A DNA stretch of 64,000 nucleotides from Pseudobacteriovorax antillogorgiicola (GCF_900177345.1 NZ_FWZT01000029.1:1-64000); one strand, 5' to 3'. Counted from the stretch's first letter, positions 1 through 64,000 are shown. The notes: generated by a model from the letters alone, not told the origin. Numbers and translations: made by a program.

Positions 1-16
1 CATTGGTTAGCTTCAT
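1..16 (-). CDS. putative gene start running off the left edge
   Basis: On the minus strand an ATG at 16-14 opens a frame reading MKLTN before the window ends. It is preceded at 27-22 by an AGGAGG ribosome-binding site with a 5-nt spacer, which is a strong translation start. The product is unknown because only five codons are visible. The stretch from 17 to 285 shows no other convincing gene. It probably holds this gene's leader and promoter and the broken end of the neighbouring insertion sequence. A run reading TTGGCT, 17 nt, TAATGC on the minus strand within 70-110 is a weak promoter candidate. Confidence 0.4.
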
Positions 17-285
17 TGATGCCTCCTAGTTCTCGAGAGGCCTAGCATACACTAATGTTTGCCATAGTTTTTAGCATTATTGAGATCGGCTCTAGTAGCC
101 AATTCTTAGTTTAAAATCCTATTCTTTTCTTAGATAAACGTTCCTTACTTCAGGAATCTTTTGCAAAGTTTGAAGATAAAAATACGGCATCCTCAGATTG
201 TTATATGAGACCTACCGTATCGTATTTCTACAGTAATTCACTAGCGGATAATCGAACATGCTCGGTGTCAAATCTCTTGCTCCCA

Positions 286-1090
286 TCAATTGATACTGCT
301 AACAGCCTTCTTAAGGCACTCTTTCAGGCTAAGAAAAGTCTCGTACCAATAGAATTCAGCGTGGACTATCAGGCGCGAATGATCATCAATGATGGCAAAG
401 AGATAGGTTTTCCTGAACCCTTTCTCTTCGTGTCGAACTGATGGTCCATGCATGACATCGCATTGCCAGATGGCATTTGGGTGATCAGCCTCATAGCGAC
501 GACGATCATTAGGATCTACCTGCCTCTGATTGAGCCCCTGATCGCGAATAAAACGATAGATCGTAGCAAAGTTCATCTTATCGTCTTTTTTGATAGTCCC
601 TGCTGCCTCATGATATTGATCATTGCTGGAACGGTGTAGATAGGATTTTCTTCCTTGAGCGCGCGAAGGGCTAGCCTCAATCTGGCATCCAGCTTTCGGT
701 AGTGACCCCTGTCACTGCGGGTCTTGGGTATCAAGGATTCTATCCTACAACTTGACTGCTGATAGACATTGATCCATTTGCGGATGGTCCCTGCTGATAT
801 GCGAGTTTTGGTAGAGCCTGGAATCTTATAACTGGTAGCAACTTTCTCATGAATCAGCTTCTCCTTATGCCTCGGGGCATTAGAGGGAAACGGGGCTAAT
901 TGAGCTATGACTCGTGATTTGGCTACCGCGCCCTCTCCTGACCCGAGCTAAACTCATCTTTGAGCCGGTATAGGCTTCCTTCACTGATTTTGAAGCGTCT
1001 AGCTATAGCTGAAGCTGACTCACCTCGTGTCAATAGTGCCATCACAGCTTCAACCCTTTGCGCATTGCTAATCTGCAGCTTCTTACCCAT
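286..1090 (-). pseudogene. decayed insertion-sequence transposase (DDE integrase type)
   Basis: An intact-looking start (ATG at 1090 behind an AAGGAGGT site at about 1096-1103) leads into a helix-turn-helix N-terminus with the segment AIARRFKISEGSLYRL. That frame stops at 923. The reading continues in another frame (VAKSRVIAQLAPFPSNAP onward) to about 570, then shifts again into a third frame that carries the start of an rve-type catalytic core with WQCDVMHG and IIDDHSRL. This last frame stops at 286, before the second catalytic Asp (xDNGxxF) and the Glu. The gene therefore has at least two frameshifts and has lost its C-terminal half. The style resembles IS481-like/Mu-type DDE transposases, but the exact IS family is not certain. 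No full element with both ends was found. Confidence 0.8.
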
Positions 1091-1220
1091 GATACCTCCT
1101 TGTAACTCGTTAAGTTTACGACAGGAAGTGAATTTTCTCACTGTAGTGAGTCCAATTAACCCCGAGCAAGACACCATACTTTCGGTTTTATAATTCTTTT
1201 GAATAATGGTGTAGACCAAG

Positions 1221-1284
1221 TAAATATTTAGAAATAGACTGACAGAAACTAAATAGTTTCTGTCAGTCTATTTCTAAATATTTG
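1221..1284. repeat. perfect 30-bp-arm inverted repeat with 2-nt loop
   Basis: Bases 1222-1251 are the exact reverse complement of 1254-1283, leaving only AA as the loop, and a T-G wobble at 1221/1284 extends the stem. There is no following T-run, so it does not look like an intrinsic terminator for the plus strand. It ends 9 nt before the galE ATG and directly abuts the GAGGG ribosome-binding site. It could be fused ends of an insertion sequence (the inner part reads TGACAGAAACT/AGTTTCTGTCA), or an RNA hairpin in the galE leader. A TATAAT at 1189-1194 lies upstream, but no good -35 accompanies it. Confidence 0.85.
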
Positions 1285-1292
1285 AGGGTGCC

Positions 1293-2342
1293 ATGCCTGA
1301 GAGTAGTATTCTTGTTACGGGTGGTTGCGGATACATAGGAAGTCACGTTGTTCGTCAACTGTCCGAATGCGGATATCAAGTGGTTATCATAGATAATCTA
1401 AGTACAGGCTCAAAAGAAAATTTGATCTATGATGAAAAACTAGTCGTTGGCGATATATCTGATAGTAAACTGGTGGAGTCAGTATTCTCTCAGTATAGAT
1501 TTGATGCTGTATTTCACTTTGCAGCATCAATTATTGTGCCTGAGTCGGTTAAAATGCCATTAAAATACTATAGAAATAATACAGTCAATAGTATCAATAT
1601 TTTTGACGCTTGCATAAGGTATGGAGTAAACAAAATTGTATTTTCTTCTACTGCTGCAGTTTATGGGGAAAATGAGTTGCTTCAAGTCACTGAGGACAGC
1701 CCTTTGAACCCAACGAACCCTTATGCAAGATCGAAGCTGATGGATGAATATGTACTCTCTGATATGAGAGCTGCTTTACCAAACTTAAGTTACGTTATAT
1801 TAAGGTACTTTAACGTTGCTGGTTCTGATTTACTTGGCCGTATTGGTCCAAGAAATCCAAATGCGACACATCTGATTAAAGTAGCGTGTGAAGCGGCCTT
1901 AGGCATCAGGGATAAAGTTACGATTTTTGGTACAGACTACCCTACTCATGATGGAACTTGCATTAGAGACTATATTCATGTCGAAGATTTGGCCAAGGCG
2001 CATTTGGAGTCTTACAGATACCTCAGAGATGGCGGGGATTCTATAGTACTGAATTGTGGGTATGGCCGTGGCCTTTCTGTACGAGAAGTCCTTAAAGCTG
2101 TTGAATTAGCGCACAGAAAACCTATTAAGGTGTCTGAAGGATATAGGCGAATTGGCGATGTGAGTTCAGTCATTGCAAATTCAAATAGAATTAAGAAGCT
2201 TCTTAATTGGAGACCAGTGTATGAAGACATAAGCTCTATAGTTGAATCTGCTTATCACTGGGAAAAAAAACTAATTAGGAACTCAAATAGCGAGCGAAGA
2301 ATATTTTCGGTTAACCAAAGTCTAGGTAGAGAAGTTACTTGA
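1293..2342 (+). CDS. galE: UDP-glucose 4-epimerase
   Basis: This is an extended short-chain dehydrogenase of 349 residues. It has an N-terminal NAD-binding GGCGYIG (10-16), a catalytic SST at 118-120 and the YxxxK pair Y144/K148. Length and motifs are typical of GalE, which interconverts UDP-Glc/UDP-Gal (or the N-acetyl forms) in the cytoplasm to supply UDP-Gal/GalNAc. The ATG at 1293 has a GAGGG Shine-Dalgarno that sits against the 3' arm of the large palindrome, so translation or transcription could be affected by that hairpin. It is the first gene of the polysaccharide locus after the insertion-sequence remnant. The exact hexose or HexNAc preference cannot be read from the sequence. Another UDP-hexuronate epimerase of the same fold is possible but less likely. 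Confidence 0.88.
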   Translation: MPESSILVTGGCGYIGSHVVRQLSECGYQVVIIDNLSTGSKENLIYDEKLVVGDISDSKLVESVFSQYRFDAVFHFAASIIVPESVKMPLKYYRNNTVNSINIFDACIRYGVNKIVFSSTAAVYGENELLQVTEDSPLNPTNPYARSKLMDEYVLSDMRAALPNLSYVILRYFNVAGSDLLGRIGPRNPNATHLIKVACEAALGIRDKVTIFGTDYPTHDGTCIRDYIHVEDLAKAHLESYRYLRDGGDSIVLNCGYGRGLSVREVLKAVELAHRKPIKVSEGYRRIGDVSSVIANSNRIKKLLNWRPVYEDISSIVESAYHWEKKLIRNSNSERRIFSVNQSLGREVT

Positions 2343-2414
2343 CACCCTGACTCATAAAGAGGGCATTCATCAATTGGGATAATATCAAGAAAAAATATTT
2401 GGCAGGATAAAAGG

Positions 2415-4427
2415 TTGGGACTATTTCCTTACTGTTTTCTCGTCCTACCACTATACCTATTTTTTTCAGACATATATAGAGTAAATGAATTTTTCGATTC
2501 TCCATTTTGGGTCATCAATAATAATCGAGTATCGTCCTCAAAGCTAGTTGAAATAGGTACGTTCAATAAAAAGATTGGATCTCTGTCACAACCCCGAGGG
2601 ATGGCTGCAAATAGAAGTATTTCGTCGATTCCAAGAAGCGATATTGAAAGATATAACTTTCGAAAAAATTTTGAAGAGAGCTTCTTGGAACAAGAGTTTC
2701 GTTTTCCAAAGACATTGAACTTAAAGTACTTTAGAGAAGATAATGTTCAGTTCGCTACTCTAATTCTTGACGATAGAATTTATTCAAAGCCAACGGATCG
2801 AAGGCAATTTTTCTCGGATACCATTCAATTTCGATTCAATAAACCCATACTTCCTGGGGTATACCGAGCAAGTCTTCTAGTCCAGCCTAACAATTCAACA
2901 ATTGACATAGAAACCAAAATTGACTCGGAGGGTACTGTTTGGGCAGTAACAACTAGTGGAAGATATAAAGTTGGCTATATGGACTTTCTAGCATCATTAT
3001 CAAAAAAAAGCATTGAGAGATTCTTAAGTGCAGTGTTAGGGATAGTATTTCTTGCAATTAGTATCGCTTTTGTTAGAACAAAATATTTCTTCATACTATT
3101 GACTATCAGCCTTGTAATCTCAGTTTTGGCAACTACAGACTCAATGAGCGGCCATGATGAGACAGCTCACTTAGATATGATGTACAGATCATTCCATGTT
3201 GAAGGTAAGGCTCCTGTTCAACTAGGGAGTTTCTACAATCAAAGCTATGACTTTATGGAGCAGAATGATTTTTATTACCTTCATAAGCTTCACCCAGTGA
3301 GGAATACCTGTATTCATCGTATTGTTGGTCATTGTGGTATATCCAGTCAGCCGATGAATTGGTATCAAGATATTTCTCTATTCAGCAATCCCTTGACTAG
3401 CCCCCATCAGTTCGTTTTTTATCATCAGGTAATCACTTTATTGCTGTTAATTATATGTATTACTTCGGCTTATTTTTTCCTGGAAAACGGATACTTCCAG
3501 GGATTTTTGGTTGGACTGATACTGTGCGGAGGATTTTGGAGCGCTATTCCCAGTATCACCAACGATATTCCATTATTCATTGGTGGATTTATGAGTCTCA
3601 TTGCATTCTCTACGGGGAGTGAAAGGTGGAAAAAGTTCTGTCGACCAATTCTATCATTTGTTCTAGTAACAATATTTATTTTAATATTGAAATATTACGA
3701 TAGATCCTGGATTACTATCTTTCTTATTATTCCGTTTCTTACTATCAATGAAATGGCTAATAATAATCAATCTAGATCGGTAGGATTCGGTAGAGCTGCT
3801 TTAGAACTGGTTTCAATTGTAATCTTATCAATCTTTCTAGCATTTTTGTTGGTTAAATTTTCAGATCGCTTCGTATTTTTTGACAGAAATATCTGGGATC
3901 TAATATCCAGCAATATCGATCACAAAATTTTATCGATTCTAGATGGTCCCCAAATTCTAAGTCTAAGCTTCTTCGGAGCAATTTTGAACGGTCATATAAA
4001 GTCTGTTTTTGGGACATTCGTGTGGGGACATTCTCAGTTTTCTGAGTGGATGTATATTTTCTGTGGCATAGTAGTCACGTTTTTGTCCACCCAAGGTTGG
4101 AAGAGCTATCGAGAAAGTACCACTGTCCTTAAAGCAAGCTTCATTGGGGTTGCAATGGTCGTTTCATATACTGCTTGTATATTGATAATAACATCGATCT
4201 CTCTTCCGTATGTTGATCATAGCAAGATCCTACTGGAATCATATACTAAAATTAGGTTGGTTGGCCCCTTGATATTTCTATACTTTATGTTTGTGGTAAG
4301 AGGGTTTGGCTCACTGAAAACAGACACACACGAAGTATTTGGACTGCGATTAGGAATTTTTTGTTATGTTGCATTGGTTAATATGTACTTTTTACCCAAA
4401 TTCTTTTATTATGACAAGTTTTGGTAA
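2415..4427 (+). CDS. large membrane protein, GT-C/DUF2142-like
   Basis: This 670-residue protein has an N-terminal hydrophobic segment (about 3-20), a soluble region of about 170 residues, and then roughly ten membrane segments from about 200 to the end. Directly after the second membrane region, at 245-257, it reads MSGHDETAHLDMM. This acidic DExxH motif in an outer loop resembles the catalytic Asp/Glu of GT-C glycosyltransferases and of DUF2142-type proteins that use polyprenyl-phosphate sugars. The likely role is transfer of a sugar onto the polymer at the periplasmic face of the inner membrane, but this is inference. The start is a TTG at 2415 with a modest AGGATAAAAGG site. It lies 72 bp after galE in the same direction and meets the next gene tail to tail with a 7-bp gap. 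Confidence 0.6.
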   Translation: MGLFPYCFLVLPLYLFFSDIYRVNEFFDSPFWVINNNRVSSSKLVEIGTFNKKIGSLSQPRGMAANRSISSIPRSDIERYNFRKNFEESFLEQEFRFPKTLNLKYFREDNVQFATLILDDRIYSKPTDRRQFFSDTIQFRFNKPILPGVYRASLLVQPNNSTIDIETKIDSEGTVWAVTTSGRYKVGYMDFLASLSKKSIERFLSAVLGIVFLAISIAFVRTKYFFILLTISLVISVLATTDSMSGHDETAHLDMMYRSFHVEGKAPVQLGSFYNQSYDFMEQNDFYYLHKLHPVRNTCIHRIVGHCGISSQPMNWYQDISLFSNPLTSPHQFVFYHQVITLLLLIICITSAYFFLENGYFQGFLVGLILCGGFWSAIPSITNDIPLFIGGFMSLIAFSTGSERWKKFCRPILSFVLVTIFILILKYYDRSWITIFLIIPFLTINEMANNNQSRSVGFGRAALELVSIVILSIFLAFLLVKFSDRFVFFDRNIWDLISSNIDHKILSILDGPQILSLSFFGAILNGHIKSVFGTFVWGHSQFSEWMYIFCGIVVTFLSTQGWKSYRESTTVLKASFIGVAMVVSYTACILIITSISLPYVDHSKILLESYTKIRLVGPLIFLYFMFVVRGFGSLKTDTHEVFGLRLGIFCYVALVNMYFLPKFFYYDKFW

Positions 4428-4434
4428 TCTCTAG

Positions 4435-5379
4435 CTATGATGTTGTAACACGTGAAATATGATTTTCTATTATTGGTATGAGACTTTTTCCTTCATTTGG
4501 AATAAAATCTCTCCAGTATTTAACCGACTGACTGTTGAATCGATTTTTCTTTAGAACCTCAGTCTTTAGAAACGGGTAGTCAAAATCCTTGAGAAGTAGA
4601 TCCCATGCAAAGATTGTTGAGTTAAATGGTCCTCGCTGTACCCAGTCTTGATATTGAAACTTATCACCCATCATTTTGCAATGTTCGGCAATGTGAATGA
4701 AGGGAAAGAGGGGGTTGAGAGATATAGAGTGTCTTGCTGTTCGTCCACTTAAGCCCACCTCATATCTTACGATTATCTCTTCTTTGTCATCTAGAATTCC
4801 AATTTGGTCTATAAACTTTCTAAAGTATGGGTGCATAACAATTTGTGGTGTAAAACACAGAAAGAAGGACTGGATATGACGGCAGTTTTTTTCAAAGCTA
4901 TCGTTCATTCCCCATAGTCCGGAAGTTTGTTTAAGTAGGAAGTTGTAAGTATTAGATATATCCCGAAAGGGCCCGTATACACTATCATTTAGAAAGAACA
5001 AGTGATTTCTCTCTAGGGCTTCAGGGCAGCTGATCAGGGCTTGCTTCCAAGAAGCAAAGTCTAGTCCAGTATTTTTTCGACTAATAATTTTGTGGGTATA
5101 CTTTTTTGCTCTATCGATCTCATAAGGGCTAAGCTTGTCTGAAGTTGATATTAGGATAGGAGCAACTCCTATTTCACAGAGGAATTTAAGGTGGTGGATG
5201 ACATAATTATCAATTAGGCCGTGAGGGTCCCAGTGAGCAAATAGTGCAAAATTTCTTTCCCCTGTATTTGCAATATTTCCGTCGACAGAGAAGTTGATAC
5301 TTCTTTTAATTGAGTATTGGTTAACTATTGCTAGTTTTGCTGTCTGCCGCTCAAGAAATCGACCGATCTTTTCCATCAT
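4435..5379 (-). CDS. rhamnan-synthesis-F-like glycosyltransferase family protein
   Basis: The 314 residues match the RgpF family (rhamnan synthesis protein F). Visible hallmarks are FALFAHWDPHGLIDNYV near residue 45, the ISRKNTGLDFASWKQAL segment (the family's R-x-N-x-G-x-DFxxWK block), and LNDSVYGPF. RgpF-type proteins extend rhamnose-containing or similar polymers in the cytoplasm. The gene overlaps the upstream fused glycosyltransferase gene by 4 bp (ATGA), so both are translationally coupled. It is the last gene of the minus-strand group that includes the ABC exporter, so it probably acts on the exported chain. The substrate sugar is unknown. Confidence 0.75.
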   Translation of the reverse strand: MMEKIGRFLERQTAKLAIVNQYSIKRSINFSVDGNIANTGERNFALFAHWDPHGLIDNYVIHHLKFLCEIGVAPILISTSDKLSPYEIDRAKKYTHKIISRKNTGLDFASWKQALISCPEALERNHLFFLNDSVYGPFRDISNTYNFLLKQTSGLWGMNDSFEKNCRHIQSFFLCFTPQIVMHPYFRKFIDQIGILDDKEEIIVRYEVGLSGRTARHSISLNPLFPFIHIAEHCKMMGDKFQYQDWVQRGPFNSTIFAWDLLLKDFDYPFLKTEVLKKNRFNSQSVKYWRDFIPNEGKSLIPIIENHISRVTTS

Positions 5380-7535
5380 AAATTCTCATTGTTTTGCAGT
5401 AGTTGATTGACCAATCGCTTCGTTTGGATTGCAGTACCTTCTTCGTGTTGATCGGCGATATATCTGCTAATTCCTCGTCTAATGTTATCCCACAAGTGCT
5501 TAGAGTTATAGAGCCTAATACAGTCCTCAGCAAACTTGCCAGGGTTGTCGATGGCTGCAGTAAGGCAATTGATATTATCGGACCACCCCATCTGCTTTTC
5601 TATGATAGGTGTAACTACACAAGGTAGGCCGTAGCTACATGCATCGTAGGCTTTTTGAGGAATTCCGGCGGCGAAACGCGTGGGGACTACCATAACTCGA
5701 TACTTTGAAAGCTCAACTTTTAAGTTATCCACTCTCCCTGCGAATACTAGGTTTGATTCGTACTTGCGGAAAACCGAGTTTTTTACAAGTCTATTGTATC
5801 CTACAAGTACCAGTTTTATTTCCGGAAGCTCTCTTTTTATTAAGGGAAATACCTTTTCCATAAACCAGATTATGGAATCCGAGTTTGGTGTAGGATGGCC
5901 ATGTATGCTCCCAAGAAAAACAAGGTGTTTCCGGTTCTCAAATGTGTTGGAAGAGAAGTTATTCACAAGGTCATGACCTATAACAAACGCGCTGTTCTGA
6001 TTCGGGTTGCTCAATTGCTTCAACTCGTTTTTTGAGACCGCTGTGACAAAATCGGCAAGTTTAGCTAGCTCAAACTCGCTATACTTTCTACTCCGGTAAA
6101 CACTTTTTTCTGCTTTCCCTCGAACTTTTCGCTCAAGCAACTCTCTATTTGTAAAAATTGCCTCTGCGTCATAAATAACTTTAAGGGAACTGCTTCTGAT
6201 ACTTGAAAGACAATGATCTGCAAAGTATGACATATTGTGGGGGCGAGACACCCAAATATACTGATAAAAGTTACTTCGATCTTCTATGAAGGACCGAAGC
6301 TTAAACATCTTTCCTGAGGAGATAATTTCTACGCAACGTGGTAATTCACTGTATATCTCATGCCATCCGCAATCATTGCCGATTGTTGGATAGATGGTGA
6401 CAAAGAAATCGTTGGAAAGTTGTTTTAGAATCTGAAGAGAGCGAGGAAAACCAGCACCTAAGAACGGTACGGGAGGACTATCGTCTATAAAAAGCAGTCT
6501 TGGCTTCATCTTAGTTGGAGTTCTATTCCAAAAAGAAGGCACTCCAGGTAGAGGCTTTGATTTCAGGAAATCTTTGTGTTTATTAAGAAACTTTACCCTG
6601 TTCCTATTCATCATACTTAATGCAAAATTTGAGAGTTGCGCGCTTCCAAACTCAAAGTGGGTGATCACTGCACGAGGTTGATATACCACTTTGTAACCTT
6701 GCTTTTGAAGCTCTATGCAATAGTCAGTTTCTTCGTAATATGCGGGAGCAAACTGTTCATCAAACATTCCTAGATTGCTAAAAAGCGAACTTCGAGTAAG
6801 TAGAAAAGCCCCAGAACAGTAGTCTGTATCTCGCTCAAACATGAATTCGCCGGAGTGAGGGTGACATCCTCGACCATAAGCGTGGCAAGTACCATCTCTC
6901 CAGATGACATTGCCAGCTTCTTGCAAGGAGCCATCTGTGAGAACAACACGACCACCAACGGCTCCAATTTTTCCGTCGCTTTGAATTGTTTTGAGAGCAG
7001 CAAAGAGTGTTCCTGGATAGACAACTGTATCGTTATTAAGAAACAAGATATTTGGGGCCCGAACATGCTTAAAGGCCTGATTACATCCTTTCAAGAATCC
7101 GATGTTTTCTCTATTCCTGATTACTGTACAGTTCTTAATTCTCTTCAGAATTTCGTTGGTCGAATCTATTGAACAGTTGTCGATTATTATGATCTCAGCA
7201 TTTACTTCTCCTACACATCCTAATAGAGATTGAAGGCAAAGGAAAGATAGCTCAGCTTTGTTATAGAGGATAATGACTATGGATAGACTTGGTGTCTCAA
7301 ATAGTGGGAACTTCAATGTGGAATCTGAAAATAGAAATCGAGAATATTCCTTCTGTGCTTGTTTGCTAAAATGGTCTTTGGAGATTCTAGTAAAGCTTAC
7401 TTTCTCTGGCCTTGAAGTAATATGACTTGGAATAAACCTAGTGAAGCCATACTTGGCAAGGCGTAGGCCAAGTCCGGACCAATCCCTTTTGATAAGAAGT
7501 CTACTTGTAGTCAATGATTTTTTTAATAGACCCAC
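5376..7535 (-). CDS. two-domain glycosyltransferase (GT2 + GT4 fusion)
   Basis: This 719-residue protein joins two transferase modules. Residues about 83-330 form a GT2 (GT-A) domain with SIVIILYNKAELSFLCLQS, IIIDNCSIDST, NIGFLKGCNQAF and LNNDTVVYPG, typical of rhamnosyltransferase-like enzymes. Residues about 345-715 form a GT4/GT1-type GT-B domain with FLGSIHGHPTPNSDSI, an LVG strand, FAGRVDNL and the loop CSYGLPCVVTP. Such a protein may add two sugars in succession on the cytoplasmic face. The start is GTG at 7535 with AGGA upstream. It sits 8 bp after the wzt-like stop and overlaps the RgpF-like gene by 4 bp. The two linkages made are unknown. Confidence 0.85.
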   Translation of the reverse strand: MGLLKKSLTTSRLLIKRDWSGLGLRLAKYGFTRFIPSHITSRPEKVSFTRISKDHFSKQAQKEYSRFLFSDSTLKFPLFETPSLSIVIILYNKAELSFLCLQSLLGCVGEVNAEIIIIDNCSIDSTNEILKRIKNCTVIRNRENIGFLKGCNQAFKHVRAPNILFLNNDTVVYPGTLFAALKTIQSDGKIGAVGGRVVLTDGSLQEAGNVIWRDGTCHAYGRGCHPHSGEFMFERDTDYCSGAFLLTRSSLFSNLGMFDEQFAPAYYEETDYCIELQKQGYKVVYQPRAVITHFEFGSAQLSNFALSMMNRNRVKFLNKHKDFLKSKPLPGVPSFWNRTPTKMKPRLLFIDDSPPVPFLGAGFPRSLQILKQLSNDFFVTIYPTIGNDCGWHEIYSELPRCVEIISSGKMFKLRSFIEDRSNFYQYIWVSRPHNMSYFADHCLSSIRSSSLKVIYDAEAIFTNRELLERKVRGKAEKSVYRSRKYSEFELAKLADFVTAVSKNELKQLSNPNQNSAFVIGHDLVNNFSSNTFENRKHLVFLGSIHGHPTPNSDSIIWFMEKVFPLIKRELPEIKLVLVGYNRLVKNSVFRKYESNLVFAGRVDNLKVELSKYRVMVVPTRFAAGIPQKAYDACSYGLPCVVTPIIEKQMGWSDNINCLTAAIDNPGKFAEDCIRLYNSKHLWDNIRRGISRYIADQHEEGTAIQTKRLVNQLLQNNENL

Positions 7536-7543
7536 ACTAAATC

Positions 7544-8845
7544 CTAATTTGTAATTGTATTGGCAATATTTAGTGATTGTACTGATTGGTAGGAGGATAT
7601 TAGATCTTGATCGTAGTTGTCTTTGTCAAATTGATCAATGACTTCAAATATTCTTATATCATGACGAATATCTATAGTCTGGGTTAAATCGTTATTGTGT
7701 ATTGCGGCAGTTACTTTATAGGTGCCGCTGGCAAGGTCCAGCCTTTCAAATTCAAATCTAACGACTTTATTTCCGGTGGATAGCCCATCGTTCGAAGAAA
7801 TTTTGTCAGCGAAGATCTTTGTATTTCCTCCGAATAACCTGATGTTATGGCAATTATTGATTGCGAATCCAATTATTGGTTCTAGCTTGTGTTTTCGTGG
7901 AATTTCAACTTGAATTTCTAAAAACCAGCCTTCTCCGGTAACTAAGCTTGAGTTCTTGGTTAAGGGGCCAATTTGAACCTTAGAAATTTTTCCATCTTTA
8001 CCAAGATTTTGATCTTTTTCTTTTTGAAGTTTTTCTACACGAAGAGTTTCTAGCCTTAATGCTTCTGGCATCGCATCAAGTTCACGTTTTCTTAGTAGGC
8101 TCTTATAAAATGAAATCGCACTGGATGGGTGTCCTTCATAAGCAATCTTACCTTCATCGAAAACATAGATTTTATCGGCCATCTGTTTTACTGTATCTAG
8201 GTCGTGTGATACAAGTATCAACGTCGCTCCGGAGTTTCTAATATCTTCCATGCGTTTTAGACACTTCTTCTGAAAGCTGTCATCTCCAACAGCAAGAATT
8301 TCGTCGATTAGAACGACTTGAGCGTTAATGGAGGTCGTGCACGCGAAAGCAAGCCTCATATACATACCACTACTAAAAGTCTTCACTGGTAAGTCAAAAT
8401 ATCCTCCTATATCAGCAAATTTGATAATCGACTCAATGATTAAGTCGACTTCAGCTGGAAGTAAACCCATGAGTGTCGAAGATAAATAGACATTTTCACG
8501 TCCCGTTAGCTCAGGGTCGAAGCCTGCTCCTAGCTCGATTAGAGGAGCCACTTTTCCACTGATTGAAATTGATCCTGTCCGTGGTTTAATGATTCCAGCG
8601 AGGCACTTTAGGAGAGTAGACTTTCCCGAACCGTTATGGCCTATAAAGGCAATACAGTCTCCATTTCTTGCTTCTATAGAGACTCCTCTAAGCGCTCTTC
8701 GTATATAAGTTCTATGTTTACCATTGATCTTGTTTATCATGAACTCTTTAAAGGTATTTGTTCTAATATTCGGCAGTTTATACTCAACTGATACACCTAC
8801 ACAAGAAACTGCGAGTGATTCTTTAGATATCATAGACAAACTCAT
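7544..8845 (-). CDS. wzt: ABC exporter ATPase, Wzt-like with carbohydrate-binding C-domain
   Basis: This is the nucleotide-binding subunit of a polysaccharide ABC exporter. Walker A is GHNGSGKST (69-77), the ABC signature is FSSGMYMRL (about 160-168) and Walker B is VVLIDEILAVGD (about 180-190). Polysaccharide-export ATPases share this SSGM form. After the ATPase, residues about 280-433 form a beta-rich extension matching the Wzt C-terminal fold, which in O9a-type systems binds the chain's terminal modification before export. The 433-residue length fits this long Wzt class rather than the short KpsT class. The gene overlaps wzm by 23 bp. A second in-frame ATG at 8833 could be the true start. 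Confidence 0.9.
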   Translation of the reverse strand: MSLSMISKESLAVSCVGVSVEYKLPNIRTNTFKEFMINKINGKHRTYIRRALRGVSIEARNGDCIAFIGHNGSGKSTLLKCLAGIIKPRTGSISISGKVAPLIELGAGFDPELTGRENVYLSSTLMGLLPAEVDLIIESIIKFADIGGYFDLPVKTFSSGMYMRLAFACTTSINAQVVLIDEILAVGDDSFQKKCLKRMEDIRNSGATLILVSHDLDTVKQMADKIYVFDEGKIAYEGHPSSAISFYKSLLRKRELDAMPEALRLETLRVEKLQKEKDQNLGKDGKISKVQIGPLTKNSSLVTGEGWFLEIQVEIPRKHKLEPIIGFAINNCHNIRLFGGNTKIFADKISSNDGLSTGNKVVRFEFERLDLASGTYKVTAAIHNNDLTQTIDIRHDIRIFEVIDQFDKDNYDQDLISSYQSVQSLNIANTITN

Positions 8846-9632
8846 CTTTTAGCTTATTAAATGTAAGGTATCCAACAACTATAGACAGCATAGAGAACGC
8901 TGTAGCAGTTAACAATGCTTCAATTTCAGGTACTACTCCTGTGAACATTACATCTCGAGTTATATCTAAATAGTAGGTTAGTGGATTTAAGTCGAGAATC
9001 ATCCGAAATTTCTCAGGAATGGCAGACTTGGGGTAGATGATCGGAGTAGAGTAAAAAAGAATCGTTAGAATAGGATCTAGAAGGTGGCCAATATCACGAA
9101 AACGAACATTGAGACTGGCTAATGTCAACGAAACACCGAATATGAAAGTTGCAAAAATTCCGATACATAGGGGAAGAAATAGTATAGTCAGGGGTAGATT
9201 GCCTTTTATTGCTATAGAGATTGCTGCAAAAGGTACCAACGATAGTAAGAAGTTAATCAGAACAGAAGATACACTAGCAAAAGGAAATAGCGATGCTGGA
9301 ACTTTCACTTTTTTCAATAGGGAGCCGTTAAATAGAATACTATTGACACCAATACTCAAGCTTTGTTGGAAGAAGTTCCAAATTAGAATACCCGTCAATA
9401 GAAATAGAGAGTAATTTTTTACCTCAAAACGAATTATATATGAAAACACTGCAGACAAAACAGCCATATAGAGGAGTGGATTAAGCATACTCCAAAAGTA
9501 TCCTAGGAGCGATCCACGGTATCGCAGTCTTAGGTCTCTTTTAATCAGTTGGACGATTAGTGAACGAGCGATCCTAATCTTTCTCAATTTGTAGTTAATT
9601 GAGCTAGAGATGGCCAGTTTTTTTCCGATCAT
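8823..9632 (-). CDS. wzm: ABC-2 type polysaccharide exporter permease
   Basis: The 269 residues contain six predicted membrane segments and the ABC-2 permease pattern RDLRLRYRGSLLGYFWSMLNPLLYM at the N-terminus. Further conserved features are ASLNVRFRDIGHL and the STPIIYP loop followed by NPLTYYLDITRD. It forms the channel for the undecaprenol-linked polymer across the inner membrane, energised by the adjacent Wzt-like ATPase. It is the first gene of a four-gene minus-strand operon (wzm, wzt, GT2-GT4, RgpF-like) and is divergent from the sugar phosphotransferase gene. The ATG at 9632 fits the family's usual N-terminal length. Confidence 0.92.
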   Translation of the reverse strand: MIGKKLAISSSINYKLRKIRIARSLIVQLIKRDLRLRYRGSLLGYFWSMLNPLLYMAVLSAVFSYIIRFEVKNYSLFLLTGILIWNFFQQSLSIGVNSILFNGSLLKKVKVPASLFPFASVSSVLINFLLSLVPFAAISIAIKGNLPLTILFLPLCIGIFATFIFGVSLTLASLNVRFRDIGHLLDPILTILFYSTPIIYPKSAIPEKFRMILDLNPLTYYLDITRDVMFTGVVPEIEALLTATAFSMLSIVVGYLTFNKLKDEFVYDI

Positions 9633-9809
9633 TCAAGAATCCTTATTGGTATATTTTTTATATGCAGAAAGAATAAACTCTTTGCTGAAATTCTATGTTT
9701 ATGCCACATTTCCACGACAAATAGCCTTGACCATTGACGATCTACTGGACGTTCATAGCAGAGTGAAGGTAAGATTATCTAACTCTAAAAACTTAGTGAA
9801 CACATTATT
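9633..9809. promoter_or_regulatory. divergent intergenic region between wzm and the sugar phosphotransferase
   Basis: These 177 bp separate two genes read away from each other, so promoters for both operons should lie here. It is AT-rich with runs such as TATATTTTTTATAT near 9651-9665. I see no convincing -35/-10 pair, operator palindrome, JUMPStart or ops element. Confidence 0.4.
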
Positions 9810-11228
9810 ATGGAAAATATTAGCTCTCTTGGTAGCTTCAATGTTAGATACAAAACAAAAAGTTGGATATTTAATATAACTGATTTGTTATTTTCTACAA
9901 ATAGGACCCTACTTTTTCTTGCTGACTACTCGATTATAGTAATTGCATATATTCTATCAACTAGTCAAAGTCCCTTTGCCTCAGTAGCTCAAAAGACTGA
10001 CTTTCATATTTACATAGGGTCATTTGTATTCGCTTCAATTTTCTGTCTCTCTGCATTGGGGTTAGGTTACTACGAAAGAACTAGACGATACTCATTTTAT
10101 AAAGTCATAACAAATGGCGCTCTTTCTAGCTTGATAGCCCTTATTGCAACAATTTCTATCATGTACTTTGTTTTCTATGACGTGTTCGGACGTAAAACAT
10201 TCCTCTGGGGTACGTGTGGTGGATATTTAGCAGTAACCGCTTTTAGATTGCTACTTTCTGTGGTTTACCGGCGAAACCCTTACAAATTTACAATTGTTGG
10301 TGACTCACCTATTCTAAGTGAGATGAAGGCTTTTTGCAGTGATCCTAATAATAGAGAAGTCAAGTACTTTCGTTATGTAGAGTGGCCATTTAGTGGTAAT
10401 CAACCTAACTTAGAGTGCCTCAGTGAAAGGTTTTGTGACATAGTTTTTAGTAAAGAAGCTTTAAGTGCAGCTCATGCAGAGAATATAGCAGTATGGGCAG
10501 TAAAGAATGGATACAGAGTTTTTAATGAGAATGACATGTACTCCAGTCTCTTTGAAAAAGTTCAGTTGGATGCGATATCTAAGTCTTGGCTGATTGAGAA
10601 AGGCTTAAATGCAAGAAATTTCTCTACGGAGATATGTATGCGCTTGATTGATATATTATTGTCGCTTGTTTCTATCGTCTTCCTCTCTCCTATTTTTCTA
10701 GTGATTGCTCTATCCATATTTATTACGGACAGAGGGCCTGTACTTTTTAATCAGACCCGTATGGGTAGATACGGTAGACCATTTAAGATGTTCAAATTTA
10801 GAACTATGTATGTAGATAGGAGTTGTATCGAGGCTAGTGAAGGTTTTACGCGAAATGGAGATAATAGAGTAACGTCAATAGGAAAGCTACTACGCCCACT
10901 TCATTTAGACGAGCTGCCGCAGTTGATTAATATATTCTTGGGTCATATGTCTATTGTCGGGCCTCGTCCTGAAGCTGTAGGATTCGCGCAAAAGATGTCG
11001 AAGGAGATTGATCTGTACGAGATGAGATATTTGGTCAGGCCAGGCTTGACAGGTCATGCTCAACTTATGGCCGGATATGCTATGGATACAGTCGACGATA
11101 CCAAAGTTAAGCTTTCCTTCGATTTTTTCTTTTTAATAAACTATAATATTTTCTTTTACCTTCGAATTGTTTTACGAACTGTCTTTGTGGTGCTCAGATC
11201 TGCTCTTGGTAGGAGGTCCTTAGAATAA
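9810..11228 (+). CDS. polyprenyl-phosphate sugar-1-phosphate transferase (WbaP/WcaJ type)
   Basis: The 472 residues show four N-terminal membrane segments (about 30-150), a central CoA-binding-like domain (about 155-260), a re-entrant membrane helix (about 278-305) and a C-terminal catalytic domain. Catalytic-domain motifs are KFRTM (329-333), DELPQ (367-371) and GPRPE (384-388), which are diagnostic of bacterial sugar transferases that load the first sugar-1-phosphate onto undecaprenyl phosphate. This starts repeat-unit synthesis at the inner membrane. The long form resembles WbaP/WcaJ/CpsE. The first sugar cannot be told from the sequence. The 3' end overlaps the convergent glycosyltransferase gene by 35 bp. 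No strong ribosome-binding site precedes the ATG. Confidence 0.9.
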   Translation: MENISSLGSFNVRYKTKSWIFNITDLLFSTNRTLLFLADYSIIVIAYILSTSQSPFASVAQKTDFHIYIGSFVFASIFCLSALGLGYYERTRRYSFYKVITNGALSSLIALIATISIMYFVFYDVFGRKTFLWGTCGGYLAVTAFRLLLSVVYRRNPYKFTIVGDSPILSEMKAFCSDPNNREVKYFRYVEWPFSGNQPNLECLSERFCDIVFSKEALSAAHAENIAVWAVKNGYRVFNENDMYSSLFEKVQLDAISKSWLIEKGLNARNFSTEICMRLIDILLSLVSIVFLSPIFLVIALSIFITDRGPVLFNQTRMGRYGRPFKMFKFRTMYVDRSCIEASEGFTRNGDNRVTSIGKLLRPLHLDELPQLINIFLGHMSIVGPRPEAVGFAQKMSKEIDLYEMRYLVRPGLTGHAQLMAGYAMDTVDDTKVKLSFDFFFLINYNIFFYLRIVLRTVFVVLRSALGRRSLE

Positions 11229-12339
11229 AGTCAAGCCTACGCTTCTCTATTATCTCACTATGAACTAAATTAGCGACGTCTTCTTTAGGAACGACAATGC
11301 CCCGATTTGCTCTACAGAAATTGATCATCTGTATATGATTGTTGTTGATAGATTGTTCCGTATTCTCAATCTGGAGTATCCAAGGTTTTAGGTCATGTGA
11401 AAGGAATATGGATTCCTGATACCCTAAGATAGTTGGAAAGCCCCACGCTAAATAGTCACGCGTTTTAAGGGGGCATGCCTCTTTAAGCCCACAGCGATGA
11501 ATCGCAAGACTGGAAACAGCGATATCACATGACTCCACAGCTGCTTCTAGTGCGAGATTGGACAGAAATCCCGCATAATTTACATTGTGGAGCGTACTCT
11601 TAGCTAGAAAATTTCCAATCATCAGTAATTCGATCTCATCTTTGTAGTATTCAGCAAAATTGTAAAGCTTGTCTACGCCGTGCCATGGGTATTCTTTTGA
11701 AACCATGAATAGCAAACGGATTTTTCTACCGACATTGCCCTTTTTCCGGATGGTTGTTTGATGTATGTCAATGCTGTTATATGCAACATGAGTTGGTTTG
11801 TTGAATTTCGATATTGAAGTGTCTGATGCAATTTCGTGAGTAACAGTTACGAATTTTTCGGCCATCCTAAAGACATACGATCTAGTCATCCGGTTGTATC
11901 GTTCTACCAGGTGGGAGAGAAGGCTCCTACTTGTCAAAGATTCCCGCTCTTTCAGATCGAGCATGTTTATCTCAACGGTAACGTCAGCTTGCTTCTTTAG
12001 CTTGTATATTGCAATCATGAACGGTTTTAGAAGTTCATATCGCATGTAGATATTCGTTGGACTATATTCGGAAACCGAATCTAGTAGTTTAGGAAAGTTT
12101 AAAAACTTCGCGAACTTATATTCCGAATCAATAAACTTGACTCCACTAGGCGATGCAAAAATGTATTCATATTGAAAATCGAATTGAGGTAGCTGATTAC
12201 CCTCAATGTAGGGTGGAATTAAGAAAAAAGCTTTAGTTTGTACTCCTAAGTCATTCCATGAACGGATCTGATCAATAATTTTTTTAGACAGACCATCATA
12301 TTTCCATATCTCTACGGTGACTATGTAGGCAACTTTCAC
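11194..12339 (-). CDS. glycosyltransferase, GT4-like (GT-B)
   Basis: The C-terminal half carries a GT-B donor domain: LLFMVSKEYPWHGVDKLYNF, LLMIGNF, NYAGFLSN, then KTRDYLAWGFPTILGYQE in place of the usual E-x7-E loop. The N-terminal half begins VKVAYIVTVEIWKYDGLSKKI, a normal acceptor-domain start. I chose GTG at 12339 because AAGGGATACC precedes it. The open frame extends 24 codons further, to 12411, without homology-like sequence. The gene is convergent with the sugar phosphotransferase, with coding overlap, and divergent from the polymerase gene. It probably adds one sugar to the lipid-linked oligosaccharide in the cytoplasm. Donor and linkage are unknown. Confidence 0.75.
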   Translation of the reverse strand: MKVAYIVTVEIWKYDGLSKKIIDQIRSWNDLGVQTKAFFLIPPYIEGNQLPQFDFQYEYIFASPSGVKFIDSEYKFAKFLNFPKLLDSVSEYSPTNIYMRYELLKPFMIAIYKLKKQADVTVEINMLDLKERESLTSRSLLSHLVERYNRMTRSYVFRMAEKFVTVTHEIASDTSISKFNKPTHVAYNSIDIHQTTIRKKGNVGRKIRLLFMVSKEYPWHGVDKLYNFAEYYKDEIELLMIGNFLAKSTLHNVNYAGFLSNLALEAAVESCDIAVSSLAIHRCGLKEACPLKTRDYLAWGFPTILGYQESIFLSHDLKPWILQIENTEQSINNNHIQMINFCRANRGIVVPKEDVANLVHSEIIEKRRLDFILRTSYQEQI

Positions 12340-12457
12340 GTTTAGGTATCCCTTAAATTTATATTTATCTTGATGATTCCATTTTGCTTGGTCATAGTAT
12401 GAACTAAGCAAACAAAATCGACAATGCGGTCGACTCTAAAGCTCTGGGAGGGTGTCT

Positions 12458-13768
12458 TTGTATAATGCTCTTGAAATGCGTTATATGAGCCCCATGACTA
12501 TATTTCTAATAATAGGTTATTTACTGGTATTGCTACGGGGACCATTGTCATTTTGGTTCGGAGGTCTTTCGAACTTTATAGTTCTTTTAGGGTTTTTGGT
12601 ACCTGCACTAGTCTTTACTATTAGAAAGCTAAATTGGAAGGTTTCACTTAATGGAACGGTTGTATCAGCATTTTTGTTCAATTTGTACATTTTGATATTA
12701 GCAGCCCTGGGAGACGAACCTATAAGATCGTTTCTTGGTTTAATGCTATTTAACTACTACTTTATTCTCTTCTACTTCATTCACCTTGCTCAGTGCAACA
12801 ACCTATCAAGATTGTCAGATATCAAATACGTTATTTGGTTTATCCTAGTAGTTCTAGCAGCATTTTCCTCCGTCGAAATTATATTCGATTTTCCCTTGTC
12901 GACTTTTAGGCAATACAGGAATCCACCGCCCCTTGATCGCATATATGCCCCTTTTCGGATCTCATCTAGCATAGGATCTACTCTACCGTTTGGTGTAGTT
13001 ATGTCATATGTTTGTATCTACTTTTTCAACAGGCTTTTGTATCGTTATAGTAGTGCGAATACCATAGCTCTGATCATTTCTATTTTCTTAGTCCTTGGAA
13101 CATATAGCAGAGGTGCACAAGGGACTGTAATCACAGGACTAATAATAGCTTCATTTATTAGATTCATAATTGGTGTAAATTCACCTGGTCTGCTGAAATT
13201 GAAGTTGTCTGGCTTTTACCTATTTGGTGTAACTATTGGAAGTCTGTCTTTACTGGGGCATGCTTTTCTTCCAAAGGCGCTCACCCAGAGAATTTATAAC
13301 ATATTCAACTGGACTACTGAAACCTCTAACGTAAATCGATTTGGCTCGTGGAAAGGAGTTATTGGAACATTAGAAAATTGGCAGGATTGGCTTTTTGGAA
13401 GGTCTTTAGGAACCTATGGTAATGCACTAAGTTACTTTGATTTACCGGTTGGGGTTACGCTCAAAACCGTCACTGAATCTTACTACCTTAAAATTCTGGC
13501 TGAGACTGGTTTACTAGGTCTATTCCTTTTCATGTGTATAATTATATCTGCCGGCTATCATACTTATCGTTCATATTGCCTTTCCAACAACATAGAGACA
13601 AAAGTTCTTGCTTCATTTTGTTTCTCTGCATTATTTGCTCACGGAATAGAGTTGTTGTTCCTTCAGTCTCTTGAGTCAACAAGCGTAGGGTTCATATTTA
13701 TGTATACACTTGCTATTTCTAGTTCGATTTCTTCCAAAGCTGAATATGAGGCTAAATACGGTGGATAG
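12458..13768 (+). CDS. O-antigen polymerase (Wzy-like) / O-antigen ligase family membrane protein
   Basis: This hydrophobic protein of about 436 residues has ten to eleven membrane segments and a large periplasmic loop. The loop includes RFGSWKGVIGTLENWQDWLFGRS and then the ESYYLKILAETGLLGLFLF pattern typical of the Wzy_C (O-antigen ligase/polymerase) family. The likely role is block polymerisation of lipid-linked repeat units in the periplasm, with ligation as the alternative. GGGAGG at 12446-12451 fits a TTG start at 12458. GTG at 12452 is too close to the site, and ATG at 12476 is another option. A polymerase beside an ABC exporter is unusual. Confidence 0.75.
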   Translation: MYNALEMRYMSPMTIFLIIGYLLVLLRGPLSFWFGGLSNFIVLLGFLVPALVFTIRKLNWKVSLNGTVVSAFLFNLYILILAALGDEPIRSFLGLMLFNYYFILFYFIHLAQCNNLSRLSDIKYVIWFILVVLAAFSSVEIIFDFPLSTFRQYRNPPPLDRIYAPFRISSSIGSTLPFGVVMSYVCIYFFNRLLYRYSSANTIALIISIFLVLGTYSRGAQGTVITGLIIASFIRFIIGVNSPGLLKLKLSGFYLFGVTIGSLSLLGHAFLPKALTQRIYNIFNWTTETSNVNRFGSWKGVIGTLENWQDWLFGRSLGTYGNALSYFDLPVGVTLKTVTESYYLKILAETGLLGLFLFMCIIISAGYHTYRSYCLSNNIETKVLASFCFSALFAHGIELLFLQSLESTSVGFIFMYTLAISSSISSKAEYEAKYGG

Positions 13769-14738
13769 CTACTTAGATCTAAGGGTTCTTTTGAAATTAG
13801 CTTGGGCTAATATATTATACATAGTTTGGATAGTTCCTCTTATTTTGATCATAAGTTATAGCTATCATCTTAATAACCCTCCCCGCATTGAAAGAATCTA
13901 TGACATAAAAATTATCTCATATTCACAAGAGGTGTTTAGAAAATTTCAATCTACAGAATCTGAAATTGTATCGCAGGTAGAAACTACTGTTGGGAAAAAT
14001 ATTTGTTCTGGAAGGTTCTGTGAGAACATGAGGTTAGATATAGTATATTCGACGAACTATGTTAGACTGAAGACATCGCACATGAGTGAATCTGAATCGG
14101 AGATTATTGCCTTTCATTTTAAGGAATTTTTAGAAAATAGAGTGCAATTCTCCGGAGTCAACGCTGTTCCTAAGCGTGATGAAAAAATCATCGAATTGGT
14201 TGGTGAATCAATCAATCTGATTTATGACCTGCAAGTAATTTACAACACACTAGTTCAAGAATTCTTGAATCGCAAGTTTTCCAATACAGATGGATTAGAC
14301 TCGAAATTCTATAATAATAACTACTCTAGTATAGTCAATAAGGTTCTCTATGAGATGGAATCTGCTTCTCAAAGAGCAGCTAGAGCCTTTAGGGATTATT
14401 CACTCCACATGCCAAGTTCTTCTGTGGAGAACAAGAGATTGGAACTAAATAGTCTTCTAGAAAGAAAATACAATCTAGAAAAGGAGTTTCTCATTAAAAA
14501 AGAAAAGATAGAGAACTACTATCTATATTTCGACTCTCTGCAGGAATCACAATTAATCACTCCTGTAATGTTGAGTGATCCTAAACTTCAAAGTAAGAAC
14601 GAGAGCGTCTATCAAACAATCTCGATAAGAGGTGGGATAGTTGCAACCTTAAGTTGCATTTTGCTAATTCTTACTTACCTGATATTCCTGATAGTTAAGT
14701 ATAAGAGTCAGGTCTTCATATCGGTAACGAAAGTATGA
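13746..14738 (+). CDS. Wzz-topology membrane protein (possible chain-length regulator)
   Basis: The product has one N-terminal membrane helix (AWANILYIVWIVPLILIISYSY), a long helical, coiled-coil-prone soluble region with many Glu/Lys/Ser residues, and one C-terminal membrane helix (GGIVATLSCILLILTYLIFLIVKY). This is the arrangement of Wzz/Wzc-type polysaccharide co-polymerases, which set chain length with Wzy. I see no clear Wzz motif, and the Pro/Gly-rich segment before the second helix is weak, so the call rests on topology and on position directly after the polymerase. ATG at 13746 overlaps the polymerase gene by 23 bp. The frame is open from 13710. The next gene overlaps by ATGA. Confidence 0.5.
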   Translation: MRLNTVDSYLDLRVLLKLAWANILYIVWIVPLILIISYSYHLNNPPRIERIYDIKIISYSQEVFRKFQSTESEIVSQVETTVGKNICSGRFCENMRLDIVYSTNYVRLKTSHMSESESEIIAFHFKEFLENRVQFSGVNAVPKRDEKIIELVGESINLIYDLQVIYNTLVQEFLNRKFSNTDGLDSKFYNNNYSSIVNKVLYEMESASQRAARAFRDYSLHMPSSSVENKRLELNSLLERKYNLEKEFLIKKEKIENYYLYFDSLQESQLITPVMLSDPKLQSKNESVYQTISIRGGIVATLSCILLILTYLIFLIVKYKSQVFISVTKV

Positions 14739-15601
14739 ATGAAAGATTCACTGTACTTTTGCCAGTATATGCTCTTGACCATCCAGAAAGGCTATCTGTC
14801 TGTCTTGAGTCAATCACAAGGCAAGTTCCAAAACCTCAAGAAATCGTAATAGTAATAGATGGTCCAATTGGCGGCAAACTTAAACAAGTTATTCACGACT
14901 ATGCTTATAAAAAAAATTTGGAGATAGCTTTTAGAATAATATTGAATGAAATTAATTTAGGTCTTGGACGATCCCTGTCTAAGGGGGTTTTAGAATGTTC
15001 GAATGATCTAATTGCTCGAATGGATGCTGATGATGAAGTTGTTGATGGGAGATTCACCCGGCAAACCATGGAATTCGAGGCAAACCCTGATCTAGTCTTG
15101 GTGGGAGGACATATTTGTGAGGTTGAAGACACAATGCACAAGAATTCTACTGAACAATGTGTTCGACGCGGTATTTTGGGAGTCGAAAGAATACGGAATC
15201 AGGCACCATTCAGAAATCCTTTCAATCATATGACGGTGATGTTTCGAAAAAGTGCTGTGCTCAAAGTTGGCAACTATAGGCCAGTACCTTGCTTTGAAGA
15301 TTATTACTTATGGATGAGAATGCTTAAAGCTGGTTACCATATGGATAATATAGACTCAATACTTGTCCGCGCTACAATTGGTAATGGAATGATAAAGCGC
15401 AGAAGTGGTTTTGACTATGTAGTAAACGAAATCAAATTCTTCAAGAGATTACTAGAAGAGAATCTGATTTCAAGTAGTACATATATGAAAATTGTCGCGG
15501 TGAGATTACCCTTGCGTTTACTGCCAGAACGTTTATTGAGATTTGTGTATCAGGATATATTAAGGGACAGATATGCTAGTGGAATGCCGCAATCTAGATG
15601 A
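14735..15601 (+). CDS. glycosyltransferase family 2
   Basis: The 288-residue GT-A enzyme begins RFTVLLPVYALDHPERLSVCLESI, then NLGLGRSLSKGVLECSNDLIARMDADDEV, with the metal-binding DADD box, and NPFNHMTVMFRKSAV in the acceptor region. It resembles the capsular/amylovoran-type GT2 enzymes. It acts in the cytoplasm on lipid-linked intermediates. Its start overlaps the Wzz-like gene by 4 bp (ATGA) and its end overlaps the GMC oxidoreductase by 29 bp, so it is part of a coupled operon from 12458 to 18040. Substrate unknown. Confidence 0.85.
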   Translation: MNERFTVLLPVYALDHPERLSVCLESITRQVPKPQEIVIVIDGPIGGKLKQVIHDYAYKKNLEIAFRIILNEINLGLGRSLSKGVLECSNDLIARMDADDEVVDGRFTRQTMEFEANPDLVLVGGHICEVEDTMHKNSTEQCVRRGILGVERIRNQAPFRNPFNHMTVMFRKSAVLKVGNYRPVPCFEDYYLWMRMLKAGYHMDNIDSILVRATIGNGMIKRRSGFDYVVNEIKFFKRLLEENLISSSTYMKIVAVRLPLRLLPERLLRFVYQDILRDRYASGMPQSR

Positions 15602-17123
15602 TGAAACATGGACTGACATTTGTATTATTGGTTCAGGGCTTGGAGGGGGGACTCTCGCGTTGCAGCTTGCAAATACTGACAGCAGAATCTTCCTAATCGA
15701 AGCTGGCAACTCTATTAGAAGCAGCTGTTCAGCTGTTCAGCATCGTAGTGTGGGCAGAGCATTTAAACTTAATCCAACCCGAGCTATTGAAGTCGGTGGA
15801 ACTTCGAACCTTTGGCATGGAGTCCTTGCGCCGCTCGATGAAATAGATTTTCAATATAGAGAATGGATTCCCCACAGTGGGTGGCCGATTAAGCTCTCAG
15901 ATCTAAAGCCATGGTACGACAAAGCAGGCATGTTTTTAGGTATTAAGTCGTCTCATTTGTTTGATGTGGATATACTAGAAAAAGAGCTCGGTATTAGTCG
16001 GTATGACTTGCCTATAGTGCGAGATGTCATTGATAACAAGGTTTTTCAGCAGCCACAGCCGGTGACTGATCTTAAATCTAAGTTAATGTGGGCTTCAAAA
16101 AAATATAGCAACTTCACTATAGTTTCAAATGCGGTAGCCCTAGAATTGAAATCATCTAGTGCAATAAGGGATAGGATAGACAACCTTGAAGTTGGTTGTT
16201 TATCGACCCGAATAACAAAGAAGATCAGAGCAAATATCTTTATAGTGTGTGCAGGGGCCTTAGAGTCGCCGCGTCTTCTACTAAATTCTTGCAAGTTTAA
16301 GCCTGGTTCAAAATACAATAAGTATAACAATATAGGCGCGTTCTTGATGGATCACCCTATGGGAAATCTAGTTCAGGTGAAGTTTCGTCGTCCTACGGTC
16401 GCGAGAATGTATAGTGACTTTAAAGGGGAGTCAAGTGTCAAAGTTAAATCCGGAATTGTATTCAGAGATTCGATACAGCGACTAGAGCGGCTTCCTAACC
16501 ACAATTTTTATGTACGACCAAGTTTTAAGGAGGGAATCAACAATGAGACAGAGACTCTGAAATTGTACCTGTTGACTCTTAAAAGAGGAAAGCTAAGTCT
16601 ATCCAAAATACTGAAAGTGATTTTTAGCATAAACTTGGTTTTACAAATCTTAGTATATAAGTTAAGTCTTCGTGTTAAGTACAGATTTGCAGATCTTTTT
16701 TTTGTTACAGAACAGGTTCCGAGCCGCGATAGTTATGTGTCTCTATCTCATGAAAAAGATGACTTTGGCTATCCTATTGCTTCCGTAAACTGGAATGTTT
16801 CTGATATTGACTTAGTATCTATGGAAAAGTCTTTAGGTTACGTAAGGCAAATATTCTCTGATAGGTATTTTGAATTTGTACACGAAGATAAAGATATTGA
16901 TTGGAAAAACTCTTTTACCTCTGCTGCCCATCATGTTGGTACTCTAAGGATGGCTAAAGGACCGGAGGATGGAGTCGTCGATAAGAATCTGAAGGTTTTT
17001 GGATTAGATAACCTTTATGTCTGTGATGGTTCTGTTTTTCCTACATCAGGTAATGTTAACTCAGGTCTGACTATTGTAGCTTTGGCTTTTCGTCTGGCTC
17101 GATATCTGAGAGGTTTGAAATGA
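15573..17123 (+). CDS. GMC-family FAD oxidoreductase
   Basis: The 516 residues open with an FAD-binding ICIIGSGLGGGTLALQLA motif near residues 16-33 and contain EVGGTSNLWHGVL, a GMC feature. They end with the GMC C-terminal block HHVGTLRMAKGPEDGVVD and SVFPTSGNVNSGLTIVALAFRLA. The HHVGT and SGNVN segments hold the expected catalytic His/Asn positions. GMC enzymes oxidise alcohols, often sugar hydroxyls. Here, between a glycosyltransferase and an SDR with 29-bp and 4-bp overlaps, it most likely acts on a sugar or lipid-linked sugar, but the substrate is not known. A GMC oxidase inside a polysaccharide operon is uncommon. Confidence 0.85.
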   Translation: MLVECRNLDDETWTDICIIGSGLGGGTLALQLANTDSRIFLIEAGNSIRSSCSAVQHRSVGRAFKLNPTRAIEVGGTSNLWHGVLAPLDEIDFQYREWIPHSGWPIKLSDLKPWYDKAGMFLGIKSSHLFDVDILEKELGISRYDLPIVRDVIDNKVFQQPQPVTDLKSKLMWASKKYSNFTIVSNAVALELKSSSAIRDRIDNLEVGCLSTRITKKIRANIFIVCAGALESPRLLLNSCKFKPGSKYNKYNNIGAFLMDHPMGNLVQVKFRRPTVARMYSDFKGESSVKVKSGIVFRDSIQRLERLPNHNFYVRPSFKEGINNETETLKLYLLTLKRGKLSLSKILKVIFSINLVLQILVYKLSLRVKYRFADLFFVTEQVPSRDSYVSLSHEKDDFGYPIASVNWNVSDIDLVSMEKSLGYVRQIFSDRYFEFVHEDKDIDWKNSFTSAAHHVGTLRMAKGPEDGVVDKNLKVFGLDNLYVCDGSVFPTSGNVNSGLTIVALAFRLARYLRGLK

Positions 17124-18040
17124 CAAAGTTGTTATCTATCGGATTAACTGGTTTTATAGGAACAAACTTTCTAAGATCGTATGTGAACAATTTTGAGAAG
17201 ATTCATATCTTAACTAGACATAGTAGGCCACAAGTTTTAGCTCCCAATATAGACGCTAGTACCTTGGATGAAGTGGCTTCAATCAATGACGAATTTGATT
17301 GGGGCTTGTATATGGCTCATGATCATACAGATTTATATGCAAACATTGATTTGTTCAGAAGTTTTCTTCAGGTGTGCGAGAGACTAAGTGTCAAAAGATT
17401 GATTGTGTTGAGTTCTTTTGTAGTTTACGACTTTCTTCATGAGGAACGAATATCGATAAACTCTTCATATATCAAGATTGGTGAACCGTATATTCAAGTA
17501 AAACAGAAACTGGAATTTATTGCGGAAAGATACAGCTTGGAAAAAGACGCTCAAGTTTATGTCCTTCAACCTGCAGTCGTTCTGGGGGAAGGGGGGGCAT
17601 GGGATAGATTGATTAGATCTCTATCAGAATGTCATAAGATTGGTTTATATGGAAATGGTTCATATCGGTGTAACTGGGTTCATGTAGAGCAGGTTTCTGA
17701 AAAAATTATAGATATTATTATATCCCAAAGTGCAAGTACAGATACAGATAAGTTTAAGAAATATATAGTCAGTAATGGTAGTACTGATGAAACGTGGAAG
17801 GATTTACTTGTTGTTGGGGGAGAATTGGAAAAGATTGAATCTCCCAATAATAGGCGTTATCACAATAATATGATGATGAATCTGGCTTTGATTATCATCT
17901 TCGCAATACCTTCCTTGCGAATAAAATCCTATATCCTAAAAAAAGTAAGAGCAAAAGGCTCTAATTCTAAATTTCCATCAATTTGGTTTCCTATAGGTCT
18001 AACAAGAATTGTAATGAGTCGCAACTATAGTCTTAATTAG
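17120..18040 (+). CDS. NAD-dependent epimerase/dehydratase family protein (SDR)
   Basis: The 306 residues have an N-terminal LLSIGLTGFIGTNFLRSY Rossmann turn (GLTGFIG), a catalytic-type SSFVVYDF and the YIQVK pair corresponding to YxxxK, followed by LQPAVVLGEGG. It belongs to the extended SDR superfamily that reduces or epimerises nucleotide-linked or lipid-linked sugars. It is translationally coupled (ATGA) to the GMC oxidoreductase. One reading is an oxidise-then-reduce epimerisation by the pair, but this is inference. It ends 17 bp from the convergent wbpI-like gene. Confidence 0.75.
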   Translation: MTKLLSIGLTGFIGTNFLRSYVNNFEKIHILTRHSRPQVLAPNIDASTLDEVASINDEFDWGLYMAHDHTDLYANIDLFRSFLQVCERLSVKRLIVLSSFVVYDFLHEERISINSSYIKIGEPYIQVKQKLEFIAERYSLEKDAQVYVLQPAVVLGEGGAWDRLIRSLSECHKIGLYGNGSYRCNWVHVEQVSEKIIDIIISQSASTDTDKFKKYIVSNGSTDETWKDLLVVGGELEKIESPNNRRYHNNMMMNLALIIIFAIPSLRIKSYILKKVRAKGSNSKFPSIWFPIGLTRIVMSRNYSLN

Positions 18041-18057
18041 AAATCTCGATGTTTAGT

Positions 18058-19149
18058 TTAATGTAGAAAACTTATTATTCTTTGGCTGGTATCGCCGGCG
18101 CCAAATAAGTTAGAGCGATGCACTACATCAGAGTTAATAGCTTTTCTGTACTTGGATAAGATCATATCTAAATCAGAACCACATAAAAATGCCGAATTTT
18201 GTTCGATGAGCTCTAGCCATTCAGTTTGTTCTCTCAGAATTATCGCGGGTTTTTTTAAGAAGTAGGCTTCTTTTTGAAGTCCTCCTGAGTCTGTCATGAC
18301 TAAATCACACCTTTTAACTATCTGAAGAAGCTCTATATATCCCAAAGGATTGCTAACTTGAATATTAGGGTGAAGGTTAAGCTTGAATTTCTTCAAGCTG
18401 TTTTTAGTTCGTGGGTGAATCGGAAATATCACGTTTGCTTCCTGAGCTATGCTTCCAATAGCATTGATCATAGAAGTTAGTTTGTCAGGCGAGTCGACGT
18501 TTTCTTGGCGATGTAAAGTAACGAATATATTTTTTTTGTCGCTTCGGAGTCTATTCAGAATTGTTTTGTCAAATGATTCTGAGTTACCGAACATCTTAAC
18601 AGCATCATACATAATGTCGCCAGTATTTTCGACAATACATGGAATATTTTTAGATAGATTTACGCTAGGAATGCCCTCATTGGCTAGATTATAAACGGCT
18701 GTTTTAGTTGGACAGAATAGAAATTTGGATACTCTATCGGTTAAGATTCTATTGATTTCCTCAGGCATGGACATGTTGAATGATCTTAAACCGGCTTCTA
18801 TATGGGCAATTGGAATACCTATTTTTGAAGCAGCGATTGCTGCTGACAACGTAGAGTTTGTATCTCCAAATACAACAACACAGTCAGGATTTTCGATTAG
18901 AAGTATATGCTCAATATGCTGGATCATTTTACCTGTCATAGAGCCATGAGAACCACCATTTATAGCAAGGTTGTATACTGGCCTTGGAATCGACATTTGT
19001 TCGAAAAATACGTCAGACATTTGAGGGTCGTAGTGTTGTCCAGTATGCACAATTACTTCGTTGATACCGTTGAAATTTTTTATTTGTTGAGATAGTGCCG
19101 CAGCTTTAATGAACTGAGGTCGTGCCCCTACGACAGTGCAGATTTTCAT
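18058..19149 (-). CDS. wbpI: UDP-GlcNAc(3NAc)A 2-epimerase, WecB family
   Basis: The 363 residues show the non-hydrolysing UDP-GlcNAc 2-epimerase signature: VVGARPQFIKAAAL, HTGQHYDPQMSDVFF, GDTNSTLSAAIAASK, HIEAGLRSF and SGGLQKEA. Alone it could be WecB. As the last gene of a wbpB-A-D-E set it is best read as WbpI, which converts UDP-2,3-diacetamido-2,3-dideoxy-glucuronate into the manno isomer. It overlaps the aminotransferase gene by 4 bp (ATGA). No other WecB homologue is seen in the window, so it could also serve ManNAc formation. Confidence 0.85.
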   Translation of the reverse strand: MKICTVVGARPQFIKAAALSQQIKNFNGINEVIVHTGQHYDPQMSDVFFEQMSIPRPVYNLAINGGSHGSMTGKMIQHIEHILLIENPDCVVVFGDTNSTLSAAIAASKIGIPIAHIEAGLRSFNMSMPEEINRILTDRVSKFLFCPTKTAVYNLANEGIPSVNLSKNIPCIVENTGDIMYDAVKMFGNSESFDKTILNRLRSDKKNIFVTLHRQENVDSPDKLTSMINAIGSIAQEANVIFPIHPRTKNSLKKFKLNLHPNIQVSNPLGYIELLQIVKRCDLVMTDSGGLQKEAYFLKKPAIILREQTEWLELIEQNSAFLCGSDLDMILSKYRKAINSDVVHRSNLFGAGDTSQRIISFLH

Positions 19150-20237
19150 AGGTAAAAATTCCTAACTGTTTCACAAATTAGATTTTGGTCTTTGGTCCTG
19201 AGATAGGGGCTCATAGGCAGGCTAAGAACACTTATTATAGCTTGTTCGGCGTTTTTTAGTTCTCCACTAGTTTTCATGAAGGGCTCCATTGCTACTTGAT
19301 TATGCAGAAGTATTGGGTAGTACACCATCGAGGGTATGCCGTGTTCTTTGAGATGAGAGAGTAGAAGATCTCTTCTTTCTGCAGCAATCGTATATTGACC
19401 AAATACATGTGTTTGACCAAAAGGTGTATGTGGTATGCCCACAATACCTTCTAGATAGGAATTGTATCGGTTCGCTACCTCTTGTCTGAGTTCAATTTCC
19501 TCTTTGAAGATGTCTAGCTTTTTTAAAAGGATTGCTGCTTGAATCGAATCGAGACGGCTATTTATTCCTATCTCTCTTTGGAAGTACCTTTTAGACTGTC
19601 CGTGAGTTCGTAGAATCTTTATCTTCTCAGCTATTTCGTTGTCACTTGTGAAAATAGCTCCACCGTCACCATAGCACCCCAGAGGCTTCGAAGGAAAAAA
19701 GGAAGTTGTAGCAATATGGGACAGATTGCAAGACCATCTGTTGAAATACGTTGCGCCGAAGCTCTGAGCCGCGTCTTCTATTACGACTATTTTGTATTTG
19801 GCTGCGATCTTATTGATGGCTTGAAAATTGGAGCACAATCCATAAAGGCTCACAGGGATGATCGCTTTGGTTCGATTGCTTATGGCACCCTCGATAGCTT
19901 TATGGTCGATTTGATAAGTGCGTAGATCAATATCCACAAATACAGCTGTAGCACCTAATAGAGCAATAACTTCTGAAGTAGATATGAATGAAAAAGTACT
20001 TGTAATAACTTCATCACCGGGTCCTATCCCCAATGCCATGAGCGCAAGCAATAGCGCATCAGTCCCATTTCCACAACTGACACAGTGTTGTGCTCCAGTG
20101 AACTCGGCTAATTTGAACTCTAGTTCCTGAACTTCCGGACCCATGATGTACTTTCCGTGGTTCAAAACATCGTTAATAGCTCCCTGAATCGAATCTCTGA
20201 TTTTCTGTTGTTGCAAGGATAAATCAATAAATTCCAT
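19146..20237 (-). CDS. wbpE: UDP-2-acetamido-3-keto-glucuronate aminotransferase (DegT family)
   Basis: This is a 363-residue PLP enzyme of the DegT/DnrJ/EryC1 family. It shows SCGNGTDALLLALMALGIGPGDEVI, VIEDAAQSFGA and the Lys-containing block SFFPSKPLGCYGDGGAIFT. The SKPLGCYGDGGA form is typical of WbpE/WlbC. WbpE puts an amino group at C3 of the 3-keto sugar made by WbpB, with glutamate as the donor. It lies 7 bp downstream of wbpD and overlaps wbpI, giving the pathway order in a single transcript. Confidence 0.9.
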   Translation of the reverse strand: MEFIDLSLQQQKIRDSIQGAINDVLNHGKYIMGPEVQELEFKLAEFTGAQHCVSCGNGTDALLLALMALGIGPGDEVITSTFSFISTSEVIALLGATAVFVDIDLRTYQIDHKAIEGAISNRTKAIIPVSLYGLCSNFQAINKIAAKYKIVVIEDAAQSFGATYFNRWSCNLSHIATTSFFPSKPLGCYGDGGAIFTSDNEIAEKIKILRTHGQSKRYFQREIGINSRLDSIQAAILLKKLDIFKEEIELRQEVANRYNSYLEGIVGIPHTPFGQTHVFGQYTIAAERRDLLLSHLKEHGIPSMVYYPILLHNQVAMEPFMKTSGELKNAEQAIISVLSLPMSPYLRTKDQNLICETVRNFYL

Positions 20238-20244
20238 TGCGCCT

Positions 20245-20820
20245 TTAGGACTCCAATACTAGTGTTTCGTCGTTTTTTAGAGTATATTTTAATCCACACC
20301 GACAAAAAGCAGTGAGTTTATTGTTAAGACTCAGACGTAGTCCGCACGCGCACATCCACCCAACCTGTTTTCCAGGGTTGCCGAGTACCAGGGCAAATGG
20401 TTTGACGTTTTTTGTTATCACTGTACCGGCACCAATAAAGGCGTATTGACCAATTTCGACCCCACAGACAATAGTCGCATTTGCTCCAATCGTGGCGTGT
20501 TTGCGAACTACGGTATCACGGTATTCTGATTTACGATCAATATGGCTTCTAGGATTGATTACATTTGTGAAAACCATGCTTGGTCCACAGAAAACTCCAT
20601 CCTCTAAAAAGACATTATCGTAGAGTGAAACGTTGTTCTGAACTTTAACATTGTCACCAATTCTGACATTATTGCCAACAAATACATTTTGACCTAGAGA
20701 GCAAGAAGATCCTATTTTAGCTCCACTACAGATGTGAACCCAGTGCCAGATACGTGTTCCCTCACCTATTCTTGCCCCTTTGTCTACTATTGCAGTCTCA
20801 TGCTGAGTATATTCCGTCAT
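20245..20820 (-). CDS. wbpD: UDP-GlcNAc3N-uronate N-acetyltransferase (left-handed beta helix)
   Basis: The 191 residues are dominated by hexapeptide repeats (about residues 8-150), including [17 protein letters not shown] and [14 protein letters not shown], both characteristic of WbpD/WlbB. They end with [18 protein letters not shown], where the C-terminal Cys-rich tail (CACG, CRCG) may bind metal, as seen in this family. It acetylates the C3 amino group from acetyl-CoA. It lies 3 bp after wbpA and 7 bp before wbpE. Confidence 0.9.
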
Positions 20821-20823
20821 AAT

Positions 20824-22128
20824 CTAAGCCTTCACCAAATTACTGAATGATTTTTGATAGATTCCTCTAGTGTCTATTATTGTATTGCTATGTTTCTTAA
20901 TGAGATCATAGTCGAATTTATCATGATCAGTGGCCAAGATTACTACATCGAATGAAGCAAGGGAGTCTTTCGTTATAGTGACACTTCTCAGGTTAAATTG
21001 GTGGTCTCGCATTCTGGGGAAAGTGTCAACGTGCGGATCAGAATATGAGATTAGAACACCCTTATCACGTAGCTTTTCCATGATATACACGCTTGGCGAC
21101 TCTCTCATGTCATCTACATTTTTTTTGTATGCTATTCCAAGAATTAGTATTTTGCTGCCTTTTAGGGACTTACCTAGGTTGTTAAGTGCATCGGTGGTTT
21201 TTGAAACGACATAGTCAGGCATGCCATTATTTATTTCTCCAGCTAACTCTATAAATCTTGTGTGGAGTCCATATTCTCTAGCTTTCCAGGTCAGATAGAA
21301 TGGGTCTATCGGTATACAGTGGCCTCCTAATCCAGGGCCGGGGTAGTAAGCGGTAAAGCCAAAAGGCTTTGTAGCAGCGGCCGCAATTACTTCGTGTATG
21401 TCTATGCTCATTCTATCAGCGAGTATCTTCATCTCATTTACTAGACCGATGTTCACTGCTCTATGAATGTTTTCTATGAGCTTTGTCATCTCAGCAGTTC
21501 TAGTCGAGCTAACTGGGACTACTTGATCAATGATTTGCTGATATAGCGTCATACCAGCTTCTAAACAATTTGGTGTTACTCCGCCACAGATTTTTGGAAT
21601 TGTTTTTGTCGTAAACTTGGTGTTGCCCGGGTCTTCTCTTTCGGGGGAGAAAACGAGATGGATATCTCTGCCAACGATTAATCCTTGCTTTTCAATTCTA
21701 GGTGCGAGCTCTTCCTCAGTTGTTCCTGGGTATGTTGTACTCTCGAGGGATACTAATTGCCCCTCCCTAAGGTACGGTTGAATGCTTTCGATAGTCCCAA
21801 TAACAAATCTTAAGTCAGGTTCCCTATACTTGTTTAGAGGAGTAGGAACACAAATAATGAGAACGTCACAATCTCTTGCTTTGCTAAAATCTGAAGTTGC
21901 TGTGAATCCTGATTTCTGAGCTTTTTGAATCGACTCATCTGATATATGCTCGATGTAGGACTTTCCGCTATTCAGGTTTTCTAGCTTGACGATATCAATG
22001 TCAAAACCTATTACTTTAAATCCAACCTCTGAAAATCTTATCATCAAAGGGAGGCCTACATATCCCATGCCGAAAATCCCAATAGCTGACTCTCTACTCT
22101 CGATACGGTCAATAATATTTGTAGTCAT
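20824..22128 (-). CDS. wbpA: UDP-N-acetylglucosamine 6-dehydrogenase
   Basis: The 434 residues fit the UDP-glucose/GDP-mannose dehydrogenase family: [21 protein letters not shown] at the N-terminus, [16 protein letters not shown], and [26 protein letters not shown] with the catalytic Cys in GGHCIP. A C-terminal domain follows with [18 protein letters not shown]. The SPEREDPGN and [15 protein letters not shown] forms match WbpA-type enzymes that oxidise UDP-GlcNAc to UDP-GlcNAcA. This supplies the acid sugar for the WbpB-D-E-I steps and probably for other uronate-using genes in the locus. Confidence 0.92.
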
Positions 22129-22142
22129 TATTATTCTCCTTG

Positions 22143-23075
22143 TTATAGATACCTAAGATAGCTATGGGAGCAAGGAGAAATGCCAATACTTTGTTTCTTG
22201 TATAGGTTTTCTACTATTTTGATAGCTTTCGAGGCATCTGCTAAATTGTGTCCATGACCTTTCAAGATGGAACTATATACTTTTGTATGAAGGTTGTTAA
22301 ATCCAGAGGAGAATTCAATTTCGTGGTCATTGATCAATAAAGATCTATAGGTTGAAAGCCCATTTTTTACTGCTATATCTGGTAGGTGGTTTTCATTGAT
22401 AGATAGAAACCAGCGTACTCTAGCTTTTTCGAGTTCAAAGTAACCCGACATTACATCTGCTTGATTCACATGAAGCTCGCTTTTTTGTACATCGCCAAAT
22501 AGCCAGTAGAGTATGTCGAAAAAGTGTATTCCAATGTTAAATCCTAATCCACCAGATTTTCGATATTCAGCCTTCCAAGTGGTCTGATACCAAGGGCCAC
22601 GAGATGTAATATACGTTAGGGTCACTTCGTGTTTTTCTTTTTCTGTCTCATTATTGATTTTTGTTTTTAGGTTTTGAATAGCATCGTGTTCTCTAAGTTG
22701 CAGTATCGTGTAAACCTTCTTTCCTGAGCGATGTTCACGATCTCTTAGAAGATAGATATCTTGAGAACTGAGTACTAGGGGTTTTTCACAAATTACGTTG
22801 GAACCCATCTCTAGGGAAAGTAGTATATGAGGTTTATGAAGAAAGTTTGGGGAGCAAATCGTAGTAAAATTAAGTGAGTCTTTCAGCTCTGTTGAGACAT
22901 AGCAGTGATACTCCTCGAATGTCTTGAAAAAGCAGATACTTTTCGAAAAGCTATCTAGAATTCCGACAGAGTCATTTTTGTCATACGCAGCGACAACTTT
23001 GTTTCCAGTATCATATATTGCTTTGATGTGGCGTGGTGCGATATATCCCGCAGCGCCAATTATTGCAAAGTTCAT
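22143..23075 (-). CDS. wbpB: UDP-GlcNAcA 3-dehydrogenase (Gfo/Idh/MocA family)
   Basis: The 310 residues begin [20 protein letters not shown], almost a signature of WbpB/WlbA, followed by [11 protein letters not shown] and the [11 protein letters not shown] block containing the family's EKP. It oxidises C3 of UDP-GlcNAcA with NAD, giving the 3-keto substrate for WbpE. It is the first gene of the minus-strand wbpB-A-D-E-I operon and faces asnB across a 196-bp divergent region. Confidence 0.92.
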
Positions 23076-23271
23076 AATCGTCTCGTTCTAGTAAGATTTG
23101 GATTCTCAAATAATTTTGCACAGTATACCGTATAAATAAATTAGTTTGTTCAAATAGATATATTAAGGTGGAGTGAGAGAGTTACAAGGATAAAGAGTTC
23201 CGATAGTCATATAGAAAATATGCGATTTAGCTTGAAGTAAGTTTCTATATACAGCAAGGAAATATAGTGAA
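23076..23271. promoter_or_regulatory. divergent region between wbpB and the asnB-like gene
   Basis: This 196-bp AT-rich spacer must hold the start signals of both the uronate operon and the amidotransferase gene. On the minus strand TATACT (within 23117-23125) is a fair -10 element, but the best -35 (TTGAAC) is about 20 nt upstream, which is too far for confidence. The asnB start is preceded by AAGGAAA. No terminator or riboswitch-like structure was noticed. Confidence 0.4.
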
Positions 23272-25155
23272 ATGTGTGGGATTTTTGGAGTTATTACTAA
23301 GTGTGCTTTATCAGAGCATTTTTCGCAGTTAGGCTTTAACTCGCTAGTTCATCGAGGACCCGATGGAAAGGGTTATTCGCAAAGAAGAGTTAGCTCCTTT
23401 TGGGTAGGCTTGGGTCATCTTCGTCTTGCGATAATTGACATAGATGAGAGAGCCTCACAGCCATTTAAGTCTGACGATGGAAGATATGAATTGGTATTTA
23501 ATGGCGAGATTTATAATTATGTTGAACTAAAGAAGGAACTGCAATGTAAGGGCTATACATTCAAAACAGACTCAGACACTGAAGTTCTTTTGTACGCATA
23601 CGTTGAATGGGGTACTGAAGTCTTTGATAAGCTTACTGGAATGTTCGCATTTGTCATTCTTGATGTCATTGAACATCGACTTGTTCTGGCTCGGGATCCA
23701 GTGGGAATAAAGCCACTGTATTATACGCTCTCTTCTGACTCCATAACATTTTCTTCGGAACTGCCCTCTCTATTAGAAATTGCCAGTGACCACTCTGTAT
23801 CCATTAACGAAAAACGACTCATAGAATTTTTAGGTCGGGGCATAAGTGACGATCGGCAAGAAACTCTCATAAATGGTGTATATCAGGTAGATCCTGGCAG
23901 TTTTATTGATGTTGATATGAAAGGTGAGAGGTTACAATTTATTAAGAAGAATTACTGGCAACCTGAACCAACTATTGCCAGGTCAAGCTCCTTCAGTGAG
24001 AGGAAAAAAATACTTAGGGACCTTCTTTTTGAGACTGTTGATCTACATATGAGGTGTGATGTTCCCTATGGTATTGCGAATTCGGGAGGAATAGACTCCT
24101 CGGCTATAGTTTGTATCGCCAGGCACCTCTATCCTAGCCGGGACTTACACACATTTAGTTTCGTATCGTCAGACCCTAAACTTACTGAGGAGCGGTGGAT
24201 AGATGAGATAAATTGTTTAACAGGGGCGATTTCTCATAAGGTAGTGATAGAAGCAGAAGAGCTTAACTATAGTGTTGAAAATATTGCACTTCATCAAGGT
24301 GAGCCCTTCTTATCGCCAAGTATTATTGCTCAAAATAAGGTATTTGAGCGGGCTCAGAAATCCGGTATCAAAGTTTTACTTGAGGGGCAAGGTGCCGATG
24401 AAATTTTTGGGGGGTATTCAGGGTTTCCAGGGGACATTATTGCTGAGCTTGTTGTCCACGGAAAATTGGTCGATGCTGTTAAGTTTCTTTACAATAGTTC
24501 GAAGTGGCCAGACAGATCTCTCGCATATTGTATCGCAAAAGCTGTCGAGCAATTCACGCCGGATTTTCTCTATCGACTTATGAGGCTTTTAAGTAAACGA
24601 CCTGTTTTACCCAAATGGGTTGCTAGCTTCGGCGTAGAGCTGGGAGGTCATTTTCTGAATTCGAATCACCAGAATCTTACAAGATCGAAACATGGAATTG
24701 GGTTGAAGGCTAGACTTGCGCACTCGATTACCACTGATCGACTGCCACAACTTCTGAGACACGGTGATCGGAATGCAATGATGTATTCGATCGAAAATAG
24801 AACTCCATTCATCACAACTAAAATCATCGATTTTGCACTTAGTCTACCAACCCATGATCTAGTCTCCAAAGAAGGGCAAACTAAATATATATTGCGCGAG
24901 TCAATGAGAGGAGTTGTTCCAGACTCTATCTTAGACAGACGGGATAAAATTGGGTTTGAAGCATCAGAGCGTGGACTAATATCTAGTAATAGGGACTACC
25001 TGTTGAATGCTGTTCTACTCGCAGGCAAATCAAAAGTGTTAGATGAAGATTTCTTGACTCGTTCAGTGATGGATCCTAACACTGGAAGTATACCAATTTG
25101 GAGGGCTCTGTCATATTTAGCTTGGTGTAAATCTCTAAAAATTGAACCCATGTGA
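23272..25155 (+). CDS. glutamine-dependent asparagine-synthetase-like amidotransferase
   Basis: The 627-residue protein starts MCGIFGV, so Cys2 is the class II glutaminase nucleophile. RGPDG, FNGEIYNY and DSDTEVLLYAY complete the glutaminase half (about 1-205). The synthetase half has the PP-loop SGGIDSSAI near residue 270 and EGQGADEIFGGY. In polysaccharide loci such AsnB-like proteins (for example WbpS) convert uronic acid carboxylates to amides. The position opposite the diacetamido-uronate operon supports amidation of that sugar here, though ordinary asparagine synthesis cannot be excluded. Confidence 0.85.
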   Translation: MCGIFGVITKCALSEHFSQLGFNSLVHRGPDGKGYSQRRVSSFWVGLGHLRLAIIDIDERASQPFKSDDGRYELVFNGEIYNYVELKKELQCKGYTFKTDSDTEVLLYAYVEWGTEVFDKLTGMFAFVILDVIEHRLVLARDPVGIKPLYYTLSSDSITFSSELPSLLEIASDHSVSINEKRLIEFLGRGISDDRQETLINGVYQVDPGSFIDVDMKGERLQFIKKNYWQPEPTIARSSSFSERKKILRDLLFETVDLHMRCDVPYGIANSGGIDSSAIVCIARHLYPSRDLHTFSFVSSDPKLTEERWIDEINCLTGAISHKVVIEAEELNYSVENIALHQGEPFLSPSIIAQNKVFERAQKSGIKVLLEGQGADEIFGGYSGFPGDIIAELVVHGKLVDAVKFLYNSSKWPDRSLAYCIAKAVEQFTPDFLYRLMRLLSKRPVLPKWVASFGVELGGHFLNSNHQNLTRSKHGIGLKARLAHSITTDRLPQLLRHGDRNAMMYSIENRTPFITTKIIDFALSLPTHDLVSKEGQTKYILRESMRGVVPDSILDRRDKIGFEASERGLISSNRDYLLNAVLLAGKSKVLDEDFLTRSVMDPNTGSIPIWRALSYLAWCKSLKIEPM

Positions 25156-25178
25156 TATCCAAGTGAGTTGTATGTATT

Positions 25179-26411
25179 ATGAAGACGCTCTATGTTCTGA
25201 CAAATAACTTTCCTTTTACCTTTAACAAGGGCGAATGCACTTTTCTTGAGAAAGAACACAAGTTTCTTGAAGAGTCATTCGACAGAGTCATCTATGTGCC
25301 CTTACACCCATTCGGAGAAAAAGCGTACGATGTTTGTTGCGACCTTAGACTTTCGAAGCTCTATCAGCGACCAAAGCTGATTGCAGCGGTTTTAGGTCTA
25401 TTCAGTGGAACTGTAGCTGATTTTAAAAAATCGGTTGGTGCGCCATATGAGTATCTGAAGCTTTATCTTAACTGGTCTTGGCAGGCCAATGTAGCAGAGT
25501 TGTGGACGAACGAAATCATTTCAGCTGAGAAAGGAGAGCAACCTTTCTTTTACAGCTGGTGGTTCGTCGGAACTACTCTTGGTTGTGCCAGAGCGCTAAA
25601 GAAGATGAATCACCAAAGCCCGATTGTGACAAGAGCACATGGCTATGACTTGTATCCAGAGGACTATGGGTTGCCTGACCTTCCATTTAGAAGGCAGTCC
25701 ATTGAGCTAGTAGATTTTATATCCCCTGACTCATTAGCGGGGTCCAAATATCTGATCTCAAAGTTCCCTGAATTTCGTCATAAGATTGGCGAGCATCTAC
25801 TGGGAATAGAACAAAATATAGAGCGCTACTATGATCTTAGGAAAGGCAGATTTACCATTTGTTCCTGTTCTTCGATGATTGATTTAAAAAGAGTTGACTT
25901 GATAGCAGAGTCAGTAGTGAAAGTCTGCAAATCGAATTCTGAAACAAATTTCTATTGGAGGCATTTTGGGGATGGTCCGGATAGATACAAAGTGGAGAGT
26001 ATTCTTAAAAAATCTACCATTAGTAATCTTGAGTGGGAACTCCAAGGGCATGTACCTTCTTCAGAAATCTTGGAATTTTACAAATCAAATGATATAGATC
26101 TATTTCTTCACTTGTCTAGAACTGAAGGTACTCCTGTGGCGTTGATCGAGGCGATTGCTCATAGTATTCCTGTTCTTTCGACCTCGGCTGGTGGGTGCCA
26201 AGAGATAGTTAATAATAAAAATGGAAAAATCATTCCAATTAATTGTTCAGCGGATCGAGTGGCGAGTGAGATATCTTCACTTCTCAGTAGGCCTGGCTAT
26301 TTGCAAATGAGAATAAATGCTCATAGAACGTGGAGAACTAGTTACAACGCAGAGATAAACTATCGCAAATTTTGTTCGCTTATCCTTGGGCTATATAGAC
26401 CTTCGATATAG
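25179..26411 (+). CDS. glycosyltransferase family 4
   Basis: The 410 residues begin MKTLYVLTNNFPFTFNKGECTFLEKE. They show RAHGYDLYPEDYG, a GT-B donor half with ICSCSSMIDLKRVDLI and HFGDGPDRYKVE, and the acidic loop SRTEGTPVALIEAIAHSIPVLSTSAGG. This is the usual WcaL/colanic-acid-type GT4 pattern. It follows asnB by 23 bp in the same direction and probably belongs to the same transcript. It could therefore be the transferase for the amidated uronate, but that is a guess. It ends 3 bp from a convergent SDR gene. Confidence 0.88.
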   Translation: MKTLYVLTNNFPFTFNKGECTFLEKEHKFLEESFDRVIYVPLHPFGEKAYDVCCDLRLSKLYQRPKLIAAVLGLFSGTVADFKKSVGAPYEYLKLYLNWSWQANVAELWTNEIISAEKGEQPFFYSWWFVGTTLGCARALKKMNHQSPIVTRAHGYDLYPEDYGLPDLPFRRQSIELVDFISPDSLAGSKYLISKFPEFRHKIGEHLLGIEQNIERYYDLRKGRFTICSCSSMIDLKRVDLIAESVVKVCKSNSETNFYWRHFGDGPDRYKVESILKKSTISNLEWELQGHVPSSEILEFYKSNDIDLFLHLSRTEGTPVALIEAIAHSIPVLSTSAGGCQEIVNNKNGKIIPINCSADRVASEISSLLSRPGYLQMRINAHRTWRTSYNAEINYRKFCSLILGLYRPSI

Positions 26412-26414
26412 AGG

Positions 26415-27209
26415 TTAATCTGTAGTAAGTATTTCGCTTATAACGGGCCTGAAGTATGGATCTCTAATCAACTGCTTAAGTCTTGAGATATCAGCCACCG
26501 AGGAGGGTATCTCATCCCTGATGACATGTATGATTTCAAAGTCATTAATTTCTTTGTATGCTTGAACTATCTGAATAAGAGAGGTAGGGGACCCACTTCC
26601 AATGTTCAGAATATCAAATTGGTGACTGTTTAGTAGACTATCTATGATAGTTGCTGCATCCTCTACATGGATGAAATCTCTTTGCGATTTTCCACTATTT
26701 GCCAAGGTGAAACCGATTTGGTTTTTGATGCAATGGTTTAACTTTGATAATACAGAAAACCTATCCTCGCCTCCAAATAAATTAAAAACTCTATAGACTT
26801 CACACTTAATTCCATTTTTTTCGCAGAAGTCGGCTATTATTTTTTCACAGAATAGCTTAGTTCTACCGTAATGATTGATGGGGCGGCAGTGTTGACTTTC
26901 GTTAGTGATGCTGGCTTTTCCATATACCGCCGACGAGCTAATATATGCAAAAAAATCAATATTTGAAGATAATGCTGCATTTAATAGTTTGCATGTTAGG
27001 CCCACGTTCGATTCGTAGTATTGATAAGGATCTACCTTTGGATCTAATTTTAAGTCGAAGGCCGCATGGAGAATCCCACTTGTATTGCTAGGTACAGCAA
27101 CGGAATTCGTATCGAGATCCGTACGTCGAATCGAGATATACCTGTTTTTTCCACAGTGTCTTAGGTGGCGCCCCAAATTTCCACTTGATCCTGTCAATAG
27201 AACATTCAT
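26415..27209 (-). CDS. NAD-dependent epimerase/reductase (SDR)
   Basis: This short extended SDR of 264 residues has NVLLTGSSGNLGRHL at the N-terminus, YISSSAVYGKA and the pair YGRTK, followed by FRVFNLFGG-like sequence and IHVEDAATII. The next gene, divergent from it, is a WbpM-type 4,6-dehydratase. A likely job is reducing the UDP-4-keto-6-deoxy-HexNAc product to UDP-QuiNAc or UDP-FucNAc, as WbpV/WbpK-like reductases do. This is inferred from the neighbour, not from specific residues. Confidence 0.75.
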   Translation of the reverse strand: MNVLLTGSSGNLGRHLRHCGKNRYISIRRTDLDTNSVAVPSNTSGILHAAFDLKLDPKVDPYQYYESNVGLTCKLLNAALSSNIDFFAYISSSAVYGKASITNESQHCRPINHYGRTKLFCEKIIADFCEKNGIKCEVYRVFNLFGGEDRFSVLSKLNHCIKNQIGFTLANSGKSQRDFIHVEDAATIIDSLLNSHQFDILNIGSGSPTSLIQIVQAYKEINDFEIIHVIRDEIPSSVADISRLKQLIRDPYFRPVISEILTTD

Positions 27210-27328
27210 AATAATCTACCAATATGATTAGTTCCGTATAATTCCTTGTCGTATGTATTTAGCTAGATACTGCTCCAGTGTTATGGGTAGAAACAACAGC
27301 AAGCTTAGTTACAGAAAGTAACAGAAAA

Positions 27329-29206
27329 ATGAAATTAAAGTTACGCAGAAATCAAATCTATGATTTGATCGTGTCTTCTTTTTCTTTACCTATGGCCACG
27401 CTGTTGTGTGGCGCGTATGAAGATTTTGATAACTACAGCGGTGTCCTGGCATTCTCTATAGCTGGTTTATGCAAACTATGCTTACTTCGATTTTACTTTA
27501 TTTCAGATTCGATATGGCGATTTGTAGCCATTTTAGATATCAAAGTAATTCTGAAATTTTCAATATCCTCATCAATTGCTTGTTCTATAGTGTTGGTGTC
27601 ATTCTTTTCATATTCACAAATAATTTTGCGTTTATTAGTGACAGACGGTTTATTGATTTCGTTTCTTCTCATGACAGCGAGGCTATTTTTTACTCGAAAC
27701 TACAGAAATCTTCAAAGCAGCAAAGAAACATCGAAACAGCAGAGTTGTGTGATTATCGGAGCAGGTAATGCGGGACAGCAATTATATCGTGAGATAAAAA
27801 ATTTTGCGCCCAAAGTCTACAATATAGTCTACTTTATTGATGACAACAAAACCCTATTTAATCGCCTGATATTCAGAACTAAGGTAATAGGTCCCATATC
27901 GAACCTTGAATCAATTATAAAAGAAAATAGGATCGATGTGGCATTTATTGCTATACCTTCTATGAGCAAAAAGAGAAGGAGTAAAATAATCCATGAGTGT
28001 ATTTCACTTAATATTCAAGTTAAGACTCTTCCATCATTAAGCGATATCATCGATGATAGAGTTCATTTTAGTGAAGTAAGGCCAATAAATATTGAAGATA
28101 TTTTACTGAGGGATGAAGTTTGTCTGAATAAGAATCTGGTTGAAAAAGATATAAAAGATAAAGTAATCTTGGTTACCGGTGCCGGAGGATCAATTGGTTC
28201 TCAACTTTGTCGTCAAATAGTTAAATTCAAGCCAAAGACTGTCCTATTATTTGAAATTTGCGAGTATTTTGCATACAAGCTGGAGCAAGAGCTCACTGAC
28301 CTAGAAATATCGACACCATTTATTACTATTGTGGGTGATGTTAGGAATGATAGTCGAGTTAGAGACTTAATTCGGACTTACAGACCCAGTATTATATTTC
28401 ATGCTGCGGCTTACAAGCATGTGCCACTTATGGAAACGAACGTTTCAGAGGCAATAAGCAATAATATTTGTGGGACTAGAGTAGTGGCTAGGGCGGCAAG
28501 TGACTACAAAGTTGAAAAGTTCATCTTAATTTCTTCTGATAAAGCTGTAAACCCAACTAATGTCATGGGTGCAAGTAAAAGAATTGCGGAAATTGTTTGC
28601 CAGCAGATAAATGAAATTAGTCAAACGAAGTTCATTGTTCTGAGATTTGGAAATGTAATTGGCAGTAATGGGTCAGTAGTCCCACTTTTTCTGAAGCAAA
28701 TCAAATTAGGGGGTCCAGTTACTGTCACTCATCCAGAAGTAACGCGATATTTCATGTCTATTTCAGAAGCATGTCAATTAGTTCTGCAAGCCGCTTCTCA
28801 GGGGAATGGAGGAGAAATCTTCGTTTTGGATATGGGTGATCCGATTAAAGTGCGAGATTTAGCTTCGAAGTTGATAGAGCTTGCTGGACTCGTACCAAAT
28901 GATGATATTGATATTGTCTACACAGGCCTGAGAAAAGGAGAAAAGTTGTACGAAGAACTATTAGCAGATAAAGAAACTACACTTCCTACCATTCATCCAA
29001 AAGTAAAAGTTGCTAAGGCTAGAAGTTTAGACCCATCATTGACTCCTCTTATCGATAACATCCTGAATAGTATTACAGAATCTTGCAACCGCGATGATGT
29101 CAGAGTGCAATTGCAGTCTATTGTTCCGGAATATGACTATCGCAACTTGGGAGGGGCTCTAAGGCCGACTGAAGGCTATACCGGGCCATTGACCAACCTC
29201 AACTAG
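27329..29206 (+). CDS. wbpM: UDP-HexNAc 4,6-dehydratase, WbpM/CapD family
   Basis: This is a long membrane-anchored member. About four N-terminal membrane helices come first, then a Rossmann domain (VIIGAGNAGQQLYREI), then the catalytic domain with VILVTGAGGSIGSQLCR, FHAAAYKHVPLMETN and SSDKAVNPTNVMGASKR. In that last segment the usual Tyr of YxxxK is Met (MGASK), as in WbpM. It converts UDP-GlcNAc to UDP-4-keto-6-deoxy-GlcNAc, the precursor of QuiNAc, FucNAc and bacillosamine-type sugars. The frame opens with GTG at 27278, but I favour ATG at 27329 as better placed before the basic N-terminus. The family length is about 620-660. Confidence 0.9.
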   Translation: MKLKLRRNQIYDLIVSSFSLPMATLLCGAYEDFDNYSGVLAFSIAGLCKLCLLRFYFISDSIWRFVAILDIKVILKFSISSSIACSIVLVSFFSYSQIILRLLVTDGLLISFLLMTARLFFTRNYRNLQSSKETSKQQSCVIIGAGNAGQQLYREIKNFAPKVYNIVYFIDDNKTLFNRLIFRTKVIGPISNLESIIKENRIDVAFIAIPSMSKKRRSKIIHECISLNIQVKTLPSLSDIIDDRVHFSEVRPINIEDILLRDEVCLNKNLVEKDIKDKVILVTGAGGSIGSQLCRQIVKFKPKTVLLFEICEYFAYKLEQELTDLEISTPFITIVGDVRNDSRVRDLIRTYRPSIIFHAAAYKHVPLMETNVSEAISNNICGTRVVARAASDYKVEKFILISSDKAVNPTNVMGASKRIAEIVCQQINEISQTKFIVLRFGNVIGSNGSVVPLFLKQIKLGGPVTVTHPEVTRYFMSISEACQLVLQAASQGNGGEIFVLDMGDPIKVRDLASKLIELAGLVPNDDIDIVYTGLRKGEKLYEELLADKETTLPTIHPKVKVAKARSLDPSLTPLIDNILNSITESCNRDDVRVQLQSIVPEYDYRNLGGALRPTEGYTGPLTNLN

Positions 29207-29231
29207 TTGACGGGAGCAAGAGACTTCAATT

Positions 29232-30137
29232 CTATTGCATCGATGGCTTTTGGTGTCGTCTCCAGTACCACCCAAAGGCTATACCTAGGGCCGATTTGCA
29301 TTTAATTTTGAGATTTCGCGAAAATATCAAGCTTAAAAGATATTTTGACATAATGTCAAGTTGATCAAGTTCCGAATCACACCGAGCTTGCTTATATGCT
29401 AAGCTGCCACGGATAAATTTTTTTTCGAACGAATTTAGGTAGGGCTCATGTAGCTTGTATAGATAGTTAATCTTGTTGAAGTCACTTTCAGTGGTGTGAC
29501 TGATATTATTTGAGTCGGTCCAATATACTCCAAGTGCTTCTTTAATAGCTAAGATTTTGGCTCCACTTCGAGCGACGCGTAGCCAAAGATCGAAGTCTTC
29601 AATTGCAAAGAGCTTAGGATCTTCGTTTAGATACCTGAGGTCGACGAGAAGATCTCGTCTCATAACTACCGATGAGTTTGCGATGCAGTTGCCGTACTCT
29701 AAGAGATCAATGTAAGGTCGTTTTCCTAGCTTACGTGGCATGATCTTACCTAATCTGCCGGAGTTCGAGTTGTGATCCATTGCATGGTATATGAAATCAT
29801 ATTCATTACAGTAATTTAGCAGTGCACTAAGTTTGTTAGGGTACCAATAGTCATCAGAATCTAGAAAGGCAACAAACTTGCCAGATGAATTTTTGATGCC
29901 GTGATTTCGACTTGCAGCAATCACCCCGTTATTTCTGAAATTGAGTAGCTTTATCCTAGAATCTTTAAATGTCTCTACAACTGCTACTGTATTATCTGAT
30001 GAATAATTATTTACAATTACAATTTCGAAGTCTTGAAAGGTTTGATTAAGAACCGATTTTATCGCTCTAGGTAGACAATACCCATGATTAAATGTCGGAA
30101 TAATAATGCTGAAATGACTCATGGTAAACAAACTCAT
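29232..30137 (-). CDS. glycosyltransferase family 2
   Basis: This is a GT-A enzyme with FSIIIPTFNHGYCLPRAIKSVLNQ, FEIVIVNNYSSDNT, NNGVIAASRNHGI and the DxD box FLDSDDYW, then an EDFDLWLRVARSGAKI acceptor segment. The open frame starts at 30137, immediately after the upstream SDR's stop. The second ATG at 30122 begins closer to the conserved domain and may be the true start. It belongs to a minus-strand group with rfbF and an SDR, so it may transfer the CDP-linked sugar made by this module. Donor specificity is not visible. Confidence 0.87.
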   Translation of the reverse strand: MSLFTMSHFSIIIPTFNHGYCLPRAIKSVLNQTFQDFEIVIVNNYSSDNTVAVVETFKDSRIKLLNFRNNGVIAASRNHGIKNSSGKFVAFLDSDDYWYPNKLSALLNYCNEYDFIYHAMDHNSNSGRLGKIMPRKLGKRPYIDLLEYGNCIANSSVVMRRDLLVDLRYLNEDPKLFAIEDFDLWLRVARSGAKILAIKEALGVYWTDSNNISHTTESDFNKINYLYKLHEPYLNSFEKKFIRGSLAYKQARCDSELDQLDIMSKYLLSLIFSRNLKIKCKSALGIAFGWYWRRHQKPSMQ

Positions 30138-31049
30138 CTATACTTGTGAGCAGAACTCTAGCGTTTCACGAATACTTTTTCTGAAATCTTTTTTTAGAGA
30201 GTGTCCGGACAACTCAAGCTTTCTATTGGATAGTTGCAGGGTGAATTGATCTTTCTGTATGTCATTAGTCGTTATAGAGGGCCTAAATCCAATGTGTTTT
30301 TCACATTCATTCTGAATTAGATTTGCCAACTCTAGAATCGAGAACGAGGTAGAGCTGCAAAGATTGTAAGTCCCATTTAGAGCTGCCTCATCTTTTAAAA
30401 CTTTAAGTAGCGTTAGTTCAATGTCATCAATAGGAATAAAATCACGCTGTGAGCCTGGTGACTTCAATACCATATTTTTGTTTCTAATTGCTTGTAGACA
30501 TAGATCATTCGCCACTAGTGACCACCGTCCCATGTCGGAAGATACTGGAGCTCCTATAGCGTTGGATAGTCGAAATATCGTACAATTTGCGCCAGTTTGT
30601 TTTCGGATTGAATTAACAATGTCCTCAGCAGATCTCTTTGAGTATCCATATGGGTGGGTAGGGAAAGTTGGTGTGTTTTCATCGTAAAAGCCTCTTAGGG
30701 GTGAATCGTAGACATGTACCGTAGAAAAGTAAACGATTCTTGGTATATTTCTCATTGATGCGGCTTGAAGGAGCTCATAGGTGTAGAGCACGTTTGTTTT
30801 AATAGCGTCTGAGGGAGATTCAGCACATTTCAACTCATCAAGGCCCGCTAAGTGAATTAGGCAGTCAAAGCTATGATTCGAGAATAATCTAAGATAGTCA
30901 GATTCGTTCTTCGGATAGCCCAAGTTTAGGCTGTGACTCTTAAGTCTTTGGCGAGACGTAAAAAGAACATCTACGCCACTCAGTAATAGAAACCTCGTAA
31001 AGCGTTGGCCAAGATAGCCAGATCCTCCAGTGATAAGGACTTTAGTCAC
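30138..31049 (-). CDS. NAD-dependent sugar epimerase/reductase (SDR) in the CDP-sugar module
   Basis: The 303 residues have VLITGGSGYLGQRF, LIHLAGLDELKCAES, VYFSTVHVYDSP and YGYSK for the YxxxK pair. It overlaps rfbF by 8 bp and is co-transcribed with it. It is therefore a likely reductase or epimerase acting on CDP-4-keto-6-deoxyglucose or a later CDP-3,6-dideoxy intermediate, comparable to RfbJ/RfbS-type enzymes. The exact product (abequose, paratose, ascarylose or another CDP-6-deoxyhexose) cannot be fixed. Confidence 0.75.
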   Translation of the reverse strand: MTKVLITGGSGYLGQRFTRFLLLSGVDVLFTSRQRLKSHSLNLGYPKNESDYLRLFSNHSFDCLIHLAGLDELKCAESPSDAIKTNVLYTYELLQAASMRNIPRIVYFSTVHVYDSPLRGFYDENTPTFPTHPYGYSKRSAEDIVNSIRKQTGANCTIFRLSNAIGAPVSSDMGRWSLVANDLCLQAIRNKNMVLKSPGSQRDFIPIDDIELTLLKVLKDEAALNGTYNLCSSTSFSILELANLIQNECEKHIGFRPSITTNDIQKDQFTLQLSNRKLELSGHSLKKDFRKSIRETLEFCSQV

Positions 31050-31833
31050 TAAACTTCTCTCTTATCCAAGGTGCTTTGGAATTTTTGTACATGTTATTCA
31101 GAAGCAAAAACTCCCTGTGTGTATCCATAGGTTGCCAAAATCCGTTATGTGGAAAAACTTTCATTTGATTGTCTCTTACCAAGTCGTTGATAGGATCCTT
31201 TTCAAAAACTAGGCTTTCACGATCATCAAGGTACTCAAAAATTTCTCTTTTGCAAACGAAGAAGCCGCCGGATATTCTTCCACCCGAAGACTGTGGCTTC
31301 TCATTGAAACCAATCACAGAATGGTCAGGCGTTGAAGCGATCTCTCCGAATCGGCCTGGAGGGTGGACTCCTGTCACAGTAAGAATTTTTCCATGGTATT
31401 TATGAAACTGAAGTAGCTCATCCAAATCGATATCTCCAACACCATCTCCATAGGTAAGCATGAAGTTATCGTCTTGCCCAATATACTTAGCAACCTTTTT
31501 AACACGTCCTCCTGTCATTGTGTTCAAGCCAGTTTCTGCAAGAGTAACTTTCCAGTCAATAGGTAGATTACTACCTAGATACTTAATCGCACGATTATCA
31601 TCAAAATCAATCTGAAAATCGGATGTGTACACCCGATAGTTTAAAAAGAAATCTTTGATAACATGTGATTTATAGCCAAGGCATAGTACGAATTCTTTAT
31701 GGGAAAAATATGAGTAGTATTTCATAATATGAAAAAGGATTGGATAAGGGCCGATGTTTATCATGGGCTTGGGGAGAGATTCCGATACGTCTCGAATTCT
31801 TGTCCCAAAACCTCCGCAAAGAATAACGGTTTT
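31042..31833 (-). CDS. rfbF: glucose-1-phosphate cytidylyltransferase
   Basis: The protein begins VKTVILCGGFGTRI with the nucleotidyltransferase signature (GGxGTR) and LPKPMINIG. MTYGDGVGDIDLDELL carries the metal-binding Asp, and VTGVHPPGRFGEI is an RfbF-specific stretch. It makes CDP-glucose from CTP and glucose-1-phosphate. I placed the start at GTG 31833 because GAAGGA sits 6 nt upstream and the family starts exactly here. The open frame reaches 31911. It is divergent from rfbG. Confidence 0.92.
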   Translation of the reverse strand, partial: KTVILCGGFGTRIRDVSESLPKPMINIGPYPILFHIMKYYSYFSHKEFVLCLGYKSHVIKDFFLNYRVYTSDFQIDFDDNRAIKYLGSNLPIDWKVTLAETGLNTMTGGRVKKVAKYIGQDDNFMLTYGDGVGDIDLDELLQFHKYHGKILTVTGVHPPGRFGEIASTPDHSVIGFNEKPQSSGGRISGGFFVCKREIFEYLDDRESLVFEKDPINDLVRDNQMKVFPHNGFWQPMDTHREFLLLNNMYKNSKAPWIREKFSD

Positions 31834-31939
31834 CACAATTAATTCCTTCTTAGCCGATTTCAATTTGGAATGTCTCATTATTATTGTAATCGTAGAGATA
31901 TAAATCAACAATTAACTAGCTTTATCAAAATGGAGCATT
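31834..31939. promoter_or_regulatory. divergent region between rfbF and rfbG
   Basis: About 106 bp separate the two CDP-glucose genes, which point away from each other, so both promoters must lie here. The region is AT-rich. I could not pick out a strong -35/-10 pair for either side. Confidence 0.35.
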
Positions 31940-33034
31940 ATGTTTGACCACAGATATAGAGGAACAAGTGTACTTGTCACAGGACATACTGGATTTAAAG
32001 GAAGTTGGTTAAGTCAATGGTTACTGGACCTTTCAGCGCGGGTCACGGGATTTTCGCTTTATATACCAAGTCAACCATCAAATTATGAAGTACTTAATCT
32101 GCAAAATCGTATGGAAAGTGTTGAAGGGGATATTCGAAACTATAGAGACCTACTCCAGGTAGTCGAGAATACCAAGCCTGATATCATATTTCACTTAGCC
32201 GCTCAGCCAATAGTGAGTGCTTCGATTTCTGAGCCGCTGTCAACGTTCGAAACAAACATTGTCGGATCCGCTAATGTTCTTCAAGTAGCTAGAATGAGCG
32301 ACTCCGTAAAGGCTGTTGTAATGGTAACAAGTGACAAATGCTATGACAATGTTGAGTGGGAGTTCGGTTATCGAGAGACAGATCGCCTTGGAGGAAAAGA
32401 TCCATACTCTGCGTCAAAGGGAGCAGCTGAACTTGTTATTCACTCGATGATAAAAACTTACTTTCGCGGAGAGAGTGCGACTCGAATCGCTACTGGGCGT
32501 GCAGGAAATGTAATTGGTGGAGGAGATTGGGCTCTAGATCGAATTGTACCAGATTCAATTAGGGCTTGGAGTCAAGGATTAGAGCCAACAATTAGATCGC
32601 CAAACGCCACAAGACCTTGGCAACACGTATTAGAGCCATTGAGCGGCTATCTATGGTTAGGGGCTCAACTGCTTTCTCAAGAATGTAGAGTGCACGGTGA
32701 GTCCTTTAACTTCGGTCCGAACGCCAAAACTATTCAATCAGTTAAAGACCTGATTAAAGAAATGACCAGACATTGGGAGGGTAAATCTTGGAAAGTTAAG
32801 AGGTCTGAAGGCTTGACAGGAAAGGAAGCAGGATTGCTTAAATTATGCTGCGATAAAGCCCTAGCTAGACTAGACTGGGCTCCCGTACTGTCTTTTGGTC
32901 AGACTGTAGAGTATACCAGTAGATGGTATAAAAATTTCTATGATGCAAATTTCTGTATGGCTGAGGTGACAGAAAGTCAGATTCATGGTTACTGTGATTT
33001 GGCTAAGGAACAGAAACTGAGATGGGCTTTATAG
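31940..33034 (+). CDS. rfbG: CDP-glucose 4,6-dehydratase
   Basis: The 364 residues match RfbG: VLVTGHTGFKGSWLSQWLLDL, FHLAAQPIVSASISEP, VTSDKCYDNVEW with the catalytic Asp-Lys, and DPYSASKGAAELV with YxxxK. ATGRAGNVIGGGDWALDRIVPD is another RfbG block. It converts CDP-glucose to CDP-4-keto-6-deoxyglucose, the branch point to CDP-3,6-dideoxyhexoses and CDP-6-deoxyhexoses. It is followed 16 bp later by an RmlC-like cupin. Confidence 0.93.
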   Translation: MFDHRYRGTSVLVTGHTGFKGSWLSQWLLDLSARVTGFSLYIPSQPSNYEVLNLQNRMESVEGDIRNYRDLLQVVENTKPDIIFHLAAQPIVSASISEPLSTFETNIVGSANVLQVARMSDSVKAVVMVTSDKCYDNVEWEFGYRETDRLGGKDPYSASKGAAELVIHSMIKTYFRGESATRIATGRAGNVIGGGDWALDRIVPDSIRAWSQGLEPTIRSPNATRPWQHVLEPLSGYLWLGAQLLSQECRVHGESFNFGPNAKTIQSVKDLIKEMTRHWEGKSWKVKRSEGLTGKEAGLLKLCCDKALARLDWAPVLSFGQTVEYTSRWYKNFYDANFCMAEVTESQIHGYCDLAKEQKLRWAL

Positions 33035-33050
33035 ATGATTTGGGGGGCAG

Positions 33051-33497
33051 ATGATTGAAGGTGTAAAAATTGTTGACAAACGTGTTATTCGTGACGAGCG
33101 AGGAGCGGTCTTGCATATGCTCAGAAGAGATTCCGAAGATTATCATAGTGACTTCGGAGAGATATATTTTTCAAAAATTAGACAAGGAATAGTCAAAGGT
33201 TGGAAAAAGCATCTCATAAACATACAAAGGCTTGTTGTTCCCGTAGGTGAAGTTAAGTTTGTCTTGTTTGATACCAGGAAGGAGTCAAAGACCTTCAATG
33301 AAGTACTTACAATTTGTTTGTCTGAAGATAACTACAAGATGTTGGTCATACCCCCCAATATTACTTATGCCTTTCAAGGCATCTCGACAGGTGAATCACT
33401 GGTTGCGAATTGCTCAAATAAGGTCTTTGAGCAGGGAGAATCAGAAACGATCCCGGTTGAGTCCAATCTAATTCCATATAGATGGAAAGGGATTTAA
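33051..33497 (+). CDS. RmlC-like cupin, putative CDP-keto-sugar epimerase
   Basis: This 148-residue protein is shaped like dTDP-4-dehydrorhamnose 3,5-epimerase: IRDERGAVLHMLRRDS, GEIYFSKIRQGIVKGWKKH, VKFVLFDTRKESKTFNEV and VIPPNITYAFQGIS. The usual GLHYQ around the catalytic His is replaced by GWKKH, placing the His two positions later, and the protein is shorter than RmlC. It follows rfbG, so its substrate is probably CDP-4-keto-6-deoxyglucose or its 3-deoxy derivative, as in the AscE type. Whether it epimerises C3, C5 or both is unknown. Confidence 0.7.
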   Translation: MIEGVKIVDKRVIRDERGAVLHMLRRDSEDYHSDFGEIYFSKIRQGIVKGWKKHLINIQRLVVPVGEVKFVLFDTRKESKTFNEVLTICLSEDNYKMLVIPPNITYAFQGISTGESLVANCSNKVFEQGESETIPVESNLIPYRWKGI

Positions 33498-33509
33498 TGA
33501 AATCTTTGC

Positions 33510-34955
33510 CTAATCCGACCCTAGTTGGACTTCGATAACACTTTTGATTTGTAGTGGTTTGTGAAAAAAATGCGCCATATCTTCGTTGTTTTTGCGAAAG
33601 CTCTTTCTCAGAGTCTGGTAATTGTGTGCCACTTCTAGAGCACCCTCAAGACTCTTTCGATGTCGAACAGTAAAACAGTTCTCACATTGGATTGCTACCT
33701 CTAGGTTATCAAGGGAGTTGTCTAAAAGGATAACTGGAACCCCTTTTGACAAACATTCAAACATTAATGTGGTTCTTAGTGTACCAAATACAATGTAGAG
33801 ATCTTGATTGAGAATTGTTGTAGGCGATATATCAGTAAATCTGTACTCTGGATACTGACGCTGGAGAATATCAGCAGTCAGCGGGTGAGCTTTAATTGCT
33901 ATATTTGTCAGGCTAAGAATATTGGATTCTTTGGCTTGCTCTAAGATCAATCTAGATTCTTCAATGTAGTACGGCAAAACTAGGATGTACTCTACTTCCT
34001 TTCTCTCGCTTGTGATTGGTAAATTGTCCTCCCATAAATAGTGAAACCGATATGCTGGTATGATGGATACTTGAAGGTATGGGCAGATATTCTGAAGGTT
34101 GTCTTTAAAATACTTACCGATTGCAGCATATCGTCGTGGGCAGAGTTGAGCTTTGACTTCTTCAAAACTAGGTGCGAAGTGAAAGTCCCGACCATATACA
34201 GTTGCACCACCGTGATAACCAATGACTTTCTTCGTGATTTTGAGAGTCTTCGCTGCGATCATAAGAGATCTGTCTATGGGCTGGTTTTCAAACCAGTCGA
34301 TGATAAGGTCAATTCTATCTCGATGATCAGAAAATATATTATAGTATGCTTTTTGAGCTAGTAATGCATTCCAAGTATCGAAAGATGCTGCTTCACTTAT
34401 ACAATATTTCCACGTTGAATTGGGGATATGTTGCGATTTGCAGAATCTGACTTCAAAAAAAAGAAACATAAATGCTTTGAAATAGTCAGATATTGAGAGA
34501 AATTGCTCTTTGTAAATAACAGTGAAAGGAGTTCTAGGGTTTTTGATATGCCTGAGAATCTTGGGCAGGTCTTTGAATCGAATTGCAGATAAATTAGCTA
34601 TATAGATAATTCTATGGTCGTAGTCGTCGTGAAACCCTTCGAAGAAGTTATAATATCGATCTTCTATCTTCGATTGGTTTTTTATCATCATTGGTAGTAG
34701 AAACCAATCGACCATTATAATATTTTTAGATTGATTAATGTATCGCGGCTTAAGTTTATTAGCGAGATATAGAATTGCCAGAATAATGACTGTTTTTGCA
34801 CCTATATATAGTCTTTTTACGGCATTAGAGATAAAATGGGGGTTTGTCAAACTTCTAGCTAGCTTTTCAATCTCGATATCATTGAGGTGTTGCTGCGCAT
34901 TTACAAGGCTTTCGATATCTCTATAGTGAGGCGAAAGGTATCGACTTCTAGACAT
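33510..34955 (-). CDS. GT-B-like surface polysaccharide transferase (HP-motif protein)
   Basis: I cannot assign a firm family. The 481 residues have one hydrophobic stretch near 50-65 (TVIILAILYLANKL), a YHGGATVYG block resembling the HGG of capsule and LIC12162-type transferases, and NIAIKAHPLTADILQ. The KAHP resembles the HP motif of CMP-sialate/Kdo transferases and CDP-glycerol transferases. It then has FGTLRTTLMFECLSKGVPVILLDN, typical of a GT-B donor domain. It is the last gene of the operon containing a KdsB-like enzyme and so is a candidate for transferring the CMP-activated sugar. The start at 34955 has no clear ribosome-binding site. Confidence 0.5.
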   Translation of the reverse strand: MSRSRYLSPHYRDIESLVNAQQHLNDIEIEKLARSLTNPHFISNAVKRLYIGAKTVIILAILYLANKLKPRYINQSKNIIMVDWFLLPMMIKNQSKIEDRYYNFFEGFHDDYDHRIIYIANLSAIRFKDLPKILRHIKNPRTPFTVIYKEQFLSISDYFKAFMFLFFEVRFCKSQHIPNSTWKYCISEAASFDTWNALLAQKAYYNIFSDHRDRIDLIIDWFENQPIDRSLMIAAKTLKITKKVIGYHGGATVYGRDFHFAPSFEEVKAQLCPRRYAAIGKYFKDNLQNICPYLQVSIIPAYRFHYLWEDNLPITSERKEVEYILVLPYYIEESRLILEQAKESNILSLTNIAIKAHPLTADILQRQYPEYRFTDISPTTILNQDLYIVFGTLRTTLMFECLSKGVPVILLDNSLDNLEVAIQCENCFTVRHRKSLEGALEVAHNYQTLRKSFRKNNEDMAHFFHKPLQIKSVIEVQLGSD

Positions 34956-35093
34956 TGCGTTGAAGCAAGCATACCTACTATCATTTTTGACTACAGGTAT
35001 TAATTTGCTGTAGTAGGCTTCGAAAATTGATTGAGCTCGAGTGACGCTATCAGTCGCCTTCTTTTGATTGTTCCTATCGATATGTACGTCTCT

Positions 35094-36014
35094 CTATCTA
35101 ATTAAGCCCTCAATTGCAGCCAATCCCATTGCGAGGATTGCTTCTTCAGAGCTTCCCCCTATATGGGGGGTGCCAATGAAGTTGTCAAGTTTGATCAAGG
35201 GCGAATCAGTCGGTTCTATGCTAAAAACGTCACTAGCAGCACCGCGAAGCTTTCCTTCAACAAGGTGCTTATAGAGAGCATCCTCGTCGACTATCCCACC
35301 TCTTGATGTGTTGATTATATAGGAAGATTCGCAGACATAACTTAGAATACTACTTGACACCAGGTTTTTTGTCGACGAGTCTAGTGGAACATGAATAGTG
35401 ATGATGTCAGATGATTTAAATAGATCTACTAAAGAAACATTCTGTATATTATATTTCTTACAGAAATCAAGATCTGGATCAATATCGTGTGCCAGGATCT
35501 TACCTGCAATCGGTTGAACTAAACGACTGACCTCTTTGCCCACATTCCCTAGGCCAAGTATTCCAATAGTTTTTCCAGAAACAAGGTTACCCGGAAGAAT
35601 TTTCCAAGTTCCACTTTTTAGAAGCGAAGCATTAGAGAAAGTTTTGTTGCACAGATTTAGCATTAGTGAAAGTGTAAGCTCCGCAACACTCCTTTTATTG
35701 ACGCCTTTTGTATATTGAATTGTTACATTATTTTTTTTGAGAGCTTGAAGATCTATTTTGTCTAGCCCTACTCCATATTTAGATATATGCTTTAAATTTG
35801 GGACTTTCTGTAAAAGTGTATCGTTTATTTCTTCAAGTGCGATGATTGCTTGATCTGCTTCTTTCAAGTAGTAAGCGAGGTTCTCACCTCTAAGCTTCTC
35901 ACCTTGTTCGTTGTATATAATATTCGCCATAGGAAAATGCGATTCTAAATAATCCCGAAGTTTTTGATTTGCCGAGAAGGAGCGAGATGTTACTGCAATT
36001 GTATCCGTTATCAT
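35094..36014 (-). CDS. D-2-hydroxyacid dehydrogenase (phosphoglycerate-dehydrogenase-like)
   Basis: The 306 residues show the family in order: ISKYGVGLDKIDL, NKRSVAELTLSLML, the NAD motif GILGLGNVGKEVSRL (GxGxxG), IITIHVPLDSSTKNL, INTSRGGIVDEDAL with the catalytic Arg, and GTPHIGGSSEEA with the catalytic His. It oxidises a D-2-hydroxy acid or reduces a 2-keto acid. It has no regulatory ACT domain, so it is not a normal serine-pathway enzyme. It overlaps the SIS gene by ATGA, within the KdsB/HpaI cassette. A role in converting a sugar-acid intermediate fits. The 34956-35093 gap upstream of the next gene holds nothing recognised. Confidence 0.85.
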   Translation of the reverse strand: MITDTIAVTSRSFSANQKLRDYLESHFPMANIIYNEQGEKLRGENLAYYLKEADQAIIALEEINDTLLQKVPNLKHISKYGVGLDKIDLQALKKNNVTIQYTKGVNKRSVAELTLSLMLNLCNKTFSNASLLKSGTWKILPGNLVSGKTIGILGLGNVGKEVSRLVQPIAGKILAHDIDPDLDFCKKYNIQNVSLVDLFKSSDIITIHVPLDSSTKNLVSSSILSYVCESSYIINTSRGGIVDEDALYKHLVEGKLRGAASDVFSIEPTDSPLIKLDNFIGTPHIGGSSEEAILAMGLAAIEGLIR

Positions 36015-36637
36015 ATGGATCCATACTCTTTTGATTGTTTGAGTCGCTCAATAAGGTAAGAACCCAATAAATGATCGAATATCATATGGACATCTTCAAC
36101 AGGTCCATATTCGCCGGTGTTTGAGGGAACATGTAAGGAATGATTAGCAAATTTCTTCAGCTCACCACCATCGAATCCCGTTAATCCAACGGTAGTACCA
36201 CCATTGATATTAGCCCAATCTATTGCCTTCAATACATTATTTGAGTTCCCGGAAGCACTTATAGCAATAACCAAATCGCCTTGGTTCATATGATTTCTTA
36301 GCTGATAAAGAAAAATATCATCATAAGTGTCATCATTTGCAATTGCTGTCATCACAGCTGCATTGTCAGTTAGTGCCAGGGCTTTGTAAGGCTTCTTATA
36401 CGATCGAGTGCCTATGCTTAGATCATTCGCGAAGTGACTGGCAGTTGCAGCGCTACCACCGTTCCCAAAGAAAAAAATCTGATTGCCGCTATCTCGAGCA
36501 CTATCTATTAATGCGAGAAAATTCTCCAGTTGCTTGCCATCGACAGATTCTAGAAGTGTCCCAATATAGTTGAAGTACTTTCTAGAGTAAGCATGAAAAC
36601 TTTCGGATTCGCAATAAAACTTCTGCATCATAGTCAT
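36011..36637 (-). CDS. SIS-domain phosphosugar isomerase, GmhA-like
   Basis: The 208 residues contain the SIS pattern FFFGNGGSAATASHFANDLS and DLVIAISASGNSNNVLKAI, then EYGPVEDVHMIFDHLLGSYLI, a GmhA-like C-terminal block with the active-site Glu/His. GmhA converts sedoheptulose-7-phosphate to D-glycero-manno-heptose-7-phosphate. Here no HldE/GmhB heptose genes are nearby, so another ketose/aldose phosphate may be the substrate. ATG and stop overlap on both sides (ATGA) couple it to the Gfo/Idh and dehydrogenase genes. Confidence 0.85.
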   Translation of the reverse strand: MTMMQKFYCESESFHAYSRKYFNYIGTLLESVDGKQLENFLALIDSARDSGNQIFFFGNGGSAATASHFANDLSIGTRSYKKPYKALALTDNAAVMTAIANDDTYDDIFLYQLRNHMNQGDLVIAISASGNSNNVLKAIDWANINGGTTVGLTGFDGGELKKFANHSLHVPSNTGEYGPVEDVHMIFDHLLGSYLIERLKQSKEYGSI

Positions 36638-37680
36638 AATGACTCACCTATGGTTTCTTCATTAAGTTTATATTGATTCTTCCATTTGGGGTCTGAGCAA
36701 TAAATTCGATAGACAAGCTTCATTGTTTGCATTGCTTCGAATGCTGATCCGTTGAGAATAGGTTTGTCAAAGTCAATACAATCTTGAAATTCATCGATTT
36801 CTCGTTTCCAAGATAGGTCTTTGTTATATCGAATAGTCTCTTCTAGTGGATCTCCCATGTCATCGTCATTTTTCCGTACTATTGTAATCGTTTCTGCTCC
36901 ATAACTTTTTGAGCCAGAAAGGATTCCGGAAAGGATTACTGCTCCTTCAGAGAGAGAAATTTCTAGGTTAAACCTGTGCCTCCACTGAGTTGCTGAAGAA
37001 TTTAGCATTCCTATAATGCCATTATTTGTTTTCATAATAGCGTAGGCATTATCTTCGACGTCATGATTCCAATACCTATTTGAGATGAATGAGTGTACTT
37101 CAGAAAATTCTCCGGCAAATAATCGGAATAAATCAACCATATGAATTCCTTGGTCTAATAGTATTCCACCTCCTGCTATAGATCTTTGTGTTCGCCAGTT
37201 ACTTTTGTAATTTAATATTTTTGATTTCCCATAAACACCACGCAAGTTGATAACTTCACCAAGATCGTGCGTTGAAATAATTTCCATTGCTCTCATTATG
37301 GAGTCATGGTAGCGATGGTTGAATCCATACTTTAGTTTCTGCGACGGATGTTGATTAGAAACCTTTATGACACTGGTAATGTCTTCAACAGTTCTGCCAG
37401 GTGGTTTTTCACAAAATACGTGGCAACCTGCTTGCAAACCGAGAATCGTCGCATCTGGAGCTACATCGTTAGTTAAGCAGACGAACAGAGCATCTAGAGG
37501 CTCTTTTTCTATCATCGATTGGTAGCTAGTGTAGTGGCGAGCGCCACACTGAAGCCGTCCTTCCTCTTGGAATTTTTGGTCGCAAACACTTACCACTTCA
37601 AATCTAGGATTTAGATTTAAATAATCATGTCTACGTTTGCCAACGATCCCGTAGCCAGCGATGCCGACTCTGATCTTCAT
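36634..37680 (-). CDS. Gfo/Idh/MocA family oxidoreductase
   Basis: The 348 residues begin IRVGIAGYGIVGKRRHDYL (NAD(P)-binding), with DALFVCLTNDVAPDATI and HVFCEKPPGRTVEDI (the EKP motif), and a C-terminal beta-sheet domain with LLDQGIHMVDLFRLFAGEF. It oxidises or reduces a hydroxyl on a sugar or sugar phosphate. It is coupled by ATGA to the SIS isomerase and separated from the KdsB-like gene by 74 bp. Within this cassette it may shape the aldehyde or keto precursor before aldol addition, but the order of steps is inference. Confidence 0.85.
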   Translation of the reverse strand: MKIRVGIAGYGIVGKRRHDYLNLNPRFEVVSVCDQKFQEEGRLQCGARHYTSYQSMIEKEPLDALFVCLTNDVAPDATILGLQAGCHVFCEKPPGRTVEDITSVIKVSNQHPSQKLKYGFNHRYHDSIMRAMEIISTHDLGEVINLRGVYGKSKILNYKSNWRTQRSIAGGGILLDQGIHMVDLFRLFAGEFSEVHSFISNRYWNHDVEDNAYAIMKTNNGIIGMLNSSATQWRHRFNLEISLSEGAVILSGILSGSKSYGAETITIVRKNDDDMGDPLEETIRYNKDLSWKREIDEFQDCIDFDKPILNGSAFEAMQTMKLVYRIYCSDPKWKNQYKLNEETIGESL

Positions 37681-37754
37681 TTCCCATCCATGGTAGATTC
37701 TTGGTTACTTGGTATACTATCACTAATTGGCTGTTGAAGTATATGAGAATGTCT

Positions 37755-38531
37755 CTATATATTGCATATGTATTGCTCAACAATATCGCATTTTTCCATG
37801 ACTTTGGATACAAATTTTAGGTCGTTGGGAGTATCAACTGGCCAGCTTTGGTCTTCAGTTAGAGGGCAGTGAATCTTATATCCATGCTGAAGAATACGAT
37901 TCATGTCTATGGACTCTATTTCCTCTAGAGGGGTGGGATCCATAGATTGATAAGCTTTTAGAAACGAAGTTCGCATTGGTATTATAGCTACTTGTTTATA
38001 TGACTCAGGAAGATAGTCTTTATTCATACCTAGTGCCACAGGAATAGAAGCGCGGGAGTAGTACAGAGCATAGTCATTCTTGTCACTGACAACTTTTACA
38101 CAGTTTTTAGATCTATAGTCTTCTATAGTCGTTATTCTGTTTCTTAAATTCCAGATTGAAGTAGTTTTATCGTGCAAGTACGCAACGGCATCCTGAAGCA
38201 TCTTGGGAGTTACTAGTGGCTCATCGCCCTGAACCAGAGTTACAATGTCGTATGAGTTGCCTTTGGCTTCAATCTTTCTGATTGCTTCTTCAACACGTTC
38301 CGTTGCTCTATCATGGGTGTTTTTGGTCATTACTGATTCTATGCCGATTGTTCTGGCGTAGTCTGCAATTTCTTGATCACAGGTTGCAATGACTACTTCA
38401 TCGAAAACACCTGAGAGCTTACACCTTGCTGCTACATGACCTATCATGGGTTTTCCGGCGATTAGTTTGAGTGGCTTACCAGGAAATCGAGTACTTGCCA
38501 TACGAGCTGGGATGATACAAATATTCTTCAC
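37755..38531 (-). CDS. kdsB: CMP-Kdo-synthetase-like cytidylyltransferase
   Basis: The 258 residues match KdsB: IIPARMASTRFPGKPLKLIAGKPMI, VVIATCDQEIADYA, TLVQGDEPLVTP and a late ESIDMNRILQHGYKIH block. KdsB activates 3-deoxy-manno-octulosonate (or 8-amino-Kdo and similar ulosonates) with CTP to the CMP-sugar. It starts at a GTG that overlaps the aldolase stop by 4 bp (GTGA). The neighbours are not Kdo genes, so it is probably a paralogue devoted to a special ulosonic acid of this polysaccharide, distinct from the housekeeping lipid A enzyme. The symbol marks homology only. Confidence 0.85.
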   Translation of the reverse strand: MKNICIIPARMASTRFPGKPLKLIAGKPMIGHVAARCKLSGVFDEVVIATCDQEIADYARTIGIESVMTKNTHDRATERVEEAIRKIEAKGNSYDIVTLVQGDEPLVTPKMLQDAVAYLHDKTTSIWNLRNRITTIEDYRSKNCVKVVSDKNDYALYYSRASIPVALGMNKDYLPESYKQVAIIPMRTSFLKAYQSMDPTPLEEIESIDMNRILQHGYKIHCPLTEDQSWPVDTPNDLKFVSKVMEKCDIVEQYICNI

Positions 38532-39280
38532 AATATTTCACCAGTTCCTTTGAGAAAAAAATCTTCAAACTTAGACCTCATTAGAATCATATCCGTACTT
38601 AATGCTAAGAAGTTGTAACCTTGTTCAATATGTTGGTTTAGTTTATTGGAATCTAGATGAATGATATGAGCACCAATATCTAGGTTGAAATTAGTTGCTG
38701 TATTCGCGACTCGTTGAATGGCGTTTAGAAGATCGCTGTGGTTAAGTTGGCCTATTATGCCCATGGAGCCACTAAGGTCATATGGACCAATGAAAATGCC
38801 GCTCAGTCCTTCTACTGAGCAGATCTCTTCTATGTTTCGAACAGCATCTATATGTTCTATTTGCACGATCAATTCTAGATCTCGATTTTTTGAAAGATGA
38901 TCGTCAAAGGCAAAGCCGTACTTATGTGCTCTGCCTAATCCCACCGGGCGCTTGCCTTTTGGAGGATAAAATGCAGCTGAAACAGCATCTTCAGCTTCCG
39001 CACGACTATTCACCATCGGAACAATGAGGCCGTCGACGCCGGTGTCTAGTGCAAACTTCATTGCACTCACTTGATTTTCGTTTACTCTAGCAAAAGCTTT
39101 TTTGCCGTTGCCTTGAATGACTGCAACACAGTCAAATAGCTCTTGTCTATCGACCGGTGAATGCTCCAAATCAATGCAGATCCATTCAAGACTGTCCAGA
39201 TGTGAAATACAATCAGCAATCATAGGGTGTGGGCAAGTAATCCACCCTCCAAATCTTTGATTTCTATTGATAGCTGTCAC
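38528..39280 (-). CDS. HpcH/HpaI-family pyruvate-dependent class II aldolase
   Basis: The 250-residue enzyme has the HpaI/GarL set: ICIDLEHSP (Asp and His), KAFARVNEN (substrate Arg), GVDGLIVPMVNSRAEAEDA, FYPPKGKRPVGLGRA, VQIEH with the metal Glu, and GIFIGPYDLSGSMG with the metal Asp. The spacing matches E. coli HpaI His45, Arg70, Glu149 and Asp175 closely. Family members make or cleave 2-keto-3-deoxy acids from pyruvate plus an aldehyde. I chose GTG at 39280 because GGAG lies 6 nt upstream; a TTG at 39292 is also open. It is coupled to kdsB, so its product is probably the acid that KdsB activates. Confidence 0.87.
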   Translation of the reverse strand: MTAINRNQRFGGWITCPHPMIADCISHLDSLEWICIDLEHSPVDRQELFDCVAVIQGNGKKAFARVNENQVSAMKFALDTGVDGLIVPMVNSRAEAEDAVSAAFYPPKGKRPVGLGRAHKYGFAFDDHLSKNRDLELIVQIEHIDAVRNIEEICSVEGLSGIFIGPYDLSGSMGIIGQLNHSDLLNAIQRVANTATNFNLDIGAHIIHLDSNKLNQHIEQGYNFLALSTDMILMRSKFEDFFLKGTGEIL

Positions 39281-40104
39281 TATATTCTCCAAGTGTCGTA
39301 ATTATCGAAGAAGATATTTTCAATAGTTCCGTTAGATGCAAAAACCTCACATTTATAGGTGTTCCAATCAATTTTAATGTCAATTCTTCCTCCTGAGCGC
39401 TCTACAAGGTGGCATCCTGCTGCAATATCCCAAATGTATATATCTTTCTCGTAGTAAGCATCGATATTGCCCTTAGCAACAGCTAAAAGACTCATGGCTG
39501 CTGATCCGAACATCCTTACTTTTTTAAACGAGCGTAATGCATTTAGAAAATGGTTTCCTTGGCTAGGAGAAAAGTTGACCTCTAGGGGAAAACCAGATGC
39601 TATCACACTATTTTCTATTCTGATTTCTGATGAGACGCTGAGGTCTGACCCAAGGTATCTACTGTTACGAATATCTGTAGATAGGTAGTGCTTTCTATTT
39701 GGAAGGTCATAAATCAGTCCGAGACAAGGTACGTAGTCCTTTAACAGTGCTATTGATGTGCAGTAGATTGGAATGTTGCGAGAAAGATTGTAGCTTCCAT
39801 CCAGCGGATCAATAATCCAAGTTGGACTATTGGTTACTTTGATGGGGTTACCCTCTTCAGAGAGAACAGAGTGATTAGAGGTGAGTGATAGAATAGTTGA
39901 TACTATTGTGTTGATTTCCCGATCTGCAAGCATCTTTATATCGTTTTTATCACAAGATAAAATATCTTTGGGTATCTTTTGCGAATAGTCATCAAGGCTT
40001 GAAATGACTTTGGATAGAAACGCATTCTCATTTCCTTTTAGCACTTCTGCCATCCCTACCATAGTGTGATCTATCTGACCTGCGTCTGAATATATAGTTT
40101 CCAA
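39280..40104 (-). CDS. inositol-monophosphatase-like sugar phosphatase
   Basis: The domain is clear: SEEGNP (metal site), TWIIDPLDGSYNLSRNIP (the DPLDG core), FGSAAMSLLAVAKG and the C-terminal YIWDIAAGCHLVE. This is the lithium-sensitive phosphatase superfamily, which hydrolyses phosphate from inositol, fructose bisphosphate, PAP or sugar phosphates. The frame is open from 40104 but overlaps the FkbM gene by up to 77 bp. A start at one of the ATGs near 40053-40062 is more likely. In this cassette it may remove phosphate before or after aldol addition. Confidence 0.83.
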   Translation of the reverse strand: METIYSDAGQIDHTMVGMAEVLKGNENAFLSKVISSLDDYSQKIPKDILSCDKNDIKMLADREINTIVSTILSLTSNHSVLSEEGNPIKVTNSPTWIIDPLDGSYNLSRNIPIYCTSIALLKDYVPCLGLIYDLPNRKHYLSTDIRNSRYLGSDLSVSSEIRIENSVIASGFPLEVNFSPSQGNHFLNALRSFKKVRMFGSAAMSLLAVAKGNIDAYYEKDIYIWDIAAGCHLVERSGGRIDIKIDWNTYKCEVFASNGTIENIFFDNYDTWRI

Positions 40105-40909
40105 CTTGAGGACTTATTCCTGATTTGCTTGAAGTGGGGACTTCCTGAAAGCCAGACTCTTCAAGAAACTGTCGAGTTTGTCGATCATCAGGAAGGTCTA
40201 GATTAAACTCTATCAATAGAGACTTTAGATTATGGTTGTTAAGAAGAGATCGAGAGCCGGATATTATGAGGCTCTCTAGGCCATCAACATCAATCTTTAT
40301 ATGATTAGGGCACTCTAGACCTAGATTATCATTTAGTTCATCAAGAGTTAAAGAAAGAATTCCTTGTTTGAATTCTTGCTTAAACCTCCTTTGATTGTAG
40401 TCAATGTTCTCACCAAAGTTATGTAGTGCCGCTCCAGTTTTGAACTCGGAAAGGTAAAGGTAATCGAGCTTCTTTGTGTCGCTTATGGCAAGATTGTATG
40501 CGGTTATAAGGTGATCAAGTTTATTAGCGTAGATGTTTCGATTTAGGAGTGCAAAATTTTTTGATTCAGGTTCGAATGCATATACCTTAACACCCTTTAT
40601 CCCTGCATAAAGAGAGTATAGGCCGATATTCGCGCCTATATCAAAAAGGATATCTCCATTATTGAAAGTATCTATCCAAGCTATTGTTTCTGGCTCTTTA
40701 TCAAAGAATGATTCGTACCTCCAAAAAGTTAAGCTATTTTGATTTTCAAGTAGTATTTTGCCGTGTGAAGTCGTAACGGAAGTCATTGATTCTGAGTTTT
40801 CTTTTATCAAAGAGTTAATAGAATTTGCTTTCGAAAAGAAAGCTTTTGAAGTTTGTATAACTCTGTTTTTTAGAGCTTGCTTTATACCGTAAATCACTTC
40901 TCTATCCAT
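40028..40909 (-). CDS. FkbM-family SAM-dependent methyltransferase
   Basis: The 293 residues include DILFDIGANIGLYSLYAG (SAM motif I), VYAFEPESKNFALL, and NHIKIDVDGLESLIISGSRSLL, which is the FkbM block following the Rossmann fold. FkbM enzymes O-methylate hydroxyls of sugars or polyketides. In this operon it probably methylates a residue of the growing glycan, consistent with a capped chain read by a Wzt C-terminal domain. It lies 9 bp after the GT4 gene. Confidence 0.87.
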   Translation of the reverse strand: MDREVIYGIKQALKNRVIQTSKAFFSKANSINSLIKENSESMTSVTTSHGKILLENQNSLTFWRYESFFDKEPETIAWIDTFNNGDILFDIGANIGLYSLYAGIKGVKVYAFEPESKNFALLNRNIYANKLDHLITAYNLAISDTKKLDYLYLSEFKTGAALHNFGENIDYNQRRFKQEFKQGILSLTLDELNDNLGLECPNHIKIDVDGLESLIISGSRSLLNNHNLKSLLIEFNLDLPDDRQTRQFLEESGFQEVPTSSKSGISPQVGNYIFRRRSDRSHYGRDGRSAKRK

Positions 40910-40918
40910 AATTAAATT

Positions 40919-42151
40919 TTAAGCTGAATCAACTAAAGACTCTCTTCTCATGATCTCTTTCAATCTCCGAACTGATTCAGGCCAGGTATAACGACGAGCA
41001 ACTTCTAAGCCACCTGAAGCAACAAAACTCCTAAGTTGTCTATTATCTATTAAAGTAGAGATGTTATTCACCATTGTATCTACATCGTAAGGTTCACATG
41101 TCATACTGTTCTGCATATGGATACAGTATTCTTCTGTGCCATCGATTGCAGTTGTGCACAGGGCTGAGCCAGATGCCATGGCTTGAAGAGGGGGTGTTGC
41201 AAATCCGCTATATATCTCTGGCCAGACAAAGATGTCTGCTCTTCTCAGTGCTCTAGAGTAGTCGTCACCATAGCAGAACCCAATATTCTCATCAAACAAC
41301 CCTCTAAATTCCTCTGTCACATTTCCAATGGAGATAAATTTTACGGTATTTCTGCTGCTATATTTTCTACGCAGAGACTGAATAGCCTCGCAACCAAATC
41401 TTAGTCCTTTTTGAGGCTTGGGAGTGCAAAAAAGCATAACGTTTATAATAGCATTGCTACTTGTCTGTCTCTTTTTGAATTCCTCGAAGTTTATACCAGG
41501 TGGTACTAACCCTACAATTTTTAGACCTTTTCTTTCTGCTACTTGCATATTCCGCCTGCTCTCAGCGAAAACTGGGACATTGCATGTTTTCAGAATGTTG
41601 AACTCTTGAGTGAACCACTCTTTCATCAAAGGTGATGGGTCCTTTTCAACTGAGTCATAATTTAGATGAATAGAAGCTATTACTTTGCCCTTACTCTTGT
41701 CTAATTTTGTTAGGCGAGGAGTCAAGTAGTTTCCGGCAAGGAATCCTATATAGTCCGCCTCTGGCATATTGCTATTGTTTGGATAGCATAGAAACGGGTT
41801 AAAACGGATACTTGAATGGACGTTTCCTATACGTAGGCCCTGCCATTTATAGGTACCAATTAGTAGTTCAAAAAATGCTTTTAGTGTAGCGAACTTTCCT
41901 TTTGATGTAGCTATTTTATAGCAGGCCCAAAGTTTCTGAATAGTCGAGCGAGCAAGGTGGGGCTTAATGCCTCTAAACTTTTCTTTTGATTGAAATTTTA
42001 TAAAATCAATATGATCAACAAGTGGGTAAGAAATGATGATAGTGTGATCTTCAATCATGAGATTTGACCACTCAAGTGCAATCCTACTTAGACTATCCAC
42101 TATATTTGCTGGCAAAATAAAATTAATAGTAGGCTTATGCATAATGTTCAA
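40919..42151 (-). CDS. glycosyltransferase family 4
   Basis: The donor half is evident: VMLFCTPKPQKGLRFGCEAI, FISIGNVTEEF, and ADIFVWPEIYSGFATPPLQAMASGSALCTTAIDG (Glu-containing GT4 loop), ending with RRYTWPESVRRLKEIM, a common GT4 finish. The N-terminal half starts KPTINFILPANIV. The open frame begins with TTG at 42151; ATG at 42142 overlaps the SDR stop and is equally possible. It belongs to the operon running from the RfbH-like gene to the KpsS-like gene. Acceptor and donor are unknown. Confidence 0.85.
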   Translation of the reverse strand: MNIMHKPTINFILPANIVDSLSRIALEWSNLMIEDHTIIISYPLVDHIDFIKFQSKEKFRGIKPHLARSTIQKLWACYKIATSKGKFATLKAFFELLIGTYKWQGLRIGNVHSSIRFNPFLCYPNNSNMPEADYIGFLAGNYLTPRLTKLDKSKGKVIASIHLNYDSVEKDPSPLMKEWFTQEFNILKTCNVPVFAESRRNMQVAERKGLKIVGLVPPGINFEEFKKRQTSSNAIINVMLFCTPKPQKGLRFGCEAIQSLRRKYSSRNTVKFISIGNVTEEFRGLFDENIGFCYGDDYSRALRRADIFVWPEIYSGFATPPLQAMASGSALCTTAIDGTEEYCIHMQNSMTCEPYDVDTMVNNISTLIDNRQLRSFVASGGLEVARRYTWPESVRRLKEIMRRESLVDSA

Positions 42152-43055
42152 CAGTCTTTCTCATCCACTGAAGCGTACTCGCTAATCCGCTATGAAGTCC
42201 AGTTTTAGGCTTCCAATATGGCTCTAGTTTAGAAATATCAGCGATAAAAGTTGGTTTTTCGTCGATTCTAAGATCCCGCCAAATAGTTTTCGTGAAATCA
42301 TTTTTAGTAAGATATACGATTTTTCTGACGACATCTCTCGGTGTAGTTACCAAGGATACTCCCCCTCCAACATCGAAGATATTGTTCATCATTTCTGGAG
42401 TTTTGATTTGCTTAAGAATTAGGTGCGCCGCATCTAGAACATATAGGGGGTCACGTCTTTGATCTCCATTTCCAGCCAAAGTAATAGATTTTCCCTGTAA
42501 GTTTGCTTGAATAAACCAATTTACCCAGCTTTTATCAGGTGCAGAGAAGCTGTATTGGTGGGGACCGTAGAGAGTTACAAAACGGTTAATAATGAGTGGA
42601 AGTGATAAGTTACTTTGAAACTCTTGAGCATATATGTCTGCGGCATACTTTGAAGTTCCATAGAACGATCTAGGGATGTTATCACCTAGTGGGTATATCT
42701 TCGCAGTAGAACTCAGTATGAAAGGCGTTGGTTCACCTCTACTGGCCCATTCGAGAAGGTTGAATGTTCCGATTAGATTTTGCTCGAAATCGAATCGAGG
42801 GCTTTTGTTACTTGCCGAGGCAGAAGTATTTCCGGCTAAATGGACGACAAAATCAACATGAGGTAACTTTTTTAGATCCCTAGGGTCGGAAATATCACAC
42901 GAAATATATGTAAAGTAATCATGAGAGCAATAGTTGGCTAATCTAGGTGGACAACTTCGAGAGGCGCCAAAAACTTGATAAGAATTCTCAAGAAGTAGTT
43001 GAGTTAAATTGAAACCTAGGAATCCATGCCACCCTGTGACTAGTATCTTCATCAT
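42135..43055 (-). CDS. NAD-dependent sugar epimerase, RfbE-like
   Basis: The 306 residues show KILVTGWHGFLGFNL, VVHLAGNTSASASN, ILSSTAKIYPLG and YGTSK. They resemble CDP-tyvelose 2-epimerase (RfbE) in the segment WVNWFIQANLQGKSITLAGNGDQRRDPLYV and in the C-terminal FIADISKLEPYWKPKTG. The gene sits 17 bp after an RfbH-like 3-dehydratase, so a role in finishing a 3,6-dideoxyhexose, by C4 reduction or C2 epimerisation, is reasonable. GAGGG precedes the start. A general reductase role remains possible. Confidence 0.7.
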   Translation of the reverse strand: MMKILVTGWHGFLGFNLTQLLLENSYQVFGASRSCPPRLANYCSHDYFTYISCDISDPRDLKKLPHVDFVVHLAGNTSASASNKSPRFDFEQNLIGTFNLLEWASRGEPTPFILSSTAKIYPLGDNIPRSFYGTSKYAADIYAQEFQSNLSLPLIINRFVTLYGPHQYSFSAPDKSWVNWFIQANLQGKSITLAGNGDQRRDPLYVLDAAHLILKQIKTPEMMNNIFDVGGGVSLVTTPRDVVRKIVYLTKNDFTKTIWRDLRIDEKPTFIADISKLEPYWKPKTGLHSGLASTLQWMRKTVEHYA

Positions 43056-43072
43056 GTTAACCCTCTAATCAA

Positions 43073-44362
43073 CTAGAGAGAAATTTCAGACTTCTCATCG
43101 AAACTGCTTTGTACTTGGGAGCTTCTAGAGCTTCCTGAACTTGCTTGCGTATCAATAAATTTCTTGAACACCTTGCACATGTAATCCAAGTCGTCCTCAT
43201 CAATGCCTTGGTGTATTCCAATTAGAAAGGAATCTTTCATAACTCTATCACTGTTTTTCAATGAGTCGGCTTTTCGATACACAATATTCTTATATGCTTC
43301 ATGGCGTAGAATATTTCCTGCGAATAGCAATCGAATCTGAATACCATGATTCTCTAAGTGTTCGAGTAGTTCGTATCGCTCGAATGGAATATTCTCTTTA
43401 AGTGTAATTGGCAATGAAAGTAAAGAAGGTTCAAGATGACTATCCCACTTTGGTAGTTGAAATAGCTCGCTATACTCCCTAAGAAAATTCATCATGTAGT
43501 CAACATTTCTTTTTCTAATTCTATTGAATTCAGCTAGTCTCTTTAGCTGTACTAACCCGAACGCCGCTTGTAGCTCAATAGTTTTGAAATTATAGCCTAT
43601 TCTATCGTAGGTGTATTTACTGTCATAATGTATACCATCAACTTTATGCTGAAATCTCCTACTGAAGTCTTCGCCTTCTCTAGTCCAGTACTTCTGAAAT
43701 TCATCTGCTCTTCCCCAGTCTTTAAGAGATCTAGCATTGTACATGATCTCGTCAGAGTCTGTAACAAGCATGCCACCACCGCCAGCGAGAGTTAGGTGAT
43801 GAGTAGCATAGAAGCTAAAAGTACAGAGATCTGAGTACTTCCCAGAAAAAAAACCATTTACTGTAGTCCCTATCGTATCGGCAGAGTCTTCAACTAAGTA
43901 TAGATTGTGTCGATTACAGATATCCCTAAGTGCGAAAGTATCAAGAGGGCAACCAAAGGCATGTGGGGCGAATACAGCTTTCGTTTTTGGGCCAATATAT
44001 TTTTCTATACTTTTTATATCTAGATTTAAAGTCTCTATGTCGATATCGCAAACCATAGGTGTGAGTCCGCACTGTATAATCGGATTAAATGTAGTAGGAA
44101 ACGTGCAAGCAGGTGTTATGACTTCGCTGCCTTTAGGGAGGTTTAACGCAGAAATTGCGGAAAGGTTTGCAGATGATCCTGAGTTAACTAAAACGCCATG
44201 CTTCTTTTTGACTAATTCTAGAAATCTATTTTCGAACTCTAGTGTATACTCTCCACAACCCAACCAGCCAGTATTTAGGCTTTCGATGACGGCTGTCTTT
44301 TCTTCGGCACCGTGAACTGGTTTAGCGAATAGGATTCTGCGAATCGGAAGGCTATTTTCCAT
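43073..44362 (-). CDS. RfbH-like 3-dehydratase (DegT fold) lacking iron-sulfur cysteines
   Basis: This member of the DegT/DnrJ family has, at the usual PLP-Lys site, CTFSFYATHHLTLAGGG. His192 (counted from the TTG at 44374) replaces the Lys, as in the PMP-dependent 3-dehydratases RfbH/E1/DdhC and ColD. KYTYDRIGYNFKTIELQAAFGLVQLKRL is clearly of RfbH type. E1/RfbH proteins carry four Cys for a [2Fe-2S] cluster. Here the position of the first reads EDSADTIG (Ala165), and the DWGRADEFQKYWTREGEDF region that should hold the other three has none. It may therefore work by the ColD (glutamate, cluster-free) route. ATG at 44362 has GGAG upstream; TTG at 44374 is also open. Confidence 0.85.
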   Translation of the reverse strand: MENSLPIRRILFAKPVHGAEEKTAVIESLNTGWLGCGEYTLEFENRFLELVKKKHGVLVNSGSSANLSAISALNLPKGSEVITPACTFPTTFNPIIQCGLTPMVCDIDIETLNLDIKSIEKYIGPKTKAVFAPHAFGCPLDTFALRDICNRHNLYLVEDSADTIGTTVNGFFSGKYSDLCTFSFYATHHLTLAGGGGMLVTDSDEIMYNARSLKDWGRADEFQKYWTREGEDFSRRFQHKVDGIHYDSKYTYDRIGYNFKTIELQAAFGLVQLKRLAEFNRIRKRNVDYMMNFLREYSELFQLPKWDSHLEPSLLSLPITLKENIPFERYELLEHLENHGIQIRLLFAGNILRHEAYKNIVYRKADSLKNSDRVMKDSFLIGIHQGIDEDDLDYMCKVFKKFIDTQASSGSSRSSQVQSSFDEKSEISL

Positions 44363-44601
44363 GAGGAGCTCCAAAGTGAAACATAGACATCAAAGATTGA
44401 CCCATAATAGTGGGTCTGTAAGCTATCAAAAACAGTGTTTACCGCTGGCTTAGTTTAGTAAACGCTACATTTTCTCATAATTATACTCAAGTGGAAAATC
44501 GAGATGTTTAGTTCAATTGCTGGCCTTGATTTCTGTTGTTGCATATCTAGCTCTTGAAGACGAATTCTCTAACACCTTTTTAGGGTCTGATTTCAATGTG
44601 T
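44363..44601. promoter_or_regulatory. intergenic region upstream of the RfbH-like operon
   Basis: This 239-bp gap between two minus-strand genes probably carries the promoter of the 10-gene operon that follows. It contains two short inverted repeats: GACCCA/TGGGTC at about 44399-44416 and an imperfect AGTGTTTAC/GTAAACGCT at about 44432-44465. Neither has a T-run on the correct side, so I cannot say whether they are operators or attenuators. No convincing -35/-10 pair was found. Confidence 0.35.
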
Positions 44602-45846
44602 TCAATTTTTCTTATCTATAATCTGATTAGAATATCTTTCTAAGACGTTATGTGTATCTACTCCTCCGTACACTAATTCACTTAATAGGTTTGATTTATC
44701 TGGCAATTGCCCACCGTTTTGAACTAAGTTAACTTGATCTAGGGCTTCAGTCTCATTCTTCACAATTATTACAGCTCCAAGTTTTTCAAAAACTAGTTCA
44801 TTGGTATGTAGATACTTAGGGTAGATAACCGGTTTTTGCAGCTGTATAGCATCGAGCGAAATACTTGACCCTAGATCGAGAACTATATCAGATTGCAAAA
44901 CCAGGGATATTGATGGGGTATTTCTGTCAAATGTCACATCCCCTAGCATAGAGAGATGGTATTCTTCGTGTTCTTCTAACTCAGAGACACCTAGTCTCGG
45001 ATGATATTTGATAATCAAGGAGATGTCCAATTTGGCTAGTTTAGCAAGGAGTGAAAGTGTAGCAGTGCGATTCACATTATTATGCCACTTTGGTGAGAAG
45101 AAGAGTACCACTGGTCTTTGATCAACTGCTGCTCCTGACTCGCCGTATATTCCTGACTTGCCGTATATTTTAGAAAGAATCCCAATCCACTCTTCAGAGA
45201 ATCTTGCACTACCCCAGGTTCTAGCTACTGAAGGCTCCATTCTGGCTAGCTTGATGTAGCTGTCCATGTGCTTTCTATTTGCAAAGACATAGGTATCGAA
45301 TACATTTCTATCTTGAAAAGGTAAGCTACCTCCGTTTTGTGCCATCACCGTTGCTACATGTTTGTTAACGGCAAAGTTCTCTTTAAGATTAACACCATGA
45401 GGCAAACAAATAAGTCGTATTCTTAAGTTTTTTGCAGCCCTTAAGTGTTGAGTTCTTGAAGAGTCCCAGAAGCTTCTTTTTAGCCATCTTAAAAACCGAA
45501 AAGGCGGTCTAGTAGATGGAAGCCCGTGACCCCATTCAATGACAAATGTAGAGATACTATTTAGTTTAAATATCGCCGTTAATAGCCAGCTGTTGGTAAG
45601 AAGCTTCCTTAGTTGACTACTTTGAATCTTTGATATCCAAATTAAAATCTTTATTGAAGAAAAGTTTTCGAACGTCTTGAGAAATAGAATTCGGGGGTCG
45701 TCCTCCAAGGTTACCGATTCTTGGTAGCTATACTTCACTACAGCCCCTGATAAAAGGAGCTTGTAAACTACAGGAACTAAGTGATCAACATCGACACTGT
45801 TATTGAATAGGAAAAAGATTGTTTTCGGTGCGCTTGACTCGCCCAT
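44602..45846 (-). CDS. GT-B-like putative polysaccharide/CDP-polyol transferase
   Basis: The 414 residues have no family I can name with certainty. Features are FVIEWGHGLPSTRPPFRFL, LICLPHGVNLKENF, a donor half with PVVLFFSPKWHNN, LIIKYHPRLGVSELEEHEEYH (KYHP, similar to the HP motif of capsule and teichoic transferases) and SDIVLDLGSSISLDAIQLQKPVIY. This is compatible with a TagF- or KpsC-like GT-B enzyme. Inside it, an 18-bp tandem duplication gives the repeat YGKSGIYGESGA. It is transcribed alone or with upstream sequence toward the RfbH-like operon and is divergent from the DUF4910 gene. Confidence 0.5.
   Translation of the reverse strand: MGESSAPKTIFFLFNNSVDVDHLVPVVYKLLLSGAVVKYSYQESVTLEDDPRILFLKTFENFSSIKILIWISKIQSSQLRKLLTNSWLLTAIFKLNSISTFVIEWGHGLPSTRPPFRFLRWLKRSFWDSSRTQHLRAAKNLRIRLICLPHGVNLKENFAVNKHVATVMAQNGGSLPFQDRNVFDTYVFANRKHMDSYIKLARMEPSVARTWGSARFSEEWIGILSKIYGKSGIYGESGAAVDQRPVVLFFSPKWHNNVNRTATLSLLAKLAKLDISLIIKYHPRLGVSELEEHEEYHLSMLGDVTFDRNTPSISLVLQSDIVLDLGSSISLDAIQLQKPVIYPKYLHTNELVFEKLGAVIIVKNETEALDQVNLVQNGGQLPDKSNLLSELVYGGVDTHNVLERYSNQIIDKKN
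45133..45168. repeat. two tandem 18-bp units inside a coding gene
   Basis: TCCTGACTCGCCGTATAT (45133-45150) is repeated as TCCTGACTTGCCGTATAT (45151-45168) with one mismatch. It is in frame with the minus-strand gene, so it duplicates six residues (YGKSGI/YGESGA). Its length allows in-frame change of copy number. Confidence 0.85.
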
Positions 45847-45979
45847 AGAACCAGCTCAGATTGAATTTTTGACAATAAATAAGTAGTGGCTGCCTAGACC
45901 CTTGTAGTTTATCTTCTTGTTTATAGAAAAATAAAGCAGAATCAATTTGCACGAAAAGATAACGTTTGGGTATGTAATG
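45847..45979. promoter_or_regulatory. divergent region upstream of the DUF4910 gene
   Basis: This stretch of about 133 bp lies between genes read in opposite directions and should contain both promoters. It is AT-rich, with no clear operator or strong promoter match by eye. Confidence 0.3.
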
Positions 45980-47290
45980 ATAGGCAACGATATATACGAA
46001 TTAGCGAAAGCGCTTTGGGATGTGCCGAGGAGTATCACTGGAGATGGGGTCCGAAGGACGTTAAGTACAATCAAAGAGCTGTGCCCTGAACTAACAACCT
46101 ATGAAGTACCATCAGGTCAAAAGGTATTTGATTGGGAAGTTCCGTTGGAGTGGAATATCAAAGATGCATATGTCGAGGACCCAGATGGGAATAGGATTGT
46201 TGATTTCAAACAAAACAACCTACATGTCATGGGATATTCCACACCTATAGATACATTCGTCAGTCTTGAAGAGCTTTTGCTACATACGTACACTCAGGAA
46301 GATCGGGTAAATGCTATTCCTTACGTCACTTCGTATTATGAACCTAAATGGGGCTTCTGCATGTCCGAGGTATTGAAAAGATCTCTAAAACGTGGGAAAT
46401 ATCGTGTATATATTGATGCCAGTCTAGAGCCTGGTTTCCTAACTTACGGTGAGATTCTCCTAGAAGGTGAAGAAAAAGAAGAAGTGTTAATATCGACTTA
46501 TATCTGTCATCCTTCACTTGGGAATAACGAGTTGTCGGGTCCTTGCCTGACAGCCTTTCTGAGTAGGTGGCTATCAAATAATGTGAATAGAAGATATACA
46601 TATAGAATCGTATTCCTACCGGAAACAATCGGTTCGATTGCGTATTTATCAAGAAATGTTCATCATTTGAAAAAATATGTAATCGCCGGGTTCAATGTAA
46701 CGTGTGTTGGGGATGAAAACGCCTATTCCTTTTTACCCAGTAGATTGGGCAATACCTATGCAGACAAAGTCGCAAAAAATACACTAGATCATCTTGTTAA
46801 GGAGTATAGGTCGTATAGTTATCTGGATCGGGGAAGTGACGAAAGACAGTACTGCAGTCCAGGTGTCGATCTGCCTGTCGTCTCGATTATGAGATCGAAG
46901 TATGGTGAGTATCCCGAGTATCATACTTCAGATGATAATTTGGAATTTATCACACCAAAAGGTTTAGAAGGTGCCTTCAATGCAATTAGTAGCGCAATTT
47001 ATACAATTGAGAACGATCATTATCCGAAGTACCGAGTCCTATGTGAGCCTCAGCTTGGTAAGAGAGGTTTGTACCCGAATACAGGACAGAAAGGTAAGTA
47101 CTCAAAAGCTGAACTATTGACTCATATTCTAGCCTACTCCGATGGAAAACACTCAATTCTTGACATATCTGACATCCTAAATGTTTCGTTTAGAGAGGTT
47201 TATGAAAATTGTCAAACTCTACTAGAATCTGATTTGATCGAGTACTTAAGCTTACTTCCTCCTGTTCAGAGAGGCAAAAAATATGAGTAG
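45980..47290 (+). CDS. DUF4910 aminopeptidase-like protein
   Basis: The protein matches the DUF4910/DUF2172 family, an M28-like zinc-peptidase fold with a C-terminal winged helix, often found in polysaccharide loci. Visible blocks are LAKALWDVPRSITGDGVRRT, ISTYICHPSLGNNELSGP (probable metal His), VFLPETIGSIAYL, DRGSDERQYCSPGVDLPV and YPEYHTSDDNLEFI (second probable metal His), then a helical C-terminal domain with GKHSILDISDILNVSF. The biochemical role in glycan assembly is not established. The start was set to ATG 45980; the frame is open from 45947. It overlaps the FAD enzyme by 8 bp. Confidence 0.78.
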   Translation: MGNDIYELAKALWDVPRSITGDGVRRTLSTIKELCPELTTYEVPSGQKVFDWEVPLEWNIKDAYVEDPDGNRIVDFKQNNLHVMGYSTPIDTFVSLEELLLHTYTQEDRVNAIPYVTSYYEPKWGFCMSEVLKRSLKRGKYRVYIDASLEPGFLTYGEILLEGEEKEEVLISTYICHPSLGNNELSGPCLTAFLSRWLSNNVNRRYTYRIVFLPETIGSIAYLSRNVHHLKKYVIAGFNVTCVGDENAYSFLPSRLGNTYADKVAKNTLDHLVKEYRSYSYLDRGSDERQYCSPGVDLPVVSIMRSKYGEYPEYHTSDDNLEFITPKGLEGAFNAISSAIYTIENDHYPKYRVLCEPQLGKRGLYPNTGQKGKYSKAELLTHILAYSDGKHSILDISDILNVSFREVYENCQTLLESDLIEYLSLLPPVQRGKKYE

Positions 47291-48695
47291 GATGCAATGG
47301 GTTGTTGTTGGAGGAGGCTTTCGTGGTATGTCCGCTGCATACCTCTTTAGCAAATCAGGGAAAAGTGTCACTGTAGTAGATAAAGGGACTTCTATTGGTG
47401 GAGTACTGTCCTCGATACCATGGAACGGGTTATTCTTAGATAAGGGTTGTCATTTGTTTGATAACGACTCGGATGAGATGACGGATCATCTCTTTGAGCT
47501 TGGCGGTAATGAGTTCGACCCTGTGAACGTTGTATACGGTTCTTGGTATCGAGGAAGACTGAGCAAAGGTATTGCTATTCCAGACCTTAGATTCAATGAA
47601 GATACCAGTGGTACAATCCTTATTGACATACTGCGTTCATTCGAATCTTTGTGCGACGACTCGAATTCATTGGAAGATAAAGTTCTAGAGCGATATGGCA
47701 GAACGGTAGCTGATTATTTTTACCCTATGATAAGGAAAATATACCTGGAGGAAGCTAGCAATATATCATCCGCAATGCTTGAGGCTACATTGTTCAATAG
47801 AGTCTACTTCTTAGATGATTCTAGTGCAAAAATTCTCAAAGAATCTAAGTTACTAGATGAAAAAATAGCGGCTTCTTCATTTGACGATCCTCTGAGGTAC
47901 TATCGTGAATACTGTAATCGATATCAATTTCGAAGTTTCTATCCGAGAAAAAACAACATGAGAGGTTTTTGCGATAGCGTAGAAAACACTCTTAGGGCAA
48001 ATGGCGTCAATATACAATCAAATATGCTTGTCAATAGAATTGAACGAAAGAATAGTAGATACAGGGTATTCCTATCAAGTGGTACAGAACTTGTTTGTGA
48101 CGGAATCTATTGGGCTGGCTCTTATGATGAATTAGAAAATCATCTTGGTGTTGATGTAGGCATATCACAATCAATAACTGGAGTGCCTATGGTGCTATAC
48201 TATTTTCTTGTCGCTCCAGAACAACTTTCGCGATATAGCTACATTCATAACTTTGATTCTGATTTCAAAATATTTAGAGTCTCCTCACCGTCGAACTATA
48301 AACCTACTAATGGTGAAAAATTCTGTGATAGAGCATATGTTTGTTGCGAGGTCCCAATCAATTCAAAGTCTACGCTATTTACAAATCCAGAAGCTTCTAC
48401 CGACGACATATGGACCGAGCTTAAAAAAATGGGGTTTATTAGATACGGGAGCTACCTTGATAAGGTAGCATTTAGTGTTCCAAAATCTTATTCGTATTTG
48501 CGAAGAGATTTTAGTCCTAAATGGCAAGAATTATCTGGTGTTATCTCCAAAAAAACCAATTTCTATGCCGCAAATCCTATACATTTCACTAAACTGCAGA
48601 TACTTAGAGATTTAAAACTGTTGATTTCGGACGGAAGGAGTTTGAATTATGAAAGAAGTCCTAACCACAGACCCAATCTGGGAAAAGAAGTATAG
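47283..48695 (+). CDS. FAD/NAD(P)-binding oxidoreductase, UGM/amine-oxidase-like
   Basis: The 470 residues begin WVVVGGGFRGMSAAYLFSKSGKSVTVVDKG, an ADP-binding Rossmann fold with the GxGxxG variant GGGFRG, followed by SIGGVLSSIPWNG and LDKGCHLFDNDS. This resembles the N-terminus of UDP-galactopyranose mutase and protoporphyrinogen-oxidase-like flavoproteins. It has no other motif I can tie to UGM activity. It lies between the DUF4910 gene (8-bp overlap) and a methyltransferase (47-bp overlap) in a coupled operon. Substrate unknown. Confidence 0.65.
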   Translation: MSRMQWVVVGGGFRGMSAAYLFSKSGKSVTVVDKGTSIGGVLSSIPWNGLFLDKGCHLFDNDSDEMTDHLFELGGNEFDPVNVVYGSWYRGRLSKGIAIPDLRFNEDTSGTILIDILRSFESLCDDSNSLEDKVLERYGRTVADYFYPMIRKIYLEEASNISSAMLEATLFNRVYFLDDSSAKILKESKLLDEKIAASSFDDPLRYYREYCNRYQFRSFYPRKNNMRGFCDSVENTLRANGVNIQSNMLVNRIERKNSRYRVFLSSGTELVCDGIYWAGSYDELENHLGVDVGISQSITGVPMVLYYFLVAPEQLSRYSYIHNFDSDFKIFRVSSPSNYKPTNGEKFCDRAYVCCEVPINSKSTLFTNPEASTDDIWTELKKMGFIRYGSYLDKVAFSVPKSYSYLRRDFSPKWQELSGVISKKTNFYAANPIHFTKLQILRDLKLLISDGRSLNYERSPNHRPNLGKEV

Positions 48696-49341
48696 CTCTA
48701 ACTCCGATATCAATCGATATCCGTGGGATATTGTCGTTTCTCAGATATTTAGAAGCTGCTCAACAATGGATGCTCGTAGAAATTTTTCAATTCTAGAAGT
48801 AGGGTGTGGCACCGGAAATAACCTATGGTTTGCGAGTCGAGAAGGCTTTACGGTCACGGGAATAGATTCAAGTCAATCGGCAATATCATATGCAAAGTCT
48901 CGTTTTGAAAGAGAAGGTCTTGAGGGTGATTTTGTGGTTGGAGATGTTACGAAGTTGCCATTTGGAGATTCCTGCTTTGATATGGTTATAGATCGGGCTG
49001 CTTTAACCTGTTTAGGTAGAACAGCATTTGCTATCTCACTTAGCGAAATTCATCGCGTTCTAGTGAATAAGGGAAAATTTTTATTCAATCCGTACAGTGA
49101 TCGCCATAGTAGCAAGAAGTATGGTGAGCGATTCCACGACGGATTAACCAAGGGTATTAATGCAGGTGGAGTAGCTGGGGCAGGACAAATCAGATTCTAC
49201 AGCATAGGCGATATTGAAGATGCTTTCGAAGCCCATTGGGAAATAACTAAGATAGAACATCGAGAAAATATTGACATGACACACCCAGAGTATCTAGTTC
49301 ACTCTGAGTGGGTAGTCGAAGCTACAAAAGTAATGAGGTAG
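48649..49341 (+). CDS. class I SAM-dependent methyltransferase
   Basis: The 230 residues have SAM motif I ILEVGCGTGNNLWFASREGF, VTGIDSSQSAISYA, GDVTKLPFGDSCFDMVIDRAAL and LSEIHRVLVNKGKFLFNPYS, the standard Methyltransf_11-type order. AAGGAG precedes the ATG by 9 nt, although it lies inside the FAD enzyme gene. It probably methylates a small molecule or sugar of this cassette. The residue methylated is unknown. Confidence 0.85.
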   Translation: MKEVLTTDPIWEKKYSSNSDINRYPWDIVVSQIFRSCSTMDARRNFSILEVGCGTGNNLWFASREGFTVTGIDSSQSAISYAKSRFEREGLEGDFVVGDVTKLPFGDSCFDMVIDRAALTCLGRTAFAISLSEIHRVLVNKGKFLFNPYSDRHSSKKYGERFHDGLTKGINAGGVAGAGQIRFYSIGDIEDAFEAHWEITKIEHRENIDMTHPEYLVHSEWVVEATKVMR

Positions 49342-49352
49342 AATTGGTTAAT

Positions 49353-50303
49353 ATGCGTCTTGATCATGCACCATTGGATGATCAATGGGATAGGTTAGTA
49401 GATAATTCTCCTAATGGTTCTATATTTTGTAAAAGCTTCTATCTTCGATCATTGTCGACCAAAGTAGGGACGTACTATTGCTTTAAGAATCGAGAGATTT
49501 ATGGCCTGGTTGTAGTTCCAGAGTCAGACTGCGCTAAAACTTCAAAAGACAACGAATTCCTAATATACAGTGGTATTCTATTTCGAAAGCCAAGCCCTAA
49601 TCAAAATCAATCACAAATCTATTCTGAGCGGCTAGAGGTAGCGGCATTCGTAGCATCCGAACTAGATCGACGATATCTCAAAGTTATTTTGAGATTGCAC
49701 CCATCAGTAGATGATTTAAGGGCGTTTCTTTGGCATAACTACGAGTGTGGGCGACAGTACAAGTTAGACCTGAGATACACAACGTATCTTGATATTTCAA
49801 AACTTAGAGACGAGGGAGAACTATCGTTTCAATCAAACTTTTCTTCGTCAAGGCGACAGGAGATTAGAAAATTTAATAGAAGTAACTTAACTTTGGATAT
49901 GACGCCATCATTAGATATATTCTCGTCACTTTTCAAAAAGACATTTGCTCGTCAGGGGGTGGATATAGACCCCCGATCGATATCAGAAATGGTTGCAATA
50001 GTCACCTCTCTCCTAGAGATGGGCTCCTGCAAAGTTTTCAATATATATGATGAACGGGAAAATATTGTATCTTCAGCAATCTTTGGCTTAGATTCTAAAA
50101 TGGCATACTATCTGTATGGTGCAAGTGATCCAGAATTCAGGTCAACAAGTTGCGGAACAGCTGTAATATGGAGTGCTATAAAGTATTTTTCTGAAATGGG
50201 ACTTAATACTATTGACTTGGAAGGAGTTAATAGTCCGCGGAGGGGATGGTTCAAATTATCTTTTGGGGGTGTACTACGCCCGTACTTTGAGATAAGCCTG
50301 TGA
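49353..50303 (+). CDS. GNAT/FemAB-like acyltransferase
   Basis: This protein of about 316 residues has a tandem GNAT arrangement. LDISKLRDEGELSFQSNFSSSRRQEIRKF corresponds to the BioF2/FemAB-type SxxR-xIRK pattern, followed by FKKTFARQGVDIDPRSI, and YYLYGASDPEFRSTSCGTAVIWSAIKYFSEMG near the C-terminus resembles the acyl-CoA/tRNA-binding part. It likely attaches an acyl or aminoacyl group to a sugar amine. The frame opens at 49308, but ATG 49353 with GAGGTAG upstream is my choice; TTG at 49344 is a second option. It overlaps the next gene by 4 bp (GTGA). Confidence 0.65.
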   Translation: MRLDHAPLDDQWDRLVDNSPNGSIFCKSFYLRSLSTKVGTYYCFKNREIYGLVVVPESDCAKTSKDNEFLIYSGILFRKPSPNQNQSQIYSERLEVAAFVASELDRRYLKVILRLHPSVDDLRAFLWHNYECGRQYKLDLRYTTYLDISKLRDEGELSFQSNFSSSRRQEIRKFNRSNLTLDMTPSLDIFSSLFKKTFARQGVDIDPRSISEMVAIVTSLLEMGSCKVFNIYDERENIVSSAIFGLDSKMAYYLYGASDPEFRSTSCGTAVIWSAIKYFSEMGLNTIDLEGVNSPRRGWFKLSFGGVLRPYFEISL

Positions 50304-51985
50304 TTAGCTCAGATCGATACATCTTGCCTTTCCAAATCGAAAACTCCTACCTTCCAGAGGCTATAAAATCAAAAGAGTACCTCTTTAGTTTCGACCCTAA
50401 ATTGCCTTCGCATGATTCTTGGAGGTTAGAGTTTCGGGAGAAGATCAATCGACTCGAAGTTGTCGGTAAGATAAGACAAATGTATCCGATATATTTAGAC
50501 TACTTGTGTAGGTACCTCAATGATTTACACAATATTGAAAGAACAAAGCGATACTGGGAGTTCATGATAGGCTATTGGCTTAGTAATTTTTTGTCAGTAG
50601 TTTATCCATGGTATAGAGTACTAGAAAGCGAAGATATGAACTATTATCGCCATGTCGGTCTAGATCGAAAGTACTTCCGTTCATTCTTAACAAGTCCGAT
50701 GAGCATGATGCACTTTGCTCGAGACGATTTTTGGTATGGGATGCAAATTCATACACGTCTTCTTGAGTGCTTGAAAACCCCTCATGAGTGCATACATGGT
50801 CGAGAGGGCTTCCCTTCTCCAGTCGGCGGAGGTGAATACTCTCAGAGCTATAATTTTTTCGGTTATGAGAATCTAGTTGAGAGGCAGAGCTTCGCCAGAT
50901 CAGAAATAATACTAGCTAGATTGCCGTTTAATAGGAAAGTGAAATACTTCAATACGTTTGACCTCTCGACCGCAAAATACCCCCTAAAAAGCCGTGTTTT
51001 TAGTGATATTGAATTTGAAGACTCCTCCTTCGACTGCTTTATCAGATCTAGTATACATGAATTTTTGCCGCAAGATATCGTAGAATACTATAGCGAATTA
51101 TGTGATGATTCCATGAAAATTACAGGTGATCCGAAGAAGATTTTCGCTACCAATATGATGCATGGATATTGTGGTGCTTTACGTTTTTTTGTAGCTGAGA
51201 GGTTAGAGAATCAGTCTATGAAACTGATTGGTATACAGCACGGAGGCAACTACAACGTAGTGGACTTTCCAGTAAATCATGAGAGAAATATTTCTGATAA
51301 ATATATTACATGGGGTTGGATCAATGGCTCAGTAGATATTCCTCTGGGGTCAATAAAATTGTCTAGCCAGATGCGACCGAAGAAGTTATCTCGAGGACAA
51401 AGAATTTTGCTCGTCGGTAGTGACGCTAACCACAACAGGTTGGGTTCACCCTACTATACTTGCTGTCACGACTACTTTCAGAGGCAAATCGATTTTCTTA
51501 ATCTGCTATCAACAAGAATTAGAGCTATGACCTGTATTAGGATGAATCCAGCGAGTAGTAGTAGTCAAAGGGACTATATATCTTCATGCGTTAGCGATGC
51601 TATTTTTGATCAAGAAAAGGATATATACAAAAGCTTTAGGCTATCAGCACTGAATATTATTGATAATGTCAATACCACGTGGATAGAATCCATAAGTTTA
51701 GATATCCCAACCATACTATTGTGGGATCCGTCCAGAATTGACTTTGTCGATTCCTTCAAGGGTTACTATGAACAACTCGAAGAAGTAGGGATAGCTTACC
51801 GAAAGCCTGAACAAGTCTCTTCAGTAGTTGAAGGGCTCTTTCATAGGAAAAATATATCCGATTGGTGGTTTTCAAGTGATGTTCGGAGAGTTAGGCGTGA
51901 GATATTAGAGCAGTTTGGAAAGCAGGTTAGTTCCCAAAGACTTTGGAATGGGGTGCTTTCTAGGATGCTATCAGTTGAACCTTGA
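50300..51985 (+). CDS. LIC12162-family putative transferase
   Basis: The 561 residues resemble the LIC12162 group of putative surface-polysaccharide transferases. Features are RYWEFMIGYWLSNFLSVVY, TNMMHGYCGALRFFVAE, LIGIQHGGNYNVVDF (HGG block) and YITWGWINGS, with a late SISLDIPTILLWDP that resembles a GT-B donor loop. Its catalytic activity is not established in the family. The start is GTG at 50300, coupled to the acyltransferase. This and the HP-motif proteins at 33510 and 44602 are candidates for transferring unusual activated sugars. Confidence 0.65.
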   Translation: MISSDRYILPFQIENSYLPEAIKSKEYLFSFDPKLPSHDSWRLEFREKINRLEVVGKIRQMYPIYLDYLCRYLNDLHNIERTKRYWEFMIGYWLSNFLSVVYPWYRVLESEDMNYYRHVGLDRKYFRSFLTSPMSMMHFARDDFWYGMQIHTRLLECLKTPHECIHGREGFPSPVGGGEYSQSYNFFGYENLVERQSFARSEIILARLPFNRKVKYFNTFDLSTAKYPLKSRVFSDIEFEDSSFDCFIRSSIHEFLPQDIVEYYSELCDDSMKITGDPKKIFATNMMHGYCGALRFFVAERLENQSMKLIGIQHGGNYNVVDFPVNHERNISDKYITWGWINGSVDIPLGSIKLSSQMRPKKLSRGQRILLVGSDANHNRLGSPYYTCCHDYFQRQIDFLNLLSTRIRAMTCIRMNPASSSSQRDYISSCVSDAIFDQEKDIYKSFRLSALNIIDNVNTTWIESISLDIPTILLWDPSRIDFVDSFKGYYEQLEEVGIAYRKPEQVSSVVEGLFHRKNISDWWFSSDVRRVRREILEQFGKQVSSQRLWNGVLSRMLSVEP

Positions 51986-52044
51986 CCTAATCTGCTTAAA
52001 AATAGTTAGCGAGTTTGTGTATCTCAAAGATCTAGCGGGAGCTT

Positions 52045-53043
52045 ATGATGGATATTTGCGATGTGAAGTCTATCGATGACTTTCATACTTGTATTGAAGG
52101 AAAACTCAATAACGTAAAGTGCCTATGCGGTTCGAGTAACTTTTTTGTTTTTTGTAGGTACGATCGGTACAATCTTCCTATAAAAGTAGGACTATGCGTT
52201 AGGTGTGGACACCCATCTTCAACACGAAGATTGTCAGAAGCCGACAACACGTCGTTCTATGAAAGTTCAGTATATCGAAATCTATATAGTGGAGGGAAAG
52301 GGGTTAAGTCAAAAGAGGCTATCGATCACCGAACTGATTATAGCTCTAATCACATACTGGGAGCGGTTCGTGGCTATTGCAGAAATCTCAAAAATCCTAG
52401 AGTTTTGGAGTGGGGGTGCGGTGGAGGATGGAATCTGAAACCGTTTAAGGACGATTGTTGGAATGTATATGGTGTAGATCCGGATAAGAAATATGTTGAC
52501 TATGGGCGTAAAGAATTTGGTGTCGAGATCATTTCCCTCTCTGAGTACAATAGCTCTTTTAAAAATAGTATAGGTCGATTCGACCTGATAGTCCTTAATC
52601 ATGTATTAGAGCATATTGCTAACCCGTTCAAGTTGCTAGAGTCACTAGATCTTCATTTGAAAGAAACTGGTTTATTGTACATCTCGATGCCATTTTTAGA
52701 AAATATACGTAATTGGGGATACTCTAGATTTTTTCATATTGCTCATTTTCATTATCCTTCAATTATTCAATTTCAAGATGATCTCATAGCTAGAGGGTAC
52801 TCTATTGTTAATCGAAATGACGAAGTGGGCTACATAATAGCTAGAAAAAGTAGTCGCCCCATACCGCCTAAGACGAACAGAAAAAACTACTTTGTTGCTA
52901 ATCTGAAAATCTTGATTTTAGCGAACCTTGATGAGAAAATTCTTAGAATAGGACGAGGAATTGGAATTAAGTATCCATCTTTAAAAGTGCTCCTGCGACC
53001 AGGATACCGAATCTACAATAGGCTTAAAAAAAGCGGCCTATAG
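52045..53043 (+). CDS. SAM methyltransferase with N-terminal zinc-ribbon-like domain
   Basis: The N-terminal 70 residues contain two Cys pairs (VKCLCGSSNF and LCVRCGHP) that suggest a zinc-binding domain, as in many sugar C- or O-methyltransferases. Then comes RVLEWGCGGGWNLKPF (motif I), VYGVDPDKKYVDYG and FDLIVLNHVLEHIANPF (the class I HVLEH motif). Its architecture resembles TylC3/NovU-like enzymes, but the usual third domain is short. The ATG at 52045 has GCGGGAGC upstream. It stands 59 bp after the LIC12162-like gene, with a 139-bp gap after it. Confidence 0.8.
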   Translation: MMDICDVKSIDDFHTCIEGKLNNVKCLCGSSNFFVFCRYDRYNLPIKVGLCVRCGHPSSTRRLSEADNTSFYESSVYRNLYSGGKGVKSKEAIDHRTDYSSNHILGAVRGYCRNLKNPRVLEWGCGGGWNLKPFKDDCWNVYGVDPDKKYVDYGRKEFGVEIISLSEYNSSFKNSIGRFDLIVLNHVLEHIANPFKLLESLDLHLKETGLLYISMPFLENIRNWGYSRFFHIAHFHYPSIIQFQDDLIARGYSIVNRNDEVGYIIARKSSRPIPPKTNRKNYFVANLKILILANLDEKILRIGRGIGIKYPSLKVLLRPGYRIYNRLKKSGL

Positions 53044-53182
53044 AGAGTTGTTTGAGAAAGGTTTGTTCCCTAGTTTACATTGAGTTCTAGGTTTTTGTTG
53101 GAAAGCAATAAGCTTGAATAATCCCTTGGCATCCACTATCCTTCCCTTAGTAATCAAAAAAATCTATCCAAGGGGGTCTCGC

Positions 53183-54196
53183 GTGATTCGAGTCGCTGTT
53201 GTAGGTTTCGGCTATTGGGGACCTAACCTGGTCAGAAATGCCATCGCGAACGACGACCTAGAGCTTGTTGTTGTTGCCGACATAGATAAAGATAAGCTAT
53301 CTAGATGCAATAGACTCTATCCCAGTGTGCCAACCTCAATAGATATTGAAGAAGTGATAACAGAAAAATCTATTGATGCAATTATTATTGCTACTCCAGT
53401 GCACACTCATTTCAATCTTTGTAAGCTTTCATTGGAAGCAGGGAAGCATGTATTGGTCGAGAAGCCCTTTGCATCTAGCAGTATTGAGTGTTTGGAACTA
53501 GTTACCCTTGCAGAGGCAAAAAATCTTACCATTATGGTAGATCATACCTTTCTATATTCCCCTGCTGTCCAAGTAATAAAGGAAAAGATTCAGTCTGGAG
53601 AAATTGGTAAATTAACCTACTTTGATTCTACACGAATCAACCTTGGCCTTTTCCAAAATGATGTTAATGTCATCTGGGATCTAGCTCCTCATGATCTATC
53701 GATTCTATTTGCTATTACGCAGAAAATACCTTGTCGAGTCTTAGCAAATGGAAAGTCACATGAAGGTGAGCAAGAAAATATAGCATATATGACCTTGCAG
53801 TATGATGATGACTTCATTGCACATTTTCATTTTTCATGGATATCACCTGTGAAGGTACGAAGAACATTCATAGGTGGTAATCAGAAGATGATAGTTTACG
53901 ACGATGTAGAACCAACTGAAAAAGTCAAAATTTACGATTCAAACTATAAGGTCTTAGAATCGAAAGAACAGCAAAAAGAGAAGCTCTATGAATATAGGAT
54001 CGGAGATATTCATGTCCCAAAAATTAGAAACTCAGAACCCCTCGCTGCTGTGATGAGAGATTTTTCACACTCAATCAGGAATAGGTCGGAACCGGTGTCG
54101 AATAGTAAGATTGGTCTTAATGTTATAAAGGTAATAGAAGCTGCTCAAGTATCGATAGAATTGGGTGGTGCTGCAGTAGAGGTGGACTTATTGTGA
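53183..54196 (+). CDS. Gfo/Idh/MocA oxidoreductase, WbpB-like role
   Basis: The protein begins VIRVAVVGFGYWGPNLVRN, with AIIIATPVHTHFNLCKLSLEAGKHVLVEKPF (EKP motif) and WDLAPHDLSILFAI. AAGGGGG lies 6-12 nt before GTG 53183, which I prefer to the open ATG at 53114 in the same frame. This subfamily is commonly found with an acetyltransferase and a DegT aminotransferase, and here those two are fused in the next gene (4-bp overlap). It probably oxidises C3 of a UDP-HexNAc-uronate, repeating the WbpB step. Confidence 0.85.
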   Translation: MIRVAVVGFGYWGPNLVRNAIANDDLELVVVADIDKDKLSRCNRLYPSVPTSIDIEEVITEKSIDAIIIATPVHTHFNLCKLSLEAGKHVLVEKPFASSSIECLELVTLAEAKNLTIMVDHTFLYSPAVQVIKEKIQSGEIGKLTYFDSTRINLGLFQNDVNVIWDLAPHDLSILFAITQKIPCRVLANGKSHEGEQENIAYMTLQYDDDFIAHFHFSWISPVKVRRTFIGGNQKMIVYDDVEPTEKVKIYDSNYKVLESKEQQKEKLYEYRIGDIHVPKIRNSEPLAAVMRDFSHSIRNRSEPVSNSKIGLNVIKVIEAAQVSIELGGAAVEVDLL

Positions 54197-55803
54197 AGAA
54201 AAATACTATGATTCAAGATACTGCCAAAAAAACCCTTCACAATGTCAAAATTGGAAAAGATGTAAAAATATTCGACTATGTAAATGCTTATGGCTGTAGT
54301 ATCGGCGACGAAAGTAAAGTGGGAGCCTTTGTAGAGGTTCAAAAGGGTGCTACGATTGGAAGAAGATGCAAAATATCTTCACATTCATTTATTTGTGAAG
54401 GAGTAACCATTGAAGATGACGTCTTTATTGGTCATAACGTCAATTTTATAAACGACAAATTTCCACGAGCGACAAATAGTGATGGTTCTGTCCAGTGTGA
54501 TAAGGACTGGGCTACGCTTGAGACTATAGTGAAGAAGGGTGCTTCGATTGGAACTGGGTCAGTAATTCTCGGTGGAATATCTATTGGGAAAGACTCTATT
54601 GTTGGGGCAGGCTCAGTTGTTACAAGAGATGTGCCAGACAATACTATCGTATGTGGAAATCCTGCTAGGTCTATTCGAAAAATAGATACTAAAGTTGAAG
54701 TCAATGAATATTCGGTCCCATTTTTTGATCTTACTAGGCAGTATAGTGATATCCAAGAAGTTATCGAGGCGAAGGTTATAGAAGTGTTGAGGTCACAGGA
54801 GTATACTGGGGGGCAATATCATAATTTATTCTGTGAATCTTTGAAGAAGTATCTTGGTGTCGATAATGCTGTACTTTGCAGTAGTGGAACATCAGCGCTT
54901 CAAGTCAGTATGCAATCACTTGGAATCTCAAGTGGTGATGAGGTTATTGTTCCTTCTAATACTTTCATCGCTACAGCTTTTGCTGTTAGTACCGTTGGTG
55001 CAAAAGTAGTTTTTTGCGATGTAAATAGACAAAGTCTGAATATGGATTGGGAGTGTCTAAAGGATAAGATCACAGAAAAGACTAAAGCGGTGATATCAGT
55101 TCATATGTATGGAAACACGTCCGATATTAGCGATATGTCTAAGAAGCTCAAGGAAAAAAATATCTACTTAATTGAAGACTGCGCTCAAGCACTTGGAACC
55201 CGCTCTAATGGTTCTCTGGTTGGAACTTTTGGTGATGTAGGATGCTTTAGCTTTTATCCTAGCAAAAATCTTGGAGCAGTGGGTGAAGGTGGAGCTATTG
55301 TAACCTCGTCTCAAGAAATAGCAAACAAATGTTCAATTATCGTAAATCAAGGAAGTTCAGTAAAGAATTTGCATACCTCGATCGGTGGTAACTATCGAAT
55401 GCAAGGAATTCAAGCAGCGGTTTTGGGTATAAAAATTAAGTATCTGGACAAATGGATAGAAAAGCGTAGGTCAGTTGCAAAGCGCTATATCGAGAACCTC
55501 AAAAATGGAAGGATAGAGGTACCAATAGTATCAGATGAAAACTATCATTCTTTTCATCTATTTCCAGTGTTGGTCGACGATCGATCTAGATTCACCCACT
55601 TTTTAACGGAAAAAAATGTGGGTTACGGAACCCACTATCCGGTGCCTTGTCATCTTCAAGATGCCTATGAACATCTAGGCTATTGTCGTGGAGATCTACC
55701 CGTATCAGAGTTTATAGCAGATCATATCGTAACACTCCCAATGTTCCCAGAAATGACAGATGAAGAAGTTACAAGGGTTTTAGAGGTTGTGAATGAGTAT
55801 TGA
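54193..55803 (+). CDS. fused N-acetyltransferase (LbH) and DegT aminotransferase
   Basis: This 536-residue protein joins two enzymes normally separate. Residues about 8-165 are a left-handed beta-helix acetyltransferase with GHNVNFINDKFPRATN, typical of the WbpD/QdtC class, and NTIVCGNPARSIRKI. Residues about 175-536 are a DegT aminotransferase: SSGTSALQVSMQSLGISSGDEVIVPSNTF, LIEDCAQALGTRSNG and FSFYPSKNLGAVGEGGAIV with the PLP Lys. The pair would aminate the 3-keto sugar made by the preceding oxidoreductase and then acetylate the amine. No stop or frameshift separates the halves. Confidence 0.9.
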   Translation: MKKNTMIQDTAKKTLHNVKIGKDVKIFDYVNAYGCSIGDESKVGAFVEVQKGATIGRRCKISSHSFICEGVTIEDDVFIGHNVNFINDKFPRATNSDGSVQCDKDWATLETIVKKGASIGTGSVILGGISIGKDSIVGAGSVVTRDVPDNTIVCGNPARSIRKIDTKVEVNEYSVPFFDLTRQYSDIQEVIEAKVIEVLRSQEYTGGQYHNLFCESLKKYLGVDNAVLCSSGTSALQVSMQSLGISSGDEVIVPSNTFIATAFAVSTVGAKVVFCDVNRQSLNMDWECLKDKITEKTKAVISVHMYGNTSDISDMSKKLKEKNIYLIEDCAQALGTRSNGSLVGTFGDVGCFSFYPSKNLGAVGEGGAIVTSSQEIANKCSIIVNQGSSVKNLHTSIGGNYRMQGIQAAVLGIKIKYLDKWIEKRRSVAKRYIENLKNGRIEVPIVSDENYHSFHLFPVLVDDRSRFTHFLTEKNVGYGTHYPVPCHLQDAYEHLGYCRGDLPVSEFIADHIVTLPMFPEMTDEEVTRVLEVVNEY

Positions 55804-56953
55804 TGAGACGAGTGAGCTTTTTAATCACATACCTTTAGCAAGGCCATTTATGGACCAAAAGGAGATTGAGGGAGTAGTTAAGGTAATTGAAAGCGGCTGG
55901 CTTTGTCAGGGGCCAGTGACAGAAGACTTTGAAAGGCGAATAAGCGAGTTCTGTGGAGGAGGTTTTGTAGCTACGACTAACTCATGTACTACCGCTATAC
56001 ACCTTGCACTAAAAAACATCGGTGTAGAATTTGGAGATGAAGTTGTAATTCCTAACTTGACATGCATGGCTAATGCAAATGCAGTTCTCATGTCAGGTGC
56101 AAAACCAGTTTTCGCGGACGTTAACCCAAATACATTTAACATTGAAGTAAGTCATATTGATAGAGTTATAACATCGAAAACAAAGGCTATAGTCTGTGTT
56201 GATCAGATAGGGCTGGCCTGTGATCTAGATTCGCTAAAGGACTTTGCGAATTCCAAGGGTATTTTTTTGATTGAAGATGCAGCGACTTCGTTAGGGGGGA
56301 AGTATAAGGGAAGATACCTCGGGAACCATGGGATACCGGCTACGTTCAGCTTTCACCCGAGGAAGATGATTGCAACAGGTGAAGGTGGTGCAATTATCAG
56401 CAATGACGAAGACTTTATTAACCGGTGTAAAGTTCAAAGGTCTACCGGTGCATCGATTTCGGATCTAGAGAGGCATAAAAATAGAGGGGCTCTACTCCAA
56501 AAATACTATACGTCAGGTTACAACTATCGGTTTACAGATCTACAGGCTGCAATTGGGATCAGGCAACTAGAGAGGCTTCCATATTTCTTGTCAGAAAGAA
56601 AAAAAATAGCAGCGAACTATGATAGCCATTTTTCGAATCATCCCAATCTTTGTATTCCTTTTGTTCCTGAAGAAGTTGATCATTCATACTCTTCTTACAT
56701 GCTCAAAATTGTCGACAGTAATGTAACGCCCGAATTAGTTATAAAGAAGATGAAAGACAAAAACATATCCTGTAGGTTCGGTATCCAACCGTTACATCAA
56801 GAGCCGTTTTTTTCAGATTACAGACTGCGAAATGATGACTACCCTAATACAGTTTCTGTAGCGAAGTCTTCATTCTTTCTTCCTATCTTTCCAGGACTAA
56901 CTTTAGAAGAACAAAACTATATTGTCGAGTCTGTCGGGGAGATTTTTAAATAA
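55793..56953 (+). CDS. DegT/DnrJ/EryC1 aminotransferase
   Basis: The 386 residues show ESGWLCQGPVTEDFERRI, TNSCTTAIHLALKNIGVEFGDEV, LIEDAATSLGG and FSFHPRKMIATGEGGAI (PLP Lys). The ESGW-QGP start and SFHPRKMI block match perosamine-synthetase/PglE-type sugar 4-aminotransferases. It overlaps the fusion gene by 11 bp and the GT2 gene by 1 bp. It likely aminates a 4-keto-6-deoxy sugar, possibly the WbpM product, but no substrate can be read. Confidence 0.87.
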   Translation: MSIDETSELFNHIPLARPFMDQKEIEGVVKVIESGWLCQGPVTEDFERRISEFCGGGFVATTNSCTTAIHLALKNIGVEFGDEVVIPNLTCMANANAVLMSGAKPVFADVNPNTFNIEVSHIDRVITSKTKAIVCVDQIGLACDLDSLKDFANSKGIFLIEDAATSLGGKYKGRYLGNHGIPATFSFHPRKMIATGEGGAIISNDEDFINRCKVQRSTGASISDLERHKNRGALLQKYYTSGYNYRFTDLQAAIGIRQLERLPYFLSERKKIAANYDSHFSNHPNLCIPFVPEEVDHSYSSYMLKIVDSNVTPELVIKKMKDKNISCRFGIQPLHQEPFFSDYRLRNDDYPNTVSVAKSSFFLPIFPGLTLEEQNYIVESVGEIFK

Positions 56954-57711
56954 TGGATAAATGTAAGTGGAGCTTGTCACTAGTTATACCAATCTACAAT
57001 GAAGCAACGACAGCCAGTAAAAATATTCAGATTTATCTCGACTCATTGCATAGAAACTTTCAACATTTCGAATTGATTGTGGTAGACGATGGGTCTGATG
57101 ATGGTACATCAAAAATATTAGAGGAGTTTAAGAATCTAGAGTCTTTCACATTACTCAAGAACTATGCAAACTTTAATGTTGGTATAGCACTTCAGAGAGG
57201 ATTCGGAGCAAGTTCCTGCCACTATGTTTGTCACACGGGGATTGATATGCCGGTATCGGTTGAAGACATCAGAAGAAAGATTGAAGAACACTCGGGATCA
57301 GATGTCATTGTATTGGAGAGGTCGTCCTATCCAGGGGCTACAAGGTGGAGAAGGTTCATTTCTGGTATAAATCGAAGTATGATTAAGCTGCTCTTCCCAT
57401 CTTTATCTTCTGGAATTTCAGATTTTAACTTCACTCAAATTTATCGGCATAAGATAATAAAATGTATTTGGCCAAAATCAAAGAGTCCGTCATTTACAAC
57501 TCCTGAGATGATTATGAATGCGAAGCTTAATGGTCTGGTTGTTAGTGCTATCCCCTGTGCATACTCTCGTCGAGAAGAAGGTAAAGGTTCGTTGGGAAGG
57601 TTTTTCGATATAACATGGGCACTATATGATATGGCTTGTTTTCGGATGACGACATTAGCAAGCAAACGTAGGAAGTTGACTTTAGAAGAATGTCATCGAG
57701 GGGGTGCATAG
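56953..57711 (+). CDS. glycosyltransferase family 2 (dolichyl-phosphate-mannose-synthase-like)
   Basis: The 252-residue GT-A enzyme has LSLVIPIYNEATTASKNI, FELIVVDDGSDDGTSKIL and NFNVGIALQRGFGASSCHYVCH. It has no DxD of usual form (HTGIDMPVSVED takes that place). It is shorter than ArnC-type proteins and has no C-terminal membrane helices. It may form a polyprenyl-phosphate sugar used by the GT-C-like membrane proteins of the locus, or act directly on the chain. The final Cys/His-rich region has no assigned role. Confidence 0.8.
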   Translation: MDKCKWSLSLVIPIYNEATTASKNIQIYLDSLHRNFQHFELIVVDDGSDDGTSKILEEFKNLESFTLLKNYANFNVGIALQRGFGASSCHYVCHTGIDMPVSVEDIRRKIEEHSGSDVIVLERSSYPGATRWRRFISGINRSMIKLLFPSLSSGISDFNFTQIYRHKIIKCIWPKSKSPSFTTPEMIMNAKLNGLVVSAIPCAYSRREEGKGSLGRFFDITWALYDMACFRMTTLASKRRKLTLEECHRGGA

Positions 57712-58677
57712 TTGCATGAGCAATGTATAGAGAATAGTACTATTTTAGTAACAGGTGGAGCTGGCTTTGTCGGTTCGCATCTAGTTGATCAGCTTCTTAA
57801 TCACAATCCGAAAAGGATTATTGTACTTGATAACCTGGTACGTGGTTCGAAAATCAACTTGGCTGATGCATTAATATCACCTAAAGTAGAGCTTATTGTA
57901 GGTGATATTAGAGATTCCGTTTTGTTGAAGGAATGTGTAGATGCTTCCGATTACGTTTTTCACATGGCAGCCCTAAGAATCAATGCATGCCATAAAGATC
58001 CTAACGCTGGTTTTGAAGTTATGGTTCAAGCCTGTCACAAACTGATAGATATGGTTGCTAACTCTAATGTCAAGAAAATTGTTTACTCGTCATCGGCTTC
58101 TATCTATGGTGATGCAGAAAGTTTCCCAACATCAGAAACATGTCATCCATATAGTAACCGTACTTATTATGGTGCAGCAAAACTATTCGGTGAGCAGGTG
58201 TTAAGAACCTATCACTACACACATAGATTGAACTATATAGGATTGAGATACTTCAATATATATGGTCCTCGAATGGATACCGAAGGAGTCTATACTGAAG
58301 TACTAATTAAGTGGTTAAAGTGTATTAAAGAAAGACTCGTTCCTGAGATCCATGGCGATGGAAAGACGAGTATGGACTTTGTATTTGTACAAGATGTAGT
58401 ACAAGCAAATATCAAGGCATTACTATCACATACGACCGATGAGATATACAATGTAGCAACAGAAGTAGAGACAGATTTATCAAGTTTGCTGACTACACTA
58501 TTGAAAGTAAATAATTGCAGTATTAGTCCAAAGTATGTCAACGTCGTTAAGGCAAACCCTGTGAGTAGGCGGTTGGCATCCATTGATAAAATTTCTAAAG
58601 ATTTGTCCTATATCCCTGAATATTCCTTAGATAAAGGTTTAGAATTGCTATCTAAATGGTATATGGAGAACCGATGA
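57712..58677 (+). CDS. NAD-dependent epimerase/dehydratase (SDR)
   Basis: The 321 residues carry STILVTGGAGFVGSHLVDQLL, VFHMAALRINACHKDP, VYSSSASIYGDAES and YYGAAK (YxxxK). Length and the RYFNIYGPRMDTEGVYTEV segment are like WbpP/GalE-type epimerases. The start is TTG 57712, directly after the GT2 stop, with GAGGGGG upstream. It is followed by an aminotransferase (ATGA overlap), so it may provide the keto sugar that enzyme uses. Confidence 0.8.
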   Translation: MHEQCIENSTILVTGGAGFVGSHLVDQLLNHNPKRIIVLDNLVRGSKINLADALISPKVELIVGDIRDSVLLKECVDASDYVFHMAALRINACHKDPNAGFEVMVQACHKLIDMVANSNVKKIVYSSSASIYGDAESFPTSETCHPYSNRTYYGAAKLFGEQVLRTYHYTHRLNYIGLRYFNIYGPRMDTEGVYTEVLIKWLKCIKERLVPEIHGDGKTSMDFVFVQDVVQANIKALLSHTTDEIYNVATEVETDLSSLLTTLLKVNNCSISPKYVNVVKANPVSRRLASIDKISKDLSYIPEYSLDKGLELLSKWYMENR

Positions 58678-59810
58678 TACCAATTACAAAGCCCTATCTC
58701 GGAGTGGAAGAAATTGAAGCTGTTCAGAAGCCGTTTGAAACGGGTTGGCTCACTCAAGGGCCACTAGTAAAGGAGTTTGAGCAAAAGTTTGCTGAAGCCG
58801 TGGGTGCAAAGTACGCTATATGTACAACATCATGTACGACAGCACTTTTTCTTTCCTTAAGGATACTTGGAGTAGATAGAGGGGACGAAGTTATATGTCC
58901 TAGTATGAGTTTTATAGCTACGGCTAATTGCATAAAACACAGTGGAGGAGTTCCAGTTTTTGCAGATGTTGAAATCGAATCTGGTAATATTTCAATAGAC
59001 TCCATAAAAAGCCTTATAGGGCCTAGAACTAAGGGAGTTATTATAGTTCATCAATTGGGCATGCCAGCCAATATTGATGAAATCAGATCTTTGTGTGCTG
59101 AGAACAACATCTTCTTGCTTGAAGATTCCGCTTGTGCCTTGGGATCGATGTACTTTGGTCGAAGGCTATGTGATAGTACTGATAATATTTCTTGCTACTC
59201 ACTTCATCCCAGGAAAGTTATAACGACAGGAGAAGGGGGAGTTGTTACTACGAATTGCAAGGAAGTCTATGAACGTTTGAGTACTCTTAGGCAACATGGA
59301 ATGAACCTGAGTGATTTAGATAGGCATGGTAAGGGCAGTATTTCTTTTGAAGAGTATCCTGAGGTTGGCTATAATTTCCGAATGACAGATATTCAGGCAG
59401 CAGTTGGAATAGCACAGCTAGAAAAACTTGACTTTATAGTCAAAACTAGGCGTGAAATAGCTCAATACTATAACTACAGGTTTGCGGAAACGGACGGCGT
59501 TCTAACTCCAATATTCGATAGCGACATATACTCTAACTTTCAAAGCTACTCGATTCGACTAAAGAGTGGAGGGGAGTTGAGAAGGAACAGAATGATGAGC
59601 TACCTGTTGAAATCAGGAATCTCTAGCAGACGGGGTGTGATGGCAATACATCGAGAGATTCCTTATCAGGATGCAAGAAGAGATGACCTCGAACAAACGA
59701 ACTTATTGACAGATTCAAGTATCCTTATCCCCATTTTTCCAGGTATGTCTAAACGTGATATGGAATATGTTGCAAACAAAACTATCGAAGCTTCAATGGA
59801 AGTTTTCTGA
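58674..59810 (+). CDS. DegT/DnrJ/EryC1 aminotransferase
   Basis: The protein begins MIPITKPYLGVEEIEAVQKPF, then TGWLTQGPLVKEFEQKF, TTSCTTALFLSLRILGVDRGDEV, LLEDSACALGSMY and CYSLHPRKVITTGEGGVV (PLP Lys), a typical sugar 4-aminotransferase. ATG 58674 overlaps the SDR stop (ATGA); the frame is open from 58656. This is the fourth aminotransferase with a Lys in the window, counting the WbpE-like one and the fusion. Its substrate is probably a UDP- or GDP-4-keto-6-deoxy sugar. Confidence 0.87.
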   Translation: MIPITKPYLGVEEIEAVQKPFETGWLTQGPLVKEFEQKFAEAVGAKYAICTTSCTTALFLSLRILGVDRGDEVICPSMSFIATANCIKHSGGVPVFADVEIESGNISIDSIKSLIGPRTKGVIIVHQLGMPANIDEIRSLCAENNIFLLEDSACALGSMYFGRRLCDSTDNISCYSLHPRKVITTGEGGVVTTNCKEVYERLSTLRQHGMNLSDLDRHGKGSISFEEYPEVGYNFRMTDIQAAVGIAQLEKLDFIVKTRREIAQYYNYRFAETDGVLTPIFDSDIYSNFQSYSIRLKSGGELRRNRMMSYLLKSGISSRRGVMAIHREIPYQDARRDDLEQTNLLTDSSILIPIFPGMSKRDMEYVANKTIEASMEVF

Positions 59811-61689
59811 TGCTCAAAGCAGAAAATTTGATGCATTCACCCCTATATTGTTGCTGTCTATAGCAATTTCTTTCACTCTACATTATGGTGTAAAGGATCT
59901 ACCTTGGGAACTGTTATTGGGAACTGCTCCATTAATAATACTCCCAGCTTTCTTTAAAGGCCACATAAAGCACTACTCTATTTTGTTCTTAGTGTCCGGT
60001 TATATAGTTTTTTCATTGATGCTACCTGGATACTTCCATTGGATCGCCAAAACCTTGGGAGTTGCTTCTCTTTGTGCAATGTTCTTGATTCTAGTTAGCA
60101 AGGCACCGTCTTTTCTAAGAAAAACATTTAAAGCAACGCTCCCTCTTTATATCGTAGCCAACTTTATGTTAGGAGCGAGTATATTTTGGGTTTTTTTGAG
60201 GCCTTATAGATTAGACAGATGGCCAGATGCACCATTAGAAGCACTTAAATATGGTGTGATAAATGTTGATCACCTTTACCACCTGGCCATTTCTTCTATG
60301 GTACTTTCGGAGGGGGTTCCTTCAATTGGAGTTCACGAGGTCCTATATCGACATTTTCACGTTCTACAGCATTTTTTCCAAGCATCGATGACTGCTGCCT
60401 CGGGATTAGAAAGTTACCTAATTTACCCAGTAGTTATTATTTTTGTAATAGCACCCCTTGTGATTTCCTCTCTAGAGGGTTTACTTCAAGCTCTAAAAGT
60501 TCCATCCTACCTCATATTTTTGTCGTTCTTCTTCTTTTACGGACTCTCGAGTGCAGACTATCTAAATAGAGATGAGTCCAATTTGCTTAGCTATAGTATT
60601 CTCTATATATTCTTGGGTGTAGTTGTGGCACGCGGACACACTTTTCTCGGTGGAGTTTTCATCTTTCTGGGATTCTTAGCCAAGAATGCGACTGGAGTCG
60701 CAGTTGCAGGTTTGGCTTGTTTCTGGACATTTAAGCTACTAGTTGACCGAAAGTATGTTCAATTCACCATAACATTACTTCTCAACCTTCTTGTTACTTA
60801 TGTATCCATCCAGATGACATCGGTAAACTACGGAGGGAATGGGACTGACTTTGGTTTTCTGCAGTCGTATTTTAATATGCGCTCGAGATTTTCAGGGCCA
60901 TTCGATTTTCTGTGGACTTACTTTAATCTTTCCTTGGTGATTAGTGCTTTGCTGTTATTTATAGTCCTATGCAGGCGTAGTCTGAAGCCTGTTGCTAATT
61001 TCATGTCAGTATCTTGGTTGTTAGTCTTCGGATATACATTGTTGGCTATTAATGCTGCGACCCCTGGGTTGACAATTGGGCATGTCTTTAGTGTCTCATT
61101 CTGGATTGGTTTACCTCTGATTATCAAGATAGTCCATGACTTGTGCCAAGAAAATGCTTTTAGTCTTTATATAGTAATTGGAATTTTCTTAGGGTGCAGC
61201 TGGAACATTTTTGGCAAGGCCTCAAATGCAATAGAGTCATATGAAAGTCAGCAAGAGGCTAGAGCAACCAATTTTGAAGCGATGAAGTCGAGAAATCTTG
61301 GGTTAGGAAAGTATGTTGAGGTCTTAAGTGCAATTAGTTCATACGAGAAGTCCGGTAGCTTTTTAGTCGAGATCGATCAGGCAAGCAAGTTTTGGAGTTT
61401 CTATCCCCATTGGACAGGAACGAGGTATGTAATGCCTTTTTATGTGCCTATTCTAGCAAAAATGCCCGGGTGGAATGGCTATAATCATTCAACAATGAAA
61501 AGTACAGGGCTTTTTTGGGGTTATCAAAAGTATGCTCAAAATCCACTAGTAGGTGATCCGTGCAAGCTAACAGGGAGAGACGGCGTTTTCAAGGTTTTTG
61601 ATTCAGAAAGCGGGCCTAGGGTGAGCTTTAGAGCCTGTAAAGCCGGTGTGGCAGTTCAGCGCGAGGAGTTGGCTAAGCTTGGGAAGTAA
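59755..61689 (+). CDS. polytopic membrane protein with C-terminal soluble domain
   Basis: The 644-residue open frame encodes roughly twelve to thirteen hydrophobic segments from about 28 to 490, then a soluble tail of about 140 residues with several Trp (WSFYPHWTGTRYVMPFY). Acidic residues such as the RLDRWPDAPLEAL and NVDHLYHLAISS stretch after the fourth to fifth segment recall GT-C transferases, but I do not recognise a family. The frame overlaps the aminotransferase gene by 56 bp, so the real start is likely slightly downstream. It is the second large membrane protein of the locus besides the one at 2415. Confidence 0.55.
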   Translation: MIWNMLQTKLSKLQWKFSDAQSRKFDAFTPILLLSIAISFTLHYGVKDLPWELLLGTAPLIILPAFFKGHIKHYSILFLVSGYIVFSLMLPGYFHWIAKTLGVASLCAMFLILVSKAPSFLRKTFKATLPLYIVANFMLGASIFWVFLRPYRLDRWPDAPLEALKYGVINVDHLYHLAISSMVLSEGVPSIGVHEVLYRHFHVLQHFFQASMTAASGLESYLIYPVVIIFVIAPLVISSLEGLLQALKVPSYLIFLSFFFFYGLSSADYLNRDESNLLSYSILYIFLGVVVARGHTFLGGVFIFLGFLAKNATGVAVAGLACFWTFKLLVDRKYVQFTITLLLNLLVTYVSIQMTSVNYGGNGTDFGFLQSYFNMRSRFSGPFDFLWTYFNLSLVISALLLFIVLCRRSLKPVANFMSVSWLLVFGYTLLAINAATPGLTIGHVFSVSFWIGLPLIIKIVHDLCQENAFSLYIVIGIFLGCSWNIFGKASNAIESYESQQEARATNFEAMKSRNLGLGKYVEVLSAISSYEKSGSFLVEIDQASKFWSFYPHWTGTRYVMPFYVPILAKMPGWNGYNHSTMKSTGLFWGYQKYAQNPLVGDPCKLTGRDGVFKVFDSESGPRVSFRACKAGVAVQREELAKLGK

Positions 61690-62323
61690 ATATTATATCT
61701 TTGGTGCTGGTGCACATGGCCGAGTTGTGTATCACAGCTTAAGTCGCAGTTTAGATGATAATGAACGTATCTTCTATGCCGATGACTCAAGAAGCTTGAT
61801 TGATCGAATGATATCGGGTGTGAGAGTCGTCTCGGCTTCTAATATAGGTCTGGATAGCTTGCTTCACCTAGCACTTGGCAATAATATGCTTCGTAAGACG
61901 TTGGCTGATCGATTTAAAGATAAAAAGATGCTGTCTGTAGAAGACCCTAGTGCAGTAGTCTCAAGCTGCGCTAGTATACAAGAAGGCTGTTTTATCGGAC
62001 CAGGCTCTATAGTTCAAGTGGGCGCATTTCTTGGTAGGCATGTTATAGTTAATACTTCAAGTGTTATTGAGCACGACGTGATTCTTGAGGACTATGTAAA
62101 TATTTGCCCAGGAGTTGTTACTGGGGGGCGAGTTAAGATTGGTAGTTCCAGCTTTATTGGGCCTGGTTGCGTATTATTAGGGCGCGTTACGATTGGTTGC
62201 TCTTCCATTATAGGTGGAGGAGCTGTTGTCACTCGTGATGTCCCTGAGGGGGTTGTCGCGTATGGAAATCCTGCCAAGGTAGTTAGGTACGTGACAGACG
62301 AAGATTGGAGCAGAGCTTTGTAG
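61646..62323 (+). CDS. PglD/NeuD-like sugar acyltransferase
   Basis: The N-terminal YYIFGAGAHGRVVYHSL is the Rossmann-like pocket of PglD/NeuD-type enzymes. It is followed by hexapeptide repeats from IQEGCFIGPGSIVQVGAFLG to SSIIGGGAVVTRDVPEGVVAYGNPAKVVRYV, with HDV near the catalytic His (VIEHDVILED). Such enzymes acetylate the amino group of UDP-4-amino-6-deoxy sugars, so it fits after the aminotransferases. The open frame starts at 61646, overlapping the membrane gene; a TTG at 61679 is possible. It ends 5 bp from the DUF1552 gene. Confidence 0.85.
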   Translation: MWQFSARSWLSLGSKYYIFGAGAHGRVVYHSLSRSLDDNERIFYADDSRSLIDRMISGVRVVSASNIGLDSLLHLALGNNMLRKTLADRFKDKKMLSVEDPSAVVSSCASIQEGCFIGPGSIVQVGAFLGRHVIVNTSSVIEHDVILEDYVNICPGVVTGGRVKIGSSSFIGPGCVLLGRVTIGCSSIIGGGAVVTRDVPEGVVAYGNPAKVVRYVTDEDWSRAL

Positions 62324-62328
62324 TTATG

Positions 62329-63744
62329 TCACTTTTTTAAGAGGTAAGGAAGTGGAGATCCTCTGTCTCCATTTGAGTATTGCTCAGCATTAAGTCTGTA
62401 GTCACCAAAGCCAGGCGATCCGTTTTCCCATTGATTTTTACTTAAGCCCATAGCAGTCATGATAGATATAAGTAACTCATTGTAAGGTCGTCCCCAATAT
62501 GGACCACTAGCAAGCCCAGGTTTGAGTGTTAGGTGTTGACTATAGTCAATATATAAATTGTGGTTTAGTGAACTACTTCCTCCAAAGAGAATGGCGGGCA
62601 TATCGAGAGACTTGTGAGAATTAAGGACCGCAAAATCATCACATCCAAGCTCATTTCCCCAGAATATCAGTGTGTTGTCAAGATATGTTTCACCAGTCTC
62701 TTCATCTTCAACTTCATCAAGAAGCTCTAGAAGGTATTTCACCCGGTCGGAGTACCATCGGGCTATTGTTAAGGTGTGATCAATCATCTGAGCATGGGTA
62801 GCATAATGATGATTAACAGTCATACCTGGGAGGAAACTGTATTTTCGCTCTTCTTGGCCATGGCCTAGTTGAAGAGTAGCGACTCTAGTTGCGCCGCATT
62901 TTATTGCTTGTGCTAGAATTTCGGTTTGTGTCGCTATGAGAACTTCACAATTTTCAATTGAATTTTCAAATATATCAGGTTTTTTGAAACTACAATGAGA
63001 AGATAAACCCAGCCTACGCTGAGTTTCTGAAAGAAAGTCCAAGTGTTGCTCGATTTTCTCTCTATCTCTCTGTGTAATTTTTTGCGATGAAGTCAGCTCT
63101 TTATACAGTTGGTATACTGTTTCCAAAAGTGGCGAGTTGCCACTAGAGTGTGAGTTAAAAATAAGTTCGTATACCGAACGAGGTTGCTCAATCGGGACGA
63201 TTGGTTCAAAGCCGTACTCTGTGTGTCTTACAGACAATGGTAGCGTAATTCTGCTAGTATCTCCCGCTACTGTGAGAAGATTTAATGACTTCAATGCCAC
63301 TGAATAACTACTGTAATCAAGGCACTCGGCAATAACTTGGTCTATTGTTTCACGCAAGTCTTTGGCGTCTGCGAAACCACTAAGCATCTTTGTTGCCATA
63401 TGAGTGTTATCATTTTGTGCAGTTAGATCCAGACCTCTTAATATGGTCATTTTTTCTTTAAAAGAATCAAATCTATTTTCGAGGATAGCACTAAGGGGCC
63501 CCTCGATATTAGATAGTCGTGCAACTCTTACATTATCGTCATGAATATGAAATGGTATGGATGACGGAATGTTCCAGTGCTTTATATGTTGACCATTTGG
63601 TGTAAAGATTGCGATAAATCTCTTAGGATAAGAGTGTTCGTTGGAACGGGCGGTTTTTGCCAAGGATAAACTTGGTATGAGAAACAAAAAGGAACGCAGT
63701 TGATCTATGACTTGCCTTCTACTATAAACATTACTTAATGCCAT
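62329..63744 (-). CDS. DUF1552 family protein
   Basis: The protein, about 470 residues, matches DUF1552: FIAIFTPNGQHIKHWNIP, RGLDLTAQNDNTHMATKML, GATRVATLQLGHGQEERKYSF, VNHHYATHAQMIDHTLTIARWYSDRV and DNTLIFWGNELGCDDFAVLNSHKSLDMPAILFGGSS. These secreted proteins are found paired with DUF1588/1592 cytochrome-like proteins, and their function is not known. Residues 20-36 are a moderate hydrophobic signal-like segment. ATG 63744 with GAAGG upstream overlaps the preceding gene; GTG 63753 is also open. It is convergent with the polysaccharide locus and probably not part of it. Confidence 0.85.
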   Translation of the reverse strand: MALSNVYSRRQVIDQLRSFLFLIPSLSLAKTARSNEHSYPKRFIAIFTPNGQHIKHWNIPSSIPFHIHDDNVRVARLSNIEGPLSAILENRFDSFKEKMTILRGLDLTAQNDNTHMATKMLSGFADAKDLRETIDQVIAECLDYSSYSVALKSLNLLTVAGDTSRITLPLSVRHTEYGFEPIVPIEQPRSVYELIFNSHSSGNSPLLETVYQLYKELTSSQKITQRDREKIEQHLDFLSETQRRLGLSSHCSFKKPDIFENSIENCEVLIATQTEILAQAIKCGATRVATLQLGHGQEERKYSFLPGMTVNHHYATHAQMIDHTLTIARWYSDRVKYLLELLDEVEDEETGETYLDNTLIFWGNELGCDDFAVLNSHKSLDMPAILFGGSSSLNHNLYIDYSQHLTLKPGLASGPYWGRPYNELLISIMTAMGLSKNQWENGSPGFGDYRLNAEQYSNGDRGSPLPYLLKK

Positions 63745-64000
63745 AGACTTCACCTTCGACTGTTCTAAAAGAGTCTGATATTAGGTATTTCTTGATAGCT
63801 TCTTTGATAGACATTGTATCGAACAAAGACGCGAGATAATGGACTTCCAAGTTTGACGGATTGTCGATCTTCTTACCGTAAGAAATTATTTGCTTAGCTA
63901 GACATGTCTGAATCATTCCTCTTTCAAGGAAAATTGTGAAGATGTCTTCCGGTTTATCAGCGACATAACTAGTTTCTTGGTAGGTAAATTCAACAAAGGA
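63731..64000 (-). CDS. C-terminal end of a DUF1588/DUF1585-type protein, cut by the window edge
   Basis: The open frame runs without a stop from the right edge to 63731. Near its end it reads TIFLERGMIQTCLAKQIISYG, then LASLFDTMSIKEAIKKYLISDSFRTVEG. This resembles the C-terminal DUF1585 stretch of the DUF1587/1592/1588/1585 proteins that travel with DUF1552. It overlaps the DUF1552 start by 14-23 bp, so the two are translationally coupled. The upstream domains (expected cytochrome-like) are outside the window. Confidence 0.7.
   Translation of the reverse strand, partial: SFVEFTYQETSYVADKPEDIFTIFLERGMIQTCLAKQIISYGKKIDNPSNLEVHYLASLFDTMSIKEAIKKYLISDSFRTVEGEVYGIK

Follow-up and report, generated by a model that had tools for sequence, protein, structure and literature searches.

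What does an operon make that couples a KdsB-like CMP-ulosonate synthetase to a pyruvate aldolase? The CMP-activated ulosonates that we know of, Kdo and the nonulosonic acids, are all built by PEP-dependent synthases, and pyruvate aldolases of the HpaI family mostly run in the cleavage direction. Such an operon lies in Pseudobacteriovorax antillogorgiicola, within a 64-kb contig stretch that we refer to as the window; nothing relevant on its gene set was found in the open-access literature.

The operon and its setting

A first-pass annotation had described six genes in one coupled operon. Profile searches recovered all six at the positions it gave, on the minus strand and with matching families, and the tight overlaps and intact catalytic motifs that it reported were borne out (Table 1; cassette coordinates are given on the minus strand). 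Overlaps of 4 bp join the D-2-hydroxyacid dehydrogenase (D-2-HADH) gene to the SIS gene, the SIS gene to the Gfo/Idh gene, and the KdsB-like gene to the aldolase gene, and a gap of 74 bp separates the Gfo/Idh and KdsB-like genes. The probable start codon of the aldolase gene is GTG 39280, which overlaps the TAG stop of the IMPase gene, rather than TTG 39292.

Table 1. Cassette genes of the window and candidate transferases, there and in other loci
Feature	Location	Strand	Remarks
D-2-hydroxyacid dehydrogenase, phosphoglycerate-dehydrogenase-like	35094..36014	-	PF02826/PF00389
SIS-domain protein, phosphoheptose-isomerase-like	36011..36637	-	PF13580; GmhA below cut-off
Gfo/Idh/MocA oxidoreductase	36634..37680	-	PF01408/PF22725
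KdsB-like CMP-ulosonate synthetase	37755..38531	-	258 aa, GTG start; PF02348; aldolase-linked clade
HpaI-family class II metal-dependent pyruvate aldolase	38528..39292	-	PF03328; likely start GTG 39280
IMPase-family phosphatase	39280..40104	-	PF00459
Candidate product transferase (tentative)	33510..34955	-	next gene downstream of dehydrogenase; weak TIGR04326 match
TIGR04326 proteins of other loci	L016 8745-10607; L019 6710-8629; L065 5864-7750; L035 9284-10483; L046 9623-11158		

The surrounding locus is of the polysaccharide type, with an ABC transporter bearing a Wzt C-terminal domain, a sugar transferase, an O-antigen-ligase-type protein and many sugar-nucleotide enzymes. Nucleotidyltransferase, CDP-glucose-4,6-dehydratase-like and RfbH-like genes (31042-33034 and 43073-44374) suggest that the polymer also includes a CDP-dideoxyhexose, and CDP-dideoxyhexose-type genes like these also adjoin the cassette of another locus, L065. 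Genes for a GMC oxidoreductase and a DUF1552 (HXXSHH) protein lie within or beside the polysaccharide locus (15573-17123 and 62329-63753).

The KdsB-like enzyme and the PEP-dependent synthases

The window KdsB-like protein exceeds the cut-offs of the NCBI kdsB models (NF009905, NF003952 and TIGR00466), and the source genome (7.3 Mb) holds, on other contigs, two KdsA-family genes over cut-off and a second KdsB. The protein might thus be an ordinary second CMP-Kdo synthetase, fed by KdsA and serving a Kdo-containing O-polysaccharide, with the aldolase as an unrelated catabolic passenger. Several observations make this improbable. A scan of genome contigs and whole genomes returned relatives at 42-51% identity from many phyla, ordinary KdsBs being less similar. 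In a tree of 47 rows, the window protein fell in a clade of 23 that was separated from all 24 ordinary KdsBs with a support of 100/100; two of the clade rows come from a single locus of Daejeonella (L046, 2443-3216 and 8877-9623). The genome's own second KdsB grouped with the ordinary 24 and is 32% identical to the window protein.

The two groups also differ uniformly at four sugar-side positions, H181, Y185, E210 and Q211 in E. coli numbering, which we take to contact Kdo in 3k8d and related KdsB structures. These residues, typical of ordinary KdsBs (24, 23, 24 and 22 of 24 rows, respectively), are not kept in the window protein, the changes being H181Q, Y185I, E210D and Q211M, which correspond to Q180, I184, D209 and M210 in its own numbering; Q, I, D and M occupy these positions in 18, 18, 19 and 19 of the 19 aldolase-linked rows. 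Catalytic residues R10, R15, K19, Q101, D103 and D233 of the window protein are intact, and the CTP and metal residues (E. coli R10, R15, K19, Q98, D100 and D235) are kept in the aldolase-linked rows. The role of Q98, D100 and D235 as metal residues of KdsB is supported (PMC2901514), as are the metal residues of the A. aeolicus enzyme (PMC3149649), and KdsB is a bottleneck for C7/C8-modified Kdo (PMC12409901). The structure model (pLDDT 90.6) matched E. coli KdsB, 3k8d, best in the PDB (TM 0.89/0.93). Judged by its sequence, the window enzyme is not a copy of the Kdo synthetase and belongs to a clade apart, in which the sugar-side positions are altered.

Hosts that carry the aldolase and KdsB-like pair with no detected KdsA, namely Hadarchaeum and Nealsonbacteria, also argue against a Kdo function. 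Neither was KdsA found in the L020 and Kaiserbacteria genomes, and all four genomes have only the clade-type KdsB. By comparison, 14 of the 15 KdsA-bearing cassette genomes have a second KdsB-type hit. Because these genomes are partly incomplete, absence is weaker evidence here than presence. The computational comparisons show a separation of the cassette from Kdo metabolism.

The first-pass annotation had seen neither KdsA nor NeuB, which holds for the 64-kb window; in addition to the KdsA genes elsewhere in the genome, a NeuB gene lies just outside, on the same contig (C29:74009-74731), 10 kb beyond the window and ~35 kb from the cassette. The KdsB-like enzyme could accordingly activate a PEP-derived nonulosonate made by this NeuB, the aldolase merely trimming or recycling that sugar, and NeuB genes indeed occur on many cassette contigs. 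However, the NeuB gene is directly preceded by a cytidylyltransferase gene of its own (C29 73239-73844), so that the NeuA-like and NeuB genes (73239-74731; L063 11222-12954) form a separate nonulosonate pair. Other NeuB-bearing cassette contigs likewise hold further PF02348 genes, and the clade genomes G053, G064, G067 and G070 gave no NeuB hit. We consider a NeuB-derived substrate very unlikely. As for a kdsA- or neuB-like gene serving the operon, an objection that the first-pass annotation had raised against its own reading, what we found is a nearby NeuB with a NeuA-like partner.

The linked aldolase and the recurring gene set

An HpaI-family aldolase gene lies alongside the KdsB-like gene in 19 of the 23 clade rows and beside none of the 24 ordinary KdsBs (Fisher p=1.3e-9, a value that ignores the relatedness of the rows). 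In all 20 loci counted, a set that takes in the window, later finds and a plasmid with a NeuA-type enzyme, the two genes share a strand and lie at distances of -43 to 1744 bp, most pairs overlapping or abutting, and the aldolase gene comes first in 19. Of the 18 aldolase-positive cassette genomes, 15 gave no aldolase hit (E<=1e-12) other than the neighbor of the KdsB-like gene, and the two proteins have diverged in a correlated manner (Mantel r 0.75). That the aldolase stays adjacent across phyla is a further argument against its being a passenger beside a Kdo synthetase.

H44, R69, E146 and D172, the catalytic residues of HpaI-family class II pyruvate aldolases (PF03328), are invariant in the 19 cassette aldolases. 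All 19 also have a clade-specific Tyr171 and an inserted His209. By comparison with AbHpaI, the inserted histidine abuts the position of Leu214, which lines the aldehyde site of that enzyme (PMC8560999). Conserved linkage is accompanied, in both partners, by intact catalytic residues and a joint change at specificity positions. The closest solved structure to the window aldolase is GarL (1dxe); the window aldolase scores 111.6-151.8 bits, below all HpaI, GarL and RhmA equivalog cut-offs (368.8-441). In the aldolase tree, one branch, with a moderate support of 87/91, split the cassette aldolases from 11 catabolic or other ones, including GarL, RhmA, HpaI and same-genome paralogues.

The four clade members whose fetched flanks hold no HpaI aldolase (L017, L020, L023 and L035) show that the aldolase is usual rather than obligatory, and they are the chief weakness of an aldolase-route reading. 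The genomes of L017, L020 and L023 gave no HpaI aldolase hit whatsoever, meaning that the substrate there comes from elsewhere; those of L020 and L023 gave no KdsA or NeuB hit either. D-2-HADH, SDR and zinc-type dehydrogenase genes accompany the four members in varying combinations and may supply the same substrate by other means. Zinc-type dehydrogenase, SDR or D-2-HADH genes adjoin L035 (3408-8732), L020 (7980-12750) and L023 (7977-13056), and in L020 a zinc-type dehydrogenase domain is fused to a GT2 domain.

The recurring unit consists of the aldolase, the KdsB-like enzyme, a D-2-HADH, an NAD-dependent oxidoreductase and a phosphatase. Besides the window, 17 fetched loci have a D-2-HADH gene close to the pair, usually followed by an SDR gene. 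HAD phosphatase genes occur in 10 loci, plus L065, L066 and L093, and in L066 a row runs from the KdsB-like gene through aldolase, dehydrogenase and SDR genes to the HAD gene, which is followed by a 6-phosphogluconolactonase (6PGL)-like gene (12707-13420). The window D-2-HADH, whose best NCBIfam match is PGDH, well under cut-off, groups with those of G052-G054 (96/98). A single lineage of cassette D-2-HADHs was not upheld, as reference sequences fall among the cassette rows. A PF04199 cyclase (arylformamidase-like), perhaps a lactonase, is encoded near the cassette in seven loci (L054, L055, L056, L057/L109, L046, L017 and L020).

Conservation of the D-2-HADH almost matches that of the aldolase, and three of the aldolase-less loci (L017, L020 and L035, but not L023) have its gene. 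The enzyme might reduce the aldolase product to a linear 2-hydroxy acid, to which the KdsB-like enzyme would couple CMP, yielding a phosphodiester-linked hydroxy acid instead of a sugar. In KdsB chemistry, however, the group used is the hemiketal hydroxyl at C2, and the KdsB-like enzyme keeps the residues that handle it; moreover, we know of no CMP-hydroxy acid of such a kind. We regard this alternative as very unlikely.

The remaining genes of the window operon are local. The SIS gene occurs in five cassette loci including the window, and in G052 a copy 50% identical to that of the window adjoins D-2-HADH and Gfo/Idh genes; the protein is accessory, probably acting in precursor supply. Among the fetched loci, only G052 has a counterpart of the Gfo/Idh gene (56% identity; L057 16988-18010). 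This enzyme is also accessory and perhaps substitutes for the SDR of other cassettes, no clear orthologue of which stood out in the window (several window SDRs match at 21-32%). No IMPase homologue turned up in any other cassette locus; the window has no cassette-type HAD, and there the IMPase takes the role usually held by the HAD phosphatase. This patchy occurrence rules out SIS, Gfo/Idh and IMPase as parts of a conserved core. The six-gene set of the first-pass annotation is consequently not a conserved unit: in the co-occurrence search that it proposed, aldolase, KdsB-like and dehydrogenase genes recur, whereas the IMPase is confined to the window and the Gfo/Idh to the window and one relative, with HAD and SDR genes in the relatives.

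The KdsB-like clade is rare. Within the phylum to which the window belongs, it was found in 5 of 58 genomes, the source genome counted, and elsewhere in 3 of 369, 1 of 385 and 1 of 380 genomes sampled around three other carriers, each carrier counted. Its hosts are nevertheless diverse, comprising Hadarchaeum (an archaeon), Nealsonbacteria (CPR), Omnitrophota, Ignavibacteria, several proteobacterial classes and Daejeonella; the pair itself occurs in proteobacteria, Bacteroidota, Ignavibacteriota, Omnitrophota, a CPR bacterium, an archaeon and a viral contig. The latter, a 5.8-kb contig from a viral collection (L105; IMGVR_UViG_3300010883_024701), has just the aldolase and KdsB-like genes of the cassette, abutting. 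Its KdsB-like protein bears the signature residues except for Cys in place of Ala76, and its aldolase bears G88, Y171, H209 and S232. A 6PGL-like gene precedes the pair (344-2587 for the three genes). Further viral scans returned nothing beyond this contig. On plasmid unnamed5 of Acuticoccus sp. I52.16.1 (L093 4950-9402), the KdsB slot of the same cassette is taken by a NeuA-like cytidylyltransferase, the row being aldolase, NeuA-like enzyme, phosphoglycerate-dehydrogenase-like enzyme, HAD hydrolase and oxidoreductase. This Acuticoccus and Daejeonella sp. H1SJ63 are carriers that have been cultured.

A proposed route and its known relatives

These data are best explained by a PEP-independent route in which the aldolase and the KdsB-like enzyme yield a CMP-activated 2-keto-3-deoxy acid other than Kdo, a reading to which we assign a probability of roughly 70%. 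The D-2-HADH, together with an SDR or Gfo/Idh enzyme, would prepare a phosphorylated precursor, with the SIS isomerase added in the window operon. A phosphatase, HAD in other cassettes and IMPase in the window, would remove the phosphate, and the aldolase would join the resulting aldehyde to pyruvate to give the non-Kdo acid, whose C2 hydroxyl the KdsB-like enzyme would couple to CMP. A polysaccharide glycosyltransferase, possibly of TIGR04326 or TIGR04331, might then place the sugar on a surface polymer. We infer the aldol direction and the order in which the other steps occur, as well as the identity of the aldolase product with the substrate of the KdsB-like enzyme. In vitro, an HpaI aldolase formed 2-keto-3-deoxy-galactonate from pyruvate and D-glyceraldehyde (PMC8560999). 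It counts against the proposal that a plain aldol route leaves the conserved D-2-HADH without an evident role. The 'pentulosonic acid' of Klebsiella K38 was dropped as a known product, a review citing Jansson 1994 giving a different K38 sugar. The earlier idea of an aldolase-made acid activated by KdsB thus stands as the best reading, given the conserved unit, the separate clade and the KdsA-less hosts, without the six-gene set to which it was tied.

Regarding transfer, the gene downstream of the window dehydrogenase matches TIGR04326 weakly (E 4.7e-6, below cut-off); a TIGR04326 gene follows the KdsB-like gene in five loci (Table 1), and the structure model of the family is poor (mean pLDDT 51.5). 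The window also encodes a TIGR04331 protein (50300-51985), a family that adjoins the aldolase in L046 and L055. For Herbaspirillum, a role of LIC12162-family transferases in acting on Neu5Ac has been proposed (PMC6679464).

The broader proposal, that a PEP-independent route in bacteria, an archaeon and a viral contig uses a dedicated aldolase to make an undescribed surface sugar acid, perhaps a diacid or one with a shorter chain than Kdo, activated by a re-specialized KdsB, has in our estimation an even chance of being right. If it is, a reversible pyruvate aldolase would represent a second solution to CMP-ulosonate synthesis, and the route would imply a sugar missing from present lists. The unit is small, with two genes in the viral contig. 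As its genes are automatically annotated as kdsB and HpaI, genomes would be mis-annotated, including those of the archaeon and of CPR bacteria without detected KdsA.

The cassette aldolase shares its fold family and catalytic residues with catabolic HpaI, GarL and RhmA, but it lies on a separate side of the tree, has the inserted His and a GPYDLS motif, and adjoins a cytidylyltransferase in polysaccharide loci, whereas those enzymes sit in catabolic operons. Plants have an ulosonate-type sugar for which neither the pathway nor the activated form is established (PMC12168206), a likeness that implies no link to the cassette. The nonulosonic acid pathways (NeuB-NeuA, Pse and Leg) similarly provide CMP-activated acidic sugars for surface glycans, and the NeuA-like enzyme of the Acuticoccus cassette and the neighboring LIC12162 transferase family (PMC6679464) add to the resemblance; in contrast to them, the cassette has no NeuB, that of the contig being paired with its own NeuA-like gene. 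The Kdo pathway (KdsD-KdsA-KdsC-KdsB) has in common with the cassette the KdsB fold, the catalytic residues and CTP-dependent activation of a 2-keto-3-deoxy acid, as well as a phosphatase and a SIS protein in the window operon. Unlike that pathway, the window operon has a pyruvate aldolase and no PEP-dependent KdsA, and its KdsB-like enzyme belongs to a separate clade with changed sugar-side positions.
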